Both the position numbers and the translations under genes were made by a program. From Chthoniobacteraceae bacterium (lineage in GTDB: Bacteria > Verrucomicrobiota > Verrucomicrobiia > Chthoniobacterales > Chthoniobacteraceae): a DNA stretch of 64,000 nucleotides. How positions within the stretch are numbered: the first letter of the stretch is position 1; every line of letters starts with the position of its first letter. Shown piece after piece: positions 1 through 64,000 of the stretch. Under the pieces are notes generated by a model, which did not search any database, was not told where the DNA came from, and saw nothing but the letters and a program-made list of their open reading frames with translations. The stretch is from NCBI GenBank assembly GCA_947476045.1, contig CANJNZ010000015.1, forward strand, positions 1 through 64,000. The letters are read 5' to 3'.

Positions 1-1226
1 CTTGCGCCATCCATCCGGCTCCCTCGCATAGCGTTCATCAATTCGTGCAGCCGCATCCGGCCTGCCCAGTTTAAGTGTGTTTCCTCCCATCCCTCCCTTT
101 TATCTCTTTTCCAATACTTTGTCAGCTTGTTTGTGGAATGTGGTATAAGGTCGGACGCAAGGATCGCGTTTTGCCAATTCGTCGCGGCGACGATGTTTGA
201 GACGAGCTTGTCAAAGCGAGCATGGCCGGCATCGTCGTCACGCGGGACGCTGATCACACGGACAATCACCGTTGCACGAGAGTCGCCCTTCACGCTCGCA
301 GCAATGGTGCGCGTGGTTTGCTGGCCATTGATAATCTGCGGATTGGCCATGCGCATGATGTCTCGGCCACCCCGGCTTAATCGCTCGGCATGGTCACAAA
401 CAATGGTGATTCCGTTGTTGTAATACCAAAAGTGTTCAGGCTCTTTCTGTAAGGTATCTTCCATACTCCGATTGATCGGGGTATTACCTAGGAATCCCCG
501 GACATTTCTGGCGAAAATGCGAATGCCCGCTTGTTGATAAGCGGCAGCGATCTCGCGAACACGAACAGGAACGATCCATGAGTCGATAGTAGTTTGTGAG
601 TCGAATCGCTTCAAAACGCCGCCCAGCGTCACGCCGTCGCCAGCTTCGATTTCCAATTCGAGTTGTGGAATCGGCGGAGCGACGCCATCTAGATAATCGG
701 AGAGTAATTGGAGCACCCGCTTGCCGTCGATGACATCAAGTGCCGCAGGTCTAGCGGTGTTTCGCGCTTCTTTTTGTAGCGCGCCGCTGCATTTGCCGAG
801 AGTGACGTAGTAGAGTTGCAAGCTAAACCCATCATTCGTGACCCGGAGCCTCGCCTTTTTCACCTTGGCCGCCGCGTCCGGGGCCAAGTCTTCTATTAAT
901 CGTGCGAAAGCTTCCTCACTCTCAAAAGCCTCGGCAAGCGAAGCGAATGCAATCACATCGGAACGATGTTCAGTTGCCTCGCCGAGTTTTTGCCGAAACT
1001 TTCCCTGCACCAAGAATACCCTCCGCGCATCGTTATCGATATGGATCGCATCAAGGCTTTTGTCACGCGAACCTCCGACCAAGGCGCGAACCGCTTCGGA
1101 ATCATCTTCAGTTAGGAAACTGCGGAGAAACCACGCTACGAAAAGCTCGTCATCTTTCAACTTTGGGTGATGCTCGCGCAGTTCTTCCAACTCTTGTTTC
1201 AACTCGCGTTCAGTAACATTTGCCAT
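1..1226 (-). CDS. AIPR-family protein (abortive phage infection type), 3' end outside the window
   Basis: Reading the minus strand from an ATG at 1226 gives at least 408 codons with no stop before the window edge, so the gene is cut. The translation contains FWYYNNGITIVC followed by NPQIINGQQTTRTIA, the hallmark block of the AIPR family (PF10592), members of which are linked to abortive phage infection. Around residues 50-75, GGSRDKSLDAI ... QGKF fits an Mrr-like PD-(D/E)XK nuclease core of the kind found at the N terminus of AIPR proteins. Base composition is more AT-rich than the neighbours and no Shine-Dalgarno is visible, both compatible with acquisition. The family call is firm. Nuclease activity and defence function are inferred. 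The partner genes, if any, lie to the left of the window. Confidence 0.85.
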   Translation of the reverse strand, partial: MANVTERELKQELEELREHHPKLKDDELFVAWFLRSFLTEDDSEAVRALVGGSRDKSLDAIHIDNDARRVFLVQGKFRQKLGEATEHRSDVIAFASLAEAFESEEAFARLIEDLAPDAAAKVKKARLRVTNDGFSLQLYYVTLGKCSGALQKEARNTARPAALDVIDGKRVLQLLSDYLDGVAPPIPQLELEIEAGDGVTLGGVLKRFDSQTTIDSWIVPVRVREIAAAYQQAGIRIFARNVRGFLGNTPINRSMEDTLQKEPEHFWYYNNGITIVCDHAERLSRGGRDIMRMANPQIINGQQTTRTIAASVKGDSRATVIVRVISVPRDDDAGHARFDKLVSNIVAATNWQNAILASDLIPHSTNKLTKYWKRDKREGWEETHLNWAGRMRLHELMNAMRGSRMDGA

Positions 1227-1530
1227 AGGTAGGAACTGGAATCATTGGAGGCGGGTGAATGTTTGACTAGCTTAATTTGGGAGCGACGCAGTGGTGGAAG
1301 GTTAAGTTTTTCCCGACGCCGACTTGCAGGGCGATCTGGCTGGCGACGTGTCGCGCCTGGACGCATCGCCTTGCACGAGGACTTCGCCGTGACGCAGGGA
1401 GGTGGTCATTCAATATGTCCAAATTCACCACGGAGATGATGACGCGGTAGTGGCAGGTTCTGGGTAGCAAGTCATCCGCATCTTCCCGCCGTCTTGCCTT
1501 CCGCGAGTGGGTCGCTAGTTTCCGCGCCCC
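1227..1530. other. Intergenic region between the AIPR gene and serS
   Basis: About 300 bases between divergent genes. Short open frames run through it on both strands, but none gives a recognisable protein and the longest minus-strand one is the shadow of serS. No Shine-Dalgarno stands before the serS ATG. It must contain promoters for both genes, but I cannot identify clear -35/-10 pairs. Confidence 0.5.
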
Positions 1531-2802
1531 ATGCTTGATATCCGACTCATTCGCGAAACGCCCGATGCCGTAAAAGCCCGCCTTGCTGCGCGGGGTGGAT
1601 CGGCGCACGAACTGGTGGATGCCGTGTTGCAATGCGACGCGCGGCGGCGGCAGGCAGAGACGAAACTCCAGCAGCTTCAGGCCGACCGAAATCGCATCAG
1701 CAAGGAAATCGGCGCGAAGAAAAAAGCGGGCGAAGATACGAGCGAGATCGAGGCGCAGGTGCGCGGTTTTGGCGATGAAATGAAGCACCTCAACGAAGAG
1801 GCGGCAGCGCTCGATGTGGAGCAGCGCGAGCTTTTGCTGGGCATCCCGAATCTACCGCACGAAAAATGCCCCGTGGGCGCGGATGCGGCGGCGAATCCGG
1901 AGGTGCGCGTGTGGGGAGAAAAGCCGACGTTTAATTTTACACCGAAATCGCACGTGGAACTCGGCGAAAAACTCGGGCTGTTTGATTTTGAGCGCGCTAC
2001 GAAAATCGCTGGCAGTGCTTTCGTTTGCTACGTGGGACAAGGCGCGCGGCTGGAGCGGGCACTGATCAATTTCCTGCTCGATCTGCACACGCGCGAGCAC
2101 GGCTACACCGAGGTCGCGCCGCCGTTGCTCGTGAATGCCGACGCGCTCACGGGCACTTCACAGCTTCCGAAATTTGAGGAGCAGCTCTACCGCTGCGAGC
2201 GCGACGAGCTTTTCCTCGCGCCGACCGCCGAAGTGCCGGTGACGAATCTTCATCGCGAAGAAATCCTCCGCGCCGACCAACTGCCGATTCGCTACGCCGC
2301 ATTCACGCCGTGTTTTCGCCGCGAGGCGGGAGCGGCGGGGCTGGGCACGCGCGGGCTGATTCGGATGCATCAATTCGACAAGGTCGAGCTAGTGAAAATC
2401 TGCCGACCCGAGGACAGCATGGCGGAATTGGAAACGCTGACCGCCAACGCCGAGCGCGTGCTGCAACTGCTCGGTCTGCACTACCGCACCATCGAACTTT
2501 GCACCGGCGACATCGGCTTTGGCTCCGCCAAAACTTACGACATCGAAGTGTGGGCACCGGGTCAGGGCGGCTATCTCGAAGTTTCGAGCTGTTCAAATTT
2601 CGGAGACTATCAGGCGCGCCGCATGGCGATGCGTTTCAAGGACGAGAATGGAAAAAATCAATTCGCCCATACGCTCAACGGCAGTGGCACCGCGCTCGCC
2701 CGACTCTACGTCGCGCTTCTGGAAAATTACCAGCAAGCCGATGGCGCCATTGCACTGCCGGAAATTTTGCTCCCGTATTTCGGCGCGGCGAAAATTTCGT
2801 AG
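1531..2802 (+). CDS. serS: Serine--tRNA ligase
   Basis: Charges tRNA-Ser with serine in the cytoplasm. The 423-residue length is normal for bacterial SerRS. The protein begins [18 protein letters not shown], the usual start of the N-terminal tRNA-binding coiled-coil arm (about residues 1-105). The class II synthetase core follows. Motif 2 is seen as [14 protein letters not shown] near residue 260, and motif 3 as [16 protein letters not shown] near residue 383. Nothing is missing. The TPR gene follows 15 bp downstream on the same strand and may be co-transcribed. Confidence 0.98.
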
Positions 2803-2817
2803 GCGCGTTTCATTTTC

Positions 2818-3564
2818 ATGAAACGGATTTTCTACATTCTTGCGCTTTCGGCTTTCAGCGCAGCGAAAGGTCTGGCGGCGGAATCCGATGCGCTCAGCGA
2901 AGAAACGCGGACGCGGATGCGGGCGGAATTTTCTCAGCAAATCGCTGCCGCCGATGCTGCGCTGGAGAAGGACCCGCAACTCGTGCAGGCCTATTCGGCA
3001 CGCGGCGATGCGCGGCTTTTCCTCGGCGATTTTCGCGGTGCGGTCGCGGATTTCGAGAAAATGACCGCACTCGATCCAAAGCAGGATGCGCCGCATTGGC
3101 GGCTGGGCATCGCTTATTATTTCACCGGTGATTTTGCCAAATCGGCGCGGCAGTTTGAAAAATACCACGCCTATGACGGGCGCGACCGGGAAAACGGGAT
3201 CTGGAAATTTCTCGCGCAGGCCAAGGCGGATGGAATCGCCAAAGCACGGACCGAAATGCTCGCCTATACGCGCTTCGACCGGGAGCCGTTTCCATCGCTT
3301 TACCAAATGTTCGCAGGGGAAAAATCGCCGGACGATGTGCTCGCGGAGGTCGAAAAGAAGGGCCTGACGACGCAGGCTGAGGTGGTATTTTTTGCAAACT
3401 ACTATGCCGGACTTGAAGAGGATCTGCTCGGAAATCGCGCACGGGCGCTGGAGCTTTTAGCAAAGGCCGTGGCGAGTCCGGCGGGGCGCGATGCACGTGG
3501 CGGTGCTGGCTATATGTGGCAGGTTGCACGCCTTCATTGGGAGAGGCTTCGCTCCGAAAAATAA
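2818..3564 (+). CDS. Exported TPR-repeat protein
   Basis: 248 residues. The N terminus MKRIFYILALSAFSAAKGLAA is a signal peptide, so the product is exported to the periplasm or is envelope-associated. Residues about 40-130 form two to three tetratricopeptide-like helix pairs (for example the block starting VQAYSARGDARLFLGDFRGA), which normally serve as protein-protein contact surfaces. A further TPR-like helix pair lies near residues 185-225. No catalytic motif is visible. It lies just downstream of serS; its partner cannot be told from the sequence. Confidence 0.8.
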   Translation: MKRIFYILALSAFSAAKGLAAESDALSEETRTRMRAEFSQQIAAADAALEKDPQLVQAYSARGDARLFLGDFRGAVADFEKMTALDPKQDAPHWRLGIAYYFTGDFAKSARQFEKYHAYDGRDRENGIWKFLAQAKADGIAKARTEMLAYTRFDREPFPSLYQMFAGEKSPDDVLAEVEKKGLTTQAEVVFFANYYAGLEEDLLGNRARALELLAKAVASPAGRDARGGAGYMWQVARLHWERLRSEK

Positions 3565-3623
3565 TCGGGCTCTCCCTGAAAGCGGCGATGTTTTCACAAC
3601 CGCTTACGCACTCATGCTGGCCA

Positions 3624-3652
3624 TTGACTTCTTATTATAACCGCCATTATGG
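3624..3652 (+). promoter_or_regulatory. Possible sigma-70 type promoter for the polyprenyl synthase gene
   Basis: TTGACT at 3624-3629 is followed after 17 bp by TTATGG at 3647-3652, in a locally AT-rich patch. If used, transcription would begin at about the GTG at 3660, giving an almost leaderless message. The -10 match is weak, so this is tentative. Confidence 0.25.
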
Positions 3653-3659
3653 TGCGCTT

Positions 3660-4700
3660 GTGAAAAGTTTCACAAAGCTCGAAACACCGACTCCCGCTAC
3701 TGCCGGAGTAGATAAAACCGCCGCACTCAAACAGACATTCGAGCTGATCAACTCCCAGCTTTATGCCGTTGAGGAGCGCATCCGTGCTCAGGCGCGCGTG
3801 TTTGACCCGGCGGTCGAGGGCTATGTCGCCTACGCCATTGAGAGCAACGGCAAGCGGCTCCGCCCGGCGCTCGCACTTTTGGCTGGTGGCGCGACTGGCG
3901 CGATTGGCACCGAACACCTCGACCTCGCAGTTGTCGTCGAACTCATCCACGCCGCCACGCTCGTTCACGATGACATCCTCGACGGAGCAGACACGCGACG
4001 CGGTCAGCCAACTGCAAACGCCAAATGGGGCAACGCCCTCAGCGTGCTGCTCGGCGACTGCCTCTTTGCCCATGCGCTCAAGCTCGCGAGCGGTTTCCGC
4101 AGCCCCGAGATGTCGCGCCGCATTGCCGAGGCGGCTAGCGAAGTTTGCAGCGGTGAAATCATCCAGACACAGCGTCGTTTCGACCTGAAACTTTCGGTGC
4201 CGGACTACTATCGCATCATCGAGATGAAAACCGGCGCGCTTTTCGCCGTTGCGACGGAACTCGGAGCATTCCTCAACGAGGCCGCGCCCGCCGTCATCAG
4301 CGCACTCCGCACATTTGGAATGCGCCTCGGCACAGCCTACCAAATTTTCGACGACGTGCTCGATCTCGCCGGCGACGAAACCAAGGCGGGAAAGACGCTC
4401 GGCACCGATTTGCGAAAAGGGAAACTCACACTGCCCGTCCTTTACCTCCTGCAAAACAGCGAGCCTGCCGAGCGCGATTCCCTTTGCAACGTCATCCTCA
4501 GTGGCAGCGACGAGGAGGTCGCAGCACTTGCCCGCCGCGCCATCCAGACAGGCGCGCTGAAAAGCGCCGTCGCCACAGGCCGCCGCATGGTGCAGGAGGC
4601 GCAGGCCCAACTCGAAATCGTCCCAGCCGGGCGGCATCGCGACGCGCTCACGGGGCTCGTCAATACGCTCGACGCGATGTTCGGGCAGTTTGGCTCGTAA
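3660..4700 (+). CDS. Polyprenyl diphosphate synthase (octaprenyl/heptaprenyl type)
   Basis: Condenses isopentenyl diphosphate units onto an allylic primer to make the side chain of a quinone or a related long prenyl diphosphate. Both aspartate-rich motifs are present: LVHDDILDGADTRRG (first DDxxD) and YQIFDDVLDLAGDE (second), together with GKRLRP near the N terminus, which binds the diphosphate. I chose the GTG at 3660 (VKSFTKLE). The frame stays open upstream to an ATG at 3588 and beyond, but that extension overlaps the preceding gene or does not look like the family's N terminus. A second, very different prenyl synthetase lies at 16785. Product chain length cannot be read from sequence. Confidence 0.9.
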   Translation: MKSFTKLETPTPATAGVDKTAALKQTFELINSQLYAVEERIRAQARVFDPAVEGYVAYAIESNGKRLRPALALLAGGATGAIGTEHLDLAVVVELIHAATLVHDDILDGADTRRGQPTANAKWGNALSVLLGDCLFAHALKLASGFRSPEMSRRIAEAASEVCSGEIIQTQRRFDLKLSVPDYYRIIEMKTGALFAVATELGAFLNEAAPAVISALRTFGMRLGTAYQIFDDVLDLAGDETKAGKTLGTDLRKGKLTLPVLYLLQNSEPAERDSLCNVILSGSDEEVAALARRAIQTGALKSAVATGRRMVQEAQAQLEIVPAGRHRDALTGLVNTLDAMFGQFGS

Positions 4701-4769
4701 GTCGGCAGGCGCTTCATAGTTTGACTCCATCACGGCCTTGCACTTGCTTGGCCACAAGTCCTGCCCGTC

Positions 4770-5402
4770 ATGAAGCACACCATACTTTTCCTGCTCCTGC
4801 TTTGCACCGCCGCTTTTGCAGTCGAGCGCCCCAAAGGATTTCTCGGCATCAACTGGGGCGCCTCACCCGAGGAGGCCAAGCGCGTGATGCAGGCAAGGCA
4901 GGGCGTAAAATTTTCCGAGGATGCGGATGATTATAAATTTGAAATCACAGGGGGGACTTTCGCAGGGCAGCCGGTGGCAAAATGGGTCCTCGAATTTCCC
5001 TCACGCCAGTTCACATCCGCCACAGTAATCCTAAAAAACGAAGGTAACGCCTCGACGCTCTACAAAGATTTTCGCACACAATTCGCGGCGAAATACGGCC
5101 CGGCCACCACGGACAAGAAACTCACCGCCAAGTCGAACAACCGCCAAATGAACAACCCCGGTGCTGTTGAAGTGAAGCCTCAACTCGGCGGCGTCGCCAT
5201 TTGGAAATTCGGACCGAACTTGAAGGAGAAAAGCAACATCACGATTTCCTGCCAGCTCGCTGATGCCAAAGGCGGGCCTGCCATGAACGAAGACCAACTT
5301 GTCCTGACGATTCATTACGAAAAAAACACCGGCGCGGAGACAAAGGATGCAACAGGCGGAGCCAAGCCGTCGCAAAACAACGTGAAAAAGGAAGACCTGT
5401 AA
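4770..5402 (+). CDS. Exported protein of unknown function
   Basis: 210 residues with a clear signal peptide (MKHTILFLLLLCTAAFA). The mature part starts with RPKGFLGINWGASPEEAKRVM, a pattern seen in small periplasmic proteins where a short GINWG-type strand is followed by an amphipathic helix. The rest is predicted mixed alpha/beta with a Lys/Asn-rich tail after about residue 190. No cysteine pair, catalytic motif or lipobox is seen in the mature part. It stands alone between the prenyl synthase and radC. I do not recognise a specific family. Confidence 0.65.
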   Translation: MKHTILFLLLLCTAAFAVERPKGFLGINWGASPEEAKRVMQARQGVKFSEDADDYKFEITGGTFAGQPVAKWVLEFPSRQFTSATVILKNEGNASTLYKDFRTQFAAKYGPATTDKKLTAKSNNRQMNNPGAVEVKPQLGGVAIWKFGPNLKEKSNITISCQLADAKGGPAMNEDQLVLTIHYEKNTGAETKDATGGAKPSQNNVKKEDL

Positions 5403-5432
5403 GCCGAGGAATTATTTCAACGCAGTATCCGT

Positions 5433-6128
5433 ATGAGCGCCCCCAAAATCCGCGAACTACCAGAACAGGAACGCCCCCGCGAAAAACTCACCAACCTCGG
5501 CGCAAACGCTCTGAGCGACAGTGAACTCATCGCTATCCTCCTTCGCACCGGACTCCCCGGCGCAAATGCCGTGGACGTCGCGCGGCAGCTCCTCATGCGA
5601 TTTGGCAGCCTCGGCCAACTCGCCCGCGCGAGCGTCACGGAGCTTGCGGAAATCAAAGGCGTCGGCCCCGCCAAAGCCGTGCAACTCGCAGCAGCCTTCG
5701 GCCTCGCCACACGCCTCGCGCGCGAAACTCTCGCTCGCATCCCACTCGATAAACCACAGCTAGTTTACGATTTGCTCGGGCCTGAAATGCGACAACTCGG
5801 CAAGGAATCCCTCCGGGCAATTCTGCTCGATACAAAACTCCACCTACTCCGCGTCGAAGAAATTTCCCTCGGTTCACTGAATGAATGCCTCGCGCATCCA
5901 CGCGAAATTCTCCGCCCAGCCATCCTCCACAGCGCCTACGCATTCATCCTCGCGCACAATCATCCCAGCGGTGATCCCTCCCCCAGCGAAGCCGACCGCC
6001 GGCTCACACTCCGCATCGCCGAAGCCGCCCGTTTGCTCCAACTCACATTTTTCGATCACATCATCGTCGGCGCGCCATCGCCGGATCGCCCTGCTTATTT
6101 CAGCTTTCGCGAAGCGGGCATTCTTTGA
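5433..6128 (+). CDS. radC: RadC-family JAB-domain protein
   Basis: 231 residues, full length for RadC. The N-terminal part (MSAPKIRELPEQERPREKL and LSDSELIAILLRTG) and the helix-hairpin-helix stretch IKGVGPAKA (about residues 75-83) are typical. The C-terminal MPN/JAB metal-binding site reads HNHPSGDPSPSEAD near residues 173-186. Despite the historic name a role in DNA repair has not been established; RadC-like proteins are often linked to DNA metabolism and mobile elements. The next gene, lpxA, follows closely on the same strand. Confidence 0.93.
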   Translation: MSAPKIRELPEQERPREKLTNLGANALSDSELIAILLRTGLPGANAVDVARQLLMRFGSLGQLARASVTELAEIKGVGPAKAVQLAAAFGLATRLARETLARIPLDKPQLVYDLLGPEMRQLGKESLRAILLDTKLHLLRVEEISLGSLNECLAHPREILRPAILHSAYAFILAHNHPSGDPSPSEADRRLTLRIAEAARLLQLTFFDHIIVGAPSPDRPAYFSFREAGIL

Positions 6129-6172
6129 ATGACGAATTGCACCGGCGCACGACATCCGTCATTCGTAAAACC

Positions 6173-6982
6173 GTGCTCCATCCCACCGCCATCATCCATC
6201 CGCAAGCCCAACTTCACCCGAGTGTGAGCGTCGGGCCTTACGCCGTCATCGAGGGAGCCGCTGTCATCGGCGAAGGATGCACGATTTCCGCCCACGCGAT
6301 CATCGGCGGTCACGTCGTGATGGGAAAAAACAACACCATCGGCCACGGCGCGATCATCGGTGGCGAGCCGCAGGATTTTGCTTTCAAACCCGAAGTGAAA
6401 AGCCGCGTCGTCATCGGCGAGGGCAACCGCATCCGCGAATACGTCACCATTCATCGCGGCACCACCGAGGGCAGCGAGACAGTTGTCGGCGACGGCTGCT
6501 TCCTCATGGCGGGCGCACACCTCGCACACAACGTCCGCCTCGGCAACCACGTCATCCTCGCCAACAACGTCCTGCTCGCCGGCCACGTTCACATCGGCCA
6601 ACGCGTCTTCATCGGCGGCGGCAGTGTTTTTCATCAATTCGTCCGCGTCGGCGACTACGCCATCTGCCAGGGCCTCTCCGCATTTGGAAAAGACGTGCCG
6701 CCCTACGTCCTCGCCGCCGAGCGCAACGGTGTCGCCAGCCTCAACGTTGTCGGGCTCCGTCGTAATGGTTTCACTGCCGCGCAGCGCGCGGAAATCAAAC
6801 GCGCATTCGACCTCCTCTACCGCTCCGGAAAAAACACCACACAAGCCCTCACCGCTTCACAAGAAGAGGAATGGACAAACGTGGGCCGCACATTCTGGGA
6901 ATTCGTCGCTGGCGCAAAAAAACGCGGCCTCTGCGATCTTCTCGCGACCCGCCAAGGCGGTGAAGTGGAAGGCGAAGAGTAA
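6173..6982 (+). CDS. lpxA: UDP-N-acetylglucosamine acyltransferase LpxA
   Basis: First step of lipid A synthesis: transfers an acyl chain from acyl carrier protein to UDP-GlcNAc. The protein is a left-handed beta-helix of hexapeptide repeats (about residues 1-185), with the conserved catalytic-region sequences IHRGT and AHLAHN followed by LANNVLLAGHV, then the C-terminal helical part starting GLRRNGFT. I place the start at the GTG at 6173 because VLHPTAIIHP matches the family's N terminus. Upstream in-frame TTG codons at 6125 and 6137 would let the gene overlap or abut the radC stop. Its presence shows an outer membrane with lipid A. Confidence 0.92.
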   Translation: MLHPTAIIHPQAQLHPSVSVGPYAVIEGAAVIGEGCTISAHAIIGGHVVMGKNNTIGHGAIIGGEPQDFAFKPEVKSRVVIGEGNRIREYVTIHRGTTEGSETVVGDGCFLMAGAHLAHNVRLGNHVILANNVLLAGHVHIGQRVFIGGGSVFHQFVRVGDYAICQGLSAFGKDVPPYVLAAERNGVASLNVVGLRRNGFTAAQRAEIKRAFDLLYRSGKNTTQALTASQEEEWTNVGRTFWEFVAGAKKRGLCDLLATRQGGEVEGEE

Positions 6983-7010
6983 AAACATCGCGGCTGCAAA
7001 GAGCGCGCCA

Positions 7011-7553
7011 TCACTCGATCCCCAGCTTCATCTTTCCCTCTGAGGAAATCATGGAGGGATTCCACTGCGGGTCCCATGTGAGTTCGACGCTAGCACTGGC
7101 GACTCCGGGGACGGTGAGGATGCGCTGCTCGGCGTCAGCGGCGAGCGTGGGGCCCATGCCGCAACCGGGGGCAGTGAGCGTCATTTTAACAGCAATGCGC
7201 TGGCCTTTTCCGCTTGGGTCTTCACTCACAGCGACATCGTAAATGAGGCCGAGGTCCACGATGTTCACGGGAATCTCCGGGTCGTAACATTCGCGGAGTT
7301 GGGCCCATACTTTCTCGATTTCAAACGGCCCGTCGGCAGCGGTTGGTGCGGCGACTTCGCGACCGAGCGCATCCGCATCGGCACCCTGAATGCGAAAGAT
7401 TCCGCCGCGATCCGGCGCGACGACGGTAAAAGAGCCGCCGAGTTCCTGCATGATTTGCACGAGCGACTGCGCGGGCAGCGTGGTCACGAGACCCTCGGGG
7501 ATTTTAATCGCCTGCACATCGCGAGTGAGCGCCAGATAGCCGTCAGAATTCAT
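7011..7553 (-). CDS. sufT: SufT-like iron-sulfur cluster assembly protein (DUF59/MIP18)
   Basis: 180 residues. The C-terminal DUF59 domain (about 80-180) shows CYDPEIPVNIVDLGLIYDV and LTAPGCGMGPTLAADAEQRI, characteristic of SufT, which helps mature iron-sulfur proteins. The N-terminal 80 residues are the extension typical of the SufT form rather than of short MIP18 proteins. No other suf gene is nearby. It converges on lpxA, with 28 bp between the stops. Confidence 0.88.
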   Translation of the reverse strand: MNSDGYLALTRDVQAIKIPEGLVTTLPAQSLVQIMQELGGSFTVVAPDRGGIFRIQGADADALGREVAAPTAADGPFEIEKVWAQLRECYDPEIPVNIVDLGLIYDVAVSEDPSGKGQRIAVKMTLTAPGCGMGPTLAADAEQRILTVPGVASASVELTWDPQWNPSMISSEGKMKLGIE

Positions 7554-7649
7554 TGCGCCACGCTATCCACAATGTGCAGAGCGGCGAGAGTTTTCGCGCT
7601 CGCCAACAGTTGGGAAGCTGCTTATTCCACGAGTGGATCTTTCGTAAGT

Positions 7650-8162
7650 ATGAAAAATATCTCTCTGCTCTTCCTGTTCGCCGCCATCACGTTCACCGGT
7701 TGCTCGCGCGATCATTTTTCATCAGGGGTGAAAGTCGTGGGCGTGAACACCACGCCACGTAGAGCAACCACAGTATTCTCGCCGGACAAAGGAGGTTCAT
7801 TCAACAGCATGGCGAAAGAGCGCAATGGCTGGGTCGAGGGGCAACTCCGCACTTCGATCACACGCGAGCTTGAGGAAAGCGGGCGCTTTCAACCTGCGAA
7901 GGGAAATGAGGATGATGGGCAGATTGTTTTCAACAGCATCCGCCACGGCTTGCTCGAAGTGAGCGCGAACAACTACGCGGCGCAACTCACGGCAGATGTT
8001 TCGCTCGTCGGAAGGAATGGGAAAACCATCAGCACTCGCGACATCACCGCTACTGCGGGACTGATTCATACGCTGTCGGAATTCGAAGATTCAAAAGTTT
8101 ACGAAGAGGCTCTGACCAATGCGGCGGACAAGCTCGCGATGGAACTCGTGCACGACTTGTAG
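7650..8162 (+). CDS. Putative outer-membrane lipoprotein
   Basis: The frame is open from 7299, but the stretch before 7650 is the shadow of sufT. The ATG at 7650 starts a convincing lipoprotein signal, MKNISLLFLFAAITFTGC, with the lipobox cysteine at residue 18. The mature protein (about 150 residues) has a pattern like YajG or LptE-type periplasmic lipoproteins, with alternating strands and a central helix, but I cannot assign a family. The gene diverges from sufT and ends 3 bp before the convergent gene at 8166. Confidence 0.7.
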   Translation: MKNISLLFLFAAITFTGCSRDHFSSGVKVVGVNTTPRRATTVFSPDKGGSFNSMAKERNGWVEGQLRTSITRELEESGRFQPAKGNEDDGQIVFNSIRHGLLEVSANNYAAQLTADVSLVGRNGKTISTRDITATAGLIHTLSEFEDSKVYEEALTNAADKLAMELVHDL

Positions 8163-8165
8163 TCG

Positions 8166-8864
8166 CTACGCGAAGAGCACTTCGAGATCGCGCGACTTGG
8201 CGTGGATGTGTTCGTTGGCCTTTTCACGCGCCAGCGCATAATCGCTGCACAGACCGTAAAGCGCCTCTTCGGCTTCCTTGAAGCGTCCGAGCTGACGCAG
8301 AGCTTCGGTGCGAAAAAGCACGAATTCGTGGTCGCCTCCCTCCAGCATCACGATGAGGCGTTCAAGATTTTCAATCGCCTCGCTTGATGTCGGATAGCGC
8401 CCGCTGCTTTCGAGTTTGCGAAAGCGATCATTGCCACGCCACCACGCATGGACGCGCAATTCGACTTCCTGCTCGGGCGTTTTGGCGAGTCCAGCACCGA
8501 GCGCGGCGAAATAGCCGGCTTCGTCGAGTTGCTGCATCTGCGGGGCGTTCACCCAGCCATCGGGCGGCGGCGTGCCCGGCTCGGCTTGCTCGGGTTTTTC
8601 AAACAACGCAAAACGCGGCACTCCACCCTCCGGCTCCATGCCGACGGGGTCAATCATCCCGATTTCCTTGCACTCCGCGACCCAGTGAAGCTGCGAGCAA
8701 GCATGGCATAGCACGACGTTCGGCTGGCGGGGCGCGTGAGGGAATTGCTGGTAGCCATCCGTCCACGAAATCGCGCCCTCAGCCTCGCTGCTCGCGAGTG
8801 TAAATAGCCGCGAAAGCGCGCCGCAGTGCGGGCAACCAAGAATGAGATCCGGACCGGGAATCAT
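8166..8864 (-). CDS. Zinc-ribbon plus helical-repeat protein of unknown function
   Basis: 232 residues. The N terminus carries two CxxC pairs, LGCPHCGAL (near residue 11) and LCHACSQLH (near residue 53), that probably bind one zinc ion. A low-complexity Pro/Glu linker follows. The C-terminal half (about 140-225) is helical, and the segment FVLFRTEALRQLGRFKEAEEAL reads like a TPR. No signal peptide, so it is probably cytoplasmic. It lies downstream of glnK but is separated from it by a strong terminator. Function unknown. Confidence 0.65.
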   Translation of the reverse strand: MIPGPDLILGCPHCGALSRLFTLASSEAEGAISWTDGYQQFPHAPRQPNVVLCHACSQLHWVAECKEIGMIDPVGMEPEGGVPRFALFEKPEQAEPGTPPPDGWVNAPQMQQLDEAGYFAALGAGLAKTPEQEVELRVHAWWRGNDRFRKLESSGRYPTSSEAIENLERLIVMLEGGDHEFVLFRTEALRQLGRFKEAEEALYGLCSDYALAREKANEHIHAKSRDLEVLFA

Positions 8865-8932
8865 GTGCGCAGCCTGAGCGCAGTGGGGTTATGGCGCAAG
8901 CAGCCATGCGAGTGCCCGGCGTAAAAAGAATC

Positions 8933-8962
8933 GCGCCGACCCGGGTTTCCCCGGGCCGGCGC
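8933..8962 (-). terminator. Rho-independent terminator of the amtB-glnK unit
   Basis: Stem 8933-8945 pairs with 8950-8962 (13 pairs, one of them G-U) around a four-base loop. On the minus strand the hairpin is followed by TTCTTTTTA. It sits 30 bp after the glnK stop. Confidence 0.85.
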
Positions 8963-8993
8963 TGGATTCACTGCGGGCATATCGCCCAGCTTA

Positions 8994-9410
<417 letters not shown>

Positions 9411-9421
9411 CTACATGATTC

Positions 9422-11023
9422 TTAGAGGATGTAGCCCTCCTCTTGGTGATCGGTGATGTCGAGACCGGCGGTTTCTTCCTCCGGTGTCGGACGCAGGCCG
9501 ACGATTGCCTTCACGATGAACGTGATGACGATGGTGCCGACGATGCTGAGAACGAGCGTGATGAGCACTGCTTTGAGCTGTGCGCCAACGAGTCCGCCGT
9601 CCGTGATGAGTTTCGCGAGGCCGTTCTTCACGGCGTAGCCGCCGGTGAGGTTCGCGTTGCCGGAATCCACGGTGGCGAGGATACCCGTCATGATTGCGCC
9701 GAGCGTGCCGCCCACGGCGTGGACGCCGAAGGTGTCGAGTGCGTCGTCGTAGCCGAACTTCGCTTTCAGAACCATCACGAAGATGTAGGGCACGACCGCC
9801 GCGAGGACGCCGATGAGCATCGCTCCATTTGCAGTTACAAAACCGCAGGCAGGCGTGATGACAACGAGGCCGGCGACGATACCCGAGCACATGCCAAGGA
9901 TGGAGACGTGACCCTTGAGGATTTTCTCCATGAGACCCCATACGAAGCCAGCGGTGGCCGCGGCGAGCGTGGTGGTGAGGAAGGCATTCGATGCGACGCC
10001 GTCAGCGGCGAGCGCTGAGCCGGCATTGAAGCCATACCAGCCGACCCACAGCATGCCGGTGCCGACCATGCAGAGCACCATGCTGTGCGGGGCCATTTTT
10101 TCTTTTCCGAAACCAAGGCGCTTTCCGAGCATGATGCAGAGGATGAGGGCGCTCCAGCCGGAGGTCATGTGGACAACCGTGCCGCCTGCGAAATCAATCG
10201 CTGGAATAGCTGCGTCACCGTTCCAGACGCCGTTCATGAGCCCCGTCACGCCCCACACCATGTGGGCCATCGGGAAGTAGATGACGAACATCCAGAGGAT
10301 GACGAAAAGAATGATAGCAGAGAACTTCATACGCTCGGCGATGGCACCGATGATGAGAGCCGGGGTGATGATGGCGAACATGAGCTGATACATCGAGAAT
10401 ACGTTCTGGCCGATCCAGAAGGCGTAGTCGGTGTTCGGAGCTGAGGTGACGCCTTTCAGCATGAAGAACTCACTGCCGCCGATGTAGGGGCTGTTGTAGC
10501 TCTTACCGAAGACCAGGCTGTAGCCCACCGCCCACCAAAGGACGGTGACGAGGCCCGCGATGCCGAGGCACTGTGCGCACACGGAGAGCACGTTCTTTTT
10601 CCGCACTAGGCCGCCATAGAAAAGGGCGAGGCCGGGGAGCGTCATGAAAAGCACCAGTGCGGCGCAGATCATCATGAAGCCATTGTGTCCGGGCGCGCTG
10701 CTCGCGGCGGTCGCTGGCACGTTGAGGTTTTCGGGGACGGCTTCCGTTTCCACGCCGTCCTTATCCTTGCTCTTCACTTTCAAAGGCGCGGTCGGATCGC
10801 CGTTGCCGAGGGCGGCTTCGAGGATGGCGACGCGCTGCTCGATCGAGGCGTCCACCTTGGCTTCTTCCTTCTTAGGTTCTTCTTTCTTTTCAGCCGCTGG
10901 AGCTGCCGCTGCTGCCGGAGCTTCCGGCGGCTTGGCGTCCTGAGCGGACATTGTTGTGGTTCCGAATCCCCACACCATAGCCGTGGCAAGTGCGAGGTTC
11001 GTTATTTTACGGAGTAGTTTCAT
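9422..11023 (-). CDS. amtB: Ammonium transporter
   Basis: 533 residues from the ATG at 11023. A signal peptide (MKLLRKITNLALATAMVWGF...) is followed by an Ala/Pro/Lys/Glu-rich linker and a short helix (about residues 25-95). The Amt core then starts at NGFMMICAALVLFMTLPGLALFYGG. The conduction-channel twin histidines are visible in GGTVVHMTSGWSALILC and FGVHAVGGTLGAIMTG. Eleven or so membrane helices are expected. The transporter carries ammonium across the inner membrane and should be gated by the P-II protein encoded next. The charged N-terminal extension is unlike E. coli AmtB. Confidence 0.96.
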   Translation of the reverse strand: MKLLRKITNLALATAMVWGFGTTTMSAQDAKPPEAPAAAAAPAAEKKEEPKKEEAKVDASIEQRVAILEAALGNGDPTAPLKVKSKDKDGVETEAVPENLNVPATAASSAPGHNGFMMICAALVLFMTLPGLALFYGGLVRKKNVLSVCAQCLGIAGLVTVLWWAVGYSLVFGKSYNSPYIGGSEFFMLKGVTSAPNTDYAFWIGQNVFSMYQLMFAIITPALIIGAIAERMKFSAIILFVILWMFVIYFPMAHMVWGVTGLMNGVWNGDAAIPAIDFAGGTVVHMTSGWSALILCIMLGKRLGFGKEKMAPHSMVLCMVGTGMLWVGWYGFNAGSALAADGVASNAFLTTTLAAATAGFVWGLMEKILKGHVSILGMCSGIVAGLVVITPACGFVTANGAMLIGVLAAVVPYIFVMVLKAKFGYDDALDTFGVHAVGGTLGAIMTGILATVDSGNANLTGGYAVKNGLAKLITDGGLVGAQLKAVLITLVLSIVGTIVITFIVKAIVGLRPTPEEETAGLDITDHQEEGYIL

Positions 11024-11075
11024 GCTTTGGGTTGTTGTTTGTTTTTTTAGTGTCCCGCCGCTGCTGTTTAAAAAT

Positions 11076-11092
11076 CGCCAATGGCATTGGCG
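11076..11092. promoter_or_regulatory. Perfect palindrome upstream of amtB
   Basis: CGCCAATG and CATTGGCG flank a single central base, 53 bp before the amtB start. The symmetry suggests a regulator binding site. It resembles NtrC half-sites only loosely and with the wrong spacing, so the binding protein is unknown. Confidence 0.4.
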
Positions 11093-11410
11093 CATTCATA
11101 GACAAACAGTGGTGCAGGTTGCGCCGCGCCCTTAGCAACGGCCATGCCAGCCCACGAAAAGTGGCCGTTTTACAGAGGAAAATAGTTCAAATCGTGCTTT
11201 TGCCATCAACCACAAAGATGCGCAAAAATAGCCATCCGCGCCCATGATGAGCAAAACGCGACACCCCTCTCGCTGTCCGAAATTCGGTAAAACTCATGTT
11301 CGACTCCCAATCACGCTTTAGAGCACCAAAACACAGCGGCATTCAGACCAACACTTTGTGAGCTCCGTGCGAAGCTTCATTGTTTTTGAATTCAGTTTTG
11401 GCAGCGCGCC

Positions 11411-11448
11411 AACGTCCGCACGAATGACCAATGGATCGCAGCGCCACC
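11411..11448. repeat. Dispersed intergenic repeat, copy 1
   Basis: A 38-base stretch starting AACGTCC and containing ATCGCAGCGCCA matches 16772-16809 at about 30 of 38 positions. Both copies lie immediately before a gene start. Nature unknown. Confidence 0.55.
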
Positions 11449-11528
11449 TCGTTCCTCCTGCACGGGATGGAGCCCGGCCCCTAAATAGATTGGTGGGCAT
11501 GGGTTGCTCATGGCAGTCTTTCGTTTCC

Positions 11529-14500
11529 ATGTTTCGTCACGCCTTTGCTCTGTCTGTCTTTTTTTCCGGCCCACTTTTGCTGGGAGCGGTTGATTACAGC
11601 CGCGATGTGAGGCCGATTTTGTCGGACCGCTGCTTTGCGTGTCATGGGCCCGACGGGGAGAAGCGCAAGGCGGGGTTGCGGCTCGATACGTTTGAAGGGG
11701 CGACGGCGGTTTTGAAAAGCGGGGACCGCGCCGTGGTGCCGGGGAAATCGAAGGAGAGCACTGTGTTTGAGCGGATTCACAGCACGGACGAAGAGGAAAT
11801 CATGCCTCCGCCGAAGCTGAATCGCCCGCTGACAGAAGCGGAGCGCGGAGTGCTGGTGCGATGGATTGATGAAGGCGCGGTTTACACGAAACACTGGGCG
11901 TTCGTCGCGCCGGTCAAGCACACGGCGCCGCCCGTAAAAAACGCGGCATGGGTGAAAGACGACATCGACCGCTTCGTTCTCAACGCGCTGGAGGCGCAGA
12001 ATCTCACGCCCAATGCGGAGGCAGAACGTTCGGCTTTGCTGCGCCGGATTTCGTTCGTTCTCACGGGGCTTCCACCGTCGCCGGAGCAACTCGCGGCTTT
12101 TGCCGCCGACACCGCGCCGAACGCATACGAGAAGCAGGTGGACGCGTTGCTCGCTTCGCCGCGCTATGGCGAGCGGATGGCGCAGGATTGGATGGATGTC
12201 GCACGGTTTGCGGACACGTATGGGTATCAGTCGGACAACGCTTGCTTTGTGTGGCCGTGGCGCGATTGGGTGATTGGTGCGTTTAACAAAAACCTCCCCT
12301 ACGACCAGTTCTTGACGTGGCAAACCGCAGGCGATCTCCTGCCCAATGCAACGACGGAGCAGACGCTGGCGACTACGTTCAATCGTCTGCACAGGCAGAC
12401 GCAGGAAGGCGGTTCGATCGAGCAGGAGTTTCGCCAGGAGTATGTGTCGGACCGCGTTCACACGACGGGCACTGCGTTTCTCGGACTGACGATGGAGTGC
12501 AGCAAATGCCACGACCACAAATACGACCCGTTGCCGCAATCGGACTACTACAGCATGTGCGCGATGTTTGGGCAGATCGATGAGTGCGGGCTTTTTCCAT
12601 ACTCGATCTCCACGACCGCGCCTGAGCCTTCGATGCGCTTGACCGAGCCGAAGCACACCGCGGAAATCGAGAAACGCCGCGCGCAAATCGCGGCGGCTAT
12701 CGCCTCGGCGAAGACGGTGCTCGCCGAGCGCGACGCGGCATTCGAGCAATGGCTTGCGGCGACTGGAACGATTACACCTCCGGTGCCGTCCGACCATTTT
12801 ACCCTCGACGCCATCGTGGACGGAAAGTTGCCGAACGCCGTGCCGGGCGCTGCGGCTGCGACGATGTCCGGTGGCAAGCTCACCGCGATGCCCGGGGTGG
12901 TGGCAGGCGCGATGCAGTTCGACGGCGACACGGTGCTGCAACTCGACGGCGTGAAGGGCATCACCCGGCATCAGCCTTTGAGCGTTTCGCTGCGACTTTT
13001 CTCGCCGGAGCGAAAGGAGCGCGCGCTGGTTTTCCATACCGGCCCGGCGATGTTTTCGCAGATGGCGGACGCGTCGGGATTCGAGCTCTTGCTGGAAAAT
13101 GGGAAGCTGCGCTGGAGCTGCATCCATCTGTGGCCGGGCTGCGCGGCATCGATCGAAACCCAGGCGGATTTCCCGGTGGGAAAATGGGTGGATGTCACCG
13201 TGACTTACGACGGCTCTTCGTCAGCAGCGGGGCTCAAACTCTACTACGACGGCAAGCCCGTGGCAGCGCCGGTGCGGCACGATCATTTGGACAAGAGCAT
13301 CAAGACCGACGTCATGCGACTCGGTGCAAGGCCGCGCGACGACCGTGGATTCGCGAATGGTTTGATCGATGAGTTGAAAGTTTTCGGGCTGACGCTGTCG
13401 CCGTTGGAAGTGGCAGATTTGCACGCTCCGGCGATGGAGGCTGCGTTCAAATCCGCGAAGTCTGGCGACGCACGGGCGAAGGCTGCGGTGCGTGAATATT
13501 GGCTCGCTCGCGTGGACGAGGACGCGGCGAAAGCGAGACAGGCCATCATTGCCGCACGCAAAAATCTGGAGGACGACTATCTCAACCAGATCCCGCTGAT
13601 CATGGTCATGAAAGACTCGCCGCATCCCCGGCAGTTTCACATCCTGACGCGCGGCGACTACGCCTCGCCGGACCTCAAGCGTCCGGTGCAGCCCGCACCG
13701 CCCTCCGCGGTGATGCCACTCGATCCGAAAGCGCCAAAGAACCGCCTCGGTCTCGCGCAATGGATGACCGACCCGAAAAATCCTCTCGTGTCCCGCGTCG
13801 CCGTGAATCGTCTGTGGATGCAGTGTTTCGGAAACGGTATCGTGGCCACGCAAGAGAACTTCGGATTGCAGGGCGATGCGCCGTCGCATCAGGAATTACT
13901 CGACACACTCGCGCACGATTTCTCCCACACTGGCTGGGACGTGAAGCGGATGCTCAAGCGCATCGTGATGAGCGCGTCGTTCCGGCAATCGTCCGTGAGC
14001 ACGAAGGAAAAGCGGGAGCGCGACCCGAAGAACGCGCTGCTCTCGCGCGGCCCATCGTATCGGCTTTCCGGCGAAGCGATTCGCGACCAAGCGCTGCTCG
14101 CGGCGGGGCTGCTCGTGGAGAAAATCGGCGGCCCGAGCGCCAAGCCGTGGCAGCCCGCAGGCGTGTGGTCCGAGGCCGGCGCTTCCGGTGGCGATTACAC
14201 TCCAGACAAAGGCGAGGGACTCTACCGCCGCAGCCTCTACACCTATCGCAAACGCACCGCTCCGCCGCCGAGCATGCTCACGCTCGATGCAGGCAGCCGC
14301 GAGATTTGCCAGCCGCGCCGGCTCACCACCAACACCCCGCTCCAACCGCTCATTTTTCTAAACGACCAGAGCTTCTTCGAATGCGCGCGTCAGCTTGCAA
14401 AGCGGGCGATCAAAGAAAAGCCGGAGGGAATCGCGCCGCAGATTCAGCAGGCTTTTCTCCTGCTCACCTCACGCACTCCCGCGCAACCGGAGATTGACGC

Positions 14501-14654
14501 GCTCACCAAGCTCCACGCGCTGCAACTCGAACGTTACACCGCAGACAAACCCGCCGCGAAATCCGTGTGCGGCGAGGAAAATCCCGCACTCGCGGCGCTG
14601 ACCATCGTCTGCTCCACGCTCCTCACATCCGACGCCGCAATCACCAACCGCTAA
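11529..14654 (+). CDS. Planctomycete-type cytochrome with DUF1549, LamG-like and DUF1553 domains
   Basis: 1041 residues from the ATG at 11529, which begins a signal peptide (MFRHAFALSVFFSGPLLLGA); the frame is open further upstream without a better start. Domains in order: a PSC1-type cytochrome c segment with CFACHG near residue 37 and the typical EEEIMPPP block; DUF1549 (about 130-350), whose end carries a second CxxCH motif (CSKCHDHKYDPLPQSDYY); a LamG/concanavalin-like domain (about 420-620); and DUF1553 (about 720-1000, with NPLVSRVAVNRLWMQCFGNGIV). Such proteins are expanded in Planctomycetes and Verrucomicrobia and are encoded next to DUF1501 partners. A role in polysaccharide breakdown is often suggested but not proven. 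DUF1501 follows after 6 bp. Confidence 0.93.
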   Translation: MFRHAFALSVFFSGPLLLGAVDYSRDVRPILSDRCFACHGPDGEKRKAGLRLDTFEGATAVLKSGDRAVVPGKSKESTVFERIHSTDEEEIMPPPKLNRPLTEAERGVLVRWIDEGAVYTKHWAFVAPVKHTAPPVKNAAWVKDDIDRFVLNALEAQNLTPNAEAERSALLRRISFVLTGLPPSPEQLAAFAADTAPNAYEKQVDALLASPRYGERMAQDWMDVARFADTYGYQSDNACFVWPWRDWVIGAFNKNLPYDQFLTWQTAGDLLPNATTEQTLATTFNRLHRQTQEGGSIEQEFRQEYVSDRVHTTGTAFLGLTMECSKCHDHKYDPLPQSDYYSMCAMFGQIDECGLFPYSISTTAPEPSMRLTEPKHTAEIEKRRAQIAAAIASAKTVLAERDAAFEQWLAATGTITPPVPSDHFTLDAIVDGKLPNAVPGAAAATMSGGKLTAMPGVVAGAMQFDGDTVLQLDGVKGITRHQPLSVSLRLFSPERKERALVFHTGPAMFSQMADASGFELLLENGKLRWSCIHLWPGCAASIETQADFPVGKWVDVTVTYDGSSSAAGLKLYYDGKPVAAPVRHDHLDKSIKTDVMRLGARPRDDRGFANGLIDELKVFGLTLSPLEVADLHAPAMEAAFKSAKSGDARAKAAVREYWLARVDEDAAKARQAIIAARKNLEDDYLNQIPLIMVMKDSPHPRQFHILTRGDYASPDLKRPVQPAPPSAVMPLDPKAPKNRLGLAQWMTDPKNPLVSRVAVNRLWMQCFGNGIVATQENFGLQGDAPSHQELLDTLAHDFSHTGWDVKRMLKRIVMSASFRQSSVSTKEKRERDPKNALLSRGPSYRLSGEAIRDQALLAAGLLVEKIGGPSAKPWQPAGVWSEAGASGGDYTPDKGEGLYRRSLYTYRKRTAPPPSMLTLDAGSREICQPRRLTTNTPLQPLIFLNDQSFFECARQLAKRAIKEKPEGIAPQIQQAFLLLTSRTPAQPEIDALTKLHALQLERYTADKPAAKSVCGEENPALAALTIVCSTLLTSDAAITNR

Positions 14655-14660
14655 ACGCTC

Positions 14661-16085
14661 ATGCACTCCTACGACGATCTCATGCGCAGCACGCGCCGCC
14701 AATTTCTCAGCAGGACCGGCCTCGGCCTCGGAGCCATGGCCATGGCGCAACTCGCGCCCGCCGCCGCCATCCCCGGCGTCATCGCAAAGCCGCACTTCGC
14801 GCCGAAAGCAAAACGCGTCATCTACCTTTTCCAGGCCGGCGGCCCGTCGCATTTGGAGACGTTCGATTTCAAGCCCGTCCTCCGCGAGGGCCACGGCAAA
14901 GCGTTGCCCAAAGAAATCATCGGCAACCAGCGCCTCTCGACCATGAGCGGAAACCAAAGCCTGCTGCCCATGGCCGGTTCATTTGCGAACTTCACCAAGA
15001 GCGGCCGCTGCGGCACCGAGATCAGCGACACGCTGCCCTACACGCAAAAAATCGCCGACGACATCTGCCTCGTGCGCACCATGCACACCGAGGCCATCAA
15101 CCACGATCCCGCCATCACATTCTTCTGCTCCGGCAACCAGGTCTCCGGCCGCCCATCCATGGGTGCGTGGGCATCCTACGGCCTCGGCAGCCTGAACGAC
15201 AACCTGCCCGCCTTCATCGTCCTCGTCTCGAAAAACGCCTCCCGCGACCAGCCGCTCTACTCGCGACTTTGGGGCGCGGGCTTCCTCCCGAGCGAGCATC
15301 AAGGCGTGCAGTTCCGCGCCGGAAAAGAGCCCGTCCTTTACCTCACCAACCCCGAAGGAGTCTCACCGCACGTCCGCAGAGACATGCTCGACGCCCTCGC
15401 CAAACTCAACGGCTACCAAGCCCAGCAGCAGCTCGACCCCGAAATCGATGCCCGCGTCGCGCAAGCCGAGATGGCGTTCCGAATGCAGACCAGCGTGCCC
15501 GACGCCACCGATCTCTCCGGCGAAACCGAAGAGACCTTCAACCTCTACGGCCCCGACAGCAAAACGCCCGGCAACTACGCCGCCAACTGCCTGCTCGCCC
15601 GCCGGCTCATCGAGCGCGACGTCCGCTTCATTCAGCTCTTTCACCAAGGCTGGGACCAGCACGGCGACGTCGTCGGCGGAATCACCAAGCAGTGCAAACA
15701 AACCGACCAGGCCTCCGCCGCACTCATCACCGACCTCAAACGTCGCGGCCTCCTCGATGATACACTCGTCGTCTGGGGCGGCGAATTCGGGCGCACCGCT
15801 TACTGCCAGGGCAAAATGAGCGGCAACAACTACGGCCGCGACCATCACCCACGCTGCTTCAGCATCTGGCTGGCGGGCGGCGGAGTAAAGGCAGGCACTG
15901 CCATCGGCACGACCGACGACTACGGCTACAACATCGTCGAAGGCGGCGTCCACGTCCACGATCTCCACGCCACGATGCTGCACCTCATGGGCATCGATCA
16001 CGAAAAGCTCATCTACAAATTCCAAGGCCGCTACTTCCGCCTCACCGACGTGCACGGCACGCTCGTAAAACCCATTCTAGCATAA
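14661..16085 (+). CDS. DUF1501 (sulfatase-like) Tat-exported protein
   Basis: 474 residues. The N terminus has a twin-arginine signal, RRQFLSRTGLGLGAMAMAQ, so a folded protein is exported through Tat. The DUF1501 fold belongs to the alkaline phosphatase/sulfatase superfamily. Visible landmarks are LFHQGWDQHGDV and VVWGGEFGRT, then the C-terminal RDHHPRCFSIWLAGGGVK, which supply candidate metal ligands. It is the constant partner of DUF1549/DUF1553 cytochromes and is surely co-transcribed with the gene 6 bp upstream. Substrate unknown. Confidence 0.92.
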   Translation: MHSYDDLMRSTRRQFLSRTGLGLGAMAMAQLAPAAAIPGVIAKPHFAPKAKRVIYLFQAGGPSHLETFDFKPVLREGHGKALPKEIIGNQRLSTMSGNQSLLPMAGSFANFTKSGRCGTEISDTLPYTQKIADDICLVRTMHTEAINHDPAITFFCSGNQVSGRPSMGAWASYGLGSLNDNLPAFIVLVSKNASRDQPLYSRLWGAGFLPSEHQGVQFRAGKEPVLYLTNPEGVSPHVRRDMLDALAKLNGYQAQQQLDPEIDARVAQAEMAFRMQTSVPDATDLSGETEETFNLYGPDSKTPGNYAANCLLARRLIERDVRFIQLFHQGWDQHGDVVGGITKQCKQTDQASAALITDLKRRGLLDDTLVVWGGEFGRTAYCQGKMSGNNYGRDHHPRCFSIWLAGGGVKAGTAIGTTDDYGYNIVEGGVHVHDLHATMLHLMGIDHEKLIYKFQGRYFRLTDVHGTLVKPILA

Positions 16086-16095
16086 CGGTTGGCGC

Positions 16096-16200
16096 GTGAC
16101 GCCCATTTCACTCTCGCTCCCAAAGCCGGTGGCCCCACCGCGTTTTCGTCAGCCCAAAAATGCAAATAATATGCCTACCCCTCGTTCCTTAATAAGCTAA
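16096..16200 (+). pseudogene. Truncated duplicate of the 5' end of the DUF116-prenyl synthetase gene
   Basis: 16101-16161 matches 16817-16877 at 54 of 61 positions. In the coding frame of the intact gene six of the seven differences are synonymous. The fragment reads PISLSLPKPVAPPRFRQPK, then diverges and stops at 16200. A GTG at 16096 could start a 34-residue peptide, but this looks like a gene remnant left when the intervening 0.7 kb arrived. Confidence 0.65.
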
Positions 16201-16213
16201 ACACGGAGGTATC

Positions 16214-16660
16214 ATGTGGAAGTGCTCCAAATGCAGCGTTGAGAACGAAGACTATTTCGAAGCGTGCCGAAATTGTTCGAATATTGCTCCGGCCCCTATG
16301 AAGCCGGTTATAAGCGAAAACCAGTCAGACGAACCAAGGCTAGGGCGCATATCCATAATAATCGGACTTGTTGCACTTTCTCAATATATTAGCGTTTGGC
16401 TATATGCCCCCAAATCTCTAAGCGGAGGCATAATGCTTTTGTTGTCCATAAATGCCGCTATAGCGCTTGGGTGTGTGTCCGCCTTGCTTATTCTGAAAGG
16501 TCTTTTCAGTGGCGAACGCCCACTATGGATTCATATCATAGGTCTATTATTGAACGCTTCGCCAATATTGCACTGGTTCTTGCTAAATTACATACAAAGC
16601 AGACGCCCCCTTGTGGGACATGACTCGTTCATCGTATCTCTCTTGTTTTTTGTATCCTAA
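16214..16660 (+). CDS. Small zinc-ribbon membrane protein
   Basis: 148 residues. The N terminus MWKCSKCSVENEDYFEACRNC is a CxxC-x13-CxxC zinc ribbon. After a polar linker there are three hydrophobic segments (about residues 46-65, 72-98 and 106-126), so the ribbon probably faces the cytoplasm of an inner-membrane protein. It has a canonical Shine-Dalgarno (GGAGG, 7 bp before the ATG) and markedly lower GC than its neighbours, in contrast to the Shine-Dalgarno-free genes around it. Together with the duplicated flank this suggests recent arrival. Function unknown. Confidence 0.7.
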   Translation: MWKCSKCSVENEDYFEACRNCSNIAPAPMKPVISENQSDEPRLGRISIIIGLVALSQYISVWLYAPKSLSGGIMLLLSINAAIALGCVSALLILKGLFSGERPLWIHIIGLLLNASPILHWFLLNYIQSRRPLVGHDSFIVSLLFFVS

Positions 16661-16683
16661 ATGGCAGGTCCGTCGTGCGCTCC

Positions 16684-16707
16684 TTTGCGCCTTCGTGACT
16701 TTGTGCG
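16684..16707. repeat. Dispersed-repeat-like intergenic motif
   Basis: Read on the minus strand this contains CACAAAGTCACGAAGGCGCA, a sequence type I recall as widespread in intergenic regions of many environmental bacteria. It lies between the zinc-ribbon gene and the next start. Only one copy is seen in this window. Confidence 0.35.
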
Positions 16708-16771
16708 AGGAAAAATAGGATTCGCCGCGCAAAGAAACCTCCGCCCTTGCGGATTGTCGCACACAGCCGCT

Positions 16772-16809
16772 AACGTCCTTACCAATGTCCACTGAATCGC
16801 AGCGCCAGC
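16772..16809. repeat. Dispersed intergenic repeat, copy 2
   Basis: Partner of 11411-11448 (about 30 of 38 identical). It overlaps the first codons of the gene starting at 16785, so the repeat may have supplied that start codon. Confidence 0.5.
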
Positions 16810-18566
16810 CAGTGCCGCCCATTTCACTTTCGCTCCCGAAGCCGGTGGCTCCGCCGCGTTTTCGTCAGCCGAAGAAAAACATCCCGCAGACCATCGAAGA
16901 GCGCACAGCGATTTTGCACGCGGTGCGAAATTACGTCGCGGAGTTTTGCCCCACGCCACCCGTCCCGCTCGCGGAACTCGGCGAGCACGCAGATCGCCTA
17001 GTCCAGCGCATCGGCTGCGCGGCCATCTATCGCGACTACGTGGGTGTTTTGATCAACAACGAGCTGTGGCGCGAGCAACTCGCCGCCGTGCCGTTCGAGC
17101 GCCGGCTGTTGCTCATGCCGAAATGCCTGCGCCTCGAAAGCAAATGCCCCGCGCCATTCGATGAGTTCGGCCTGCTGTGCAAACAATGCGGACAGTGCTC
17201 GATCCAAGATCTCCAAAACGAAGCCGAGCGTCTCGGCTACGCGGTGCTCGTCGCCGAGGGCAGCGCCATCGTGATGTCGCTCATCCAGACCGGGCAAATC
17301 GAGGCCATCGTCGGCATTTCGTGCCTCAGCGTGCTGGAGCGCAGTTTCCCTTACATGGAGGCCGCCGCCATTCCCGGCGTCGCCGTGCCGCTGCTGCAAG
17401 ACGACTGTATTGATACGACCGTGGATCTCGACTGGGTGTGGGACTACATCCACCTCACCGCCGACGATGCCACGCGCCGTCTCGATCTCGGCACGCTCCG
17501 CAGCGAAGTGGACTCGTGGTTTTCCAGCGAATCACTCACCGCGCTCATCGGCCCCGCCGAGGGCGAAACCGAACGCATCGCGCGCGAATGGCTCACCCGT
17601 GCGGGTAAACGCTGGCGGCCCTTCCTCGCCGTCGCCGCATGGCGCGCACTCGCGGGTCCAAACGCCATATTGCCCGACGACCTCAAGCGCGCCGCCATCG
17701 CCGTCGAGTGCTTCCACAAAGCCTCGCTCATCCACGACGACATCGAAGATGGCGACGCCACGCGCTACGGCGAAAAAACGCTGCACGAAGAACACGGCAT
17801 CCCCGTCGCACTGAATATCGGCGACCTGCTCATCGGGGAAGGCTACCGGCTGCTCGGCGCGTGCGAAATTTCCGCCGAACAACGCGCCGCAATGATGCTC
17901 GTCGCCGCCGAGGGTCAGCGCGAACTGAGTCGCGGCCAGGGCGCGGAGCTCGTCTGGGCACGCCAGCCCGATGTGCTCACCAGCCTGCAAGTGCTCGATA
18001 TTTTCAAAAAGAAAACCGCGCCCGCGTTCGAAGTCGCGCTGCGCGTCGGCGCGTTGTTTGCAGGCGTCGAGACACACGACGAAGTGCGCGACGTGCTGCA
18101 CGCTTACAGCGAAGCGCTCGGCATCGCCTACCAAATCCGCGACGACCTCGCCGACCTCGGCCAGACCGCCGACACCAGCGACATCGCCGGCCTCCGCCCC
18201 AGCCTTCTCCTCGCCACCGCACACGAACGCGCCGAGTGCGAGCATCGGAAAATCACCAGCGCATTATGGTCGCGCACGAGCACTGCGGGCATCACCAAAG
18301 TCGAGCAACTCTACCGCGATCTCGGCGCAGTAGAGCGCTGCACCGACCTCCTCGAACGCTACAAGGAACAGGCCATCCAAAGCCTCCGCGAACTCGAAAA
18401 TCCTTCGTTGAAGGGATTGCTCCGCCGCGTGCTCGGGAAAATTTTCAACGACACGGAAATCAAAGGCTGGTGCAAGGAATTCGAAGCCAAAAATCTTCTC
18501 GGTATCGCGGCCAACGAAACCGCACTGGAAAAAACTCCCGAGCCCCGCGTGCTGAGCACGGTGTGA
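16785..18566 (+). CDS. DUF116-polyprenyl synthetase fusion protein
   Basis: 593 residues. The N-terminal half (about 75-225) is a DUF116 domain: LLMPKCLRLESKCPA, then CKQCGQCSI and GISCLSVLERSF provide six or seven cysteines that could hold a metal or iron-sulfur cluster. The C-terminal half (about 265-540) is a trans-isoprenyl diphosphate synthase with GKRWRP, the first aspartate motif HDDIEDGDATRYG and the second as YQIRDDLADLG. Both catalytic motifs look intact. The role is presumably synthesis of a prenyl diphosphate, with the DUF116 part in regulation or redox coupling; that last step is inference. The first eight residues differ from the upstream duplicate and coincide with a repeat, so the present start may be secondary. 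Confidence 0.88.
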   Translation: MSTESQRQPVPPISLSLPKPVAPPRFRQPKKNIPQTIEERTAILHAVRNYVAEFCPTPPVPLAELGEHADRLVQRIGCAAIYRDYVGVLINNELWREQLAAVPFERRLLLMPKCLRLESKCPAPFDEFGLLCKQCGQCSIQDLQNEAERLGYAVLVAEGSAIVMSLIQTGQIEAIVGISCLSVLERSFPYMEAAAIPGVAVPLLQDDCIDTTVDLDWVWDYIHLTADDATRRLDLGTLRSEVDSWFSSESLTALIGPAEGETERIAREWLTRAGKRWRPFLAVAAWRALAGPNAILPDDLKRAAIAVECFHKASLIHDDIEDGDATRYGEKTLHEEHGIPVALNIGDLLIGEGYRLLGACEISAEQRAAMMLVAAEGQRELSRGQGAELVWARQPDVLTSLQVLDIFKKKTAPAFEVALRVGALFAGVETHDEVRDVLHAYSEALGIAYQIRDDLADLGQTADTSDIAGLRPSLLLATAHERAECEHRKITSALWSRTSTAGITKVEQLYRDLGAVERCTDLLERYKEQAIQSLRELENPSLKGLLRRVLGKIFNDTEIKGWCKEFEAKNLLGIAANETALEKTPEPRVLSTV

Positions 18567-18605
18567 GATATTGCTACGCACGTATTTTTTGCTACACTCC
18601 ACGCC

Positions 18606-18821
18606 ATGAGCATTGAAGCCATTCAAAATGAAATCGCGACGTGGGATGTCGCGACATTGAAGAAAATGATGGGCTACATAGCCGCGCTTCGCCAGCGCAA
18701 GGAAGACCCGGATTTTCCTAATCGGATGACGGCGCTGATTGACGACAAGACGCCGGGGCGATGGCTGACTCAGGAGGAAGCAGAGAAGCGCCTCGGCATT
18801 TCGCCGACATCAGAGGAATGA
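18606..18821 (+). CDS. Antitoxin of a type II toxin-antitoxin pair
   Basis: 71 residues, starting MSIEAIQNEIATWDVATLKKM and ending with the KRLGISPTSEE segment. Small acidic proteins of this make-up, without an obvious HTH, are typical RelE/ParE-partner antitoxins (addiction-module component type). The last four bases (ATGA) overlap the toxin start, which fits translational coupling. The assignment rests mainly on size, context and overlap. Confidence 0.7.
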   Translation: MSIEAIQNEIATWDVATLKKMMGYIAALRQRKEDPDFPNRMTALIDDKTPGRWLTQEEAEKRLGISPTSEE

Positions 18822-19072
18822 AGTATCGCCTGCTCGTTGCAGTGGAGGTCATCGAGTTTCTGGAAGGCTTGAGTCAGCCTGCGCGCGAGCGTTTGTGGAG
18901 GCGATTCCGCCAAATCCTCAACAACCCGGAACAGTTCAGCGACTACACGGCGATGGATTCAAACGGGCGAACGCTGGACGTGAATGTTCACGCAGGTATT
19001 GCGATCCATTACTGGGAGGATCTGCCAGATCGCCATGTGAAAATTCTCGAACTTCAAAACGCAGACCGTTGA
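18818..19072 (+). CDS. RelE/ParE-superfamily toxin
   Basis: 84 residues from the ATG at 18818. MKYRLLVAVEVIEFLEGLSQPARERLWRRFRQIL gives the strand-helix-helix start of the RelE/ParE fold. The C-terminal strands (VNVHAGIAIHYWEDLPDRHVKILEL) have the usual order, where a canonical member would carry positively charged catalytic residues. An in-frame start at 18761 exists but lies inside the antitoxin. The likely action is on ribosome-bound mRNA or gyrase; the exact target cannot be told. Confidence 0.75.
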   Translation: MKYRLLVAVEVIEFLEGLSQPARERLWRRFRQILNNPEQFSDYTAMDSNGRTLDVNVHAGIAIHYWEDLPDRHVKILELQNADR

Positions 19073-19094
19073 GCACCCATGCTCACAACGGTCT
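19063..19094 (-). terminator. Hairpin between the toxin gene and the GH130 gene
   Basis: AGACCGTTG...AGCA at 19063-19075 pairs with 19080-19094, with a two-base bulge. On the minus strand it is followed by GCGTTTTG. It overlaps the toxin stop and could end transcription of the GH130 operon. The T-run is short. Confidence 0.4.
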
Positions 19095-19103
19095 AATCGC
19101 AGC

Positions 19104-20564
19104 TCAATAACGGGTAAAGGCGGCGAGGAGTTCTTTGATTTCCAGAGTTACGATTTTCGTCGTCACATCGCTGATTCCGTAGGGAAGAATCAACTGCCCG
19201 CGATGCACGAGCGCGCCGCAGGTATAGACGACATTGGGCACGTAGCCCTCGCGCTCATTGCCCTCGGGACGTAGGAGCGGCTCTTCGAGTTCGCCGATTA
19301 CTTTGCTCGGATCTTCCAAATCGAGCAGCATCGCGCCGATGCAGTATTTGCGCATCGGACCGACACCGTGGGTGATTACGAGCCAGCCGGCTTCGGTTTC
19401 AATCGGCGATCCGCAGTTGCCGATTTTCACCGCCTCCCACGAATGACATGGACGCCGCAAAAGCTGCGGGTCGCTCCAAAAATGCGGATTCTCGGAATAT
19501 ATGAGGAAGAGGTTTTCGTCGTCCTGTCGCGATATCATGGCGAAGCGCCCGCCGATTCGGCGCGGGAAAAAAGCCATGCCTTTGTTTTGCACCGCGCGTC
19601 CGTTCAACGTGCGGGCGCGAAAGCTGAGGAAGTCTGTGGTTTCGAGAAGCTGCGGGAGAATGGCGCGCCCATTGTAGGCTGTGTAAGTCGCGTAGTAGAT
19701 CACGCTGCCGTCGTCCTCGATGAAACGCACGAAGCGGGCGTCCTCCATTCCGTTGCTCTCGTTCGACGAGACGGGGAAAATGATGCGCTCGGAAACGGCG
19801 ACAGATGGATCAAAATGAACTTCATAGTTCGACTCGGCGAGCCATCGCACGCACTCCATCGTGCGCTGCACTTCGCGCGGCAGCGGACCGGAGCCACGCA
19901 CAGCCTTGCGGATGGCGGTTTCGAGTTCGCTGAGTGTGAAATTGTCGCCGAGTGAAGTCATCACGGCAGCCGACCAATCATTCTCGAAACCCATCTCCAT
20001 GAGTTTATGAAGGAATGCGGTTTTGAGGTAAGTCGGATTCGGATTCAGCTTCGGCGCGGTGACGAATCGCGACGGCTCCTCCATCGTAATACTGTGATCG
20101 GCGTGGATAATCCCGGTTCGAAATTCGATGGAGGAGATGTGTCCTTCGCCAGTCGCTCGCAGGCTGAGAATAAAACGTAGCTCACCCTCGGCGAGGCCGG
20201 ATTGATCAGGATGCGGCACGATAGAGGGATTGAAAAGTGCGGCGGATTCGAGCGCATATTCACCGGAAAAAAGTGCGCCGATGTAGAGCTGCCGCGCCTC
20301 TGAGAGCGGGCGTCCGCTGAAGACGTATCCTTTCACCCGATCAAAATGGCGACGCCAGAAAGTGCGGAGATTCAAATGCCGCGTGCCGAAATCCTCGGTG
20401 ACGGCGACGAGTTGCTCCTCGATCTCCGCTTCGCTGAGCGCAAGCGCGCGTCCGAGAATGTTGACGATGCGTGCCGTGTCTCCCGGGATGAATGGGCGGA
20501 TGAGTACCCGGGCGTTATTGGGCCGAAGGGCGATGCCCGTGGGATGAATGTTCAGGCTGCGCAT
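19104..20564 (-). CDS. GH130-family glycoside phosphorylase/hydrolase-like protein
   Basis: 486 residues, no signal peptide. It begins MRSLNIHPTGIALRPNNARVL, and the five-bladed propeller region carries SNESNGMEDARFVRF and YATYTAYNGRAI, typical of GH130 enzymes that act on beta-mannosides. The C-terminal part keeps GVGPMRKYCIGAMLLDLEDP and EGYVPNVVYTCGALVHRG. GH130 members are inverting phosphorylases or hydrolases of beta-1,2 or beta-1,4 mannosides. Which activity applies here cannot be read. The start overlaps the end of the upstream glycosyltransferase gene by 13 bp, so the two are one unit and should act on the same glycan. Confidence 0.88.
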   Translation of the reverse strand: MRSLNIHPTGIALRPNNARVLIRPFIPGDTARIVNILGRALALSEAEIEEQLVAVTEDFGTRHLNLRTFWRRHFDRVKGYVFSGRPLSEARQLYIGALFSGEYALESAALFNPSIVPHPDQSGLAEGELRFILSLRATGEGHISSIEFRTGIIHADHSITMEEPSRFVTAPKLNPNPTYLKTAFLHKLMEMGFENDWSAAVMTSLGDNFTLSELETAIRKAVRGSGPLPREVQRTMECVRWLAESNYEVHFDPSVAVSERIIFPVSSNESNGMEDARFVRFIEDDGSVIYYATYTAYNGRAILPQLLETTDFLSFRARTLNGRAVQNKGMAFFPRRIGGRFAMISRQDDENLFLIYSENPHFWSDPQLLRRPCHSWEAVKIGNCGSPIETEAGWLVITHGVGPMRKYCIGAMLLDLEDPSKVIGELEEPLLRPEGNEREGYVPNVVYTCGALVHRGQLILPYGISDVTTKIVTLEIKELLAAFTRY

Positions 20565-22834
20565 ATGGGTAGGATCTCGGCTTGAGCGCCTTCTGCGTGC
20601 GTGAGTTCAGCGAGGGAAAGGTAGAACGCGAGCGAGGATTCCGCGCCTTGATTTTGGTTGAGATGATCTTGCAGCAGCGCATCGCGGCAACCGCCTGTCG
20701 TCGGGTCGTAGAGCGACTGACCGAGATCGTTACGACCGAGAAACCACTCGAAACAACTGCGCGCTGCGCGGTGCCAATAGTCATCGCGCGTGACTGCGAA
20801 CGCTTCGAGACAAGCGGAAAGCATTGAGTGTGCTTCGAGCGGTTGTTGATCAAAGCGCGCACGCTCTCCCTCATGTGTCCAGAATCCGTGACAGCCAATC
20901 GGTGCGAAGTGACCGCCATCCGCAGTCTGCGCTTCGAGCAGCCAGCGCAGCGAATTGAGTCCGATATCGAGCATACCGCCGTTGGAAGTCCAATGACCGC
21001 TCAGGATCAGCGCGTGCGAGAGTTTGGCGTTATCGTAAGTCGCGATGCGCTCGAACCACTGCCAATTGGACGAGGAATTCGCGTGATACAATGCCACGAG
21101 TTTCCTCGCGAGCAGGTCGCGCATTTTCGCCACCACGCGGTCACCGGAAAAAGTGCGGAGATATTCGTGAATCGCAATCAGCGCAAACGCCCACGCACGC
21201 GGCGAACTGAACCGCGCGACCGGCGGCAGTCCACGCTGGAAAAGCAGCGCACAGAGATTGCGATGCCCTTCGTTGCGCGAGCGCCCGAGTGCAGTGCCGA
21301 CAGCCCATAGCGCGCGCGCATGGCTGTCCTCCGAGCCAGCGCGCTCGATCCACTGCCGGTGATGATTCATGAAGTTGCGAAAGCGCGACGTATTCGCATC
21401 GAACGCATACCACAGGAACGCAAGGTAGCTGCTTTCCAATCGCTCAATTTCCGGCTGCGGCTCCTCCATTTTTTGTAGCAGCACGGTGAAGATAAACGCG
21501 CGAGCATTGTCATCGGTGCAATAGCCCTCGTGGTAGTTCGGCACGTTGTAGATCGCGTGCTGAAAGATGCCCGTGTGGTCGCTCATCTTGAGCAGATGAT
21601 CGAGCTTCAGCGGCGGGACGGGATAATTCGCGTGCTCGATGGTGCGGACGGCCACGGTCTCCACCGACGGCACGCTGAGGCTCGCTCGCGCCCGCTCGAA
21701 ACTCTCCATGTAGCGCCGTGCGACGACCGGCCAGATCATCTCGCGCCCAGCCTTCCACGCACGCTTCCGCATCGCGGTCATCAACGTCGGATTCGAGAGA
21801 AAATGATTCACTCCCTCCGCAATCGCCGCCGAGTCCCGAAACGGCACCAGCAAGCCGCGCTCACCCGCGAGCAACTCCTGCGCGTGCCAATACGGAGTGG
21901 AGATGATCGCCTTCCCCGCGCCGAACGTGTAGGCGAGCGTGCCGGAGGTGACCTGCGCTTCGTTGAGATATGGCGTAATGTAGATGTCCGCCGCACCGAT
22001 GAATTCCTTCAGTTCCTCGATGGTTGCGAATCGGTTGTGAAATATCACCTGTTCCGTCACGCCGCACGTCTCCGCGAGACGCTCCAGTTTTTCACGATAC
22101 GCCTCGCCTTCGCGCGCCAGCAAATGCGGGTGCGTCGCGCCGAGCACGAGATACACGATTTGTGGATGCCGCTTGAGAATCTCCGGCAGCGCCTCGATGA
22201 CGTGCTCGATGCCCTTGTTCGGCGAAAGAAGACCGAAGGTAAGCAGCACCGTTTTCCCCTCCACGCCGAAGACGTCCTTGTAGAAATTCGAGTCAATGAA
22301 CGGCATATCAATCACGCCATGCGGAATGAGATCTATTTTCTCCGGCGCGATGCCATACACGCTCATCAGCAAATCCCGCCCACGCTCGGCCATTACGATG
22401 AAGCGATTCGAGAGCACATCGAGTTGCTCCATCACCGCACGCTGATCGCTGTTCGGCTCGCTGAGAACGGTGTGCAGCGTCGTGACCACCGGCTTTCGCA
22501 CCTCGCGAAGAAACTCTATCAAGTGCGCGCCCGCAGCGCCGCCATAAATGCCGAACTCGTGCTGCACGGAAACGACCTCAACGTTGTTGATGTTCAAAAA
22601 TTCCGCCGCACGCCGGTAGGAATCCAACTCCTGCTCATCAATCTCGAACCGCACCCGCGATGGATAATCGTATCCCTCGGGCCGATCATTCACAGACCCC
22701 ACGATGCACTGCGCCTGCGGAAACTCCGCAGCGATGGCCTCGCAGATGTCCGCTGTAAAAGTGGCAATGCCGCAGCGTCGCGGCACGTAATCGCCAACGA
22801 AGGCAATGTGTTTGGTATTGGTCAGAGTATTCAT
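20552..22834 (-). CDS. GT4-family glycosyltransferase with a C-terminal helical domain
   Basis: 760 residues. The N-terminal 400 residues are a GT-B fold glycosyltransferase (start HIAFVGDYVPRRCGIATFTADI; acceptor-side QHEFGIYGG; donor-site region with GLLSPNKGIEHVIEALPEIL and, later, TSGTLAYTFGAGKAIISTPY). Residues about 410-750 are an all-helical barrel-like domain of the kind found in six-hairpin glycosidases. The fusion, plus the coupled GH130 gene, is a recurrent two-gene unit. It probably builds or remodels an internal mannoside, which is inference. Cytoplasmic, with no signal peptide. Confidence 0.88.
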   Translation of the reverse strand: MNTLTNTKHIAFVGDYVPRRCGIATFTADICEAIAAEFPQAQCIVGSVNDRPEGYDYPSRVRFEIDEQELDSYRRAAEFLNINNVEVVSVQHEFGIYGGAAGAHLIEFLREVRKPVVTTLHTVLSEPNSDQRAVMEQLDVLSNRFIVMAERGRDLLMSVYGIAPEKIDLIPHGVIDMPFIDSNFYKDVFGVEGKTVLLTFGLLSPNKGIEHVIEALPEILKRHPQIVYLVLGATHPHLLAREGEAYREKLERLAETCGVTEQVIFHNRFATIEELKEFIGAADIYITPYLNEAQVTSGTLAYTFGAGKAIISTPYWHAQELLAGERGLLVPFRDSAAIAEGVNHFLSNPTLMTAMRKRAWKAGREMIWPVVARRYMESFERARASLSVPSVETVAVRTIEHANYPVPPLKLDHLLKMSDHTGIFQHAIYNVPNYHEGYCTDDNARAFIFTVLLQKMEEPQPEIERLESSYLAFLWYAFDANTSRFRNFMNHHRQWIERAGSEDSHARALWAVGTALGRSRNEGHRNLCALLFQRGLPPVARFSSPRAWAFALIAIHEYLRTFSGDRVVAKMRDLLARKLVALYHANSSSNWQWFERIATYDNAKLSHALILSGHWTSNGGMLDIGLNSLRWLLEAQTADGGHFAPIGCHGFWTHEGERARFDQQPLEAHSMLSACLEAFAVTRDDYWHRAARSCFEWFLGRNDLGQSLYDPTTGGCRDALLQDHLNQNQGAESSLAFYLSLAELTHAEGAQAEILPICAA

Positions 22835-23033
22835 AGGCAGCAGTCCCGGATTCTTGTCCGCCTCACCACAGCAGCGACCGTTGCCTCACCCGAAATGGCG
22901 AGCGGCCCTGAACAAATCCCCGCCACCTTCGTCCGTCTCCGCTAAAGGGTCAACCAGCATTGCCGGGCATCACTTAAAAGGGCGATCAGAGTGCGGCGTT
23001 GCCTGTGGGGCGGCGGGGGCGTAGAGACGGCGC

Positions 23034-23846
23034 GTGCCTTCACTGCTCGCCAATCTTGCTGATTATCACACGCACACGCCGCTCTGCCGCCATGCGGAAG
23101 GGTGGCCGGTGGATTATGCCCGTGTTGCGATGGATCGCGGTTTGGGGGAACTGGGTTTTGCGGATCACAATCCGATGCCGGAACCGTTCGATGACTGGCG
23201 GATGTTGCGCGAGGATTTGCCGCGCTATTTCGACGAAGTTGCGAAGGCGCGGGCGGAATTTCCGCAGCTCAACATCAAGCTCGGGCTGGAGTGTGATTTT
23301 ATCCCCGGTCAGGAAAAGTGGATCGAGGAACTCGCGGGCATGGCGGAATGGGATTACCTCATCGGCAGCGTCCACTATCTGCCGGAAGGATGGGAGGTGG
23401 ATAATCCGAAATATCTCAGCCGTCACACGGGCGGCGCGGCGGAGGAAATCTGGGCGAGCTACTGGCGGCTCTACGCGCAGTGTATTCGCAGTGGACTATT
23501 TGATTTTGTGGCGCATCCGGATTTACCAAAAAAGTTTGGCATTCATCCGGCGGGCGACTTGCGGCGCTACTACGACGGCGCGATTGCCGCGCTTGCGGAG
23601 TCAGGCGTGCCCTACGAAATCAACACCGCTGGCTGGCGGAAGGATTGCGCCGAGCAATATCCAGCGCATGAATTCATCGAACTCGCACATGCGGCTGGCG
23701 TGCCGGTTCTGATTAGCTCCGACGCTCACACGCCTGGGGATGTCGGCGCGGGTTTCGTGGAGGCGGCGGCGCTGGCAAAAAGTTGCGGCTACACGGAGAC
23801 GCTGCGTTTCACGCGCCGAAAACGCTTCACCGTGCCGCTGCTGTGA
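23034..23846 (+). CDS. hisJ: PHP-type histidinol-phosphatase
   Basis: 270 residues. PHP-domain metal ligands are all visible: DYHTHTPLCRHA near the N terminus, GFADHNP, GLECDF, GSVHYLP, VAHPDLPKKFG and the final SSDAHTPGDVG. This order and the spacing match the HisJ/HisK family, which removes phosphate from histidinol phosphate, the eighth step of histidine synthesis. The start is a GTG. The gene overlaps the following folP-like gene by four bases. hisF is nearby at 24665, supporting the histidine role. Other PHP phosphoesterases remain possible. Confidence 0.85.
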   Translation: MPSLLANLADYHTHTPLCRHAEGWPVDYARVAMDRGLGELGFADHNPMPEPFDDWRMLREDLPRYFDEVAKARAEFPQLNIKLGLECDFIPGQEKWIEELAGMAEWDYLIGSVHYLPEGWEVDNPKYLSRHTGGAAEEIWASYWRLYAQCIRSGLFDFVAHPDLPKKFGIHPAGDLRRYYDGAIAALAESGVPYEINTAGWRKDCAEQYPAHEFIELAHAAGVPVLISSDAHTPGDVGAGFVEAAALAKSCGYTETLRFTRRKRFTVPLL

Positions 23847-24658
23847 AACTCCTCGCTCGCGGACACACGATCACTTTTCCACGCCGCCCGCTCATCATGG
23901 GCATCGTGAATCTGGTCGCGGATTCGTTCTCCGGCGATGGTATTACGGACATCGAGGCAGCGGTGGTGAAAGCGCGGCAGCTTGTGGCCGATGGTGCCGA
24001 CATCGTGGACATCGGCGCCGAAAGCGCGCGCACCAATCGCGGCCCGATTCCCGAGGAGGAGGAAGCGGCGCAACTGCTGCGTTTCATCGAACGCTGGGAC
24101 GATCCGACTTTGCTTTCCATCAACACATGGCGGCCCGGCGTCGCGCGTCGCGTGCTGCCGCGCGGTGGTCACATCCTCAACGACATCGGCGCGCTGCCCG
24201 ACGACGAGAACGCGCGCATTTGCGCCGACACGGGCGCAGCGCTGCTCATCATGCACACAGTCGGCCAGCCGAAAGTCGCACACACGCACGTCGGCTACGA
24301 TGACGTGATGGCGCGGCTCGATGACTGCTTCGCAGAAAAAATCGCACTCGCGGAAAAAGCGGGCGTGCCGCGCGAGGCAACGATTCTCGACCCCGGCATA
24401 GATTTCGCCAAGCAGCGCGACGACAATCTGCGCATCTACCGTGAGTTGGAACGGCTGCACCACTTTGGCCGTCCACTGCTCCTGCCAGTGTCGCGCAAAA
24501 CAGTCATCGGCGACGTGCTGGGCCTGCCCGCGCCGGAACGCGATGCGGGCACCATCGCCTGCCTCGTGAGCGGGATGCTGCGTGGCGCTCAAATTTTCCG
24601 CGTCCACAACGTGCGCGCCGCAGCACAGGCAGCACGGATGATTGCGGCTGTCGCATAA
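23843..24658 (+). CDS. folP: Dihydropteroate synthase-like protein
   Basis: 271 residues from the GTG at 23843, whose GTGA overlaps the previous stop. The pterin-binding barrel is recognisable from LIMGIVNLVADSFSGDG, GADIVDIGAESAR, HILNDIGALPD, LLIMHTVGQPK, ILDPGIDFAKQRDDNL and VSRKTVIGDV. Dihydropteroate synthase joins p-aminobenzoate to a pterin in folate synthesis. The first motif (normally N-x-TPDSFSDGG) is altered here to NLVADSFSGDG, so a diverged paralogue is possible; all other motifs are in place. Confidence 0.82.
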   Translation: MKLLARGHTITFPRRPLIMGIVNLVADSFSGDGITDIEAAVVKARQLVADGADIVDIGAESARTNRGPIPEEEEAAQLLRFIERWDDPTLLSINTWRPGVARRVLPRGGHILNDIGALPDDENARICADTGAALLIMHTVGQPKVAHTHVGYDDVMARLDDCFAEKIALAEKAGVPREATILDPGIDFAKQRDDNLRIYRELERLHHFGRPLLLPVSRKTVIGDVLGLPAPERDAGTIACLVSGMLRGAQIFRVHNVRAAAQAARMIAAVA

Positions 24659-24664
24659 CGTCGC

Positions 24665-25438
24665 TTACAGCCGCACGGAGACTCCGTGTTCAGCCAGGTA
24701 TTTTTTCACGTCCGCCACGGTGTATTCGCCGAAGTGAAAGATGCTCGCGGCGAGAACGGCGTCAGCTCGGCCCTCGCTAAGAACATCGGCCATGTGCCCA
24801 AGGTTTCCTGCACCGCCGCTGGCGACGACGGGGACGCCGACCGCTTCGCTCACTCGGCGCGTGATGACGAGGTCGTAGCCGGCCTTGGTGCCGTCGGCGT
24901 CAATCGAGTTCAGCACAATCTCCCCCGCCCCGCGCTGCACGGCTTCCTCGGCCCATGCGACTGCGTCCTTGCCGGCGGGCTTGCGCCCGCCGTGGATGAA
25001 AACTTCCCAGCGATCGGGCGCGGTTTTTTTGCAATCAATGCTGACGACGATGCACTGGCTGCCGAATTTATCCGCTCCAGCGCTGATGAGTTCCGGCGTG
25101 GCGATGGCGGAGCTGTTGATGCTCACTTTGTCCGCACCGGCTTTGAGCATCGCGCTCATATCGTCCACCGCGCGGATGCCGCCGCCGACGGTGAGCGGCA
25201 TAAAGCAGCAAGCGGCGGTGCGCTCGATCACATCCACCATCGTCGCGCGACCGTGCGCGCTCGCGGTAATGTCGAAAAAAACCATCTCGTCCGCACCTTG
25301 ATCGTTGTAGCGGCGCGCAAGCTCCACGGGGTCGCCAACGTTGCGCAGTCCGCCATCCTCGGCGCGCCCGAACTGCACGCCGCGCGTGACTTTTCCATCG
25401 TGGACATCGAGGCACGGAATGACGCGTTTTGTGAACAT
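24665..25438 (-). CDS. hisF: Imidazole glycerol phosphate synthase subunit HisF
   Basis: 257 residues, full length. The cyclase subunit begins [23 protein letters not shown] with the catalytic Asp of CLDV. The second catalytic Asp is in [11 protein letters not shown], and the phosphate-binding turns are [10 protein letters not shown] and [12 protein letters not shown]. It closes the imidazole ring of IGP using ammonia supplied by HisH, which is not in this window. It converges on the folP-like gene with 6 bp between the stops. Confidence 0.97.
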
Positions 25439-25556
25439 GAGAACCGCGATTTAGCGGACGGCGCGCGCAGGCGCAACTCCGGCGAAATGTGACAGTCCTG
25501 TATGACTGTAATCTCCGATTCATTTTACACGCAGAGTGTGCTTCATTCGCGCACCC

Positions 25557-26204
25557 ATGAGCGCCATGCAGCAACCTTCCGAGCCTGCAAAAGAAGTCAT
25601 CGCACCGAGGCATGAGTCATTGCGAAAGGAATTTAATGAAGCGCAACGTGAACTTCAGCCCGAATATGGCGAGGTGCGTCTCTGGCTAGTTGCGCGTGAT
25701 CCGCACTGGCTGTTTGCCTATTGGGAGTTCAACCCCGACGAACATCCCGAGGCGCGCGGTGAAGATGGAACCGCTCATTTTCTCCTGCGCGTCCAGCGCG
25801 AGGACGGAACGGTGGAGGCGACTCTGACAATCCAGCCGTCCGCAGGAAACCGGTATGTGCCCGTCCGGCAAGCCGACTGCAATTACACGGCCGAGCTTGG
25901 GTTTTTCACGATGGGCACGTGGGCATTTCTCGCACGCTCCGGCATGACACGCACTCCACCCGTGGATGCCGATGAAACTTTCACCACGCCACCATCTAAA
26001 ATCCCCGCACGACTCAGCCTCGCCGAAATGCGTGCGCTGATGGCGGGCCAGTCGCAGCCAGGAGAAAGCACTGCGCAGACCGCCGCGCGTTTGCAGGACG
26101 CCGTCCAGCGTGCTGTGCACTGGACGCCCGAGCAAGAGCGGATGCTGGAGCAGTTGCTCGCCGAAGAAGCGAAGAAAAAGTTGCGCCCAAACGGCACGAA
26201 ATAA
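25557..26204 (+). CDS. DUF4912-containing protein
   Basis: 215 residues from the ATG at 25557. The DUF4912 domain (about 30-130) shows VRLWLVARDPHWLFAYWEF and later YTAELGFF, the characteristic start and end of this beta-rich fold found in Verrucomicrobia, Planctomycetes and some clostridia. The C-terminal 60 residues are helical and Glu/Lys-rich. No signal peptide. Function unknown. The stop codon lies in the upstream arm of a strong bidirectional terminator. Confidence 0.82.
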   Translation: MSAMQQPSEPAKEVIAPRHESLRKEFNEAQRELQPEYGEVRLWLVARDPHWLFAYWEFNPDEHPEARGEDGTAHFLLRVQREDGTVEATLTIQPSAGNRYVPVRQADCNYTAELGFFTMGTWAFLARSGMTRTPPVDADETFTTPPSKIPARLSLAEMRALMAGQSQPGESTAQTAARLQDAVQRAVHWTPEQERMLEQLLAEEAKKKLRPNGTK

Positions 26205-26237
26205 AAAAGCCGGGGCCATTTCGACCCCGGCTTTTTT
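26203..26237. terminator. Bidirectional rho-independent terminator
   Basis: A 13-bp perfect stem (26203-26215 with 26225-26237, AAAAAAGCCGGGG / CCCCGGCTTTTTT) with a 9-base loop. T-runs flank both sides, serving the convergent DUF4912 and oxidoreductase genes. Confidence 0.93.
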
Positions 26238-26256
26238 GTGAGCGCGTGCAGTGCGC

Positions 26257-27645
26257 TTAGATTTTGTCTGCGGAGTATTCCCATCCTTTGCGATAGGCGG
26301 TGCGCTTGATGAATTTGTTCGCGTCGTCGTTGTCGAACTTGAGCGCCTTGGAATCCCACTTCAGGCGCTTGCCGGGGAAGCGCATGGCGAGACCGCCGAT
26401 GAGCGTGGCCTCGGTGAGCGGGCACGAATAATCGAAGTGTCCAGCCCATGGAAACTCTTTGCCGTTCTTGATGGACTCGGTCCATTCCTGCTGCGGGTTG
26501 CCCTGCGTGATGCTGCGCGGTTCGGTCTTCGGAATTTTGTCTTCCGGAAATTCCTCGCGGCGTTTCTTCGGCCAGATCTGCATGCCTTTTGCCTGATCGC
26601 TCTTGTTCAATATGACGCCCTCGGTGCCGACAATCATCCAGCCACCTGCGGAGACGCCTCTTCCAAATGCCTCGGCCATATCAATGCTGGCTGGGAATTC
26701 CGGCAGGTAGGGTTTGCCGTCCGGTTTCTTGCCTTCATACCACGTGAATGGAACGTCGCCGTGGCCGGGGACGTTGGTGAATTCTAGTTTCACGATGCTG
26801 CCGGTCGGCCATGCGATGTCGGTCAGATCGTCCACTTGCGTAGCGGTCACAGCGCTCGCGGTGGTGAGGCCGAGTGCGACGAAAGGCGCGTCCATCAAAT
26901 GGCAGCCCATGTCGCCGAAAGCACCCGCGCCCCATTCGAGGAAGCCACGCCATTTAAAGGAATGCACGTTGTCTGAATACGCAACATCGGGTGTCTGGCC
27001 GAGCCACTGCGTCCAGTCGAGATGCGCAGGCACAACGCCGGTTTTGTTGAGCACCGCGCCTTTGCCCTGCGGCCAAATCGGGCGGTTCGTCCATACATGG
27101 ACTTCCTTCACTTTGCCGATGACGCCTGCCTTCACCCATTCGGTGGTGACGCGATTGCCTTCGTAGGTGTGGCCCTGGTTGCCCATCTGCGTGATGACGC
27201 CTTTTTTGCGCGCAGCGAGATGGAGCTGGCGGTTTTCCCACAGCGTGTTGGTGAGTGGTTTCTGGATGAACACGTGCTTGCCGAGCCCGATTGCGTGCAT
27301 CGCGGCGGGGTAGTGCATGTGGTCGGGCGTGCTGATCGTCACAGCCTCGATGCCCTTGATCTCGTCCAGCATCTTGCGGAAATCGCTGTAAGCTTTTGCG
27401 TTCGGATAACGCTTCTGCGCGTTCGCGAGAGTGTTCGCGTCAACGTCGCAGATGGCGACGATTTCATTGTTGCCGGAAACGCCCGAGGCATCGCTCTCGC
27501 CCTTGCCGCCAACACCGATGCAGGCGAGAGCGACCTTTTTGTTTGCGCCCTGCGCACGCAGGTAGTTGGGAAACATGCCCGATGCCGTGATGGCACCGAT
27601 GCCCTTGAGGAATGAACGACGGGATGTCTGTGGAATGTGAATCAT
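26257..27645 (-). CDS. Tat-exported Gfo/Idh/MocA-family oxidoreductase
   Basis: 462 residues. The N terminus has the twin-arginine signal SRRSFLKGIGAITASG, so the folded enzyme is probably exported with its cofactor. The Rossmann fold starts at KVALACIGVGGKG and the binding strand VAICDVDA. The family motif with the catalytic lysine is visible as GKHVFIQKPLT. The enzyme type acts on sugars or cyclitols with NAD(P); the substrate is unknown. Exported members of this family are common in Planctomycetes and Verrucomicrobia. The 22-base A/C-rich leader nearly matches that of the first BMC-H gene. Confidence 0.9.
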   Translation of the reverse strand: MIHIPQTSRRSFLKGIGAITASGMFPNYLRAQGANKKVALACIGVGGKGESDASGVSGNNEIVAICDVDANTLANAQKRYPNAKAYSDFRKMLDEIKGIEAVTISTPDHMHYPAAMHAIGLGKHVFIQKPLTNTLWENRQLHLAARKKGVITQMGNQGHTYEGNRVTTEWVKAGVIGKVKEVHVWTNRPIWPQGKGAVLNKTGVVPAHLDWTQWLGQTPDVAYSDNVHSFKWRGFLEWGAGAFGDMGCHLMDAPFVALGLTTASAVTATQVDDLTDIAWPTGSIVKLEFTNVPGHGDVPFTWYEGKKPDGKPYLPEFPASIDMAEAFGRGVSAGGWMIVGTEGVILNKSDQAKGMQIWPKKRREEFPEDKIPKTEPRSITQGNPQQEWTESIKNGKEFPWAGHFDYSCPLTEATLIGGLAMRFPGKRLKWDSKALKFDNDDANKFIKRTAYRKGWEYSADKI

Positions 27646-27741
27646 GTGTTTGTTTGGTTGTGTTGGGAAGTGACCGGACGAACCGGCACGGCAAGGGAGT
27701 ATGACCCGCTGGGGTATTGCCAGCTTAGAATCTGTGAAAAG

Positions 27742-29493
27742 TTATTTACCGGGCGGGCGGCGGGAGAGTGCCGTGACGACATCCCAATGATTCGCGACGA
27801 GCAATTCGCGAGCGACTTCGGCGTCCAGCCCGAGCGCCACAGCCACCATGCGTGTCGCGCGGTCACGCAATTTCACATTGGTCGCGCGCAGATTTACCAT
27901 CGCGCCACCACGCACTTTGCCGAGGCGGATCATCGCGCAGGTCGAGAGGATGTTCAGTGCGACCTTCGTGGCGGTGCCCGCTTTCAGGCGCGTGGAACCG
28001 GTGACGATCTCCGCGCCCGTCGGCAGATCGATCTCCACGTCCCACGACTGAGGCGATGGATTCCGTGAAGGATTGCAGGTGAGAAGAATCGTCCGCGCTC
28101 CGATTTCCCGCGCCCGCGCCAGTGCGCCGAGCACGAACGGAGTCCGCCCGCTCGCAGCGATCCCGCACACCACATCGCCCGCTTGCACGCCGCGCCCGGT
28201 CATCGCGAGTGCACCCGCCTCGCGCGAATCCTCCGCAGTCTCCACCGACTGCGTGAGCGCCGCCATGCCGCCCGCGATCACCCCCTGCACCAGATCGGGT
28301 GGGGTGCCAAATGTCGGCGGCATCTCGCTCGCATCCAGCACGCCGAGCCGCCCGCTCGTTCCCGCGCCCGCGTAAAAAAGCCGTCCGCCATTCGACAGCG
28401 CGGCTGCGATCAATTCCACCGCATCCGCGAGCCTGTCTTTGCACGCCGCCAGCGCCACACGCACTCGATCCTCTTCTTCGACAAACAGCGCCACGAGTTC
28501 GCCCGCCGACATTTTCTCAAGCTCCCCCGCACGCGGATGCACCTGCTCGGTCGTCGCTCCGGCCAGTTCCTTCGTGGTTTCTAGCCCGGTTAAAACACCG
28601 CCTGCGTTTTTTACTGAAACCGTCTCTGCACTTGCGAGCGCCGCCGCCCCGAACGCACCGCTCCGCGTGCAAAGTTCAACATTTGCACCCGGCAATTTCT
28701 CCGCGAGCAGCCTCCGGTAATGCGCAGCATAGCCCGGCTCCTTCGTGAGCAGCCCGCCGAGCAGACGCACCTCCACGCGCTCCATCCCGAGACGTTGCGC
28801 GACACTGACCGTGAACTGCGCAAGGTCGCGCGCCCGGTGTTCGATCAACTCCCGCATTTCCATATCGCCCGTATCCGCTGCGCGAAAAATCACCGGTGCC
28901 AGCCGTGCGACCTGCATCTTGTCGGCTTGGCTCACCCAGTCCACAAGCTGCGGCAGTTCGTTTAGCAAAAGCTCGGCGAGGATTGCCGATGCCAGCGGCG
29001 AAAGCGTGCCCTCGATGTCGTAATGAAGAATCACCTTTCGCAATGCGTGACGGCACATGTCGTAGCCGCCGCCACGGTCGCCGAGAATGTGCCCCCATCC
29101 ACCCGCCTTTTCAACGCGCCCGTCTCTGCGTCCATGCACGACCGCACCCGTGCCGCTGATGACCACAATCCCGTCGCCATCGCCCAGCGCCGTTGCAAAG
29201 CCGGACTCGCAATCGCTCCCCACACTCACGCGCGCCGACGGCCACGCTGCGGCAGTCAGCCGCCTCAGTCGTGCGTGATCATTTTCCGACAAACACCCCG
29301 CGAGAAACACGCCCGCTTCATTCACCTCGCGCGGCAGCACCGCGAAAAGTTGCGAGAGCTGCGTATCCGTGGAGAGCTTCAGATTCGCCGCGCCAAGCTG
29401 GCCTTCCCCGAGCACGCGCCCTGTGTCATCGAGAAGCACCCAGTCGGTTTTTGTGCCACCGCCTTCGACGCCGAGAATGGTGTGATTTGCCAT
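27742..29493 (-). CDS. BadF/BadG-type sugar kinase fused to MurNAc-6-phosphate etherase (MurQ)
   Basis: 583 residues. The N-terminal half (1-285) is a BadF/BadG/BcrA-type kinase: GVEGGGTKTDWVLLD (phosphate-1 loop), VVISGTGAVVHGR and the GGWGHILGDRGGGYDM segment of amino-sugar kinases. The C-terminal half (about 310-583) is a MurQ etherase with the SIS-domain signatures GAGTSGRLGVLDASEMPPTF and GIAASGRTPFVLGAL, and LKAGTATKVALNILST. The fusion would phosphorylate MurNAc and then split off lactate to give GlcNAc-6-phosphate. Both halves look catalytically complete. NagZ at 60170 could supply the upstream step of peptidoglycan recycling. Confidence 0.92.
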   Translation of the reverse strand: MANHTILGVEGGGTKTDWVLLDDTGRVLGEGQLGAANLKLSTDTQLSQLFAVLPREVNEAGVFLAGCLSENDHARLRRLTAAAWPSARVSVGSDCESGFATALGDGDGIVVISGTGAVVHGRRDGRVEKAGGWGHILGDRGGGYDMCRHALRKVILHYDIEGTLSPLASAILAELLLNELPQLVDWVSQADKMQVARLAPVIFRAADTGDMEMRELIEHRARDLAQFTVSVAQRLGMERVEVRLLGGLLTKEPGYAAHYRRLLAEKLPGANVELCTRSGAFGAAALASAETVSVKNAGGVLTGLETTKELAGATTEQVHPRAGELEKMSAGELVALFVEEEDRVRVALAACKDRLADAVELIAAALSNGGRLFYAGAGTSGRLGVLDASEMPPTFGTPPDLVQGVIAGGMAALTQSVETAEDSREAGALAMTGRGVQAGDVVCGIAASGRTPFVLGALARAREIGARTILLTCNPSRNPSPQSWDVEIDLPTGAEIVTGSTRLKAGTATKVALNILSTCAMIRLGKVRGGAMVNLRATNVKLRDRATRMVAVALGLDAEVARELLVANHWDVVTALSRRPPGK

Positions 29494-29578
29494 ATGAGAA
29501 AATCAGTTGCACACCAATGCCCTCATAACGCGCGCTTGGCAATGGCGGCAAACCTACTAACTCAACAGCCACTCAAAC

Positions 29579-32234
<2,656 letters not shown>

Positions 32235-32309
32235 ACGTCAGGGCGCTGGTAGCCACACGTGTAAAAAAACCGTAGGAAGCGAGCGCTGAGTTCGCTACAG
32301 TCCACGCCC

Positions 32310-32969
32310 ATGGAAATTGTCCCGATTGAAGTTTTTGGCATCCACGTTGACGTCGCATTCCCTGCACCGCTCGGCTTTCAGGCCGCGAAGCTGGAGGAGT
32401 TCGGCGCGAAAATTTGCGACCCGAAAGAGGGACTGCCTCTGCGTGCGGAACATATCCGACTGCGCCGCTTCGATGAGCTTTTCGACTACGAGGTGAAGGC
32501 TGTTTTTTTCGGCGAAAACGGCACGCTCACCCGCACTGCTGAACGCATCAAACTCGGCATCCGCAACGCGCGCACACAGGGCGACTGGAACGTGATCCAA
32601 CAGACGTTCACGCGCTTTTATACGCTCATGGATTTCGACGAGAAGTCTCTCTCACACCTCTCCGCTCACGCGCACGCAAAGTTTGAAACTCTCGAAGCGC
32701 GCGACGAGTGGCTGAAACAATTTTCACACAACGCCCTGATAGATAAGGCCGCGGCGCTCGGCTACGTGAAGATCGCCGATTGGGAAAAAGAAATCCGCGT
32801 GCTCATGGAACCATCAAACATGGTGCCGAACGCCGTCTTCATTTCGTGGGATACCCAGTTCGCGAACCTCCAGGAATGGGACACCTTCATCGGCTCTCTG
32901 CCGAATGTGATGGAAAACTCGGCGAACTATTTCGAGATCGGCTTCGAGCCCTTCAAGGAACGCGTATAG
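32310..32969 (+). CDS. Conserved-looking protein of unknown function
   Basis: 219 residues, acidic, no signal peptide or membrane helix. It begins MEIVPIEVFGIHVDVAFPAPLGFQ. The N-terminal 80 residues look beta-rich and the middle helical, ending with NVMENSANYFEIGFEPFKERV. Codon use matches its neighbours, and the frame is open only here, so it is a real gene. I do not recognise a family. It follows ligA by 75 bp and stops 3 bp from the convergent gene. Confidence 0.6.
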   Translation: MEIVPIEVFGIHVDVAFPAPLGFQAAKLEEFGAKICDPKEGLPLRAEHIRLRRFDELFDYEVKAVFFGENGTLTRTAERIKLGIRNARTQGDWNVIQQTFTRFYTLMDFDEKSLSHLSAHAHAKFETLEARDEWLKQFSHNALIDKAAALGYVKIADWEKEIRVLMEPSNMVPNAVFISWDTQFANLQEWDTFIGSLPNVMENSANYFEIGFEPFKERV

Positions 32970-32972
32970 CGC

Positions 32973-33887
32973 TCACTGCACAGCGAGATGGCCGAGGGCG
33001 AGCAGGCCATAGAAAGTATATTCCGCATCGAGAGCATCGTCCGCCCAATGTCCGTGGAAGCCGCCCTCCGCGCTCCACAGCGTGTCCACAAAATCGAGAC
33101 ACCGCTCGCGGATTGCCTCCGGCAAAGTGCGGTCGAGACACGATAGCGCGTGAAGCGCCGTGGCCGTGGAAAGTAAATCCGGCAACGGAGATCCGGGCGC
33201 AGCAAGCCACCCGCCCTCCGCGTGTGCCTGCGCGAGCAACCAGTCGCCGACGACATCGTTCACCGGCACGCCGAGCTGATGGAGCAAAGTCACCGCCGCC
33301 GCCGTCGCGGGCACCGTGCCCTGACGCATCCCGAGCACATTTCCCCACGCACCGTCGGGTGTTTCGAGAAACTTTAAGCACTGCACCATCCGCATCGCAT
33401 CCGGCACTTCGCGCCCGAGGTCCTGATACGCACCGAGCGCGACAAAACACCCATACGCATGCCCGTGCGCCGCGCTGCGCTTCTCGTGATAGCCGCCATC
33501 CGCCGTGCGAAATCCCTCAATGCGCGCCAGCAATTGCTCCGAATCTGAAACAACACCACTCGCCGCCCTGCACCGCGCCAGCGCGCCGAGGTGGATAAAA
33601 TCAAGCCCTTCCCCTTCCCCAAAAGCCGCCACAAATTTCCCCAGCGACTCCCACAGCGCAGTATTTTCGTCATTCGCAAATCCGTCATTCGTCATTGTCA
33701 CCGCCTGCATTCCCGCAAGCGCGAAGATGGTGTAGTAAAGATCCGCCCGCCCCGCGCGATCACGTGCTCCTCCTTCACTCGTGAACTGCCGCATCAAAAA
33801 ACCGCGCACCAATTCGGTCGAGTCTCCGAGCATCTTCGGAGCAAGCCGTGCGACCTGTAGCATTTCGAGACGGAGACTGCGGTTCAT
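32973..33887 (-). CDS. Prenyltransferase/squalene-oxidase-repeat protein
   Basis: 304 residues from the ATG at 33887 (MNRSLRLEMLQVARLAPKML). It is built of repeats of the alpha/alpha-toroid type seen in protein prenyltransferase beta subunits and terpene cyclases: FRTADGGYHEKRSAAHGHAYGCFVAL, FLETPDGAWGNVLG, AHAEGGWLA and AEGGFHGHWADDALDAEYTFYGLLAL. The QW-like GGxxG turns are clear, but the terpene cyclase DxDD motif is not seen, so enzymatic activity is doubtful. It is the last gene on the minus strand after the copper operon (65 bp gap) and may be read through from it. Confidence 0.75.
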   Translation of the reverse strand: MNRSLRLEMLQVARLAPKMLGDSTELVRGFLMRQFTSEGGARDRAGRADLYYTIFALAGMQAVTMTNDGFANDENTALWESLGKFVAAFGEGEGLDFIHLGALARCRAASGVVSDSEQLLARIEGFRTADGGYHEKRSAAHGHAYGCFVALGAYQDLGREVPDAMRMVQCLKFLETPDGAWGNVLGMRQGTVPATAAAVTLLHQLGVPVNDVVGDWLLAQAHAEGGWLAAPGSPLPDLLSTATALHALSCLDRTLPEAIRERCLDFVDTLWSAEGGFHGHWADDALDAEYTFYGLLALGHLAVQ

Positions 33888-33952
33888 CGCGCCAAGTCTC
33901 CGCGCCAGCACGCACACGACAAGATGATTCCCGCATCACAGGAACGGATGCC

Positions 33953-35683
33953 TCACTCTTCGCTGAGCGTTTTGAGAAAGGCGACTAGGGCCCGGCGATC
34001 TTTTTCAATCAGCGGCACGCCACCGTCGGGGTGCTTGGCGAGATTGGGATCGAGCGTGGGGCTGCGATAGAGGCCGGTGGTGTAGTGGGCCACGACTTCT
34101 TCGAGTGTAGCAAAACGGCCATCGTGCATATAGGGGGCGGTGCGGGCGACGTTGCGGAGGCTGGGCGTGGCGAATTTGCCGCGATCCGCTTCGTTCTTCG
34201 TTACGATGAAGCGGCCTGCGTCGGCGGGGTTGGGGGCGAGGCCGTTGTTATGAAACTGGTGGTCGCTAAAGAGCGGGCCTCCGTGACAGTGGAAGCAATC
34301 GGCACCCTGCTGGCCCGTGCGCGGATCGTATTCCTTCATGAACAGCTCGAAGCCTCGTTGCTCCTCCGGAGTGAGCGCGGTCTTGCCGAGCATCGCACGG
34401 TCGAATTTCGAATCGAAGGCTGTGAGTGTTAGGAGGAAGTTTTCTATCGCGAGGCCGATTTTTTCTGAGGTGATTTCCGGCGCACCGAAAGCGGCGCTGA
34501 ACAGCGATGGATACTCAGCTTTGGCTGCGAGCTTTGCGACCACGCGGTCAAGTTTCTCGTCCATCTCGGTGTGATCCTGAATCGGCATCAATGCCTGCGC
34601 GCGGAGCGACGGGGCACGTCCGTCCCAAAAGAAGCTCGTCTTCCACGCGAGGTTGAAGAGCGGCATCGAGTTTCGAGTCCCGGCCTGACCGTCCACGCCC
34701 TTGCTGAAGCGGCGCGGGTCGGTGTGGGCAAAGTTGGCCACATGGCATGACGCGCATGAGAGCGTGCCGTCGCGCGACAATGCAGTTTCGTTGAACAGCT
34801 TTTTACCAAGTGCGATGCGTTCCTCGATGAGCGGATTGTCGCGCGGCAGATCGGGCACTGGAAAGCTGCCGCTCATCGTGAAGCGATACGGCGTGAATTT
34901 TTCCGGCAGGTAGAGCGGCTTCACCGGCGAAGGGCGGCTGATTGCGGGAATCGCCGACGTGACCTGCCGCACGCGAAATGCGCCGGGCAGATTCGCTGCA
35001 AGGGAGGCGGCGACAGCATCTCCTTCACGGGAATGAGTGGCGGAGCCATCGCGGGCGAACGACAGCGGACGCGGCGCGTTGAGCAGGGCTGCGAGATCGA
35101 AGTCGAGCAGAACCCCGGCGTCGTGTGTGAGATCGAGCGGCACCGCGAGGTTGATGCGCGTGCGATTCGGCGTGCGTGCGAAGTGATACGAGTAGCCGGA
35201 CAACTCCGCGCCCGCCGTAGCGCGATAGCGTCCCTCCATCGCGAGGAAGATGTATCCTGTCTGCCACGTCCAATGCAGCCCGTTGAGATTCGCGTTGAGC
35301 GGATGATTTGGTGCGAGGCCTGCGGGATTTGCAGAGTTCGCCTCCGCATCCGGGCCGATGTGAAAACGCAACGCGCGATACTTTCCCTCCGGCACGCCTT
35401 CGAGCCGTGCGGACAGGCGGCGTTTTTCCGCGTCCATCCACGCATATTGATCGGGAATCTCCACCCATACACCATCATCGCGCTCCACGGCAAAACCGCT
35501 GAGAAGGTAGCTCACCCTCGTGAACGACAGCGTCTCGGCGGCGGAGTTTTGAAAACGCAGCGAATCGAGGAGCAGTAGTTTACCACCGAATTTGTGCTGG
35601 ATGGAAATTTCGAGCGTCGCCGCGTGGACGAAAATCGACCCGCAAAGCACGCCTGCCATCACGAATGTTCGAATTGCCTTCAT
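33953..35683 (-). CDS. MbnP-MbnH fusion: copper-binding domain joined to a dihaem MauG/cytochrome c peroxidase-like domain
   Basis: 576 residues from the ATG at 35683, which overlaps the cusA stop by four bases (the frame is open further but there it is the shadow of cusA). A signal peptide (about 1-22) is followed by an MbnP-like domain (about 23-235) with the conserved NGLHWTWQTGYIFLAMEGRY (W138, W140). Residues about 262-574 form a dihaem peroxidase with CASCH (310-314) and CFHCH (463-467), and APYMHDGRFATLEEVVAHY. In methanotrophs MbnH oxidises a tryptophan of the separate protein MbnP to kynurenine, creating a copper site. Here both are one chain inside a copper operon. Periplasmic. The domain calls are strong; the chemistry in this protein is inferred. 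Confidence 0.88.
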   Translation of the reverse strand: MKAIRTFVMAGVLCGSIFVHAATLEISIQHKFGGKLLLLDSLRFQNSAAETLSFTRVSYLLSGFAVERDDGVWVEIPDQYAWMDAEKRRLSARLEGVPEGKYRALRFHIGPDAEANSANPAGLAPNHPLNANLNGLHWTWQTGYIFLAMEGRYRATAGAELSGYSYHFARTPNRTRINLAVPLDLTHDAGVLLDFDLAALLNAPRPLSFARDGSATHSREGDAVAASLAANLPGAFRVRQVTSAIPAISRPSPVKPLYLPEKFTPYRFTMSGSFPVPDLPRDNPLIEERIALGKKLFNETALSRDGTLSCASCHVANFAHTDPRRFSKGVDGQAGTRNSMPLFNLAWKTSFFWDGRAPSLRAQALMPIQDHTEMDEKLDRVVAKLAAKAEYPSLFSAAFGAPEITSEKIGLAIENFLLTLTAFDSKFDRAMLGKTALTPEEQRGFELFMKEYDPRTGQQGADCFHCHGGPLFSDHQFHNNGLAPNPADAGRFIVTKNEADRGKFATPSLRNVARTAPYMHDGRFATLEEVVAHYTTGLYRSPTLDPNLAKHPDGGVPLIEKDRRALVAFLKTLSEE

Positions 35684-38600
35684 CGAGATACTGCGGGGGA
35701 TGATGGAATTTCGCGCAGGCGCAGCCACAGGAAAATCACCGGTGTGACGACAAGAACGTGGATGAGGCTGCTCAACATTCCGCCGATGACGGGAGTCGCG
35801 AGCGGCTTCATCACCTCGGAGCCGACACCATGGCTCCACATGATCGGCAGCAGGCTCGCGACAATCGTGGCGACCGTCATCACCTTGGGCCGCAGGCGCA
35901 GACGCGCGCCTTCTTTCACCGCCGCGACGAGGTCGGCCCTGCTGAATGTCGCGCCGCACTGCTGGCGTTTCCGCTGCACGGCCTCGTCGAGATAAACGAC
36001 CATTACCACCGCAGTCTGAATCGCGGTGCCAAACAGCGCGATGTAGCCGACGCTCACGGCGACGCTGAAATTCCACCCGAGCGCGTATTGCAAAATGAAT
36101 CCGCCGCTCAGCGCAAATGGCACCGCAAGGATCACGTGCGCTGCCTCCAAAAGTTTTCCATAGAGCATATGGAGCAGTAGAAAGATGATGAGCAGCACGC
36201 TCGGCACGACGATTTTCAAAGTTCGCGCTGCGCGCATCTGGTTTTCATATTCTCCGCTGTATTCGATACTCATCCCCTGCTCCGCGAGCTTCGGCGCGAT
36301 TTCGCGATCCACGCGCGCTTTCACTTCCTCGACAAAGCCGCCGAGGTCGCGCCCGGCCACGTTTGCCTGCACGTAGGCGCGGAGCCGTCCGTTCTCGCTG
36401 GCGATTTCATTCGGCCCCTCGACGCGTTCAATTTCCACGAGTTGCCCGAGCGGGATCACCTTTACCGGGCCGCCTTCGGTTTTCGCGCCGACGAGCAGTT
36501 CGCGCAGTCGGTTCAAATCCTCGCGCTCGCTGCGCTCCAACCGCACCTGGACGGGAACACGATTGCGGCCTTCGATTGCGGTGGTGATGTTTTTTCCGCC
36601 CAGACCGACTTCGATGACATCGAGAACGTCCTGCGCCGTCACTCGGTGGCGAATCAGCGCATCGCGATCCACTCGGATTTCAACATACGGCTTGCCCTGT
36701 ATCCGGCTCGTCGCAACTCCCGTTGCCCCTCGCACATCTTGAACAATCCGCTGCACCCCGGTCGCCGCCTGCTGGAGTTTGCCGATGTCGTCGCCAAAAA
36801 TTTTCACACCAAGCTGCGAGCGGATGCCGGTGGAAATCATGAGTATTCGCCCTTGGATCGGCTGGAGAAAACCCGGCACCGATCCCGGCACCTGCCGCAA
36901 CTCCTCCATCATTTCGGCGATGAGTTTGTCCATCGTCATGCCCGCGCGCCATTCGTTCTCGGGCTTCAGCATGATGGTCGTCTCGATCATCTCGGTCGGT
37001 GCCGGGTCTGTCGCCGTTTCCGCGCGTCCGAGTTTTCCCACGGCGGATCGCACCTCGGGGAAGCTTTCAAAGACCCGATCCTGCCACGCCATCACGCGCT
37101 TCACCTCGGAAAGCGAAGTTGCCGGAACGAGACTCGGCATGAAAAGAAGGCTGCCCTCGTTCAGCGGCGGCATGAATTCCGATCCCATGCGCGGGACGAG
37201 CGCGAGCGCACCGGCGAAAATGATCGCGGCTCCGGCGAGGACCGTCTTGCGGTGCGTGAGCGCAAAATCGAGCACGGGATCATAAAGCCGCAGCAGAAAG
37301 CGCATGACGATATTCCGATCCTCCGCGTGAAACGGCCCGCGCACGAGCATCGTGCAAAGCACCGGCACGACCGTCATCGCAAGCAGCGTCGAGGCGACCA
37401 TCGCGAAGGTTTTTGCGAAGGCGAGCGGGTGAAACATTTTTCCCTCCTGCGCACCCAGCGCAAACACTGGGACAAACGCGAGAATGATGATCGCCATTGC
37501 AAAAAAGATGGGCCGGCCCACCTGCTTCGCGGCCTCCAGCACGGTCGTCAGACGCTCTGCGGCGTTGAGTGCGGTTCCTTTGCGGGCCTCCGCGCGCTCG
37601 CAATGGCGGATGACATTTTCCGTCAGCACGATGGCCGCATCCACGAGCACGCCGATGGCGATGGCGATGCCGGAGAGGCTCATGATGTTCGACGTGATGC
37701 CGAAGTGCCGCATGAGGATGAACGAAATGAGAATGCTCGCAGGCAGGGGCAGCGTGACGATGAGGATGCTGCGGAAGTGGAATAGGAAAACAATGTGCGC
37801 GAGCGTCACGAGAATGATCTCCTCGGTTAGCGCGCGCTTCAGTGTCGCAAGTGTCCGGTCAATGAGTTCGCTGCGGTCGTAGAACGCCTCAATCGAAACT
37901 CCGGGCGGAAGCGTCGGTGCGATCGCGGCGATCCTTGCTTTCACTTTTTCGATCACGTCGCGGGCGTTTTCCCCGTTCCGCATGACGACGATGCCACCCA
38001 CTACTTCATTGCCACCGTTATCCAGCGTGCCGCGTCGAAAATCCCCGCCTAGCTCCACGCGCGCCACTTCCCGCAAACAGATGGCTGTTCCGTCCTTTTC
38101 CATCACCACAATCTTTTCCAGATCCTCCGCGCTTTGGATCAGACCCACGCCACGCACGACGAACTCCATTCCGTTCTCCTTAATGGTCTTTCCGCCGACG
38201 TTCAAGTTCGAGCGCCCGACGGCATTCATCACCATTTCGAGCGTCACTCCGAGCGCTCGCATTTTCTGCGAATCCACTTCGACCTGATACTGCCGGACAA
38301 ACCCGCCGATGCTCGCAACCTCGGCGACTCCGGGCACAGCGCCGAGCTGAAAGCGGATGCGCCAGTCCTGCAACGCACGAAGCTCGCCGAGATCATAGCC
38401 GCGACCTTCCGGCAATTTTTTAGGATCTACTTTGAGGTAGTATTGAAAAACCCAGCCGAGCCCAGTCGCATCCGGCCCGAGCTTGGCGCTGACGCCCGTA
38501 GGCAAAACACCATCGAGAGAATTGAGCCTTTCGAGAATCCGCTGACGAGCCGTGGTCTTTTCCACACCATCATCGAAGACGACCGTGATGAGGGAGAAGC

Positions 38601-38865
38601 CGAACATGCTTGTCGCACGCACCGCTTTGACACCGCCGAGCCCTTGCAGGTTTGATGAGAGCGGGAATGTGACTTGATCCTCCACCTCCTGCGGGCTTCG
38701 GCCCATCCAGTCTGCGAAAACGATGACCTGATTTTCGCTGAGATCTGGAATCGCATCCACGGGCATCTCGCGAAACGCCTTCACGCCGAACGCGACAAGA
38801 AACAGCGCTGCACACACAACCACGAAGCGGTTTTTTAAAGCGGCTGCGATGAGCGCCTGTATCAT
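35680..38865 (-). CDS. CusA/CzcA-family heavy-metal RND efflux pump
   Basis: 1061 residues from the ATG at 38865 (MIQALIAAALKNRFVVVC), which overlaps the adaptor gene by four bases. HME-RND landmarks are present: MPVDAIPDLSENQVIVFADWMGRSPQEVEDQVTFPL near the N terminus, GIAIAIGVLVDAAIVLTENV in helix 4, MGSEFMPPLNEGSLLFMP in the periplasmic porter region, and twelve predicted helices. The pump is energised by protons and removes metal, probably Cu(I)/Ag(I) given the neighbours, from the periplasm or cytoplasm. Metal choice cannot be proven from the sequence. The final four bases overlap the MbnP-MbnH gene. Confidence 0.92.
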   Translation of the reverse strand: MIQALIAAALKNRFVVVCAALFLVAFGVKAFREMPVDAIPDLSENQVIVFADWMGRSPQEVEDQVTFPLSSNLQGLGGVKAVRATSMFGFSLITVVFDDGVEKTTARQRILERLNSLDGVLPTGVSAKLGPDATGLGWVFQYYLKVDPKKLPEGRGYDLGELRALQDWRIRFQLGAVPGVAEVASIGGFVRQYQVEVDSQKMRALGVTLEMVMNAVGRSNLNVGGKTIKENGMEFVVRGVGLIQSAEDLEKIVVMEKDGTAICLREVARVELGGDFRRGTLDNGGNEVVGGIVVMRNGENARDVIEKVKARIAAIAPTLPPGVSIEAFYDRSELIDRTLATLKRALTEEIILVTLAHIVFLFHFRSILIVTLPLPASILISFILMRHFGITSNIMSLSGIAIAIGVLVDAAIVLTENVIRHCERAEARKGTALNAAERLTTVLEAAKQVGRPIFFAMAIIILAFVPVFALGAQEGKMFHPLAFAKTFAMVASTLLAMTVVPVLCTMLVRGPFHAEDRNIVMRFLLRLYDPVLDFALTHRKTVLAGAAIIFAGALALVPRMGSEFMPPLNEGSLLFMPSLVPATSLSEVKRVMAWQDRVFESFPEVRSAVGKLGRAETATDPAPTEMIETTIMLKPENEWRAGMTMDKLIAEMMEELRQVPGSVPGFLQPIQGRILMISTGIRSQLGVKIFGDDIGKLQQAATGVQRIVQDVRGATGVATSRIQGKPYVEIRVDRDALIRHRVTAQDVLDVIEVGLGGKNITTAIEGRNRVPVQVRLERSEREDLNRLRELLVGAKTEGGPVKVIPLGQLVEIERVEGPNEIASENGRLRAYVQANVAGRDLGGFVEEVKARVDREIAPKLAEQGMSIEYSGEYENQMRAARTLKIVVPSVLLIIFLLLHMLYGKLLEAAHVILAVPFALSGGFILQYALGWNFSVAVSVGYIALFGTAIQTAVVMVVYLDEAVQRKRQQCGATFSRADLVAAVKEGARLRLRPKVMTVATIVASLLPIMWSHGVGSEVMKPLATPVIGGMLSSLIHVLVVTPVIFLWLRLREIPSSPAVSR

Positions 38866-40442
38866 GGTTTCACTTCCATTCCGCACTCCAACATTTCCCT
38901 GCCCCAATACGGATTTCGTGGCTCCCCGCTAAATTGAATCCACTCCGCCGCCGCCGGTGCGCCTTCCCATAGCTGCGCCGTCATCGAACAGCGAAACACA
39001 CGCAGCTCCGGTGTTTTCGATTTGAGCGAGAGAGCAGCCACTTCCTGACTCCACGGCAGAAATGTTTTGCGCAGCGCCTTCATATCCACACCCGCGAGCG
39101 GTGCGGATGCTTTGATATGACCCGCAGGCGGTGCAGGTAATTTCGCAATCGCTGCATTTGCAGCATCGAGATCGTCGTTTGCGAGCGTCGCGCTCAGCAC
39201 GCCCGCTGCTTTCAAAAACTCAGTCGTCTCGGCAGATGCTTCCGCTGAAACATTTGTCCCGTTGTTTCCGACTGCCATCGCATCAAGTTGGGCCTGACTA
39301 TCCATGAGCATATTGCCGGACGTCACGACTCGATCCCCTTCCTTCAATCCCTCCAGCACCTCCCAGAGAATATCGCCTGGGCGGCCAAGTTTTACCTCAC
39401 GCTGCTGATACGAGCCTTTTGTCTTTTCGACAAACACGCGCGGCGTTTTCCCCGGCCACAGCACGGCGCTTCGCGGAATGGCGATGACTTCGGGTGCGCC
39501 GAGTTCCACGGTGCCCTCGGCGAAGGTTTTGTTTTTGATTCGACGCTGGGGATTTTCGAGCACAACACGCACATCGGCTGCACGGGTCATTTCGTTGAGG
39601 TTCGGACTAATTGACGCAATGCGCGCCCGCATCGTTTCGCCGGGCAGGCTTGGCGTTTTTAAGTTCACAAATTGTCCGACCTGGATGAACGACAGGTCCT
39701 GCTCATAGACCGGAAACATGAACCACATCTTCGTGAAGTCGGCGATTTCAAAGAGCTTCACGCCCTCCTTCACATACTGCCCTTCGGCGACGTAGCTTTT
39801 CACGATGGTGCCTGTCATCGAGGCGAGTATGCCAAAATAGAGATCGTCCGGTTGGCGCTGCGGGATGTTTTTAATCTGTTCCCACACGAGTCCGTATTGC
39901 TCAAGTCGCCGCTTGATTGGCTCCGCCGCCTGCTCGCCCTGCGAAAGCGCGAGTTTGTATTCGTTCGCGGTGGTCAGCAGTGTGCGGCTGAACATGGTGG
40001 CGAGCGGTTGACGTTTTGTGACTTGCTGGCCTTCGTGATTCATCGCGAGGCCGTCAATGCGACCCTCCACCGGTGCGCTGATCACGCCGTGTCGCGACTC
40101 ATCTTCGCCGATCATCCCGGCGACTCGCAGCGTGCGGACGAGCGGCTGCTTTTTCACCTCCGCCGTCTGCACACCTACGACATTCGGGCTGCCTTGAGGG
40201 AGCATCACAATATCGTGCGATGCGTAGTCGAAATTCACGCCGCCTTCGTAAATCGGAACCAGATCCATTCCGCAGACTGTGCATTGGCCCGGCTGGTCCG
40301 ATTTCACCCACGGGTGCATCGGGCTTTGGTAATACGAAACTTTTTTTTCCGCCGCGAATGTCGGCGAGGAACGGAACGCAATGGCACCAAACCAGCCGCA
40401 CGCGCCTGTGACAACAATGGCAACCAGTGTGGCGAGTTTCAT
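38862..40442 (-). CDS. CusB-like periplasmic adaptor with an N-terminal heavy-metal-binding domain
   Basis: 526 residues. After a signal or anchor sequence comes a heavy-metal-binding domain of the YHS-like kind, SPMHPWVKSDQPGQCTVCGMDLVP (about residues 41-64). The membrane-fusion core follows, with lipoyl half-motifs, a helical hairpin (MFSRTLLTTANEYKLAL...), a beta-barrel and the MP domain. The C-terminal 130 residues (from about 395) resemble DUF3347 and end FRCSMTAQLWEGAPAA ... MLECGMEVKP. The adaptor links the RND pump to an outer-membrane channel, which is not encoded in this operon. It lies 60 bp downstream of the multicopper oxidase gene. Confidence 0.92.
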   Translation of the reverse strand: MKLATLVAIVVTGACGWFGAIAFRSSPTFAAEKKVSYYQSPMHPWVKSDQPGQCTVCGMDLVPIYEGGVNFDYASHDIVMLPQGSPNVVGVQTAEVKKQPLVRTLRVAGMIGEDESRHGVISAPVEGRIDGLAMNHEGQQVTKRQPLATMFSRTLLTTANEYKLALSQGEQAAEPIKRRLEQYGLVWEQIKNIPQRQPDDLYFGILASMTGTIVKSYVAEGQYVKEGVKLFEIADFTKMWFMFPVYEQDLSFIQVGQFVNLKTPSLPGETMRARIASISPNLNEMTRAADVRVVLENPQRRIKNKTFAEGTVELGAPEVIAIPRSAVLWPGKTPRVFVEKTKGSYQQREVKLGRPGDILWEVLEGLKEGDRVVTSGNMLMDSQAQLDAMAVGNNGTNVSAEASAETTEFLKAAGVLSATLANDDLDAANAAIAKLPAPPAGHIKASAPLAGVDMKALRKTFLPWSQEVAALSLKSKTPELRVFRCSMTAQLWEGAPAAAEWIQFSGEPRNPYWGREMLECGMEVKP

Positions 40443-40502
40443 GATTCAGGGATTCCAGCCATCCAACAGTTTGTGCAAATGCGCGCAACGCCTTTCCTCG
40501 AT

Positions 40503-43500
40503 TTATGGAATCGTCGGTATAACCACGCGGTAGAATCCCCTCGCCTGTCCGAGTCGCGTTGCATCCGTTTCGTTGAAGGTCGCTGACGTGCCATCGCTCG
40601 TGACCGAGCCAATGTCCGTCCAGCTTCCGGTGGTCATGTCCGCCGAGTATTGCAGTGTGTAGGTCGTGCCGACCGTCGCTTTGAATTGCAGCGTGATGAG
40701 GCTGTTGTCGCCTGTGCGCGTGAAGCTCGCGATGGCAAGATCCTCCACCGCGTTGTTCACCACGACGAATTGCCCCATCAGCCCATCATCTTCGTGGCTG
40801 GAAAAATGGCAGTGATACATGAAGGGATTCGTGCTGCTCGCGAAGCCGTCGAATTTTGCGATGAAGCTCACGGTTTGGTTTTGTCCGACGAAGAGTGTGT
40901 CCTTCCAGCCCTCCTCAAACGTTTTGATTCCAGTGTTGTTCCCGCCGGTGCGTGAGATGAGGTGAAACTGGATGTCGTGAATGTGGAACGAATGACTGAA
41001 GCCGGATGTGTTCGTGATGTTCCATTGCTCGACCGCGTCGAGGTTGAGCGTCTGATTGATGACCGTCGGCGAATAGACGAGGTTGTTGAAACTGAACGGC
41101 AGTCCGGTTCCGGGGAAGCCGTTGGTGATCGTTACGGTGCGCGTGTTCGTGACCTGCCCCGCTGTGTAGAAAGTATTCGTCTTCAGCGTCGCCGGGCGTG
41201 AGGTGACGGGCGTGGGACTGGTTGTGGCCGCGACTACGTTCACGTGGAGAATGTTGAACGTGGTGTTGTTCAAAAGACTGCCGAACTGGCCCGTGGTCGC
41301 CGGTTCGCTGCCGGGAAAGTCATTTGCCTGGCCGGAATTGTAGGCCTTGATGTCGAACGACGTGCCGATGGTGTCGCCTGTGAGATCTACGAGGATTTCA
41401 ATGCGCTCTCCGACAGCGATGGTCGCGCGTGTCACTGCGATGGGTGCATTCACCAAACCGCCATCGGTGCCGATGACGTAGAACGTGCGATCCGCGCCCG
41501 CGCTGGTGGTGACTCCGAGGTTGTAGCTGCGCTCCATTTCGGCGTTGAGGATGCGGAAGCGGACGTATTGCTTCGGCATACTGATTTGCGGATTCAAGAC
41601 GCCGTTGACGACCATGTTGTCGCCGTATTCCGAGCCGACGCCGACAAACTGATTGTTGGTAAAGCGACGGCTGGTGAGGGCGAGCGGAATGTCGTCCACG
41701 CCATAGGTGCGGGGGAGATTGAGCGCGGCCTCTTCGTCGTCGCGGATGATGATCATGCCGCCCGCGCCGTAGGTGAGTTGCGTCTGCGTGAACTCGTGCA
41801 GATGCGGGTGATACCAGTAGGTGCCCGCGTTGTTGTCCACCTTGAAGCTGGGCCGCCACGTGGTTCCAGCGGGGATCGTTTGATGCGGGCCGCCGTCCAT
41901 AATCGCGGGGATGTGGAAGCCGTGCCAGTGAGTGGTCGTGGTGTCGGGGAGATTGTTCGTCACGTTCATCTGCACCCAGTCGCCTTTGTTCATGATGAGC
42001 GTGGGGCCCCAGAACAACATGTTGTTGTATGCGTAGGTATTCGTCGCCGTGCCGCTGAGAAACTGTTTGGTGGTGGTGTGCAGGTTGAGGTTGAAAGTCG
42101 TGCCCGTGATGACTTCGGGGATGATGAGCGGGTTGTAGGTCTGCGCTGCTGAGAGCGTGACGTTCACGGGCGAAGTCGTGGTCACATTGCCCGCGCCGTC
42201 GTAGGCGATAGCAGTGATGCCATTCGTGCCGAAGCCGAGCGGGACGGAGATGCTCCATGTCGCAAAACCATTCGAGGTCGTCGCAGTCTGGCCGTTGACG
42301 GTGACTTTGCTGATTCCAGAAAGTGCGTCCGAGCTGGTGCCGCTCACGGTGATGGTGTTCGTGGCGGTGGATGTCCCGCTCGCCGGCGATGTGATGGCGA
42401 CGGCTGGTGCGACGTTGTCCTGCGTAGTGGAAACCGTGCTGCTATATGCGGACGAGCCGATGGCGTTCGTGGCGAGCACACGGTAGTAATAGGTGACGCC
42501 GCTCGTGAGATTTGAGAACGAGGCGCTCGTGCCTGTGACAGCCTGTGAAACGGGATTCGTGAACGCAGCGTCGGTCGCGACTTGGATCGTATAGCTCGTC
42601 GCGCCGGAAATCGCGGGCCATGTGATCGTCTTCGCGCTGCCTTGGCTGAACTGAGGCAACGCGGCAATCGTTGGCGCGGACGGAACGGTGTTGGAGCCAA
42701 CAGCGAGACTGACTGCGCGAGTGGTGCTGCCATTGTTGTTCGTGCTGTTCGTGAACGTAATCGTGTCGCTGTAGCTGCCCAAGGCGAGTGAACTCGCGCT
42801 GGCGTTAATGGTCGCGGTGACTGTGGTATTCGCCCCCGCCGTGAGCGTGCCGCTCGTGCTGGAAAGTGTGAGCCACGCCGCGGTTTTCGCGGCGGTCCAG
42901 TTCATCGAGGCATTGCCGGTATTGGTGAGCGTGTATGTCGCGCTTGATGGCGTGAACGATCCGCCCACCGTGCCGCTCGATGTGAGTCCCGTGGCCGGAG
43001 TGACTGCGAGCACCGGCGCTGCTGCGACGACTGTGTAGGAATTGCTCGCGCTCGTGGTGGTCGCAGCTGCGCTATCTGTCGCTACGATGGTGTAAGTCAC
43101 CGTGGTGCCCGTCGTCTGAGCGGGGATTGCGCTGTATCCATACACGCCATCGCCTGCGGCTCCGTCGCCGTTCGCTCCGTTATCGAGCATGTTTACCGTG
43201 ACCGGCGTGCTCGCACTGCTCGTGACGACTTTGATGTCGTCCACTCGGATGATGCCCGTTCCACCAGCGCCGCCACCGGCAAACTGAAAGCGCATTCTCA
43301 TCGTGTTGACGCGTTCGCTGGCGGCGAGGTCATAGTGGAAGAGCGCGTGTGTTGCGTGGTTGGTGTTCGATTCGCTAAGGCGCGTCGTCCACGTGCTGCC
43401 GCCATTCGAGGAAACCTGAAAATTCCATCCAGTCGTCGCGCTCTGATTCACCGCCGCGAGGTAAAATTCCACATAGCCCGACGTGCCGGTCGCGTTGATA

Positions 43501-46040
43501 TTCGTCGAGTTCGCCACCGAACCATCGCCGATGGCGTTCAGTGGCGGGCCACCGGTCACTTCCAAGCCAAACTGATTTCCAGAACCAACAGCGGTGTGAT
43601 TTGCAGCAGCGGTCTGACTGAACGGATTCGGAGGAGTGGGTCCCCCTCCGCCGACCGGCGCTGTAACGGTCCATGCGTTGTTTGCATTGGTGCCCGTCCA
43701 CGGGGACACCCCCGCCGCCGCCATCGTTTCATTGAACACCGTCGTCGCTCCACCGACGCCCGTATTATAGGTCAACTGGACGCCGGTAATCGTGCGGCCG
43801 GAACTCGCTGCTACGTTTGCCTTCACCACGACGGTATCAGAACTTGTCGGCGACGAAGGCGTGCTCGTGATTGATGTGATCGTTGGAGCCGTCGGCACGA
43901 CTGTCAAAGTGAACGCGCTATTTGCCGTAGCCGCGCCGTCATTCACCGTAATTGTGATGACCGCGCTTCCTGTCTGCCCGCTCGCGGGAGTGATGGTGAC
44001 TGTGCGATTCGCACCGCTGCCGCCAAAGACGATGTTCGCATTCGGAACAAGAGTCGTGTTTGCCGAACTGCCGGTAAGCGTGAGGCTCGCGGCGCCGGTG
44101 TCCACATCGCCGACTGTGAATGCAATCGCGGATGTGGCTGTGTTTTGATTCGTGCTCTGCGCAGCGATGCTGGCGATTGTTGGCGCGGTGTTTGTGCCGG
44201 TGACGGCGAGGGTGAACGTGGTGTTCGTCGTGGTGCTGCCGTCGCTAACGCCGACTGTGATCGTCGCCGAGCCCGTCTGGCTTTGCGCGGGCGTGACCGT
44301 CACCGTGCGATTCGCGCTGCTGCCGCCGAAGGTGATGTTCGCATTTGGAACGAGCGTTGTATTCGACGAACTCCCGCTCATCGTGAGGCTCGCAGCCGCG
44401 GTCTCCGTATCGCCAATCGTGACTGCGATTGCACTGGTCGGCGTATTCATCGCGACGGTTTGATTTGCAACGCCGCCAATCGTCGGCGGCGTATTTGGGG
44501 TGAGTGAATAGCTGGTAGTTGTAATTTGCGAGACCGTCGCGGCAGACTGTCCATTGGAATCATACGTCGCGAGCGCGGTGCGGTTCACGCGTCCGTATTC
44601 CGTGCCGCTGGTGCCGAGCGCGGTGTAGCCCGTGTTTTTCGAGATGCCCGTGGAGACGAGACCCGTTGCCTTGTTGGTGAACGACGAAAAATTTGAAACC
44701 GCTGATGCATCCACCGAGTAAGTTCCGCCCTCGACCGCGCTCCATGTGAGCGTGACCGTCGTGCCGGAGACTCCCGGCGTGCCGATGGTGAGCGGCTTGT
44801 TCGCGCCGCCTAAGAACTGCTGCGTGACGGACTCCGTGATGCTCGTCACCGCGCCGCCGGTCGGGCTGCCGTAATAAGCGCGGCCCGTCGTGTAGGGGAA
44901 CTGCGGGGTGCCATCGGAATTGATCGGCGTGAAGTAGGCCCACGTCCCCGTAGGAAATTCCGGCGTCACACAAAAGCGGACGTTCTGTTCGTTCAAATCA
45001 AAATCCAGCACCGTGGCGCCGCTCGTCTGCGTCTGCCCGAGATCGCCGCGATAATCGAAGTCTTCGATATAATGCCCCAGTGCGTATGTCGTGCTGATAG
45101 CAGGGCCGTATTGATTGGCGGCGAGAGTCGTCCGGCCTTGAATACGCTGCGCCCACAGCGGCAGCAATTCTCGAACGGTGATCGCTGTCGTGCCATTCGT
45201 GCCGTCGCGCTTTGTAAAACCAGAAATCATCCGGCGCACACCGCTGCCTGCATTCGTTGGATCGCTATAACCAAAGGGTCCATAGACCGGCAGGCCGTCC
45301 GCCGCCCACGCGACGATGGGCGAATGTGCCGTCGGCGCGCTCGCACTTTCCGTGTAGCGATTCGTCGTAGCGTTGTAGTCCACGTGATCGCCGAGCTGGT
45401 AGCGTAGCGCGATCGGGTGGGCGTGGTAGTGGTAGTTGTTCCCCGCCTGATGCGCGAGACCGGGATCAAAAGTGACGCCCTCGTTGTGGTAGCCATCACG
45501 ATTCCAGATGCCGTCACCGGTGATGCCATTGGTCGGCGTCGCGTCGGTTACGTTCGAGGTCGAGTAAGAAAATGCGTCACGCGAATCGAACATGGAAACT
45601 CCATTCACCATGCGCCCGGTCGCGCCGAGGCCGGTGAGCGTCTTCGATGTAGGAATCGTCAGTGTGCGCGGGATGCGATAGATCGTGGCGGTGTTCGTTG
45701 GAAAACTGGGGAAATTCTGCGTTTTCGCCGCATCAAGATACCACGGCCCCATGATATGCGAAGCCAGACCGCTCGTGCGGATATACACCCACGACGCGGA
45801 GTAGTTGATCTCGTTTACATCTGCGTAAACGGGATTCGTCTGTGCGTAGGTCGTGCCGTTAGTGGTCCGTGTCCAACCTTCGGATGCTTTGCTCGCGGTG
45901 GCACCTGCCGTTTCATTCGCCGCGCTTGTGTAGATGCGTGCGTATTTTCCCGAGTTCGTAGTGAACCACGAAGTAAGCTGTGGATCAGCTTTTGCCGCGG
46001 CGAGTCCGATAAATAGTAAGAGCTGAATGAGGAGTTTCAT
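40503..46040 (-). CDS. Giant secreted YHYH-domain / Ig-like / multicopper oxidase protein
   Basis: 1845 residues. Signal peptide MKLLIQLLLFIGLAAAKA. Domains in order: a YHYH-type domain (about 80-420; NYHYHAHPIALRYQ near 200 and WAADGLPVYGPFGY); two tandem 100-residue Ig-like repeats (about 515-715); a jelly-roll-like region; a BACON-like domain (about 985-1090); a fibronectin III domain; a further Ig-like domain; and a multicopper oxidase (about 1270-1790) with every copper motif: HWHGFH, YHPHLHE, HSFHIHDIQFH and HCHFSSHEDDGLM. A 50-residue beta module (YTLQYSADMTTGSW...) ends it. The oxidase probably oxidises Cu(I), possibly protecting the envelope; this and surface location are inferred. 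First gene of the copper operon. Confidence 0.9.
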   Translation of the reverse strand: MKLLIQLLLFIGLAAAKADPQLTSWFTTNSGKYARIYTSAANETAGATASKASEGWTRTTNGTTYAQTNPVYADVNEINYSASWVYIRTSGLASHIMGPWYLDAAKTQNFPSFPTNTATIYRIPRTLTIPTSKTLTGLGATGRMVNGVSMFDSRDAFSYSTSNVTDATPTNGITGDGIWNRDGYHNEGVTFDPGLAHQAGNNYHYHAHPIALRYQLGDHVDYNATTNRYTESASAPTAHSPIVAWAADGLPVYGPFGYSDPTNAGSGVRRMISGFTKRDGTNGTTAITVRELLPLWAQRIQGRTTLAANQYGPAISTTYALGHYIEDFDYRGDLGQTQTSGATVLDFDLNEQNVRFCVTPEFPTGTWAYFTPINSDGTPQFPYTTGRAYYGSPTGGAVTSITESVTQQFLGGANKPLTIGTPGVSGTTVTLTWSAVEGGTYSVDASAVSNFSSFTNKATGLVSTGISKNTGYTALGTSGTEYGRVNRTALATYDSNGQSAATVSQITTTSYSLTPNTPPTIGGVANQTVAMNTPTSAIAVTIGDTETAAASLTMSGSSSNTTLVPNANITFGGSSANRTVTVTPAQSQTGSATITVGVSDGSTTTNTTFTLAVTGTNTAPTIASIAAQSTNQNTATSAIAFTVGDVDTGAASLTLTGSSANTTLVPNANIVFGGSGANRTVTITPASGQTGSAVITITVNDGAATANSAFTLTVVPTAPTITSITSTPSSPTSSDTVVVKANVAASSGRTITGVQLTYNTGVGGATTVFNETMAAAGVSPWTGTNANNAWTVTAPVGGGGPTPPNPFSQTAAANHTAVGSGNQFGLEVTGGPPLNAIGDGSVANSTNINATGTSGYVEFYLAAVNQSATTGWNFQVSSNGGSTWTTRLSESNTNHATHALFHYDLAASERVNTMRMRFQFAGGGAGGTGIIRVDDIKVVTSSASTPVTVNMLDNGANGDGAAGDGVYGYSAIPAQTTGTTVTYTIVATDSAAATTTSASNSYTVVAAAPVLAVTPATGLTSSGTVGGSFTPSSATYTLTNTGNASMNWTAAKTAAWLTLSSTSGTLTAGANTTVTATINASASSLALGSYSDTITFTNSTNNNGSTTRAVSLAVGSNTVPSAPTIAALPQFSQGSAKTITWPAISGATSYTIQVATDAAFTNPVSQAVTGTSASFSNLTSGVTYYYRVLATNAIGSSAYSSTVSTTQDNVAPAVAITSPASGTSTATNTITVSGTSSDALSGISKVTVNGQTATTSNGFATWSISVPLGFGTNGITAIAYDGAGNVTTTSPVNVTLSAAQTYNPLIIPEVITGTTFNLNLHTTTKQFLSGTATNTYAYNNMLFWGPTLIMNKGDWVQMNVTNNLPDTTTTHWHGFHIPAIMDGGPHQTIPAGTTWRPSFKVDNNAGTYWYHPHLHEFTQTQLTYGAGGMIIIRDDEEAALNLPRTYGVDDIPLALTSRRFTNNQFVGVGSEYGDNMVVNGVLNPQISMPKQYVRFRILNAEMERSYNLGVTTSAGADRTFYVIGTDGGLVNAPIAVTRATIAVGERIEILVDLTGDTIGTSFDIKAYNSGQANDFPGSEPATTGQFGSLLNNTTFNILHVNVVAATTSPTPVTSRPATLKTNTFYTAGQVTNTRTVTITNGFPGTGLPFSFNNLVYSPTVINQTLNLDAVEQWNITNTSGFSHSFHIHDIQFHLISRTGGNNTGIKTFEEGWKDTLFVGQNQTVSFIAKFDGFASSTNPFMYHCHFSSHEDDGLMGQFVVVNNAVEDLAIASFTRTGDNSLITLQFKATVGTTYTLQYSADMTTGSWTDIGSVTSDGTSATFNETDATRLGQARGFYRVVIPTIP
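43900..44499 (-). repeat. Two tandem Ig-like repeats inside the multicopper oxidase gene
   Basis: Two units of about 100 codons sharing TTLVPNANI, FGGS, ANRTVT and QTGSA lie side by side in the coding sequence. The DNA is similar enough to suggest a recent internal duplication. Confidence 0.75.
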
Positions 46041-46325
46041 GGTGAAATGCAGGTGTAAAGGGTTCTGAATTCTGGGGACGCTATATCCTAAAGGTTAAGA
46101 GTTGATTGGGAGAAAAACGTTTATTGTTAAGGGATAGTAAAAGCGATGGGATGCAAAACGGCACCGTCTGCTCTGCTGAATCAGCCGTAAATCAGTGCAA
46201 AACATCTTGAAATCAACTACCCTAACTATTCGGCCAAAACTGTTCGAAAAAATCGCCGCTTTAATCGGTGAATGTTATGATTGACTTCAAGCATATGCTG
46301 ATATGCTAGCGAGGTGAAAGTGGCC
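46041..46325. other. AT-rich divergent region between the copper operon and the deoR gene
   Basis: About 285 bases with lower GC than the flanks and no gene. It must contain the promoter of the copper operon (to the left) and that of deoR (to the right). I see no obvious CueR/CopY-type operator. The DeoR-side motif is listed separately. Confidence 0.6.
46276..46296 (+). promoter_or_regulatory. Proposed operator 1 of the DeoR-type regulator
   Basis: TATGA-N5-TTCAA followed by GCATAT, matching operators 2 and 3 before the microcompartment operon at 17 and 16 of 21 positions. It covers a TTGACT (46281-46286) that may be the -35 of deoR. It also overlaps a perfect 10-base palindrome AGCATATGCT (46290-46299), followed by another GATATGCT. 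This fits autoregulation. Confidence 0.65.
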
Positions 46326-47159
46326 ATGCACATTGTCCATGCCCGCCGAGCCAAGCTTGCTGCTTTGCTCGAGCAGCACCGTTTTCTGCCGGTAAAGGAG
46401 CTCTGTAATCAGTTGGGTATTTCTGAGGCAACTGCCCGCCGAGATCTAGCTGCACTGGTGGAGGAGAAAAAGATCACCAGAACCTTTGGAGGAGCCCTTA
46501 AGGAATTTAATGACCGCTTCCCGTCATTTAGGGAACGCCAGAGCCAGTTTTCCAGTGGCAAAGCGCGTATTGCACAGACGGCGCTTTCGCTGATCGAGCA
46601 AGGGAAAACCTATTTTTTTGACTCGGGCACTACGATTCATTCCATCGCCAGGGCTTTTTGCGAAGCCCCGGTGACTCCGGTGAAAATAGTAACCTCCAAT
46701 CTTCCCGTCGGCGAAATGCTCGCGGCGCTTCCCGGCGTCGAGGTTTTCCTGCTTGCTGGCCAGCTCTTGCATTTGCAGTCCACACTTCTTGGTCAAACAG
46801 CATTACGCAGCCTTGAATTTTGGCATTTCGATAGAGCATTTCTCTCCGCTGAAGCCATGACCACTTCCGGGATTTGGAATTCACAGCTCGCTATCGTCGA
46901 ACAGCAAAAAGTCGTGCTGCGGCGAAGTTCGCGCCATGTTTTCTGTCTCGATGGGTCGAAGCTTGAGCGACAGGCACCTCATTTTTTGATTGGCTGGGAC
47001 GAAGTTGAATCTCTGATCACCGATTTGCCTCTAAAAAAGCTGGTCGCTGCGGGAATCCCTCTTGATCCGAGTCGCTATCTCGATCTGGCTGATCCGTCTG
47101 AGGAACGACCAGCCGAATCATCCAGCCCAAGCGACGAAATGCCCGTCCACATTCTATAG
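46326..47159 (+). CDS. DeoR-family transcriptional regulator, probable regulator of the microcompartment operon
   Basis: 277 residues from the ATG at 46326 (a GTG at 46314 in frame is possible). The N-terminal winged helix shows the family signature VKELCNQLGISEATARRDLAALVEEKKITRTFGGAL. The C-terminal DeoR effector domain reads ALSLIEQGKTYFFDSGTTIHSIA, then TSNLPVGEML and LAGQLLHLQSTLLG. DeoR-family proteins usually repress sugar catabolism genes and release DNA on binding a phosphorylated sugar. The position next to the PVM operon and the shared motif (46276, 47210, 47434) make it the likely repressor of that operon. The last 35 residues are an acidic, Ser/Pro-rich tail. Confidence 0.9.
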   Translation: MHIVHARRAKLAALLEQHRFLPVKELCNQLGISEATARRDLAALVEEKKITRTFGGALKEFNDRFPSFRERQSQFSSGKARIAQTALSLIEQGKTYFFDSGTTIHSIARAFCEAPVTPVKIVTSNLPVGEMLAALPGVEVFLLAGQLLHLQSTLLGQTALRSLEFWHFDRAFLSAEAMTTSGIWNSQLAIVEQQKVVLRRSSRHVFCLDGSKLERQAPHFLIGWDEVESLITDLPLKKLVAAGIPLDPSRYLDLADPSEERPAESSSPSDEMPVHIL

Positions 47160-47209
47160 ACCGGTGGCTGCAAGCAGTGCGGAGCGCCTATGGAATCCGC
47201 CCCAATATT

Positions 47210-47230
47210 ATACGATTGAAGTCGTTCATA
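47210..47230 (-). promoter_or_regulatory. Proposed operator 2 of the DeoR-type regulator
   Basis: Read on the minus strand: TATGA-ACGAC-TTCAATC-GTAT. It shares 15 of 21 positions with operator 3, which lies 224 bp downstream, and 17 of 21 with operator 1. Such spacing would permit looping between two bound tetramers. Confidence 0.6.
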
Positions 47231-47411
47231 TAATTATTTCCATATCAGATTACCTGCCTCCACGTTGTTTTTTTATTTCACTGAAAACTTGGCCTATCTC
47301 GCTCTCTTTTGTGGGGAAAATGTTTACGCCTTTGTGCAGAACACTCGATCCGTCTTGGTCAAAAAGACATTGCAGCTTGGTGATCGATTCCTAGATACTT
47401 GAAAATAGTTA

Positions 47412-47439
47412 TTGACGTGCCGCAGTAGACTTATATGAC
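47412..47439 (+). promoter_or_regulatory. Candidate promoter of the microcompartment operon
   Basis: TTGACG at 47412-47417 is followed by 16 bases and TATGAC at 47434-47439. The -10 is inside operator 3, so a bound repressor would block RNA polymerase. Confidence 0.45.
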
Positions 47440-47454
47440 TACATTCAATCATAT
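47434..47454 (+). promoter_or_regulatory. Proposed operator 3 of the DeoR-type regulator
   Basis: TATGA-CTACA-TTCAATC-ATAT; with the preceding A it has perfect outer arms ATATGA / TCATAT 10 bp apart. It sits 17 bp before the pduL start codon and over the candidate -10. Confidence 0.65.
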
Positions 47455-47471
47455 CGCCTTTCTCCGATAAC

Positions 47472-48146
47472 ATGAGCGCCACCATCACTCCCAGCCGTTC
47501 TACCGTCGAAGCGCTCGTTCGCTCGTCGTTACTTCGCCAGTTGGGAATGGATGCAACGAAGGGGGCGGCACCGAATTTGGTCGTGAACAGCTCAGCCCGG
47601 CACATGCACATCTCGCCGGAGAATCTAGAAGTCCTGTTCGGTAAAGGGGCAAAGCTCACTGTTCACAAGATGCTTTATCAGGAAGGCCAGTTCGCTTCCG
47701 AGCAGACCGTCACTCTCATTGGCCCCCGGCGCCGTGTGATTCCCAGTCTGCGCATCCTCGGTCCTTGCAGAAATCTCACACAAATCGAGCTCGCGCTCAC
47801 CGACGCAGTTCAACTCGGAATGGATATCCCGGTGCGGATGTCAGGCGACATCAAGGGAACTCCGGGCGGATACGTGATGGGACCGCAAGGTATGCTCGAG
47901 ATGAAGGACGGAATCATCCGCGCAGCTCGGCACGTCCACATGTCGCCGTCGGATGCAAAATTCTACAACGTGAAGCACCTCGACCGCATCACGCTGAAAG
48001 TCACCTCGCCGTTCTGCAACACCCGATTCGACGAACTGATTGTCCGCGTGGATCCGAGCTTCAAACTCGAAGTCCACATGGACACCGACGAAGCCAATGC
48101 CTGCGATCTTGAACGCGCCACCAAAGTCGAACTGATCAAATCTTAA
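47472..48146 (+). CDS. pduL: PduL-type phosphate acyltransferase (phosphotransacylase)
   Basis: 224 residues. Converts acyl-CoA (here probably lactyl- or propionyl-CoA) plus phosphate to acyl phosphate and recycles CoA inside the compartment. Two zinc-site PduL repeats are visible, each with the histidine motif: NSSARHMHISPENL and RAARHVHMSPSDAKFY. The N-terminal amphipathic helix STVEALVRSSLLRQL (about 9-23) looks like an encapsulation peptide. It is the first gene of the operon. Confidence 0.95.
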   Translation: MSATITPSRSTVEALVRSSLLRQLGMDATKGAAPNLVVNSSARHMHISPENLEVLFGKGAKLTVHKMLYQEGQFASEQTVTLIGPRRRVIPSLRILGPCRNLTQIELALTDAVQLGMDIPVRMSGDIKGTPGGYVMGPQGMLEMKDGIIRAARHVHMSPSDAKFYNVKHLDRITLKVTSPFCNTRFDELIVRVDPSFKLEVHMDTDEANACDLERATKVELIKS

Positions 48147-48169
48147 CTCCAACACAAACAAACAAACAC

Positions 48170-48439
48170 ATGAGCGAAGCAATCGGACTAATCGAAACTC
48201 GCGGCTACGTGGGCCTGGTGGAAGCCAGTGACTCCATGGTCAAAGCCGCGAACGTCACCCTCGTCAAATCCATCCCGATCGGCGGGGCCTTGATCACCAC
48301 CATCGTCAAAGGCGATGTTGGCAGCGTCAAAGCCGCAGTTGAAGCCGGGAAGGAAGCAGCAAAACGCGTCGGCAATCTCGTCGCGTCCCACGTCATCGCC
48401 CGGCCTACGCCGGAGCTGTTGAAATTCTTCACCTCTTAA
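48170..48439 (+). CDS. BMC-H hexameric shell protein 1
   Basis: 89 residues, a single BMC domain ([27 protein letters not shown]... to [15 protein letters not shown]). Hexamers tile the facets of the polyhedral shell, and the loop with PIGG lines the central pore. The leader is strongly A/C-rich (AACAAACAC just before the ATG), with no Shine-Dalgarno. It lies between pduL and a second BMC-H gene (20-bp gap). Confidence 0.96.
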
Positions 48440-48459
48440 CATCGAAAGGACATAACATC

Positions 48460-48756
48460 ATGGCTGGACAAGCAATAGGAATGATCGAAACCAAAGGTCT
48501 CGTCGCACAGTTCGAAGCAACTGACGCAATGACGAAGGCCGCAAACGTAGAACTCATCGGCTGGGAAAAAGTCGGCTCGGGCTTCGTCACCGTCTTCGTG
48601 CGGGGCGATGTCGCTGCGGTGAAAGCCGCGGTCGAAGCCGGCGCGACAGCAGCCGCTGCGATCGGCGAAGTCGTCGCGGTTCACGTTATCCCGCGCCCGC
48701 ACGACGACCTGCACGGTCTCGGCAAATTCCTCGGCGGCAAGCCTGCCGCGAAGTAG
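48460..48756 (+). CDS. BMC-H hexameric shell protein 2
   Basis: 98 residues, one BMC domain beginning [22 protein letters not shown]. The pore loop reads GWEKVGSG, so its pore is lined differently from the other two hexamers. A short Gly/Lys tail ([13 protein letters not shown]) extends past the fold. AAAGGA 10 bases upstream is a plausible Shine-Dalgarno, unlike its neighbour. Confidence 0.96.
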
Positions 48757-48783
48757 CCCGCGCGCTTTCCTCGCGCCAATATC

Positions 48784-49968
48784 ATGACCGCCAACAAAAT
48801 CCTCGTGGCAAACATCGGGAGCACCTCGTTCAAGTTCCGCTTGATCGAGATGCCGACCGAGCGCGTGCTTGCGAAGGGTGGCGTCGAGCGGATTGGCAGC
48901 GCGGAATCGCAGTGGAAGGCGCAAATCGGCAACGAACCGGAGCAGAAAGGCACAGCAAACCTGCCCGAACACGGAGCCGCAATCGCGCTTGTGGAAAAAC
49001 AGCTCGGTGGCTTCGGCGATCTCGCCGCAGTCGGCTTCAAGCCAGTGATGGCGCGCGGCATATCGGGCACTCAGGTGCTCGACGAGCCCGTGCTGCGTGC
49101 GATGGAGGAAATCAACACTCTCCTCCCCGCCCACAACCCGCCCTACGTCGCCGCCGTGCGCAGCTTCCACCAATCGCACCCGAAGCTCCCGTGCATCGGC
49201 ACGTTTGAGACTGCGTTTTACGACGACGTGCCGGTGGAAAACGTGCGCTACCCGGTGCCGCGCGAATGGGAGACGAAATACGGAATCCGCCGCTTCGGCT
49301 TCCACGGCGCGAGCCACCGTTTCGTCTCACAACGCTGCGCCGAACTGCGCGGCACGGACAAACTGCGCATCATCTCCTGCCACCTCGGCGGCAGCAGTTC
49401 CATCGCAGCCGTTCGCAATGGTAAGGCCGTCAATTCGAGCTGGGGCATGACGCCGCAGAGCGGCCTGCCTCAGAACAATCGCGTGGGTGACTTCGATGTT
49501 TTCGCTCTCATCTACCTCGCCCGCGACCTCGGCCTCGGCATTGATGCCGTGGAAAAAGCGCTAACCTCGCAATCCGGCCTCAAAGGAATGTCGGGCCTCG
49601 CAACCGGCGACGTGCGCGACTTGCTCGATGCAGCGGCAAATGGAAATGCCGACGCGAAAATTGCACTCGATGTTTTCGTAGCCGCAATCCGCAAATACAT
49701 CGGCCAGTTCCTCGTCGAGTTGAACGGCGCGGACGTGCTCATCTTCACCGCCGGCATCGCCGAGAACAACCCGATCCTCCGCGAAAAGATCTGCGCAAAC
49801 CTCGACTTCTGCGGCCTCGAACTCGATCGCGAAGCGAACAACCGCGTGCGCGCCGAGGAGGCCATCATCTCCACACCGCGCTCGAAAATCGAAGTGCGCG
49901 TCATCCCCACGAACGAAGAAATCATCATCGCCCGCAATGCGTGGGCAAAACTTTCGTCACTCAACTAA
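48784..49968 (+). CDS. ackA: Acetate/propionate kinase family (acyl kinase)
   Basis: 394 residues. Transfers phosphate from acyl phosphate to ADP, giving ATP and the acid (probably lactate or propionate here). ASKHA motifs: NIGSTSFKFRLIEM (phosphate 1), FHGASHRFV, SCHLGGSSSIAAVRNG and FTAGIAENNPILRE. The substrate loop SSWGMTPQSGLPQNNRVGDFD differs from the classical acetate kinase (SMGFTPLEGLMMGTRSGD), suggesting another acyl substrate; that is inference. No encapsulation helix, in line with AckA acting outside or at the shell. Confidence 0.95.
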   Translation: MTANKILVANIGSTSFKFRLIEMPTERVLAKGGVERIGSAESQWKAQIGNEPEQKGTANLPEHGAAIALVEKQLGGFGDLAAVGFKPVMARGISGTQVLDEPVLRAMEEINTLLPAHNPPYVAAVRSFHQSHPKLPCIGTFETAFYDDVPVENVRYPVPREWETKYGIRRFGFHGASHRFVSQRCAELRGTDKLRIISCHLGGSSSIAAVRNGKAVNSSWGMTPQSGLPQNNRVGDFDVFALIYLARDLGLGIDAVEKALTSQSGLKGMSGLATGDVRDLLDAAANGNADAKIALDVFVAAIRKYIGQFLVELNGADVLIFTAGIAENNPILREKICANLDFCGLELDREANNRVRAEEAIISTPRSKIEVRVIPTNEEIIIARNAWAKLSSLN

Positions 49969-49984
49969 GAACCAAACAAAACAC

Positions 49985-50266
49985 ATGTCACAACAAGCAA
50001 TTGGAATGATCGAAACCCGCGGCCTCGTCGCACTCGTCGAAGCGACGGATGCGATGCTCAAATCCGCCAACGTAGAACTCGTCGGCCCCATCACACAGGT
50101 CGGCAACGCAATGGTGACCGTCTGCGTCACCGGCGACGTCGCCGCCGTCAAGGCCGCCACCGAAGCCGGTCGCACCGCAGCGCAGTCGCTTGGCGAAATC
50201 GTCAGCGTCAGCGTCATCGCACGCCCGCACAGCGACCTCGGCGCAGTGCTCCCAAAAGCGAAGTAA
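49985..50266 (+). CDS. BMC-H hexameric shell protein 3
   Basis: 93 residues from the ATG at 49985; an in-frame extension upstream reads into ackA and is rejected. BMC domain [24 protein letters not shown], pore loop GPITQVGN, and the end SVIARPHSDLGAVLPKAK. It is closest in sequence to BMC-H 2. The leader is ACCAAACAAAACAC, again Shine-Dalgarno-free. Confidence 0.96.
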   Translation: MSQQAIGMIETRGLVALVEATDAMLKSANVELVGPITQVGNAMVTVCVTGDVAAVKAATEAGRTAAQSLGEIVSVSVIARPHSDLGAVLPKAK

Positions 50267-50284
50267 GCGTCACGCTTTCACACC

Positions 50285-50593
50285 ATGATCCTTGCCCGCG
50301 TAGAAGGCAGCGTCGTCGCGACGAAAAAGAACACGAAGATGACGGGGAGCAAATTTCTCCTCGTGCGTCCGCTCGTGATTGATTCGCCGACGGCCAAAGA
50401 ATGGAAGCCCGGCACGAGCACGCTCGTCGCTGTGGACAGCCTCGGCGCGGGCGAAGGTGAAATTATCCTCGTCGTTCAGGGCAGCTCCGCGCGCCTCGCC
50501 GCTGACAACAAGGATTCGCCCGTGGATGCCGTCGTAATCGGCATCGTGGACACGGTCGATCTTGCCAAAAACATCCTCTACAAAGCGCACTAA
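50285..50593 (+). CDS. BMC-P pentameric shell protein 1 (EutN/CcmL)
   Basis: 102 residues. The EutN/CcmL signature is clear: MILARVEGSVVATKKNTKMTGSKFLLVRPL and VDSLGAGEGEIILVVQGSSAR, then VDAVVIGIVDTVD. Pentamers cap the vertices of the shell. It is the most conserved of the three pentamer genes of this operon and sits between the third BMC-H and the aldehyde dehydrogenase. Confidence 0.95.
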   Translation: MILARVEGSVVATKKNTKMTGSKFLLVRPLVIDSPTAKEWKPGTSTLVAVDSLGAGEGEIILVVQGSSARLAADNKDSPVDAVVIGIVDTVDLAKNILYKAH

Positions 50594-50605
50594 GAATCCC
50601 GCTAA

Positions 50606-52036
50606 ATGGCTACAATTGACGAAACATTGGTAACAAAAGTCGTGAGCGAAGTGCTCGCCCGTCTGCGGACGCAAACCAAGGCCACAAGCCCTGCGCAGAG
50701 CGGCTTCGGCGTTTACGAAAAAATGGAGGATGCCTGCGAGGCGGCGCATCGTTCGTTTGAAAAACTGCGCGACATCGGCGTATCGGCGCGTCGCAAGGCG
50801 ATCAATGTCATCCGGAAGTTGGTCGTCGCGAAAGCGAAGGAGTGGGGCGAGATTGAATTTGCCGAGACGAAAATCGGCCGCCTCGACCACAAGATCGAAA
50901 AGCTCAAGATTTGCGGCGACCTCGTCCCCGGCGTCGAATTCCTCGAGCGCATGGCTTTCAGCGGCGACTTCGGTCTGACCGTCATTGATTTTGCACCGTG
51001 GGGAGTCATCGGTGCGGTGACGCCCTCGACGCACAGCGTGCCCACGCTCACCGGCAACGCGATCAACATGATCGCTTCCGGCAATTCCGTTGTCTTCAAC
51101 ACGCACCCAGCCGCATGTCAGGTGGCCGCGCTCGCAGTGCGTGCATACAACGAAGCAATTTTTCAGGAAATCGGAATCAGCGACCTACTCACCACCGTGG
51201 TGAAGCCTACGCTCGATACCTTCGACGTGATGTGCAAGCACCCGAAAGTGCGCCTGCTCTGCGTCACCGGCGGCCCGGCAGTCGTCGCCGCAGCGATGAA
51301 AACCGGCAAGCGCGCCGTGTGCGCAGGCCCCGGTAATCCGCCCGTGGTCGTGGACGAAACCGCCGACCTCGACAACGCCGCGAAGTCCATCATCCAGGGC
51401 GCGAGCTACGACAACAACCTGCTCTGCATCGGCGAAAAGGAAGTGTTCGTCGTCGAATCCGTCGCCGACAAACTCATCGCCGCGCTCAAACGCGCCGGAG
51501 CCGTGCAGCTCGACGCCAAGCAAATCGAGGCGCTCGCGGAGAAGGCGTTCGTTTTCCCGCAGGGAAAAGGCGCGGGCTGCCCGCATCCCGTCGTCAACCG
51601 AGACCTCGTGGGCCGCGACGCCGCAGTGCTCGCGAAGGCCATCGGACTCAGTGTCCCGGCGAACACACAGCTTCTGTTCGGCGAAACGAAAGCGGATCAC
51701 ATCTTCGTGGACGAAGAGCAGATGATGCCGTTCATCCCCGTCGTGCGCGTGCCCAATGTGGATGCAGCGATTGATGAGGCGATCAAAGCCGAGCACGGCT
51801 ACAAACACACCGCGATCATGCATTCGCAAAATATCCGCAACCTTACCAAAATGGCGCAGGTCGTGGACACCACGCTTTTCATCAAGAACGGCCCGTGTAT
51901 GACCGGCCTCGGCCTCGGCGGCGAAGGCTTCCTCAGTTTCTCCGTCGCCACGCCGACCGGCGAAGGCGTCACAACGCCAATGACATTCACCCGCTCACGC
52001 CGTTGCGTGATGGTCGAAAACCTCAACCTTTTCTAA
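50606..52036 (+). CDS. CoA-acylating aldehyde dehydrogenase (PduP/EutE type)
   Basis: 476 residues. Oxidises an aldehyde, here probably lactaldehyde, with NAD+ and CoA. The N-terminal helix DETLVTKVVSEVLARL (about 5-20) is a typical encapsulation peptide, followed by a short linker to the ALDH fold. The catalytic cysteine lies in YDNNLLCIGEKE (near residue 273), after AGPGNPPVVVDETADLD; HPAAC and FGETKADH are further typical elements. The next BMC-P gene starts on the base after the stop codon. Confidence 0.95.
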   Translation: MATIDETLVTKVVSEVLARLRTQTKATSPAQSGFGVYEKMEDACEAAHRSFEKLRDIGVSARRKAINVIRKLVVAKAKEWGEIEFAETKIGRLDHKIEKLKICGDLVPGVEFLERMAFSGDFGLTVIDFAPWGVIGAVTPSTHSVPTLTGNAINMIASGNSVVFNTHPAACQVAALAVRAYNEAIFQEIGISDLLTTVVKPTLDTFDVMCKHPKVRLLCVTGGPAVVAAAMKTGKRAVCAGPGNPPVVVDETADLDNAAKSIIQGASYDNNLLCIGEKEVFVVESVADKLIAALKRAGAVQLDAKQIEALAEKAFVFPQGKGAGCPHPVVNRDLVGRDAAVLAKAIGLSVPANTQLLFGETKADHIFVDEEQMMPFIPVVRVPNVDAAIDEAIKAEHGYKHTAIMHSQNIRNLTKMAQVVDTTLFIKNGPCMTGLGLGGEGFLSFSVATPTGEGVTTPMTFTRSRRCVMVENLNLF

Positions 52037-52300
52037 ATGCGCCTCGCCACGATCAAAGGACACGTCACTTCGACGATGAAGCACAAAAGCCTCGAAGGCT
52101 GGCGGCTCCTCATCGCGATGCCTGACAGCCCCGATCTGGCTCCTCAAATCGTGCTCGACGCGCTCGGCGCAGGAATCGGGCAGAAGGTGTTGATTTCGAG
52201 CGACGGCAGCGAAGCGCGCAAAATCGTCGGCGACGAACGCAGCCCCGCACGCTGGACAGTGCTTGGCATCATAGACCCGGAAAGGAGCCTCGCGATATGA
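52037..52300 (+). CDS. BMC-P pentameric shell protein 2
   Basis: 87 residues: MRLATIKGHVTSTMKHKSLEGWRLLIAM, then VLDALGAGIGQKVLISSDGSEARKIVG and WTVLGIIDPE. EutN/CcmL fold. It abuts the dehydrogenase stop and overlaps the next gene by four bases, so these three genes are translationally coupled. Confidence 0.94.
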   Translation: MRLATIKGHVTSTMKHKSLEGWRLLIAMPDSPDLAPQIVLDALGAGIGQKVLISSDGSEARKIVGDERSPARWTVLGIIDPERSLAI

Positions 52301-52575
52301 GAATGGGAACCGTTGTCGGTCGCGTCACACTTTCCGTGCGCTCGAAGAGATACATCGGCGAGCGTCTCCTGCTCACTTTGCCTTGGAAAACCGACACGTT
52401 TTCCGGCGTGGAAAAATACGACCCTGCCATCGTCGTGTATGACCAACTCGGCGCAGGAGTCGGCCAGAACATCGCCATCAGCGAAGGCCGCGAAGCCGCC
52501 TGCCCATTTCCGAAGCCAACACCCGTGGACGCCTACTGCGCCGCGCTCGTGGATGAAATTTTTTACAAGGAATAA
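52297..52575 (+). CDS. BMC-P pentameric shell protein 3
   Basis: 92 residues: MRMGTVVGRVTLSVRSKRYIGERLLLTLPW and VYDQLGAGVGQNIAISEGREAA. The C-terminal part (CPFPKPTPVDAYCAALVDEIFY) is unlike that of the other two, lacking the final GIVD strand motif. It may form a separate vertex type. Confidence 0.93.
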   Translation: MRMGTVVGRVTLSVRSKRYIGERLLLTLPWKTDTFSGVEKYDPAIVVYDQLGAGVGQNIAISEGREAACPFPKPTPVDAYCAALVDEIFYKE

Positions 52576-52578
52576 TCT

Positions 52579-53655
52579 ATGCAACTGATCGCACAAAAAG
52601 AAGCCGCCGAATTCGTCAAAACAGGCGCAAAGGAGTTTCGACAAAACAGCGAAATCCGGATCACGCCCGGCGCGAAAGACATCCTCACCGAAGCCGGAGT
52701 CAAAATCGTCTTCGACAACAAAGCACCATCGTCCAGCGAAGGCTCCGCAAACTCGAAGGGCTATGCGCCCGTCGCGTCGCCGGGCGCATACAAACCGGAT
52801 GACGTGCGTCTTTTCGCCTCGAAGGAAGCCAACGAAATCAAAGAGCAAATCTGCGACATCGGTCGCCGCATCTGGGCGCGTGAGTATTGCGACGGCAACG
52901 GCGGCAACATCTCCGCACGCCTCGGGCCGGATCGTTTCATCTGCACTCCGACCGGCGTGAGCAAGGGCTTCATGAAACCCGACATGATGTGCATGGTGGA
53001 CGGCAAGGGCACGCAGCTCGGCGGCACGTGGAAACGCTCCAGCGAAATTACCACTCACATGGCCATCTTCCACTCCACGCCCGAAGCTGTGAGCGTCTGC
53101 CACGCGCATCCGTGCCACGCGGGCGCCTTCGCAATAAAAGGAATGCAGCCACCACCACGGCTCATCCCCGAGTTGGAAGTGTTCGTCGGCACCGTCGCCT
53201 ACACGCCTTACAAAACACCCGGCAGCGCGGAGATCGCAGCGGAGATTTTCCCGCTCGCGCCAAAACATCAGTCCATCCTCATGGGCAACCACGGCGTCAT
53301 CTGCTGGGGCAAATCAGTCGAGGATGCGTATTTCAAAATGGAAATCACCGACGCGTATTGCCGCACCGTGATCCTCGCGCAGTCCATCCCCGGCAATGCG
53401 TCCATTCCGTGCGACAAGCTTCCCGAACTGCTCAACATCAAGAAGAGCCTCGGCCTCCCCGACGACCGCTACGACCTCAAGCCCGCCGGACTTTGCGAAG
53501 TGGATCCCTGGCAGCAGATGTGCGGCTCGCACGGCTGCTCGTCGCCAGTCACGCCGTGGAATCCCGTCACTCAGGACAACACCGCAAGCGACGCCGAAAT
53601 CGAGGCCATCGTTCAAAAGCTCACCAACGAGATCGTCGCGAATCTGCAAAAGTAA
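52579..53655 (+). CDS. Class II sugar-phosphate aldolase with an extended N terminus (PVM microcompartment aldolase)
   Basis: 358 residues. The class II aldolase/adducin domain (about 85-290) shows CDGNGGNISARLGPDRFICTPTGVSKG and the zinc-binding SVCHAHPCHAGAFA with the later MGNHGVICWGKS. In the planctomycete system this aldolase splits L-fuculose- or L-rhamnulose-1-phosphate into DHAP and lactaldehyde. The 75 extra N-terminal residues (with ITPGAKDILTEAGVKIVF) and the C-terminal amphipathic helix EIEAIVQKLTNEIVANLQK look like interaction or encapsulation segments. Substrate is inferred from the known PVM family. Confidence 0.9.
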   Translation: MQLIAQKEAAEFVKTGAKEFRQNSEIRITPGAKDILTEAGVKIVFDNKAPSSSEGSANSKGYAPVASPGAYKPDDVRLFASKEANEIKEQICDIGRRIWAREYCDGNGGNISARLGPDRFICTPTGVSKGFMKPDMMCMVDGKGTQLGGTWKRSSEITTHMAIFHSTPEAVSVCHAHPCHAGAFAIKGMQPPPRLIPELEVFVGTVAYTPYKTPGSAEIAAEIFPLAPKHQSILMGNHGVICWGKSVEDAYFKMEITDAYCRTVILAQSIPGNASIPCDKLPELLNIKKSLGLPDDRYDLKPAGLCEVDPWQQMCGSHGCSSPVTPWNPVTQDNTASDAEIEAIVQKLTNEIVANLQK

Positions 53656-53664
53656 TCGCATCCC

Positions 53665-54978
53665 ATGTCGCTCATTGATCAGGTCAGGCTCGCAGGGGTC
53701 GTCGGCGCAGGCGGCGGCGGCTTTCCCGCGCACGTGAAGCTCGGCTCGAAAGCCGACATCATCATCGCCAATGGAGCCGAGTGCGAACCGTTGCTGCACA
53801 AGGACGCGGCGGTGATGGAGCACTACGCGGCGGATGTCGTCCGCGGCGTCGAACTCAGCATGGCAGCGACCGGCGCGAAGGAAGGAGTCATCGGCATCAA
53901 GGCCAAGAAGAAGGGTGCAGTCGAAGCCATCGAAGCTGCGTGCAAAGGAACCAACGTGCGCGTGCAGTTGTTGGGCGACTTTTACCCGGCAGGCGACGAA
54001 TACGATCTCGTCTATACCGTCACCGGAAAACTCATCCCGCCCGGCGGCCTACCGATTCACGTCGGCGCAATCGTCAACAACGTCGAGACGCTCGTGAACA
54101 TCGCGCAGTCCGTGAGCGGAAAGCCGGTCACACACAAAACAATCACCATCGCAGGCGCGGTCGCCGAACCCGTTTCGCTCACCGTTCCGATTGGCATCAG
54201 CTACCGCGAGTGCATCGCCGCGGCAGGTGGCGCGACGTGCGACGATCCCGTGCTCGCCATCGGCGGACTCATGATGGGCGAGACAACCGATGACCTCGAC
54301 CGCACCGTTGTAAAAACCAGCACCGGTGCGATCATTCTCTCGCGTGATCACCACGTCATGCAGAAGAAGTTCAAGCCTGCTAAGTTGCAGGCCTCCATCG
54401 GCAAATCCGCGTGCGACCAATGCCGCTACTGCACCGAATTCTGCCCGCGCTTTCTGCTCGGCTACCAAGTCGAGCCGCACCAAGTCATGCGCACACTCGC
54501 CTTCACCGGCACCGGCGCCGAGCGCTTCAACGAATGGGCCGCGCTCTGCTGCTCGTGCGGACTTTGCACCCTCTACGCCTGCCCCGAGGAACTCTACCCG
54601 AAGGAAGCCTGCGACGACTCCAAGGCCGTGCTTCGGAAACAAAATTTCAAGTGGACCGGCAAGACCGACATCAAAGTCCACCCCATGCGCGATGGCCGTC
54701 ACGTCCCGATCAAGACGCTCATGAAAAAGATGCACGTCGAGCAATACGACAGCCCCGCGCCATTGCGCCCCGGCATCGTCGAAACAAACCTGCTCGTCCT
54801 TCCGCTGAAACAAAGCGCCGGAGCCCCGACCATCCCGCTCGTAAAAGTCGGCGACACCGTGAAAGCAGGGCAGCCAATTTCCGAACCCGCACCGAACGCC
54901 CTCGGCGCAATCATCCACGCGCCATTCGCCGCGAAAGTAACCGCCATCGCGAACGACCGCATCACCTTGACCAAGTAA
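53665..54978 (+). CDS. PduS-like flavin/iron-sulfur protein (RnfC-related)
   Basis: 437 residues. N-terminal SLBB/RnfC-like region: AGVVGAGGGGFPAHVKL and NGAECEPLLHKD are the flavin/NADH-site signatures. Two 4Fe-4S motifs follow: CDQCRYCTEFCPR near residue 250 and CCSCGLCTLYACP near 293. The C-terminal barrel-sandwich segment ends in GQPISEPAPNALGAIIHAP. In propanediol compartments PduS is a cobalamin reductase; there is no B12-dependent enzyme here, so a role in oxidising NADH or passing electrons across the shell through the following BMC-T is more likely (inference). Confidence 0.92.
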   Translation: MSLIDQVRLAGVVGAGGGGFPAHVKLGSKADIIIANGAECEPLLHKDAAVMEHYAADVVRGVELSMAATGAKEGVIGIKAKKKGAVEAIEAACKGTNVRVQLLGDFYPAGDEYDLVYTVTGKLIPPGGLPIHVGAIVNNVETLVNIAQSVSGKPVTHKTITIAGAVAEPVSLTVPIGISYRECIAAAGGATCDDPVLAIGGLMMGETTDDLDRTVVKTSTGAIILSRDHHVMQKKFKPAKLQASIGKSACDQCRYCTEFCPRFLLGYQVEPHQVMRTLAFTGTGAERFNEWAALCCSCGLCTLYACPEELYPKEACDDSKAVLRKQNFKWTGKTDIKVHPMRDGRHVPIKTLMKKMHVEQYDSPAPLRPGIVETNLLVLPLKQSAGAPTIPLVKVGDTVKAGQPISEPAPNALGAIIHAPFAAKVTAIANDRITLTK

Positions 54979-55530
54979 ATGAACGAAAAATCCGTAGGCC
55001 TCATCGAACTCTCCAGCATCGCCGCTGGATTCTCAGTCGCCGACTCCGCCCTGAAGGCAGGCAACGTGAAGCTCATGCTCTCACGCTCCATTTGCTCCGG
55101 AAAATACATGATCCTACTCGCAGGCGACACCGCGAGCGTCGAAGCAGCCATCGCCACCGGCACCGAGACCGCCGGCGGTTGCCTGATTGATAACATCGTC
55201 ATCTCAAATCTGCACCCCGACGTGCTCACAGCGATTGGCCGCACAAGCCCCGTCGAACCGAAAGGCGCGCTAGGAATCTTCGAGTCCTTCAATGTCGCCA
55301 CGCTCATCAAAGCCGCCGACGCCGCAGCGAAAGCCGCCGACGTCCAGCTCCTCGAAGTCCGCCTCGCAATGGCCCTTGGTGGAAAAGCATTCTGCACCCT
55401 CACCGGCGACGTCTCATCCGTCCAAGCCGCAGTCGCCGCAGGCCGCGCCATCATCGCCGAAGCCGGCGTGCTCGTGAACGCCGTAGTCATCTCCCGCCCC
55501 CACCCCGACGTCTATCGCGAGGTGCTGTAA
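54979..55530 (+). CDS. BMC-T (PduT-like) tandem-domain shell protein with a candidate Fe-S pore
   Basis: 183 residues, two BMC domains (about 1-88 and 95-183). In the first domain the pore-loop sequence SRSICSGKYMILLAGD has Cys39; PduT uses an equivalent cysteine in each of three subunits to hold a 4Fe-4S cluster at the trimer axis. The second domain (GALGIFESFNVATLIKAADAAAKAADV...) is a normal BMC. Translation starts on the base after the pduS-like stop, strengthening the PduS-PduT electron-path idea. Last gene of the operon. Confidence 0.94.
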   Translation: MNEKSVGLIELSSIAAGFSVADSALKAGNVKLMLSRSICSGKYMILLAGDTASVEAAIATGTETAGGCLIDNIVISNLHPDVLTAIGRTSPVEPKGALGIFESFNVATLIKAADAAAKAADVQLLEVRLAMALGGKAFCTLTGDVSSVQAAVAAGRAIIAEAGVLVNAVVISRPHPDVYREVL

Positions 55531-55549
55531 CTTCCTGCGCTATAAAGAC

Positions 55550-55565
55550 TGCCCAAACTTGGGCA
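55550..55565. promoter_or_regulatory. Perfect inverted repeat after the microcompartment operon
   Basis: TGCCCAA-AC-TTGGGCA, flanked by two copies of TATAAAG (55541 and 55568). It lies 20 bp after the BMC-T stop and 65 bp before the universal stress gene. No T-run, so an operator for the stress gene is as likely as a terminator. Confidence 0.45.
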
Positions 55566-55630
55566 ATATAAAGCGGGTATCGGCCAAGTTAGGAAAGGCA
55601 ATCGGAGCGCCACTTGCCCTACTTTACGCC

Positions 55631-56476
55631 ATGCTTAAAGCACTCCCGCCTTACGAATCTATTTTCCACCCCTCGGATTTCACTGAGGCGAGCCACATCG
55701 CCTTTTGCCATGCGTTGAAACTCGCACTTGCATCGAAGGCCAGTCTGACTTTGCAACACGCGACAAGCGACCATCATGAGCACTGGCACGATTTTTCCGG
55801 GATACGTGAGACGCTTGAGCGCTGGAAGCTGCTTCCAAAAGGCAGTGGCCGTCATGCGGTAATGGAACTTGGAATTGGGGTGGAGAAAGTCATGAGCCAT
55901 GGAACGAATCCGGTGGGATCTGTCCTGCATTATCTGAACCGACATCCCGCCGATCTGATCGTCCTCGCCACGCATACCCATGAGGGCCGGATGAAGTGGC
56001 TGCATCAATCGCGTGCCGAGCCAATCGCACGGGGCGCACATTCGCCGACATTGTTCATACCGGACAATGTGGTTGGTTTCATCAATTACGAAGACGGCTC
56101 GGTGAATCTGCATAATGTGCTCATTCCGGTGTCCGCAGAACCCAACCCAATGTCCGCCGTGGATGCAGCAGTCCAACTTGCACGTGTGCTAGAGCTCAAG
56201 CGCGTGCAGTTTCACCTGCTGCATATGGGTGATGAAAAATCAATACCCGCTCTTGATCTGCCACAGCAGGAGGGATGGACGTGGAATCGTCTCATCCGCC
56301 CCGGCGCGGTGAATGAAACCATTCATGAGGCTGCCTCCGCTTTAAACGCCGATTTGATCGTAATGAGCACCGCCGGCCACCATGGCTTTCTCGATGCATT
56401 GCGCGGCAGCACGACGGAACGCGTTCTTCATGAGTCCGAATGCCCTCTACTGGCGGTGCTGCCCTGGCGCTATTGA
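55631..56476 (+). CDS. Tandem universal stress protein (UspA family)
   Basis: 281 residues from the ATG at 55631 (an in-frame TTG at 55559 lies inside an inverted repeat and is unlikely). Two Usp domains: residues about 8-145, starting YESIFHPSDFTEASHIAFCHAL and ending with an ADLIVLATHTHEGRMKW ATP-loop-like segment, and about 178-281, ending ADLIVMSTAGHHGFLDALRGSTTERVLHESECPLLAVL with G-2x-G-9x-G(S/T)-like spacing typical of ATP-binding members. Cytoplasmic. No link to the microcompartment is proven; it follows on the same strand. Confidence 0.88.
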   Translation: MLKALPPYESIFHPSDFTEASHIAFCHALKLALASKASLTLQHATSDHHEHWHDFSGIRETLERWKLLPKGSGRHAVMELGIGVEKVMSHGTNPVGSVLHYLNRHPADLIVLATHTHEGRMKWLHQSRAEPIARGAHSPTLFIPDNVVGFINYEDGSVNLHNVLIPVSAEPNPMSAVDAAVQLARVLELKRVQFHLLHMGDEKSIPALDLPQQEGWTWNRLIRPGAVNETIHEAASALNADLIVMSTAGHHGFLDALRGSTTERVLHESECPLLAVLPWRY

Positions 56477-56538
56477 GTATCCCTTTCATTCCGAGATGAG
56501 TATTGAACGCGGGAGCCCCGTGCGTATTCTCACACCGC

Positions 56539-57645
56539 ATGGCAGATGAGACCAAGCCCCAGAATGATGCAGACTCGCGCGATTCCGTGGATCGCGGGAT
56601 GTTCGATTTCCCGGATTTCGGGGCGATCGGGCGTAATTTTGTAACGTGGGCGAAGGCGAATCCGGCGGCTTGTGCGCTGGGTGTGTGCCTGCTGGCGGTG
56701 CTCGGGTATTTTTATTTCGGGGTGAAAGCCTTTCAGAGTCTTTCGCAGACTTCGGCGCAGTGGATTGCGGCGAGTTGGAATGAGGAGAACGATCAAGAGC
56801 ATTGCGTGGGGATCATCCCGGTTGCGCTGCTGCTAGTCTTGTTGCGTTGGCGGGATTTGCGCGCCGCGGCAAAAGAGCCATCGAATACAGGGATGTGGTG
56901 GGTGGCTTATGGGGTGCTGCTTTTTGTGGTGGGAGTCCGCTGCATTGAGGGGCGATATACGATTTTCGCGCTGCCGCCGCTCATCTACGGCGGAGTGATG
57001 TTTCTTTACGGGAAAAAGGTCGCGCGCATCGTGCTTTTTCCGTGTGTGTTTTTGTTGTTCATGACTCCCATTGGCGGTGTGGTGCAAGGCACGGCGGGAC
57101 TTCAGTCGAAGACAGCCACCGTCATTGAAACGCTGTCCTCGATCTGTGGCATCCGCATCCACGCGGAGGGAGCCAAAATCTTCTCGCTCGATGGACGCTT
57201 CGAACCGCTGGAGGTCGCGGGTGGTTGCTCGGGAATCCGCTCGCTGATGGCGATGCTCACGCTGGCCGCGCTCTATGCATACTTTGCGATGCGCACGCCG
57301 ATGCGCGGGATGGTGTTATTTGGATGTTCGCTGCTGTTTGCGATTCTCGGCAATTTCGCGCGCGTGTTTTCCGTGGTGGTTTTCGCTCGGTTTTTTGATC
57401 CGAAAATCGCGACGGGGCTTTATCACGACTATTCGGGATTCGTTTTCTTCCCGGTCGCCGTGTTGGCGATGATTGGCGCGGGAAATGTGATCAACCGCGA
57501 TTGGAGCAACTGGTGGAAGCGCGCCGCCGCAGCGGCCACGGCAGAAGCGACGCCTGTTCAAAAAGCACCAATGGATTCGCCTGCTTCGCTTCCTTCGAGT
57601 GAACCGCCAAAACCCGAAAAACCATCCGGCTCTTATGACTACTAA
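56539..57645 (+). CDS. Exosortase (archaeosortase/exosortase family)
   Basis: 368 residues from the ATG at 56539. About eight membrane helices. The family's catalytic triad is complete: C230 in VAGGCSGIRSL, R275 in GNFARV and H296 in YHDYSGF. Exosortases cut and anchor PEP-CTERM-type proteins, in step with exopolysaccharide or envelope assembly. The C-terminal 40 residues are a Pro/Lys-rich cytoplasmic tail. No PEP-CTERM substrate was seen in the window, so its targets lie elsewhere. The end overlaps the EpsI gene by 11 bp. Confidence 0.93.
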   Translation: MADETKPQNDADSRDSVDRGMFDFPDFGAIGRNFVTWAKANPAACALGVCLLAVLGYFYFGVKAFQSLSQTSAQWIAASWNEENDQEHCVGIIPVALLLVLLRWRDLRAAAKEPSNTGMWWVAYGVLLFVVGVRCIEGRYTIFALPPLIYGGVMFLYGKKVARIVLFPCVFLLFMTPIGGVVQGTAGLQSKTATVIETLSSICGIRIHAEGAKIFSLDGRFEPLEVAGGCSGIRSLMAMLTLAALYAYFAMRTPMRGMVLFGCSLLFAILGNFARVFSVVVFARFFDPKIATGLYHDYSGFVFFPVAVLAMIGAGNVINRDWSNWWKRAAAAATAEATPVQKAPMDSPASLPSSEPPKPEKPSGSYDY

Positions 57646-58351
57646 GCGCCTCGCCATCCTGCTTGCGGTTGTGGGGCTCGGTTTGAGCACGGTTTTCCTG
57701 CTGCCAAAATCCGCCGCGCAGCCGACCGGCCTTCAGCTCACAGGAGAAGAAGAAGTGGCGATGCCGGAGGACGTTTCCGGCTGGTTCGGGCGCAGTGGTG
57801 AGATCACTCAGAAAGAGCGCGATACGCTCGGCAAGGGCACCAAGTTTGGACGGATGTTTTACAGTCATCCCGTGGCGCGCGGCTACGAATTGCTCGTGTC
57901 CGTCGTGCTCTCCGGGCATGATATGAGCAACAGCATCCATCGCCCGGAGCGCTGTCTCGATGCACAAGGATGGTCCATTCTGGAAAGCGAAGAGGTGGCT
58001 GTGCATGTCGAGGGACGTGGATCATTCCCCACGACACGCCTGCACAATCGTCGCTCCGTCCAATTGAAGAACGGAACCACAGCGACTCAGGATGCGTTCA
58101 CGTTCTATTGGTTTGTCGGTGAAAATGAGATCACCGCAAACCATTTGGGGCGTTTTTTCCAGGACAACCGCGACCGCCTTCTGCGTGGCGTCAACCAGCG
58201 TTGGGCGTTCATCACAGTCACTGCGGTCATCCCCATTCGCGAAAAACCGGAAGAGCAGGCGGAAGCAAAACGCTGGGTGGATACGACGGCGCGCAAATTC
58301 ATCAAAGACTTCGCGCCTCTGCTGCACAAAGGCACACTGAACTACAAGTAA
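57635..58351 (+). CDS. EpsI-type exosortase-associated protein
   Basis: 238 residues starting MTTKRLAILLAVVGLGLSTVFLL (one membrane anchor). The EpsI domain shows LVSVVLSGHDMSNSIHRPERCLDAQGW; this His/Arg-Pro-Glu-Arg-Cys segment is the recurrent motif of exosortase-coupled EpsI proteins. The rest would lie in the periplasm. It is translationally coupled to the exosortase by an 11-bp overlap and ends before a strong terminator. Confidence 0.9.
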   Translation: MTTKRLAILLAVVGLGLSTVFLLPKSAAQPTGLQLTGEEEVAMPEDVSGWFGRSGEITQKERDTLGKGTKFGRMFYSHPVARGYELLVSVVLSGHDMSNSIHRPERCLDAQGWSILESEEVAVHVEGRGSFPTTRLHNRRSVQLKNGTTATQDAFTFYWFVGENEITANHLGRFFQDNRDRLLRGVNQRWAFITVTAVIPIREKPEEQAEAKRWVDTTARKFIKDFAPLLHKGTLNYK

Positions 58352-58355
58352 GTGG

Positions 58356-58395
58356 CACGAAAAAAGGCGTCCGGTTTCCCGAACGCCTTTTCGTG
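58356..58395. terminator. Bidirectional terminator between epsI and transaldolase
   Basis: CACGAAAA...GGCGT pairs with ACGCCTTTTCGTG (58356-58370 with 58383-58395, two bases bulged) around CCGGTTTCCCGA. A/T runs lie inside the stem on both sides, and genes converge on it. Confidence 0.85.
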
Positions 58396-58411
58396 AATTA
58401 GTGGCGAAATA

Positions 58412-59371
58412 TTACGCGATCTTCGAGGAAACGAGGCTTTCGAGTTTCACGATATCCACGGCGAATTTGCGGATGCCTTCGGCGGTTTTTTCAGTCGCCA
58501 TTGCGTCGTCGTTCATTTCGTAGCGGAAGGTTTTTTCGTCGTAGGTGCGCTTGGCCATGTCCATGCCCTTCGCAGCGGATGCGTCGAGTTTCTTCACAAG
58601 CGGATCGGTCGAGGCAGCGAGTTCTGCGAGGAGCGACGGGCTGATAGTGAGCAGGTCGCAGCCGGCCAATTCGGTGATCTCTCCCTTGTTGCGGAAGGAT
58701 GCGCCCATGACTTCCGTGTTGTAGCCGAACTTTTTGTAGTAGTTGTAAATCTGCGTGACGGAGACGACGCCGGGATCTTCCGCCGGAGCGTAGTCCTTCT
58801 TCGTGCTGGCCTTGAACCAGTCGAGGATACGACCGACGAAGGGTGAGATGAGTTGGATGCCGCCCTCGGCGCAAGCGACGGCCTGCGCTAGCGAGAAAAG
58901 GAGCGTCAGGTTGCAGTGGATGCCTTCCTTCGCGACGATCTCGGCGGCTTTGATGCCCTCCCATGTGCTCGCGATTTTGATGAGCACGCGGTCGCGGCTG
59001 ATACCTGCTTTTTCGTAAAGCGCGATGAGCTGGCGGGACTTCGCGACGGTGCCAGCGGTGTCAAAGGAAAGGCGCGCATCGGTCTCTGTGCTCACACGAC
59101 CGGGGACGATTTTCAAAATCTCGAGGCCGAAGTTCACGAGGATGTGGTCCATTACATCGTCCACGCGTTTTGCGCCGGTGAGGCCGCTGTTTTTGCGGTC
59201 AGCGACGGCCTTGTCCACGAGGTGCGCGTATTCGGGCTTCGATGCGGCGGCGAGGATGAGCGAAGGATTCGTGGTCGCGTCCTGCGGCTTGTAGGCCTTC
59301 ATGGACTCGAAGTCGCCGGTGTCTGCGACGACCTTGGTGAGTTGCTTGAGTTGGTCGAGTTGAGTGGTCAT
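58412..59371 (-). CDS. tal: Transaldolase (TalB type)
   Basis: 319 residues, the normal size of TalB-type enzymes. Moves a dihydroxyacetone unit between sugar phosphates in the non-oxidative pentose phosphate pathway. Markers: [33 protein letters not shown], the Schiff-base lysine in [14 protein letters not shown], and [11 protein letters not shown]. No sign of truncation. It converges on epsI across a shared terminator; the tRNA-Cys gene lies upstream on the same strand. Confidence 0.97.
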
Positions 59372-59448
59372 GGCTTTTTAGAAAAATGGAACGGCAGGCT
59401 AAAGCCGTCGTCGCGTGGAGCAAACTTTAACTCCGCGTGCGAAGGGAG

Positions 59449-59520
59449 AGGCGGGAGCGGGAGTCGAACCCGCTCGTAGAGGTTTTGCAGACCCCGGCCT
59501 TCCCACTTGGCTATCCCGCC
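59449..59520 (-). tRNA. tRNA-Cys (anticodon GCA)
   Basis: 72 bases. Acceptor GGCGGGA pairs with TCCCGCC. The D arm is GCC/GGC, the anticodon stem GGGGT/ACCTC with loop CTGCAAA (anticodon at 59488-59486), and the T arm GCGGG-TTCGACT-CCCGC. The discriminator base is U, as expected for tRNA-Cys. The 3' CCA is not encoded. No integrase or attachment site is seen beside it. Confidence 0.97.
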
Positions 59521-59638
59521 GTAATCGAGGGCGCGCAGAACTAGCGGAGGCGGGCGCGGGCGTCAACGGACAATCTCGATCCAAAAGAGGCTATCCTTTG
59601 CGCTCTTGGGCGGTTGGTTATATTTACTACATATCGCC

Positions 59639-60166
59639 ATGAATACCGCCGCTTCTCTGCTCTCGCCAAAAGAACTCGCCGCCACACTACAGTCTGGCGA
59701 AGCGCCGGTGCTGCTCGATGTGCGGACGCCGATGGAGTTTCGGGAAATTCATGTCGAGGGTGCACAGCTTTCGCCGCTGGATGAACTCGATCCTGCCGCC
59801 ATCGCGCGTCAGCACGGAAATGCGCCAGCCTGCGTAGTCATCTGCCGCAGTGGAAAACGTGCCTGCAATGCCGCCGAAAAACTCACTGCTGCCGGAATGA
59901 AAAACCTGCGTGTCCTCGATGGCGGAATGCTCGCCTGGGCGGAGGCAGGGCTGCCAGCGAATCGCGGAAAGAAATCCATTTCGCTCGAACGACAGGTGCG
60001 GATCGCGGCCGGGTTGCTGGTTCTCGCAGGCGTTACGTTAGGACTGTGTGTGCATCCGGGGTTTTTCGGACTGTCCGCATTTGTCGGCGCGGGGCTTACT
60101 TTTGCAGGCATCACCGACTGGTGCGGCATGGGTCTGCTTTTGGCGAAGGCTCCCTGGAATCGCTGA
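59639..60166 (+). CDS. Rhodanese domain joined to a DUF2892-like membrane domain
   Basis: 175 residues from the ATG at 59639. The rhodanese domain (about 8-108) shows VLLDVRTPMEFREIHVEGA and the active-site loop VICRSGKRA with its catalytic cysteine. Residues about 118-170 are two hydrophobic helices with SLERQVRIAAGLLVLAG and FVGAGLTFAGITDWCGMG, the DUF2892 signature. It may bind persulfide sulfur at the membrane. The tRNA-Cys gene diverges from it. The stop lies 3 bp before the convergent nagZ gene. Confidence 0.9.
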   Translation: MNTAASLLSPKELAATLQSGEAPVLLDVRTPMEFREIHVEGAQLSPLDELDPAAIARQHGNAPACVVICRSGKRACNAAEKLTAAGMKNLRVLDGGMLAWAEAGLPANRGKKSISLERQVRIAAGLLVLAGVTLGLCVHPGFFGLSAFVGAGLTFAGITDWCGMGLLLAKAPWNR

Positions 60167-60169
60167 GCG

Positions 60170-61279
60170 CTAATACAGCTCGACCGGCGAACGCTTGCCG
60201 TCTTCGGGACTACGCTGCGCTGCGTGCTCGGGGCCGAGCGTGGTCACTCGGAGGTCGAACACTACAGCATCTCGGCGACGGAATTCCGCTTCGTCCCACG
60301 GTTCCGGCGGGGACATTTTCGCTTTGAAAGCGGCGACGTTTGCAAGAGCGCGATCCAACGCGGTGCGGGCGATGTCGCTGAGCGCGGCATGGGCTTTTTC
60401 CACCATCTCGACTCGGTGGCAGATCATCGCGAGGTCGTTGCCGGCGGTGATGGCGCGGTGGATGACTTCCGCGAGTCCGGCGTCGCCCGTGCCGTAGGGA
60501 TTTAGAATCGCGCCCATGTCGAGATCGTCAGTCATCACGAGTCCGCGGAAACCTTGCTCGCCACGGAGCAGGTCGGTGATGATGCGCGGCGAGAGCGAAG
60601 TGGGCACGCCGCTGTCATCGAGCGCGGGATAAAATGCGTGGCCGATCATCATTGAATCCACGCGCTGGGAAAATGCGCGGAAGACGGCGAGTTCGTTCGC
60701 ATCGAGTTCGGCGCGCGTGAAAGGGACCGTGGGCAGTTCGTGATGAGCGTCCGCCGGGCAGCGCGAATAGCCGGGGAAATGCTTGCCGCACGAAAGCACA
60801 CCCGCCGCTTGCAGCGCGTCGTTGAAAGCTCCGGCATTGCGCACGACTTGCGCGACGTTGTTGCCGTAGCAGCGGCCACGCAGACTATTGTCGGCTTCGT
60901 CGTCGAAAGAAATATCGAGCACGGGGCAGAGGTCTAAATTGAAGCCAAACATCCGCAGCAAGCGCCCGGTGATGCGGCCATGCGCGGTGATGAGCGAAAG
61001 GTCGTCGCGGTCGCGAAGCTGGTTGGCGTTCGGCGGTTCGTTGCCGATTAATTTCAGCCGCGAGACGCGCCCTCCCTCTTGATCAATCGTGATGATCGGC
61101 GGCGTGTCCGAGAGGTCGCGCAGATCGTCGCAGAGTTTGCGAAGCTGAGCGGGCGACCGGATGTTTCGCCCGAAAAGGATGAACGCGCCGGGCTGGAGGC
61201 GGCGGAACGTGGCGGCGGTTGCTGCGTCGAGTTCGAGACCGGGGACGCCGGTCATGAGGAGTTGGCCGAGTGAGGACAT
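60170..61279 (-). CDS. nagZ: Beta-N-acetylhexosaminidase (GH3, NagZ-like)
   Basis: 369 residues, no signal peptide, so cytoplasmic as NagZ usually is. Motifs: TIDQEGGRVSRL, CGKHFPGYSRCPADAHHELP (the KHFPG(H/Y) motif with the catalytic-acid histidine nearby) and MTDDLDMGAI (nucleophile Asp). It removes GlcNAc from anhydro-muropeptides during cell wall recycling. The product could feed the kinase-MurQ fusion at 27742. It is first in a minus-strand group of genes toward 60 kb but is separated from plsC by 27 bp. Confidence 0.93.
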   Translation of the reverse strand: MSSLGQLLMTGVPGLELDAATAATFRRLQPGAFILFGRNIRSPAQLRKLCDDLRDLSDTPPIITIDQEGGRVSRLKLIGNEPPNANQLRDRDDLSLITAHGRITGRLLRMFGFNLDLCPVLDISFDDEADNSLRGRCYGNNVAQVVRNAGAFNDALQAAGVLSCGKHFPGYSRCPADAHHELPTVPFTRAELDANELAVFRAFSQRVDSMMIGHAFYPALDDSGVPTSLSPRIITDLLRGEQGFRGLVMTDDLDMGAILNPYGTGDAGLAEVIHRAITAGNDLAMICHRVEMVEKAHAALSDIARTALDRALANVAAFKAKMSPPEPWDEAEFRRRDAVVFDLRVTTLGPEHAAQRSPEDGKRSPVELY

Positions 61280-61306
61280 GGTGTTTTGTTATTCGGAAAA
61301 TTTGGC

Positions 61307-62047
61307 CTATGCGAGACCGGCGAGTGCGCGCACTTCGGCGTGGAGATCGCGGGCGAGCGTCTTGCGATCCGATGTGCGGACGTGCGACGGGCCGAAGTGA
61401 ATATCCACGGTAAGGCCGGTCTTGCGGAGAAGATTTCCCATGTGCGGCGCGAGGCTCATGTCGCCCCAATATGCGACTTCATCGGGCACGCTGCCGCCCT
61501 CGATCGAGTAGCGAAGCCCGCAGGCGGTGAGCGGGCAGGCGATTTTTACCACGGGCTCGAAAAGCGAACTGCGAAACGGAAGAACATGAGAGCCGTCGGT
61601 GCTCGTGCCTTCGGGAAAAAGAACGAGCGGCACACCGGCGTCGAGGTGCTCGTGCATTTCCTCAGCGACATCGGTGACTGCGCCTCGCCGTTCGCGGTCC
61701 ACGAAGATCGTCGCGCCCATTTTCGCCAGCGCGCCGAAGAGCGGCCAGTCGGCGACTTCTTTTTTGGAAACAAACGCGGTCGTGGCGGCGGTGCTCAGCG
61801 CGAGGATGTCGAGGTAGCTGACGTGGTTGGAAACAATGAGACCGTTGCTCGGGATTTCGCCGTGGACGCGGATGCGAAAGCCGAGCCACTTCGCGTGTTT
61901 CGCAGAGGAACGACGAAGCCAGTGCACACGCTGGCGGATGCAACTGCGCGCGCCCGTAAATGCGTAGTCCGCAAAGCAGGTGGCGGCGAGCGGAGGGTAA
62001 ATCATTGCGCGAAGCGCTGCGCGTGCGACTCCTGCAAATCCGCTCAT
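61307..62047 (-). CDS. 1-acyl-glycerol-3-phosphate acyltransferase family (PlsC/OlsA-like)
   Basis: 246 residues. The HX4D acyltransferase motif is SNHVSYLDILAL and the second block is LFPEGTSTDGSHVL. A hydrophobic N terminus should bring it to the inner membrane. It follows directly on the stop of the OlsB-like gene without a spacer. In that context the likely role is OlsA-type O-acylation, making an ornithine-type lipid, rather than general phosphatidate synthesis. Which one cannot be decided from sequence alone. Confidence 0.88.
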   Translation of the reverse strand: MSGFAGVARAALRAMIYPPLAATCFADYAFTGARSCIRQRVHWLRRSSAKHAKWLGFRIRVHGEIPSNGLIVSNHVSYLDILALSTAATTAFVSKKEVADWPLFGALAKMGATIFVDRERRGAVTDVAEEMHEHLDAGVPLVLFPEGTSTDGSHVLPFRSSLFEPVVKIACPLTACGLRYSIEGGSVPDEVAYWGDMSLAPHMGNLLRKTGLTVDIHFGPSHVRTSDRKTLARDLHAEVRALAGLA

Positions 62048-62794
62048 TTAAAAACGAAAACGATTTTGAACGGCTTCGGGGATGTCCGCGAAGTCAATGA
62101 GGGTGAGAAAATCTATGCTGCCGAATTCGCGATCCAGCGCAGGCGGGCCGCAGATTTTAGCGCCCATATTCATGTAGGAGCGAAGAAGGCGCGGCGGCTC
62201 GGGGCAATCGGCGAGCGGCGCGACAGCCGGCATTGCAAAAGCCGGAAGCGGGACGGTGCGAAACTGCTCGGGTGCGAGGTTTGTCGCGGCGAGTTTTTCA
62301 TACATGGCCAGACCGAGCGCAGGGTCTTGCGAGGTGATGGAACTGCATCCGAGAAGCAGGCGCGCGCCTCGTTCCCGAGCGTATTCTGCGATGCCGCGCC
62401 AGAGCATGTTGAGGACGTTCGCCTTTCGATGGTCAATGTGGACGCACGCGCGACCGAGCTCCACGATCTGGGAGCGGTAGGGTTCGTAGGGAGTGAAGTC
62501 GAACTCCTGCGCGCTGTAGTAGCCGTGGCGCTCGGCGGCCATCGCCCCGGTCTGCAAGCGGTAGGTGCCTACGATGGTGCCGGTGGAGACTTTCTCGACG
62601 AGCAGATGGTCGCAGCTTTCATCGAAACGGTCGGCATCGAGTTCCGTCGTCCAGCTTTCCTTCAGCCCCTCGTGCATCTCGACGTTGAAGACCTCAAAGC
62701 GCAAGTGCTGTGCGGCGCGGACATCCGCTTCGCTCGTAGCCAGTCGCGTGCGATAGGCGGATGCTGGCTCTGCTTTTGGCGCTTTCTTGGTCAT
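62048..62794 (-). CDS. OlsB-like N-acyltransferase (GNAT fold, hemolysin-like)
   Basis: 248 residues from the ATG at 62794 (MTKKAPKAEPASAYRTRLATSEADV); the upstream frame is a shadow. The family core reads AAQHLRFEVFNVEMHEG, DHLLVEKVSTGTIVGTYRLQTG, VELGRACVHIDHRK and LLLGCSSITSQDP. OlsB joins a 3-hydroxyacyl chain to ornithine to form lyso-ornithine lipid. The adjacent PlsC-like gene would complete the lipid. The amino-acid substrate is inferred. Confidence 0.85.
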   Translation of the reverse strand: MTKKAPKAEPASAYRTRLATSEADVRAAQHLRFEVFNVEMHEGLKESWTTELDADRFDESCDHLLVEKVSTGTIVGTYRLQTGAMAAERHGYYSAQEFDFTPYEPYRSQIVELGRACVHIDHRKANVLNMLWRGIAEYARERGARLLLGCSSITSQDPALGLAMYEKLAATNLAPEQFRTVPLPAFAMPAVAPLADCPEPPRLLRSYMNMGAKICGPPALDREFGSIDFLTLIDFADIPEAVQNRFRF

Positions 62795-62910
62795 TCGGTT
62801 AATCGCGCGAACGTTATTTGGTCGGCGGAAGTGTGTGAAGGGCAGATTTGGTGACAACCTGACGACCCTCGCGTGTCGCCAGTGCGACGGCGAGATCGGC
62901 GCGAATGAAA

Positions 62911-63249
62911 TTATTCGTAGCGAGGAACGCTTGGATCGATCTCCAGCGACCACGCATCAATGCCGCCGGCTACGTTGCGCACGTCCGTGTAGCCTTGCTG
63001 TAAAAGCCACGCGACAGCACGCGCAGAGCGACCGCCGTGATGGCAATGGATGAGCAGCGCCTGCGATTTGTCGGCCAGCTTTTCCTGCGCAAGCGCGGGC
63101 CACTGCGAGAGCGGGAGAAGTTCCGCTCCGGGGATTTTGCAATGCTCCCATTCCTCCGTCTCGCGCACGTCAATGAGACGCGGTGGATTCGCGCCATCGA
63201 GCAGACGCTTCGTTTCCGTGATACTGACTGCCGGGACTTGTGCGGACAT
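62911..63249 (-). CDS. Single-domain rhodanese
   Basis: 112 residues: LIDVRETEEWEHCKIPGAEL and the active-site loop LLIHCHHGGRSARAVAWLLQQGY (Cys in HCHHGGR), ending NVAGGIDAWSLEIDPSVPRYE, the typical C terminus of small cytoplasmic GlpE/PspE-like rhodaneses. Sulfur acceptor unknown. It begins one base after the end of the L,D-transpeptidase gene on the same strand. Confidence 0.93.
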   Translation of the reverse strand: MSAQVPAVSITETKRLLDGANPPRLIDVRETEEWEHCKIPGAELLPLSQWPALAQEKLADKSQALLIHCHHGGRSARAVAWLLQQGYTDVRNVAGGIDAWSLEIDPSVPRYE

Positions 63250-63250
63250 T

Positions 63251-63850
63251 TTAGCGTTCGATGGTCACCGGTGTGCCGACTTGCACATTATTGAAAAATG
63301 CCTCCGCCATAAAGGCTGGCATACGGATACAGCCGTGCGATGCGGGATAGCCGGGAAGGAAGCCCACATGCATCCCCACGCCGCCATGGATACGCATAAA
63401 GAAAGGCATCTTCGCGCCATCATACTTCGCGCCCTTGGGCATCGGGTCTTTGTCACGATCGATATCCTTTTTCACCGCCGCACCAGTCTGCGCATCCACA
63501 TAATCACCAAAGCGCGAGGAAACATGATCCTTGTCCTTCTGTTGGATTTTAAAGCTGCCGCTCGGCGTGTCGAAGCCCTCGCGTCCCGTGGAAAGTATCG
63601 AGATACCCACAAGCTGGTCGCCCTTGTAGAAAAACGCCTTTTGCTCGCCGATTTTAATGCGCACGCGGGGAGCGCCGGTCACGTGATCACCGTCCCAATA
63701 CGAGACGTTGTCGAAATTCATCCGCTTGCCCTTGTCGGCAGGCGTTTGCTTGCCGTTGAGGTAAATGGTATCACGACCGTAGCGCGCATCGTTGGCGCAG
63801 CCGACGATGAACAATGCGATAAAAGCAAACGCGAATCCTTGATGTTTCAT
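63251..63850 (-). CDS. L,D-transpeptidase (YkuD domain) lipoprotein
   Basis: 199 residues from the ATG at 63850. The signal MKHQGFAFAFIALFIVGC has a lipobox cysteine at 18, so it is envelope-anchored. The YkuD domain (about 60-199) shows FFYKGDQLVGISILSTG, MPFFMRIHGGVGMHVG and the catalytic block PASHGCIRMP. Such enzymes form 3-3 crosslinks in peptidoglycan or attach proteins to it. The rhodanese gene lies immediately downstream. The remaining 150 bases to the window edge hold no gene that I can support. Confidence 0.93.
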   Translation of the reverse strand: MKHQGFAFAFIALFIVGCANDARYGRDTIYLNGKQTPADKGKRMNFDNVSYWDGDHVTGAPRVRIKIGEQKAFFYKGDQLVGISILSTGREGFDTPSGSFKIQQKDKDHVSSRFGDYVDAQTGAAVKKDIDRDKDPMPKGAKYDGAKMPFFMRIHGGVGMHVGFLPGYPASHGCIRMPAFMAEAFFNNVQVGTPVTIER

Positions 63851-64000
63851 TCCTACTTTGGGGGCGCGCAATAAAAGCCAAATGCTCATGCCGTCAAGCC
63901 ATTGCAAATGACGAGAGGTGTGACGGATGGAACGTGGTCGGCGCGAAATGCACGCTAATCACCGGTCACGCCGTCTATTTATCGCGCGCGTCTCCCGCCT

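Follow-up and report, generated by a model that had tools for sequence, protein, structure and literature searches.

Closest Described Systems

Operons that combine multicopper oxidases (MCOs) of the CueO/CopA type with CusCBA are the nearest described counterparts of the locus analyzed here, which likewise contains an MCO and CusB-CusA in one operon and points to copper handling in the periplasm or outside the cell. In CueO, a methionine is the axial ligand of the T1 copper, and a Met-rich insert lies near the T1 site. The present MCO, by contrast, is fused to a YHYH domain and Ig-like modules and has no such insert; MbnP-MbnH is added to the operon, and neither CusC nor CusF was found in it.

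A second likeness is with MbnP-MbnH pairs and with CorA and MopE, where an MbnP domain with a WxW motif and a MauG-like di-haem partner are found. Copper represses CorA and MopE, both characterized kynurenine copper proteins (PMC3912023), a behavior more in line with uptake than with efflux. Here, the two partners form one fused chain encoded behind an efflux pump and paired with YHYH.

YHYH proteins of phage tails and giant viruses share with the present domain the family, the predicted fold, H239, D248, and D327, and often C357, whereas the His triad is incomplete in most phage sequences and no copper neighbors are known for them. No tested function for this widespread domain was found in the literature. 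The only published proposals that the literature search brought up concern a phage metal hydrolase (PMC7824862) and a role in phage host recognition. No report on YHYH together with an MCO was found, nor, in a search made mostly by title, one linking YHYH to copper; the MbnH neighborhood analysis of Kenney (2019) could overlap in part with the gene linkage described below. As for regulation, the CpxR motif is GTAAA-N5-6-GTAAA (PMC9600279), and two titles in the reference list of that article tie Cpx to copper.

The Fusion Protein

The window, i.e., the whole stretch of 64,000 nucleotides that was analyzed, belongs to a freshwater Chthoniobacteraceae bacterium and encodes a secreted fusion of YHYH, Ig-like modules, and an MCO (Table 1). 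A sequence-only reading of this DNA had proposed a secreted chain with YHYH, several beta modules, and a complete MCO; this composition is borne out by the Pfam domains, the four copper motifs, and the probable signal peptide, relatives of the protein exhibiting a comparable hydrophobic N-terminus ahead of ADPQ. The YHYH family profile is present at 88.5 bits (cut-off 25), Cu-oxidase_3 (residues 1323-1436) at 95.9 bits (cut-off 21), and Cu-oxidase_2 (1644-1762) at 74.8 bits (cut-off 20.4). In the stalk, Glucodextran_B (1212-1290, 43 bits, cut-off 27) and BACON_2 (1033-1106, 26.8 bits, cut-off 25) pass, and the fn3 match (1135-1205) is below its cut-off (21.8 versus 25 bits). Pfam gives no family match for the C-terminal tail. 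The whole chain contains only two cysteines, C357 in YHYH and C1744, the T1 ligand in the HCH motif of the MCO.

Table 1. Features of the YHYH-Ig-MCO operon in the window.
Feature	Position	Strand	Remarks
Promoter box TTTAC-N5-CTTAACAA-N24-CTTAAC	46094..46141	-	Starts ~100 bp before the ATG
YHYH-Ig-MCO fusion gene	40503..46040	-	1845 aa, ATG at 46040, stop included
Probable signal peptide MKLLIQLLLFIGLAAAKA, aa 1-18	45987..46040	-	Read from the sequence
YHYH domain PF14240, aa 121-372	44925..45680	-	Pfam profile; H197, H204, H206, H239, C357
Ig-like stalk: BACON_2, fn3-like, Glucodextran_B	42171..42944	-	Pfam
Multicopper oxidase (MCO), aa 1323-1762	40755..42074	-	Pfam and four Cu motifs
C-terminal tail of ~80 aa, ending in GFYRVVIPTIP	40506..40754	-	Sequence
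CusB-like periplasmic adaptor with heavy-metal-binding domain (HMBD)	38862..40442	-	Profile matches
CusA/CzcA heavy-metal RND pump	35680..38865	-	TIGR00914, ATG at 38865
MbnP-MbnH-like fusion	33953..35683	-	ATG at 35683; MbnP, then MauG-type di-haem domain
Prenyltransferase-type toroid protein, possible last operon gene	32973..33917	-	Follows the MbnP-MbnH gene

The four copper motifs of the MCO are HWHG, HPHLH, HSFHIH, and HCHFSSHEDDGLM. The position aligned with the axial methionine of CueO is occupied by a leucine, the MCO region counts 10 methionines with no Met-rich stretch, and the CueO model NF008205 is not reached (310.6 bits, cut-off 525); the closest solved sequences are those of CueO-type oxidases. 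Given the missing insert and the score below the CueO cut-off, oxidation of Cu(I) in the envelope, or of a comparable small substrate, can only be called plausible. The leucine, the missing insert, and the low score, together with the published prediction of a zinc-type metal hydrolase for YHYH, do not sustain, in the form given, the earlier proposal of Cu(I) capture by YHYH followed by its oxidation in the MCO.

The Downstream Operon

The sequence-only reading also placed the fusion gene at the head of a copper operon. The genes that follow, encoding CusB, CusA, and MbnP-MbnH, support this placement: the start of CusB lies 60 bp beyond the fusion gene, and the CusA and MbnP-MbnH genes each overlap the preceding gene by 4 bp. 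Co-transcription or co-induction with the efflux genes is only indirectly supported, by this spacing and by one conserved promoter box. CusA matches TIGR00914 at 1055.1 bits (cut-off 701.45). The adaptor passes the general RND adaptor model TIGR01730 (125.1 versus 94.9 bits) and does not reach the CusB model NF007303 (105.4 versus 390 bits).

The MbnP domain (35069-35617) matches PF20243 at 107.2 bits (Pfam cut-off 27) and falls below NCBIfam TIGR04052 (28.5 versus 140 bits), while the di-haem half, with two CXXCH motifs, passes CCP_MauG PF03150 (181.1 versus 25.6 bits) and falls below the MbnH model TIGR04039 (215.4 versus 362.85 bits). As both halves miss the NCBIfam cut-offs, “MbnP-MbnH-like” is the exact name. 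A WTW motif is located at residues 137-139 of this fused protein, which, at the end of the operon, is the best clue to the role of YHYH. The toroid gene has a relative in locus L001 alone among the loci compared, the locus whose fusion protein is 89% identical to that of the window over the best segment.

Elsewhere in the window, positions 46314-52036 harbor a divergent cluster that may be a bacterial microcompartment locus, with a DeoR regulator, a phosphate propanoyltransferase, an acetate kinase, and an aldehyde dehydrogenase. An NAD-dependent DNA ligase of 794 residues with a BRCT domain (29850-32234) stands apart from the copper operon.

Recurrence and Shuffling of the Modules

A genome scan with the window protein retrieved 72 related loci. 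YHYH and MCO are encoded in a single frame in 17 of them (L001-L010, L012-L014, L016-L018, and L024, with L004 and L017 ending at contig ends). Because this same fusion is found in other assemblies, one of which is the complete genome CP011265, it is neither chance nor misassembly. The search for YHYH and Cu-oxidase fusions thereby shows that the architecture recurs; the sequence-only reading was right to call it unusual, but it is not unique, being a recurrent verrucomicrobial design, sometimes with an inserted sulfatase. Of the 16 fused loci with a continuing contig, 13 encode CusB no more than 5 kb downstream, the loci without CusB nearby being L003, L010, and L024. Five of these 16 loci (L001, L002, L005, L007, and L012) also contain MbnP-MbnH, and MbnP occurs somewhere in the genome in 12 of the 16 genomes sampled via the loci.

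In a tree of the MCOs, from which nine near-duplicate loci, L110, and MCO matches below 550 bits were left out, 17 of 18 fused rows fall within one 19-row group (support 92). The sole “separate” row of this group, L015, begins at a contig edge. The fused row outside it, L007 4185-9818, is a second fusion, composed of a different YHYH type, Lcl_C, and an MCO. Sulfatases are inserted between YHYH and MCO in L010 (9842-16483) and L013 (3929-12820); in L018 (9926-16492) a sulfatase C-terminal match alone is found at this place, and in L009 (9094-14571) a sulfatase replaces YHYH in a sulfatase-Ig-MCO chain. These insertions and replacements, together with the second fusion type, indicate that the modules are shuffled.

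Other arrangements were observed in the related loci. A second type of YHYH, joined to a phosphatidylethanolamine-binding (PBP) domain, is encoded in these loci near Cus, MCO, or MbnP genes, as seen in L006 (11263-13065), L022 (2103-3875), L026 (5492-7198), and L044 (6098-8344). In L057-L068, MCO frames of 487 residues have equal match scores, in two groups, across several genera related to Roseobacter, among them Salipiger, Celeribacter, and Thioclava, which suggests recent transfer.

Linkage of YHYH to MbnP-MbnH

Where the two halves are encoded apart, YHYH tends to neighbor MbnP-MbnH, and the MCO tends to neighbor CusBA: YHYH stands beside MbnP-MbnH in L019, L027, L038, L041, L045, L053, and L071, and short MCOs directly precede CusB in L022, L023, L026, L029, L032, and L033. 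Since these loci had been retrieved through their resemblance to the window protein, the linkage was tested again with family searches. Among 288 Verrucomicrobiota genomes, YHYH is present in 30, MbnP in 16, and both in 16 (Fisher p 2e-18, uncorrected for relatedness), and YHYH lies within 10 kb of 12 of the 20 MbnP places. The 296 Bacteroidota genomes comprise 78 with MbnP, 34 with YHYH, and 22 with both (p 6e-7); MbnP is encoded no more than 10 kb from 9 of the 55 YHYH places, compared with an expectation of about 0.33. Before counting, fragments of listed genes were removed for Verrucomicrobiota (2 of 56 YHYH and 1 of 21 MbnP rows), as were second fragments for Bacteroidota (9 of 64 YHYH rows).

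In the acidobacterial locus L044, adjacent genes encode YHYH-PBP, an MCO, MbnP, an MbnH-like protein that ends in CusF, and another YHYH-PBP. In the Bacteroidota locus L121, YHYH and MCO genes are adjacent, and each product carries a Por secretion tail. A tandem YHYH pair adjoining MbnH and MbnP genes was also seen in L123 (7635-11442), with a sulfatase and a gamma-glutamyltranspeptidase downstream.

This linkage lends support to the earlier reading insofar as YHYH is probably a metal-binding domain related to copper: a copper-linked subclass adjoins MbnP-MbnH beyond chance in two phyla. Gene neighborhoods thus suggest that YHYH is a partner of MbnP-MbnH, a known copper-binding system. This link is the new part of the finding, the operon being otherwise a variant of known copper operons.

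A Copper-Linked YHYH Subclass

Residues D192, H197, H204, H206, D248, and D327 are conserved in most bacterial YHYH sequences and are all present here; the His triad and an Asp form a predicted metal site. H239 and C357 mark a long, copper-linked class. In standard YHYH domains, position 239 is mostly occupied by other residues and position 357 mostly by Gly, and a Cys is common at the LDEC position. MbnP, MbnH, MCO, or CusA is encoded within 10 kb for 25 of 26 rows with C357 and for 1 of 34 without it; these 60 rows come from stretches around listed places, strong ones fetched first, so that a weak third YHYH class is under-sampled. All 26 C357 places also carry H239. The His triad together with H239/C357 is found in 25 of 25 linked rows, 1 of 35 others, and 7 of 43 phage rows.

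The phage sequences (51 non-redundant, 43 aligned, 22 placed in the tree) carry H239 and C357 together in 30 of 43 rows, with no copper context known, and 33 of 43 have an incomplete His triad 197/204/206. C357 was considered as a copper-specific residue and rejected on account of these phage proteins; it is a subfamily marker, and, being common in phage YHYH domains too, this Cys is no proof of copper binding. In the FastTree phylogeny, from which partial and divergent rows, including both L044 rows, were omitted, all 46 linked and 9 unlinked rows form a single 55-row group (support 84) free of phage and standard rows, with the Bacteroidota row L139 inside its verrucomicrobial part. As the rows are related, the associations do not count as independent of one another. 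A Trp confined to the linked subclass was also looked for as a second MbnH target, and no support for one emerged: W25 is found in most long-class rows, whether MbnP is nearby or not, and W179 in nearly all classes. A copper-class YHYH query gave no match in viral contigs.

AlphaFold predicted residues 25-405 with a pLDDT of 90.4 and a pTM of 0.90 from a 68-row alignment; a 25-row alignment had given a pLDDT of 32.7 before the 43 phage rows were added. A Foldseek search of viral models with this prediction returned YHYH and tail proteins, the best match being a cyanophage YHYH (E 2.1e-17). Against the PDB, Foldseek returned nothing convincing (best E 0.5), and the best match of a VIA search had a Z of 3.7 over 46 residues, with no solved relative. 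Designed “Cake” proteins were set aside as PDB relatives, the likeness being weak, with no single significant stretch, and absent in the profile search. The predicted fold is thus without a match in the PDB searches made, which does not by itself prove a new fold.

A Shared Promoter Box

A direct repeat, TTWAC-N5-CTTWACA, is located upstream of fused genes, and the box also precedes separate YHYH and MbnP-MbnH genes as well as a two-component system. At least 10 of its 12 positions are matched in the 300-bp upstream regions of 6 of 15 fused genes, a level that none of the 247 control ORFs from these loci attains. Of the 29 YHYH genes located at MbnP loci, 5 attain it too, as do 2 of 46 MCO genes, 2 of 32 MbnP genes, and 2 of the 44 remaining YHYH genes. 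In the bacterium's own genome, the exact two-part box occurs three times and its reversed control is absent: at the fusion promoter, on contig C60 before an ammonium transporter, and on contig C1 by two-component genes. With two mismatches allowed, the box is no longer enriched over the control. The C60 box (28863-28879, L230) may be due to chance or indicate a further regulon member. On C1 (63500-68700, L266 and L229), an OmpR-type regulator and a kinase diverge from a 404-codon open frame for a secreted His-rich protein, and the box sits between them.

In 16 further genomes, picked for carrying the genes or containing a locus, 29 box hits were found versus 11 for reversed controls, 4 of the 16 having no hit; YHYH, MbnP/H, MCO, or two-component genes lie within 1.5 kb of 24 of the 29. 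In three genomes (G018, G169, and G181), boxes are flanked by the divergent two-component genes on one side and by YHYH or MbnP-MbnH on the other. The three-element form of the box gives 17 hits in 11 of the 288 genomes versus 1 for the reversed pattern, always with a total length of 48-49 even though gaps of 18-30 were allowed. YHYH, MbnP, or a regulator is found within 1.5 kb of 11 of these 17 hits; some precede other genes, and YHYH is absent from 5 of the 11 genomes. The system may therefore be a general envelope-stress response, and this wider regulon points to envelope stress at large, copper being one likely signal.

The reverse complement of the window box, GTTAA-N6-GTAAA, is one base off the CpxR repeat, the regulator belongs to the OmpR family, and the best models of the kinase include BaeS and CpxA. 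The system differs from CpxRA in its conserved third box element and in the score of its regulator, which is below the CpxR cut-off (187.6 versus 341 bits; 197.1 with the OmpR model). Simple CsoR, CueR, CusR, and CopY patterns had no matches upstream of the genes tested, and a sigma-70 scan of 33000-46400 returned no promoter.

Function and Alternative Explanations

The observed domain content, operon order, recurrence, neighbor links in three phyla, subclass residues, and shared box are to be accounted for. With moderate confidence, the fusion may be described as a secreted copper-handling protein of the envelope, in which the MCO would most likely oxidize Cu(I) reaching the envelope, or a similar small substrate, and YHYH would be a metalloprotein working with MbnP-MbnH. 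Upon envelope or copper stress, the active two-component system would bind the box and turn on the operon. CusBA would move copper outward, and MbnH would modify a tryptophan of the MbnP WTW motif, creating a tight copper site. YHYH would bind copper or assist MbnP-MbnH, copper being held outside by both, and the MCO would detoxify Cu(I) or oxidize another small substrate. A further-reaching reading can be put forward only tentatively: the copper-linked YHYH may be an unrecognized copper metalloprotein and a regular partner of MbnP-MbnH, perhaps its second substrate, in at least three phyla. Equally tentative are its other parts, that the MCO fusion of Verrucomicrobia might be a one-chain capture-and-oxidize device and that a CpxRA-like two-component system might control YHYH together with MbnP-MbnH and CusBA.

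Copper acquisition would assign YHYH and MbnP-MbnH the role of surface scavengers like CorA/MopE, with the MCO and CusBA loading secreted enzymes with copper or delivering it to them. CorA, which contains kynurenine and binds Cu(I) at the surface, is copper-repressed, so that uptake stays a real rival; MbnP-MbnH pairs occur with methanobactin operons (PMC3621798), and the surface-secretion tails of YHYH and MCO in L121 fit the same picture. The genes nevertheless overlap with those for a heavy-metal RND efflux pump, the adaptor of which carries an HMBD, and no TonB-dependent receptor was found among the window neighbors scanned, which leaves acquisition rather unlikely. To the same modest degree, the MCO could be a laccase or Mn(II) oxidase within a chain that acts as a surface enzyme on humic or polysaccharide substrates, the copper genes serving just to provide its metal. 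The leucine at the axial position, the missing Met-rich insert, the numerous Ig-like linkers, and the sulfatases that are inserted in L010 and L013 (in L018 as a C-terminal match alone) or replace YHYH in L009 speak for such an enzyme, whereas the window protein has no sulfatase, its nearest solved sequences are CueO-type oxidases, and short MCOs without YHYH have the same CusB synteny. Improbable, finally, is that YHYH is a cell-surface metal-dependent hydrolase or binding domain, as in phage tails, brought to the copper operon by incidental shuffling: a Zn-hydrolase is predicted for jumbo-phage YHYH (PMC7824862), YHYH is also fused to sulfatase, Lcl_C, and PBP domains, and standard-class YHYH genes are mostly distant from copper genes, but the linkage to MbnP is non-random in two phyla, with a case in a third, and the linked subclass has its own residue set and a promoter box in common.

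Biological Meaning

A copper-associated bacterial subclass of YHYH tied to MbnP-MbnH would give this domain a concrete, testable function. Relatives of the kynurenine copper proteins, which have been studied in the context of copper uptake by methanotrophs, are here encoded behind an efflux pump, and such proteins may have a role in copper defence too.
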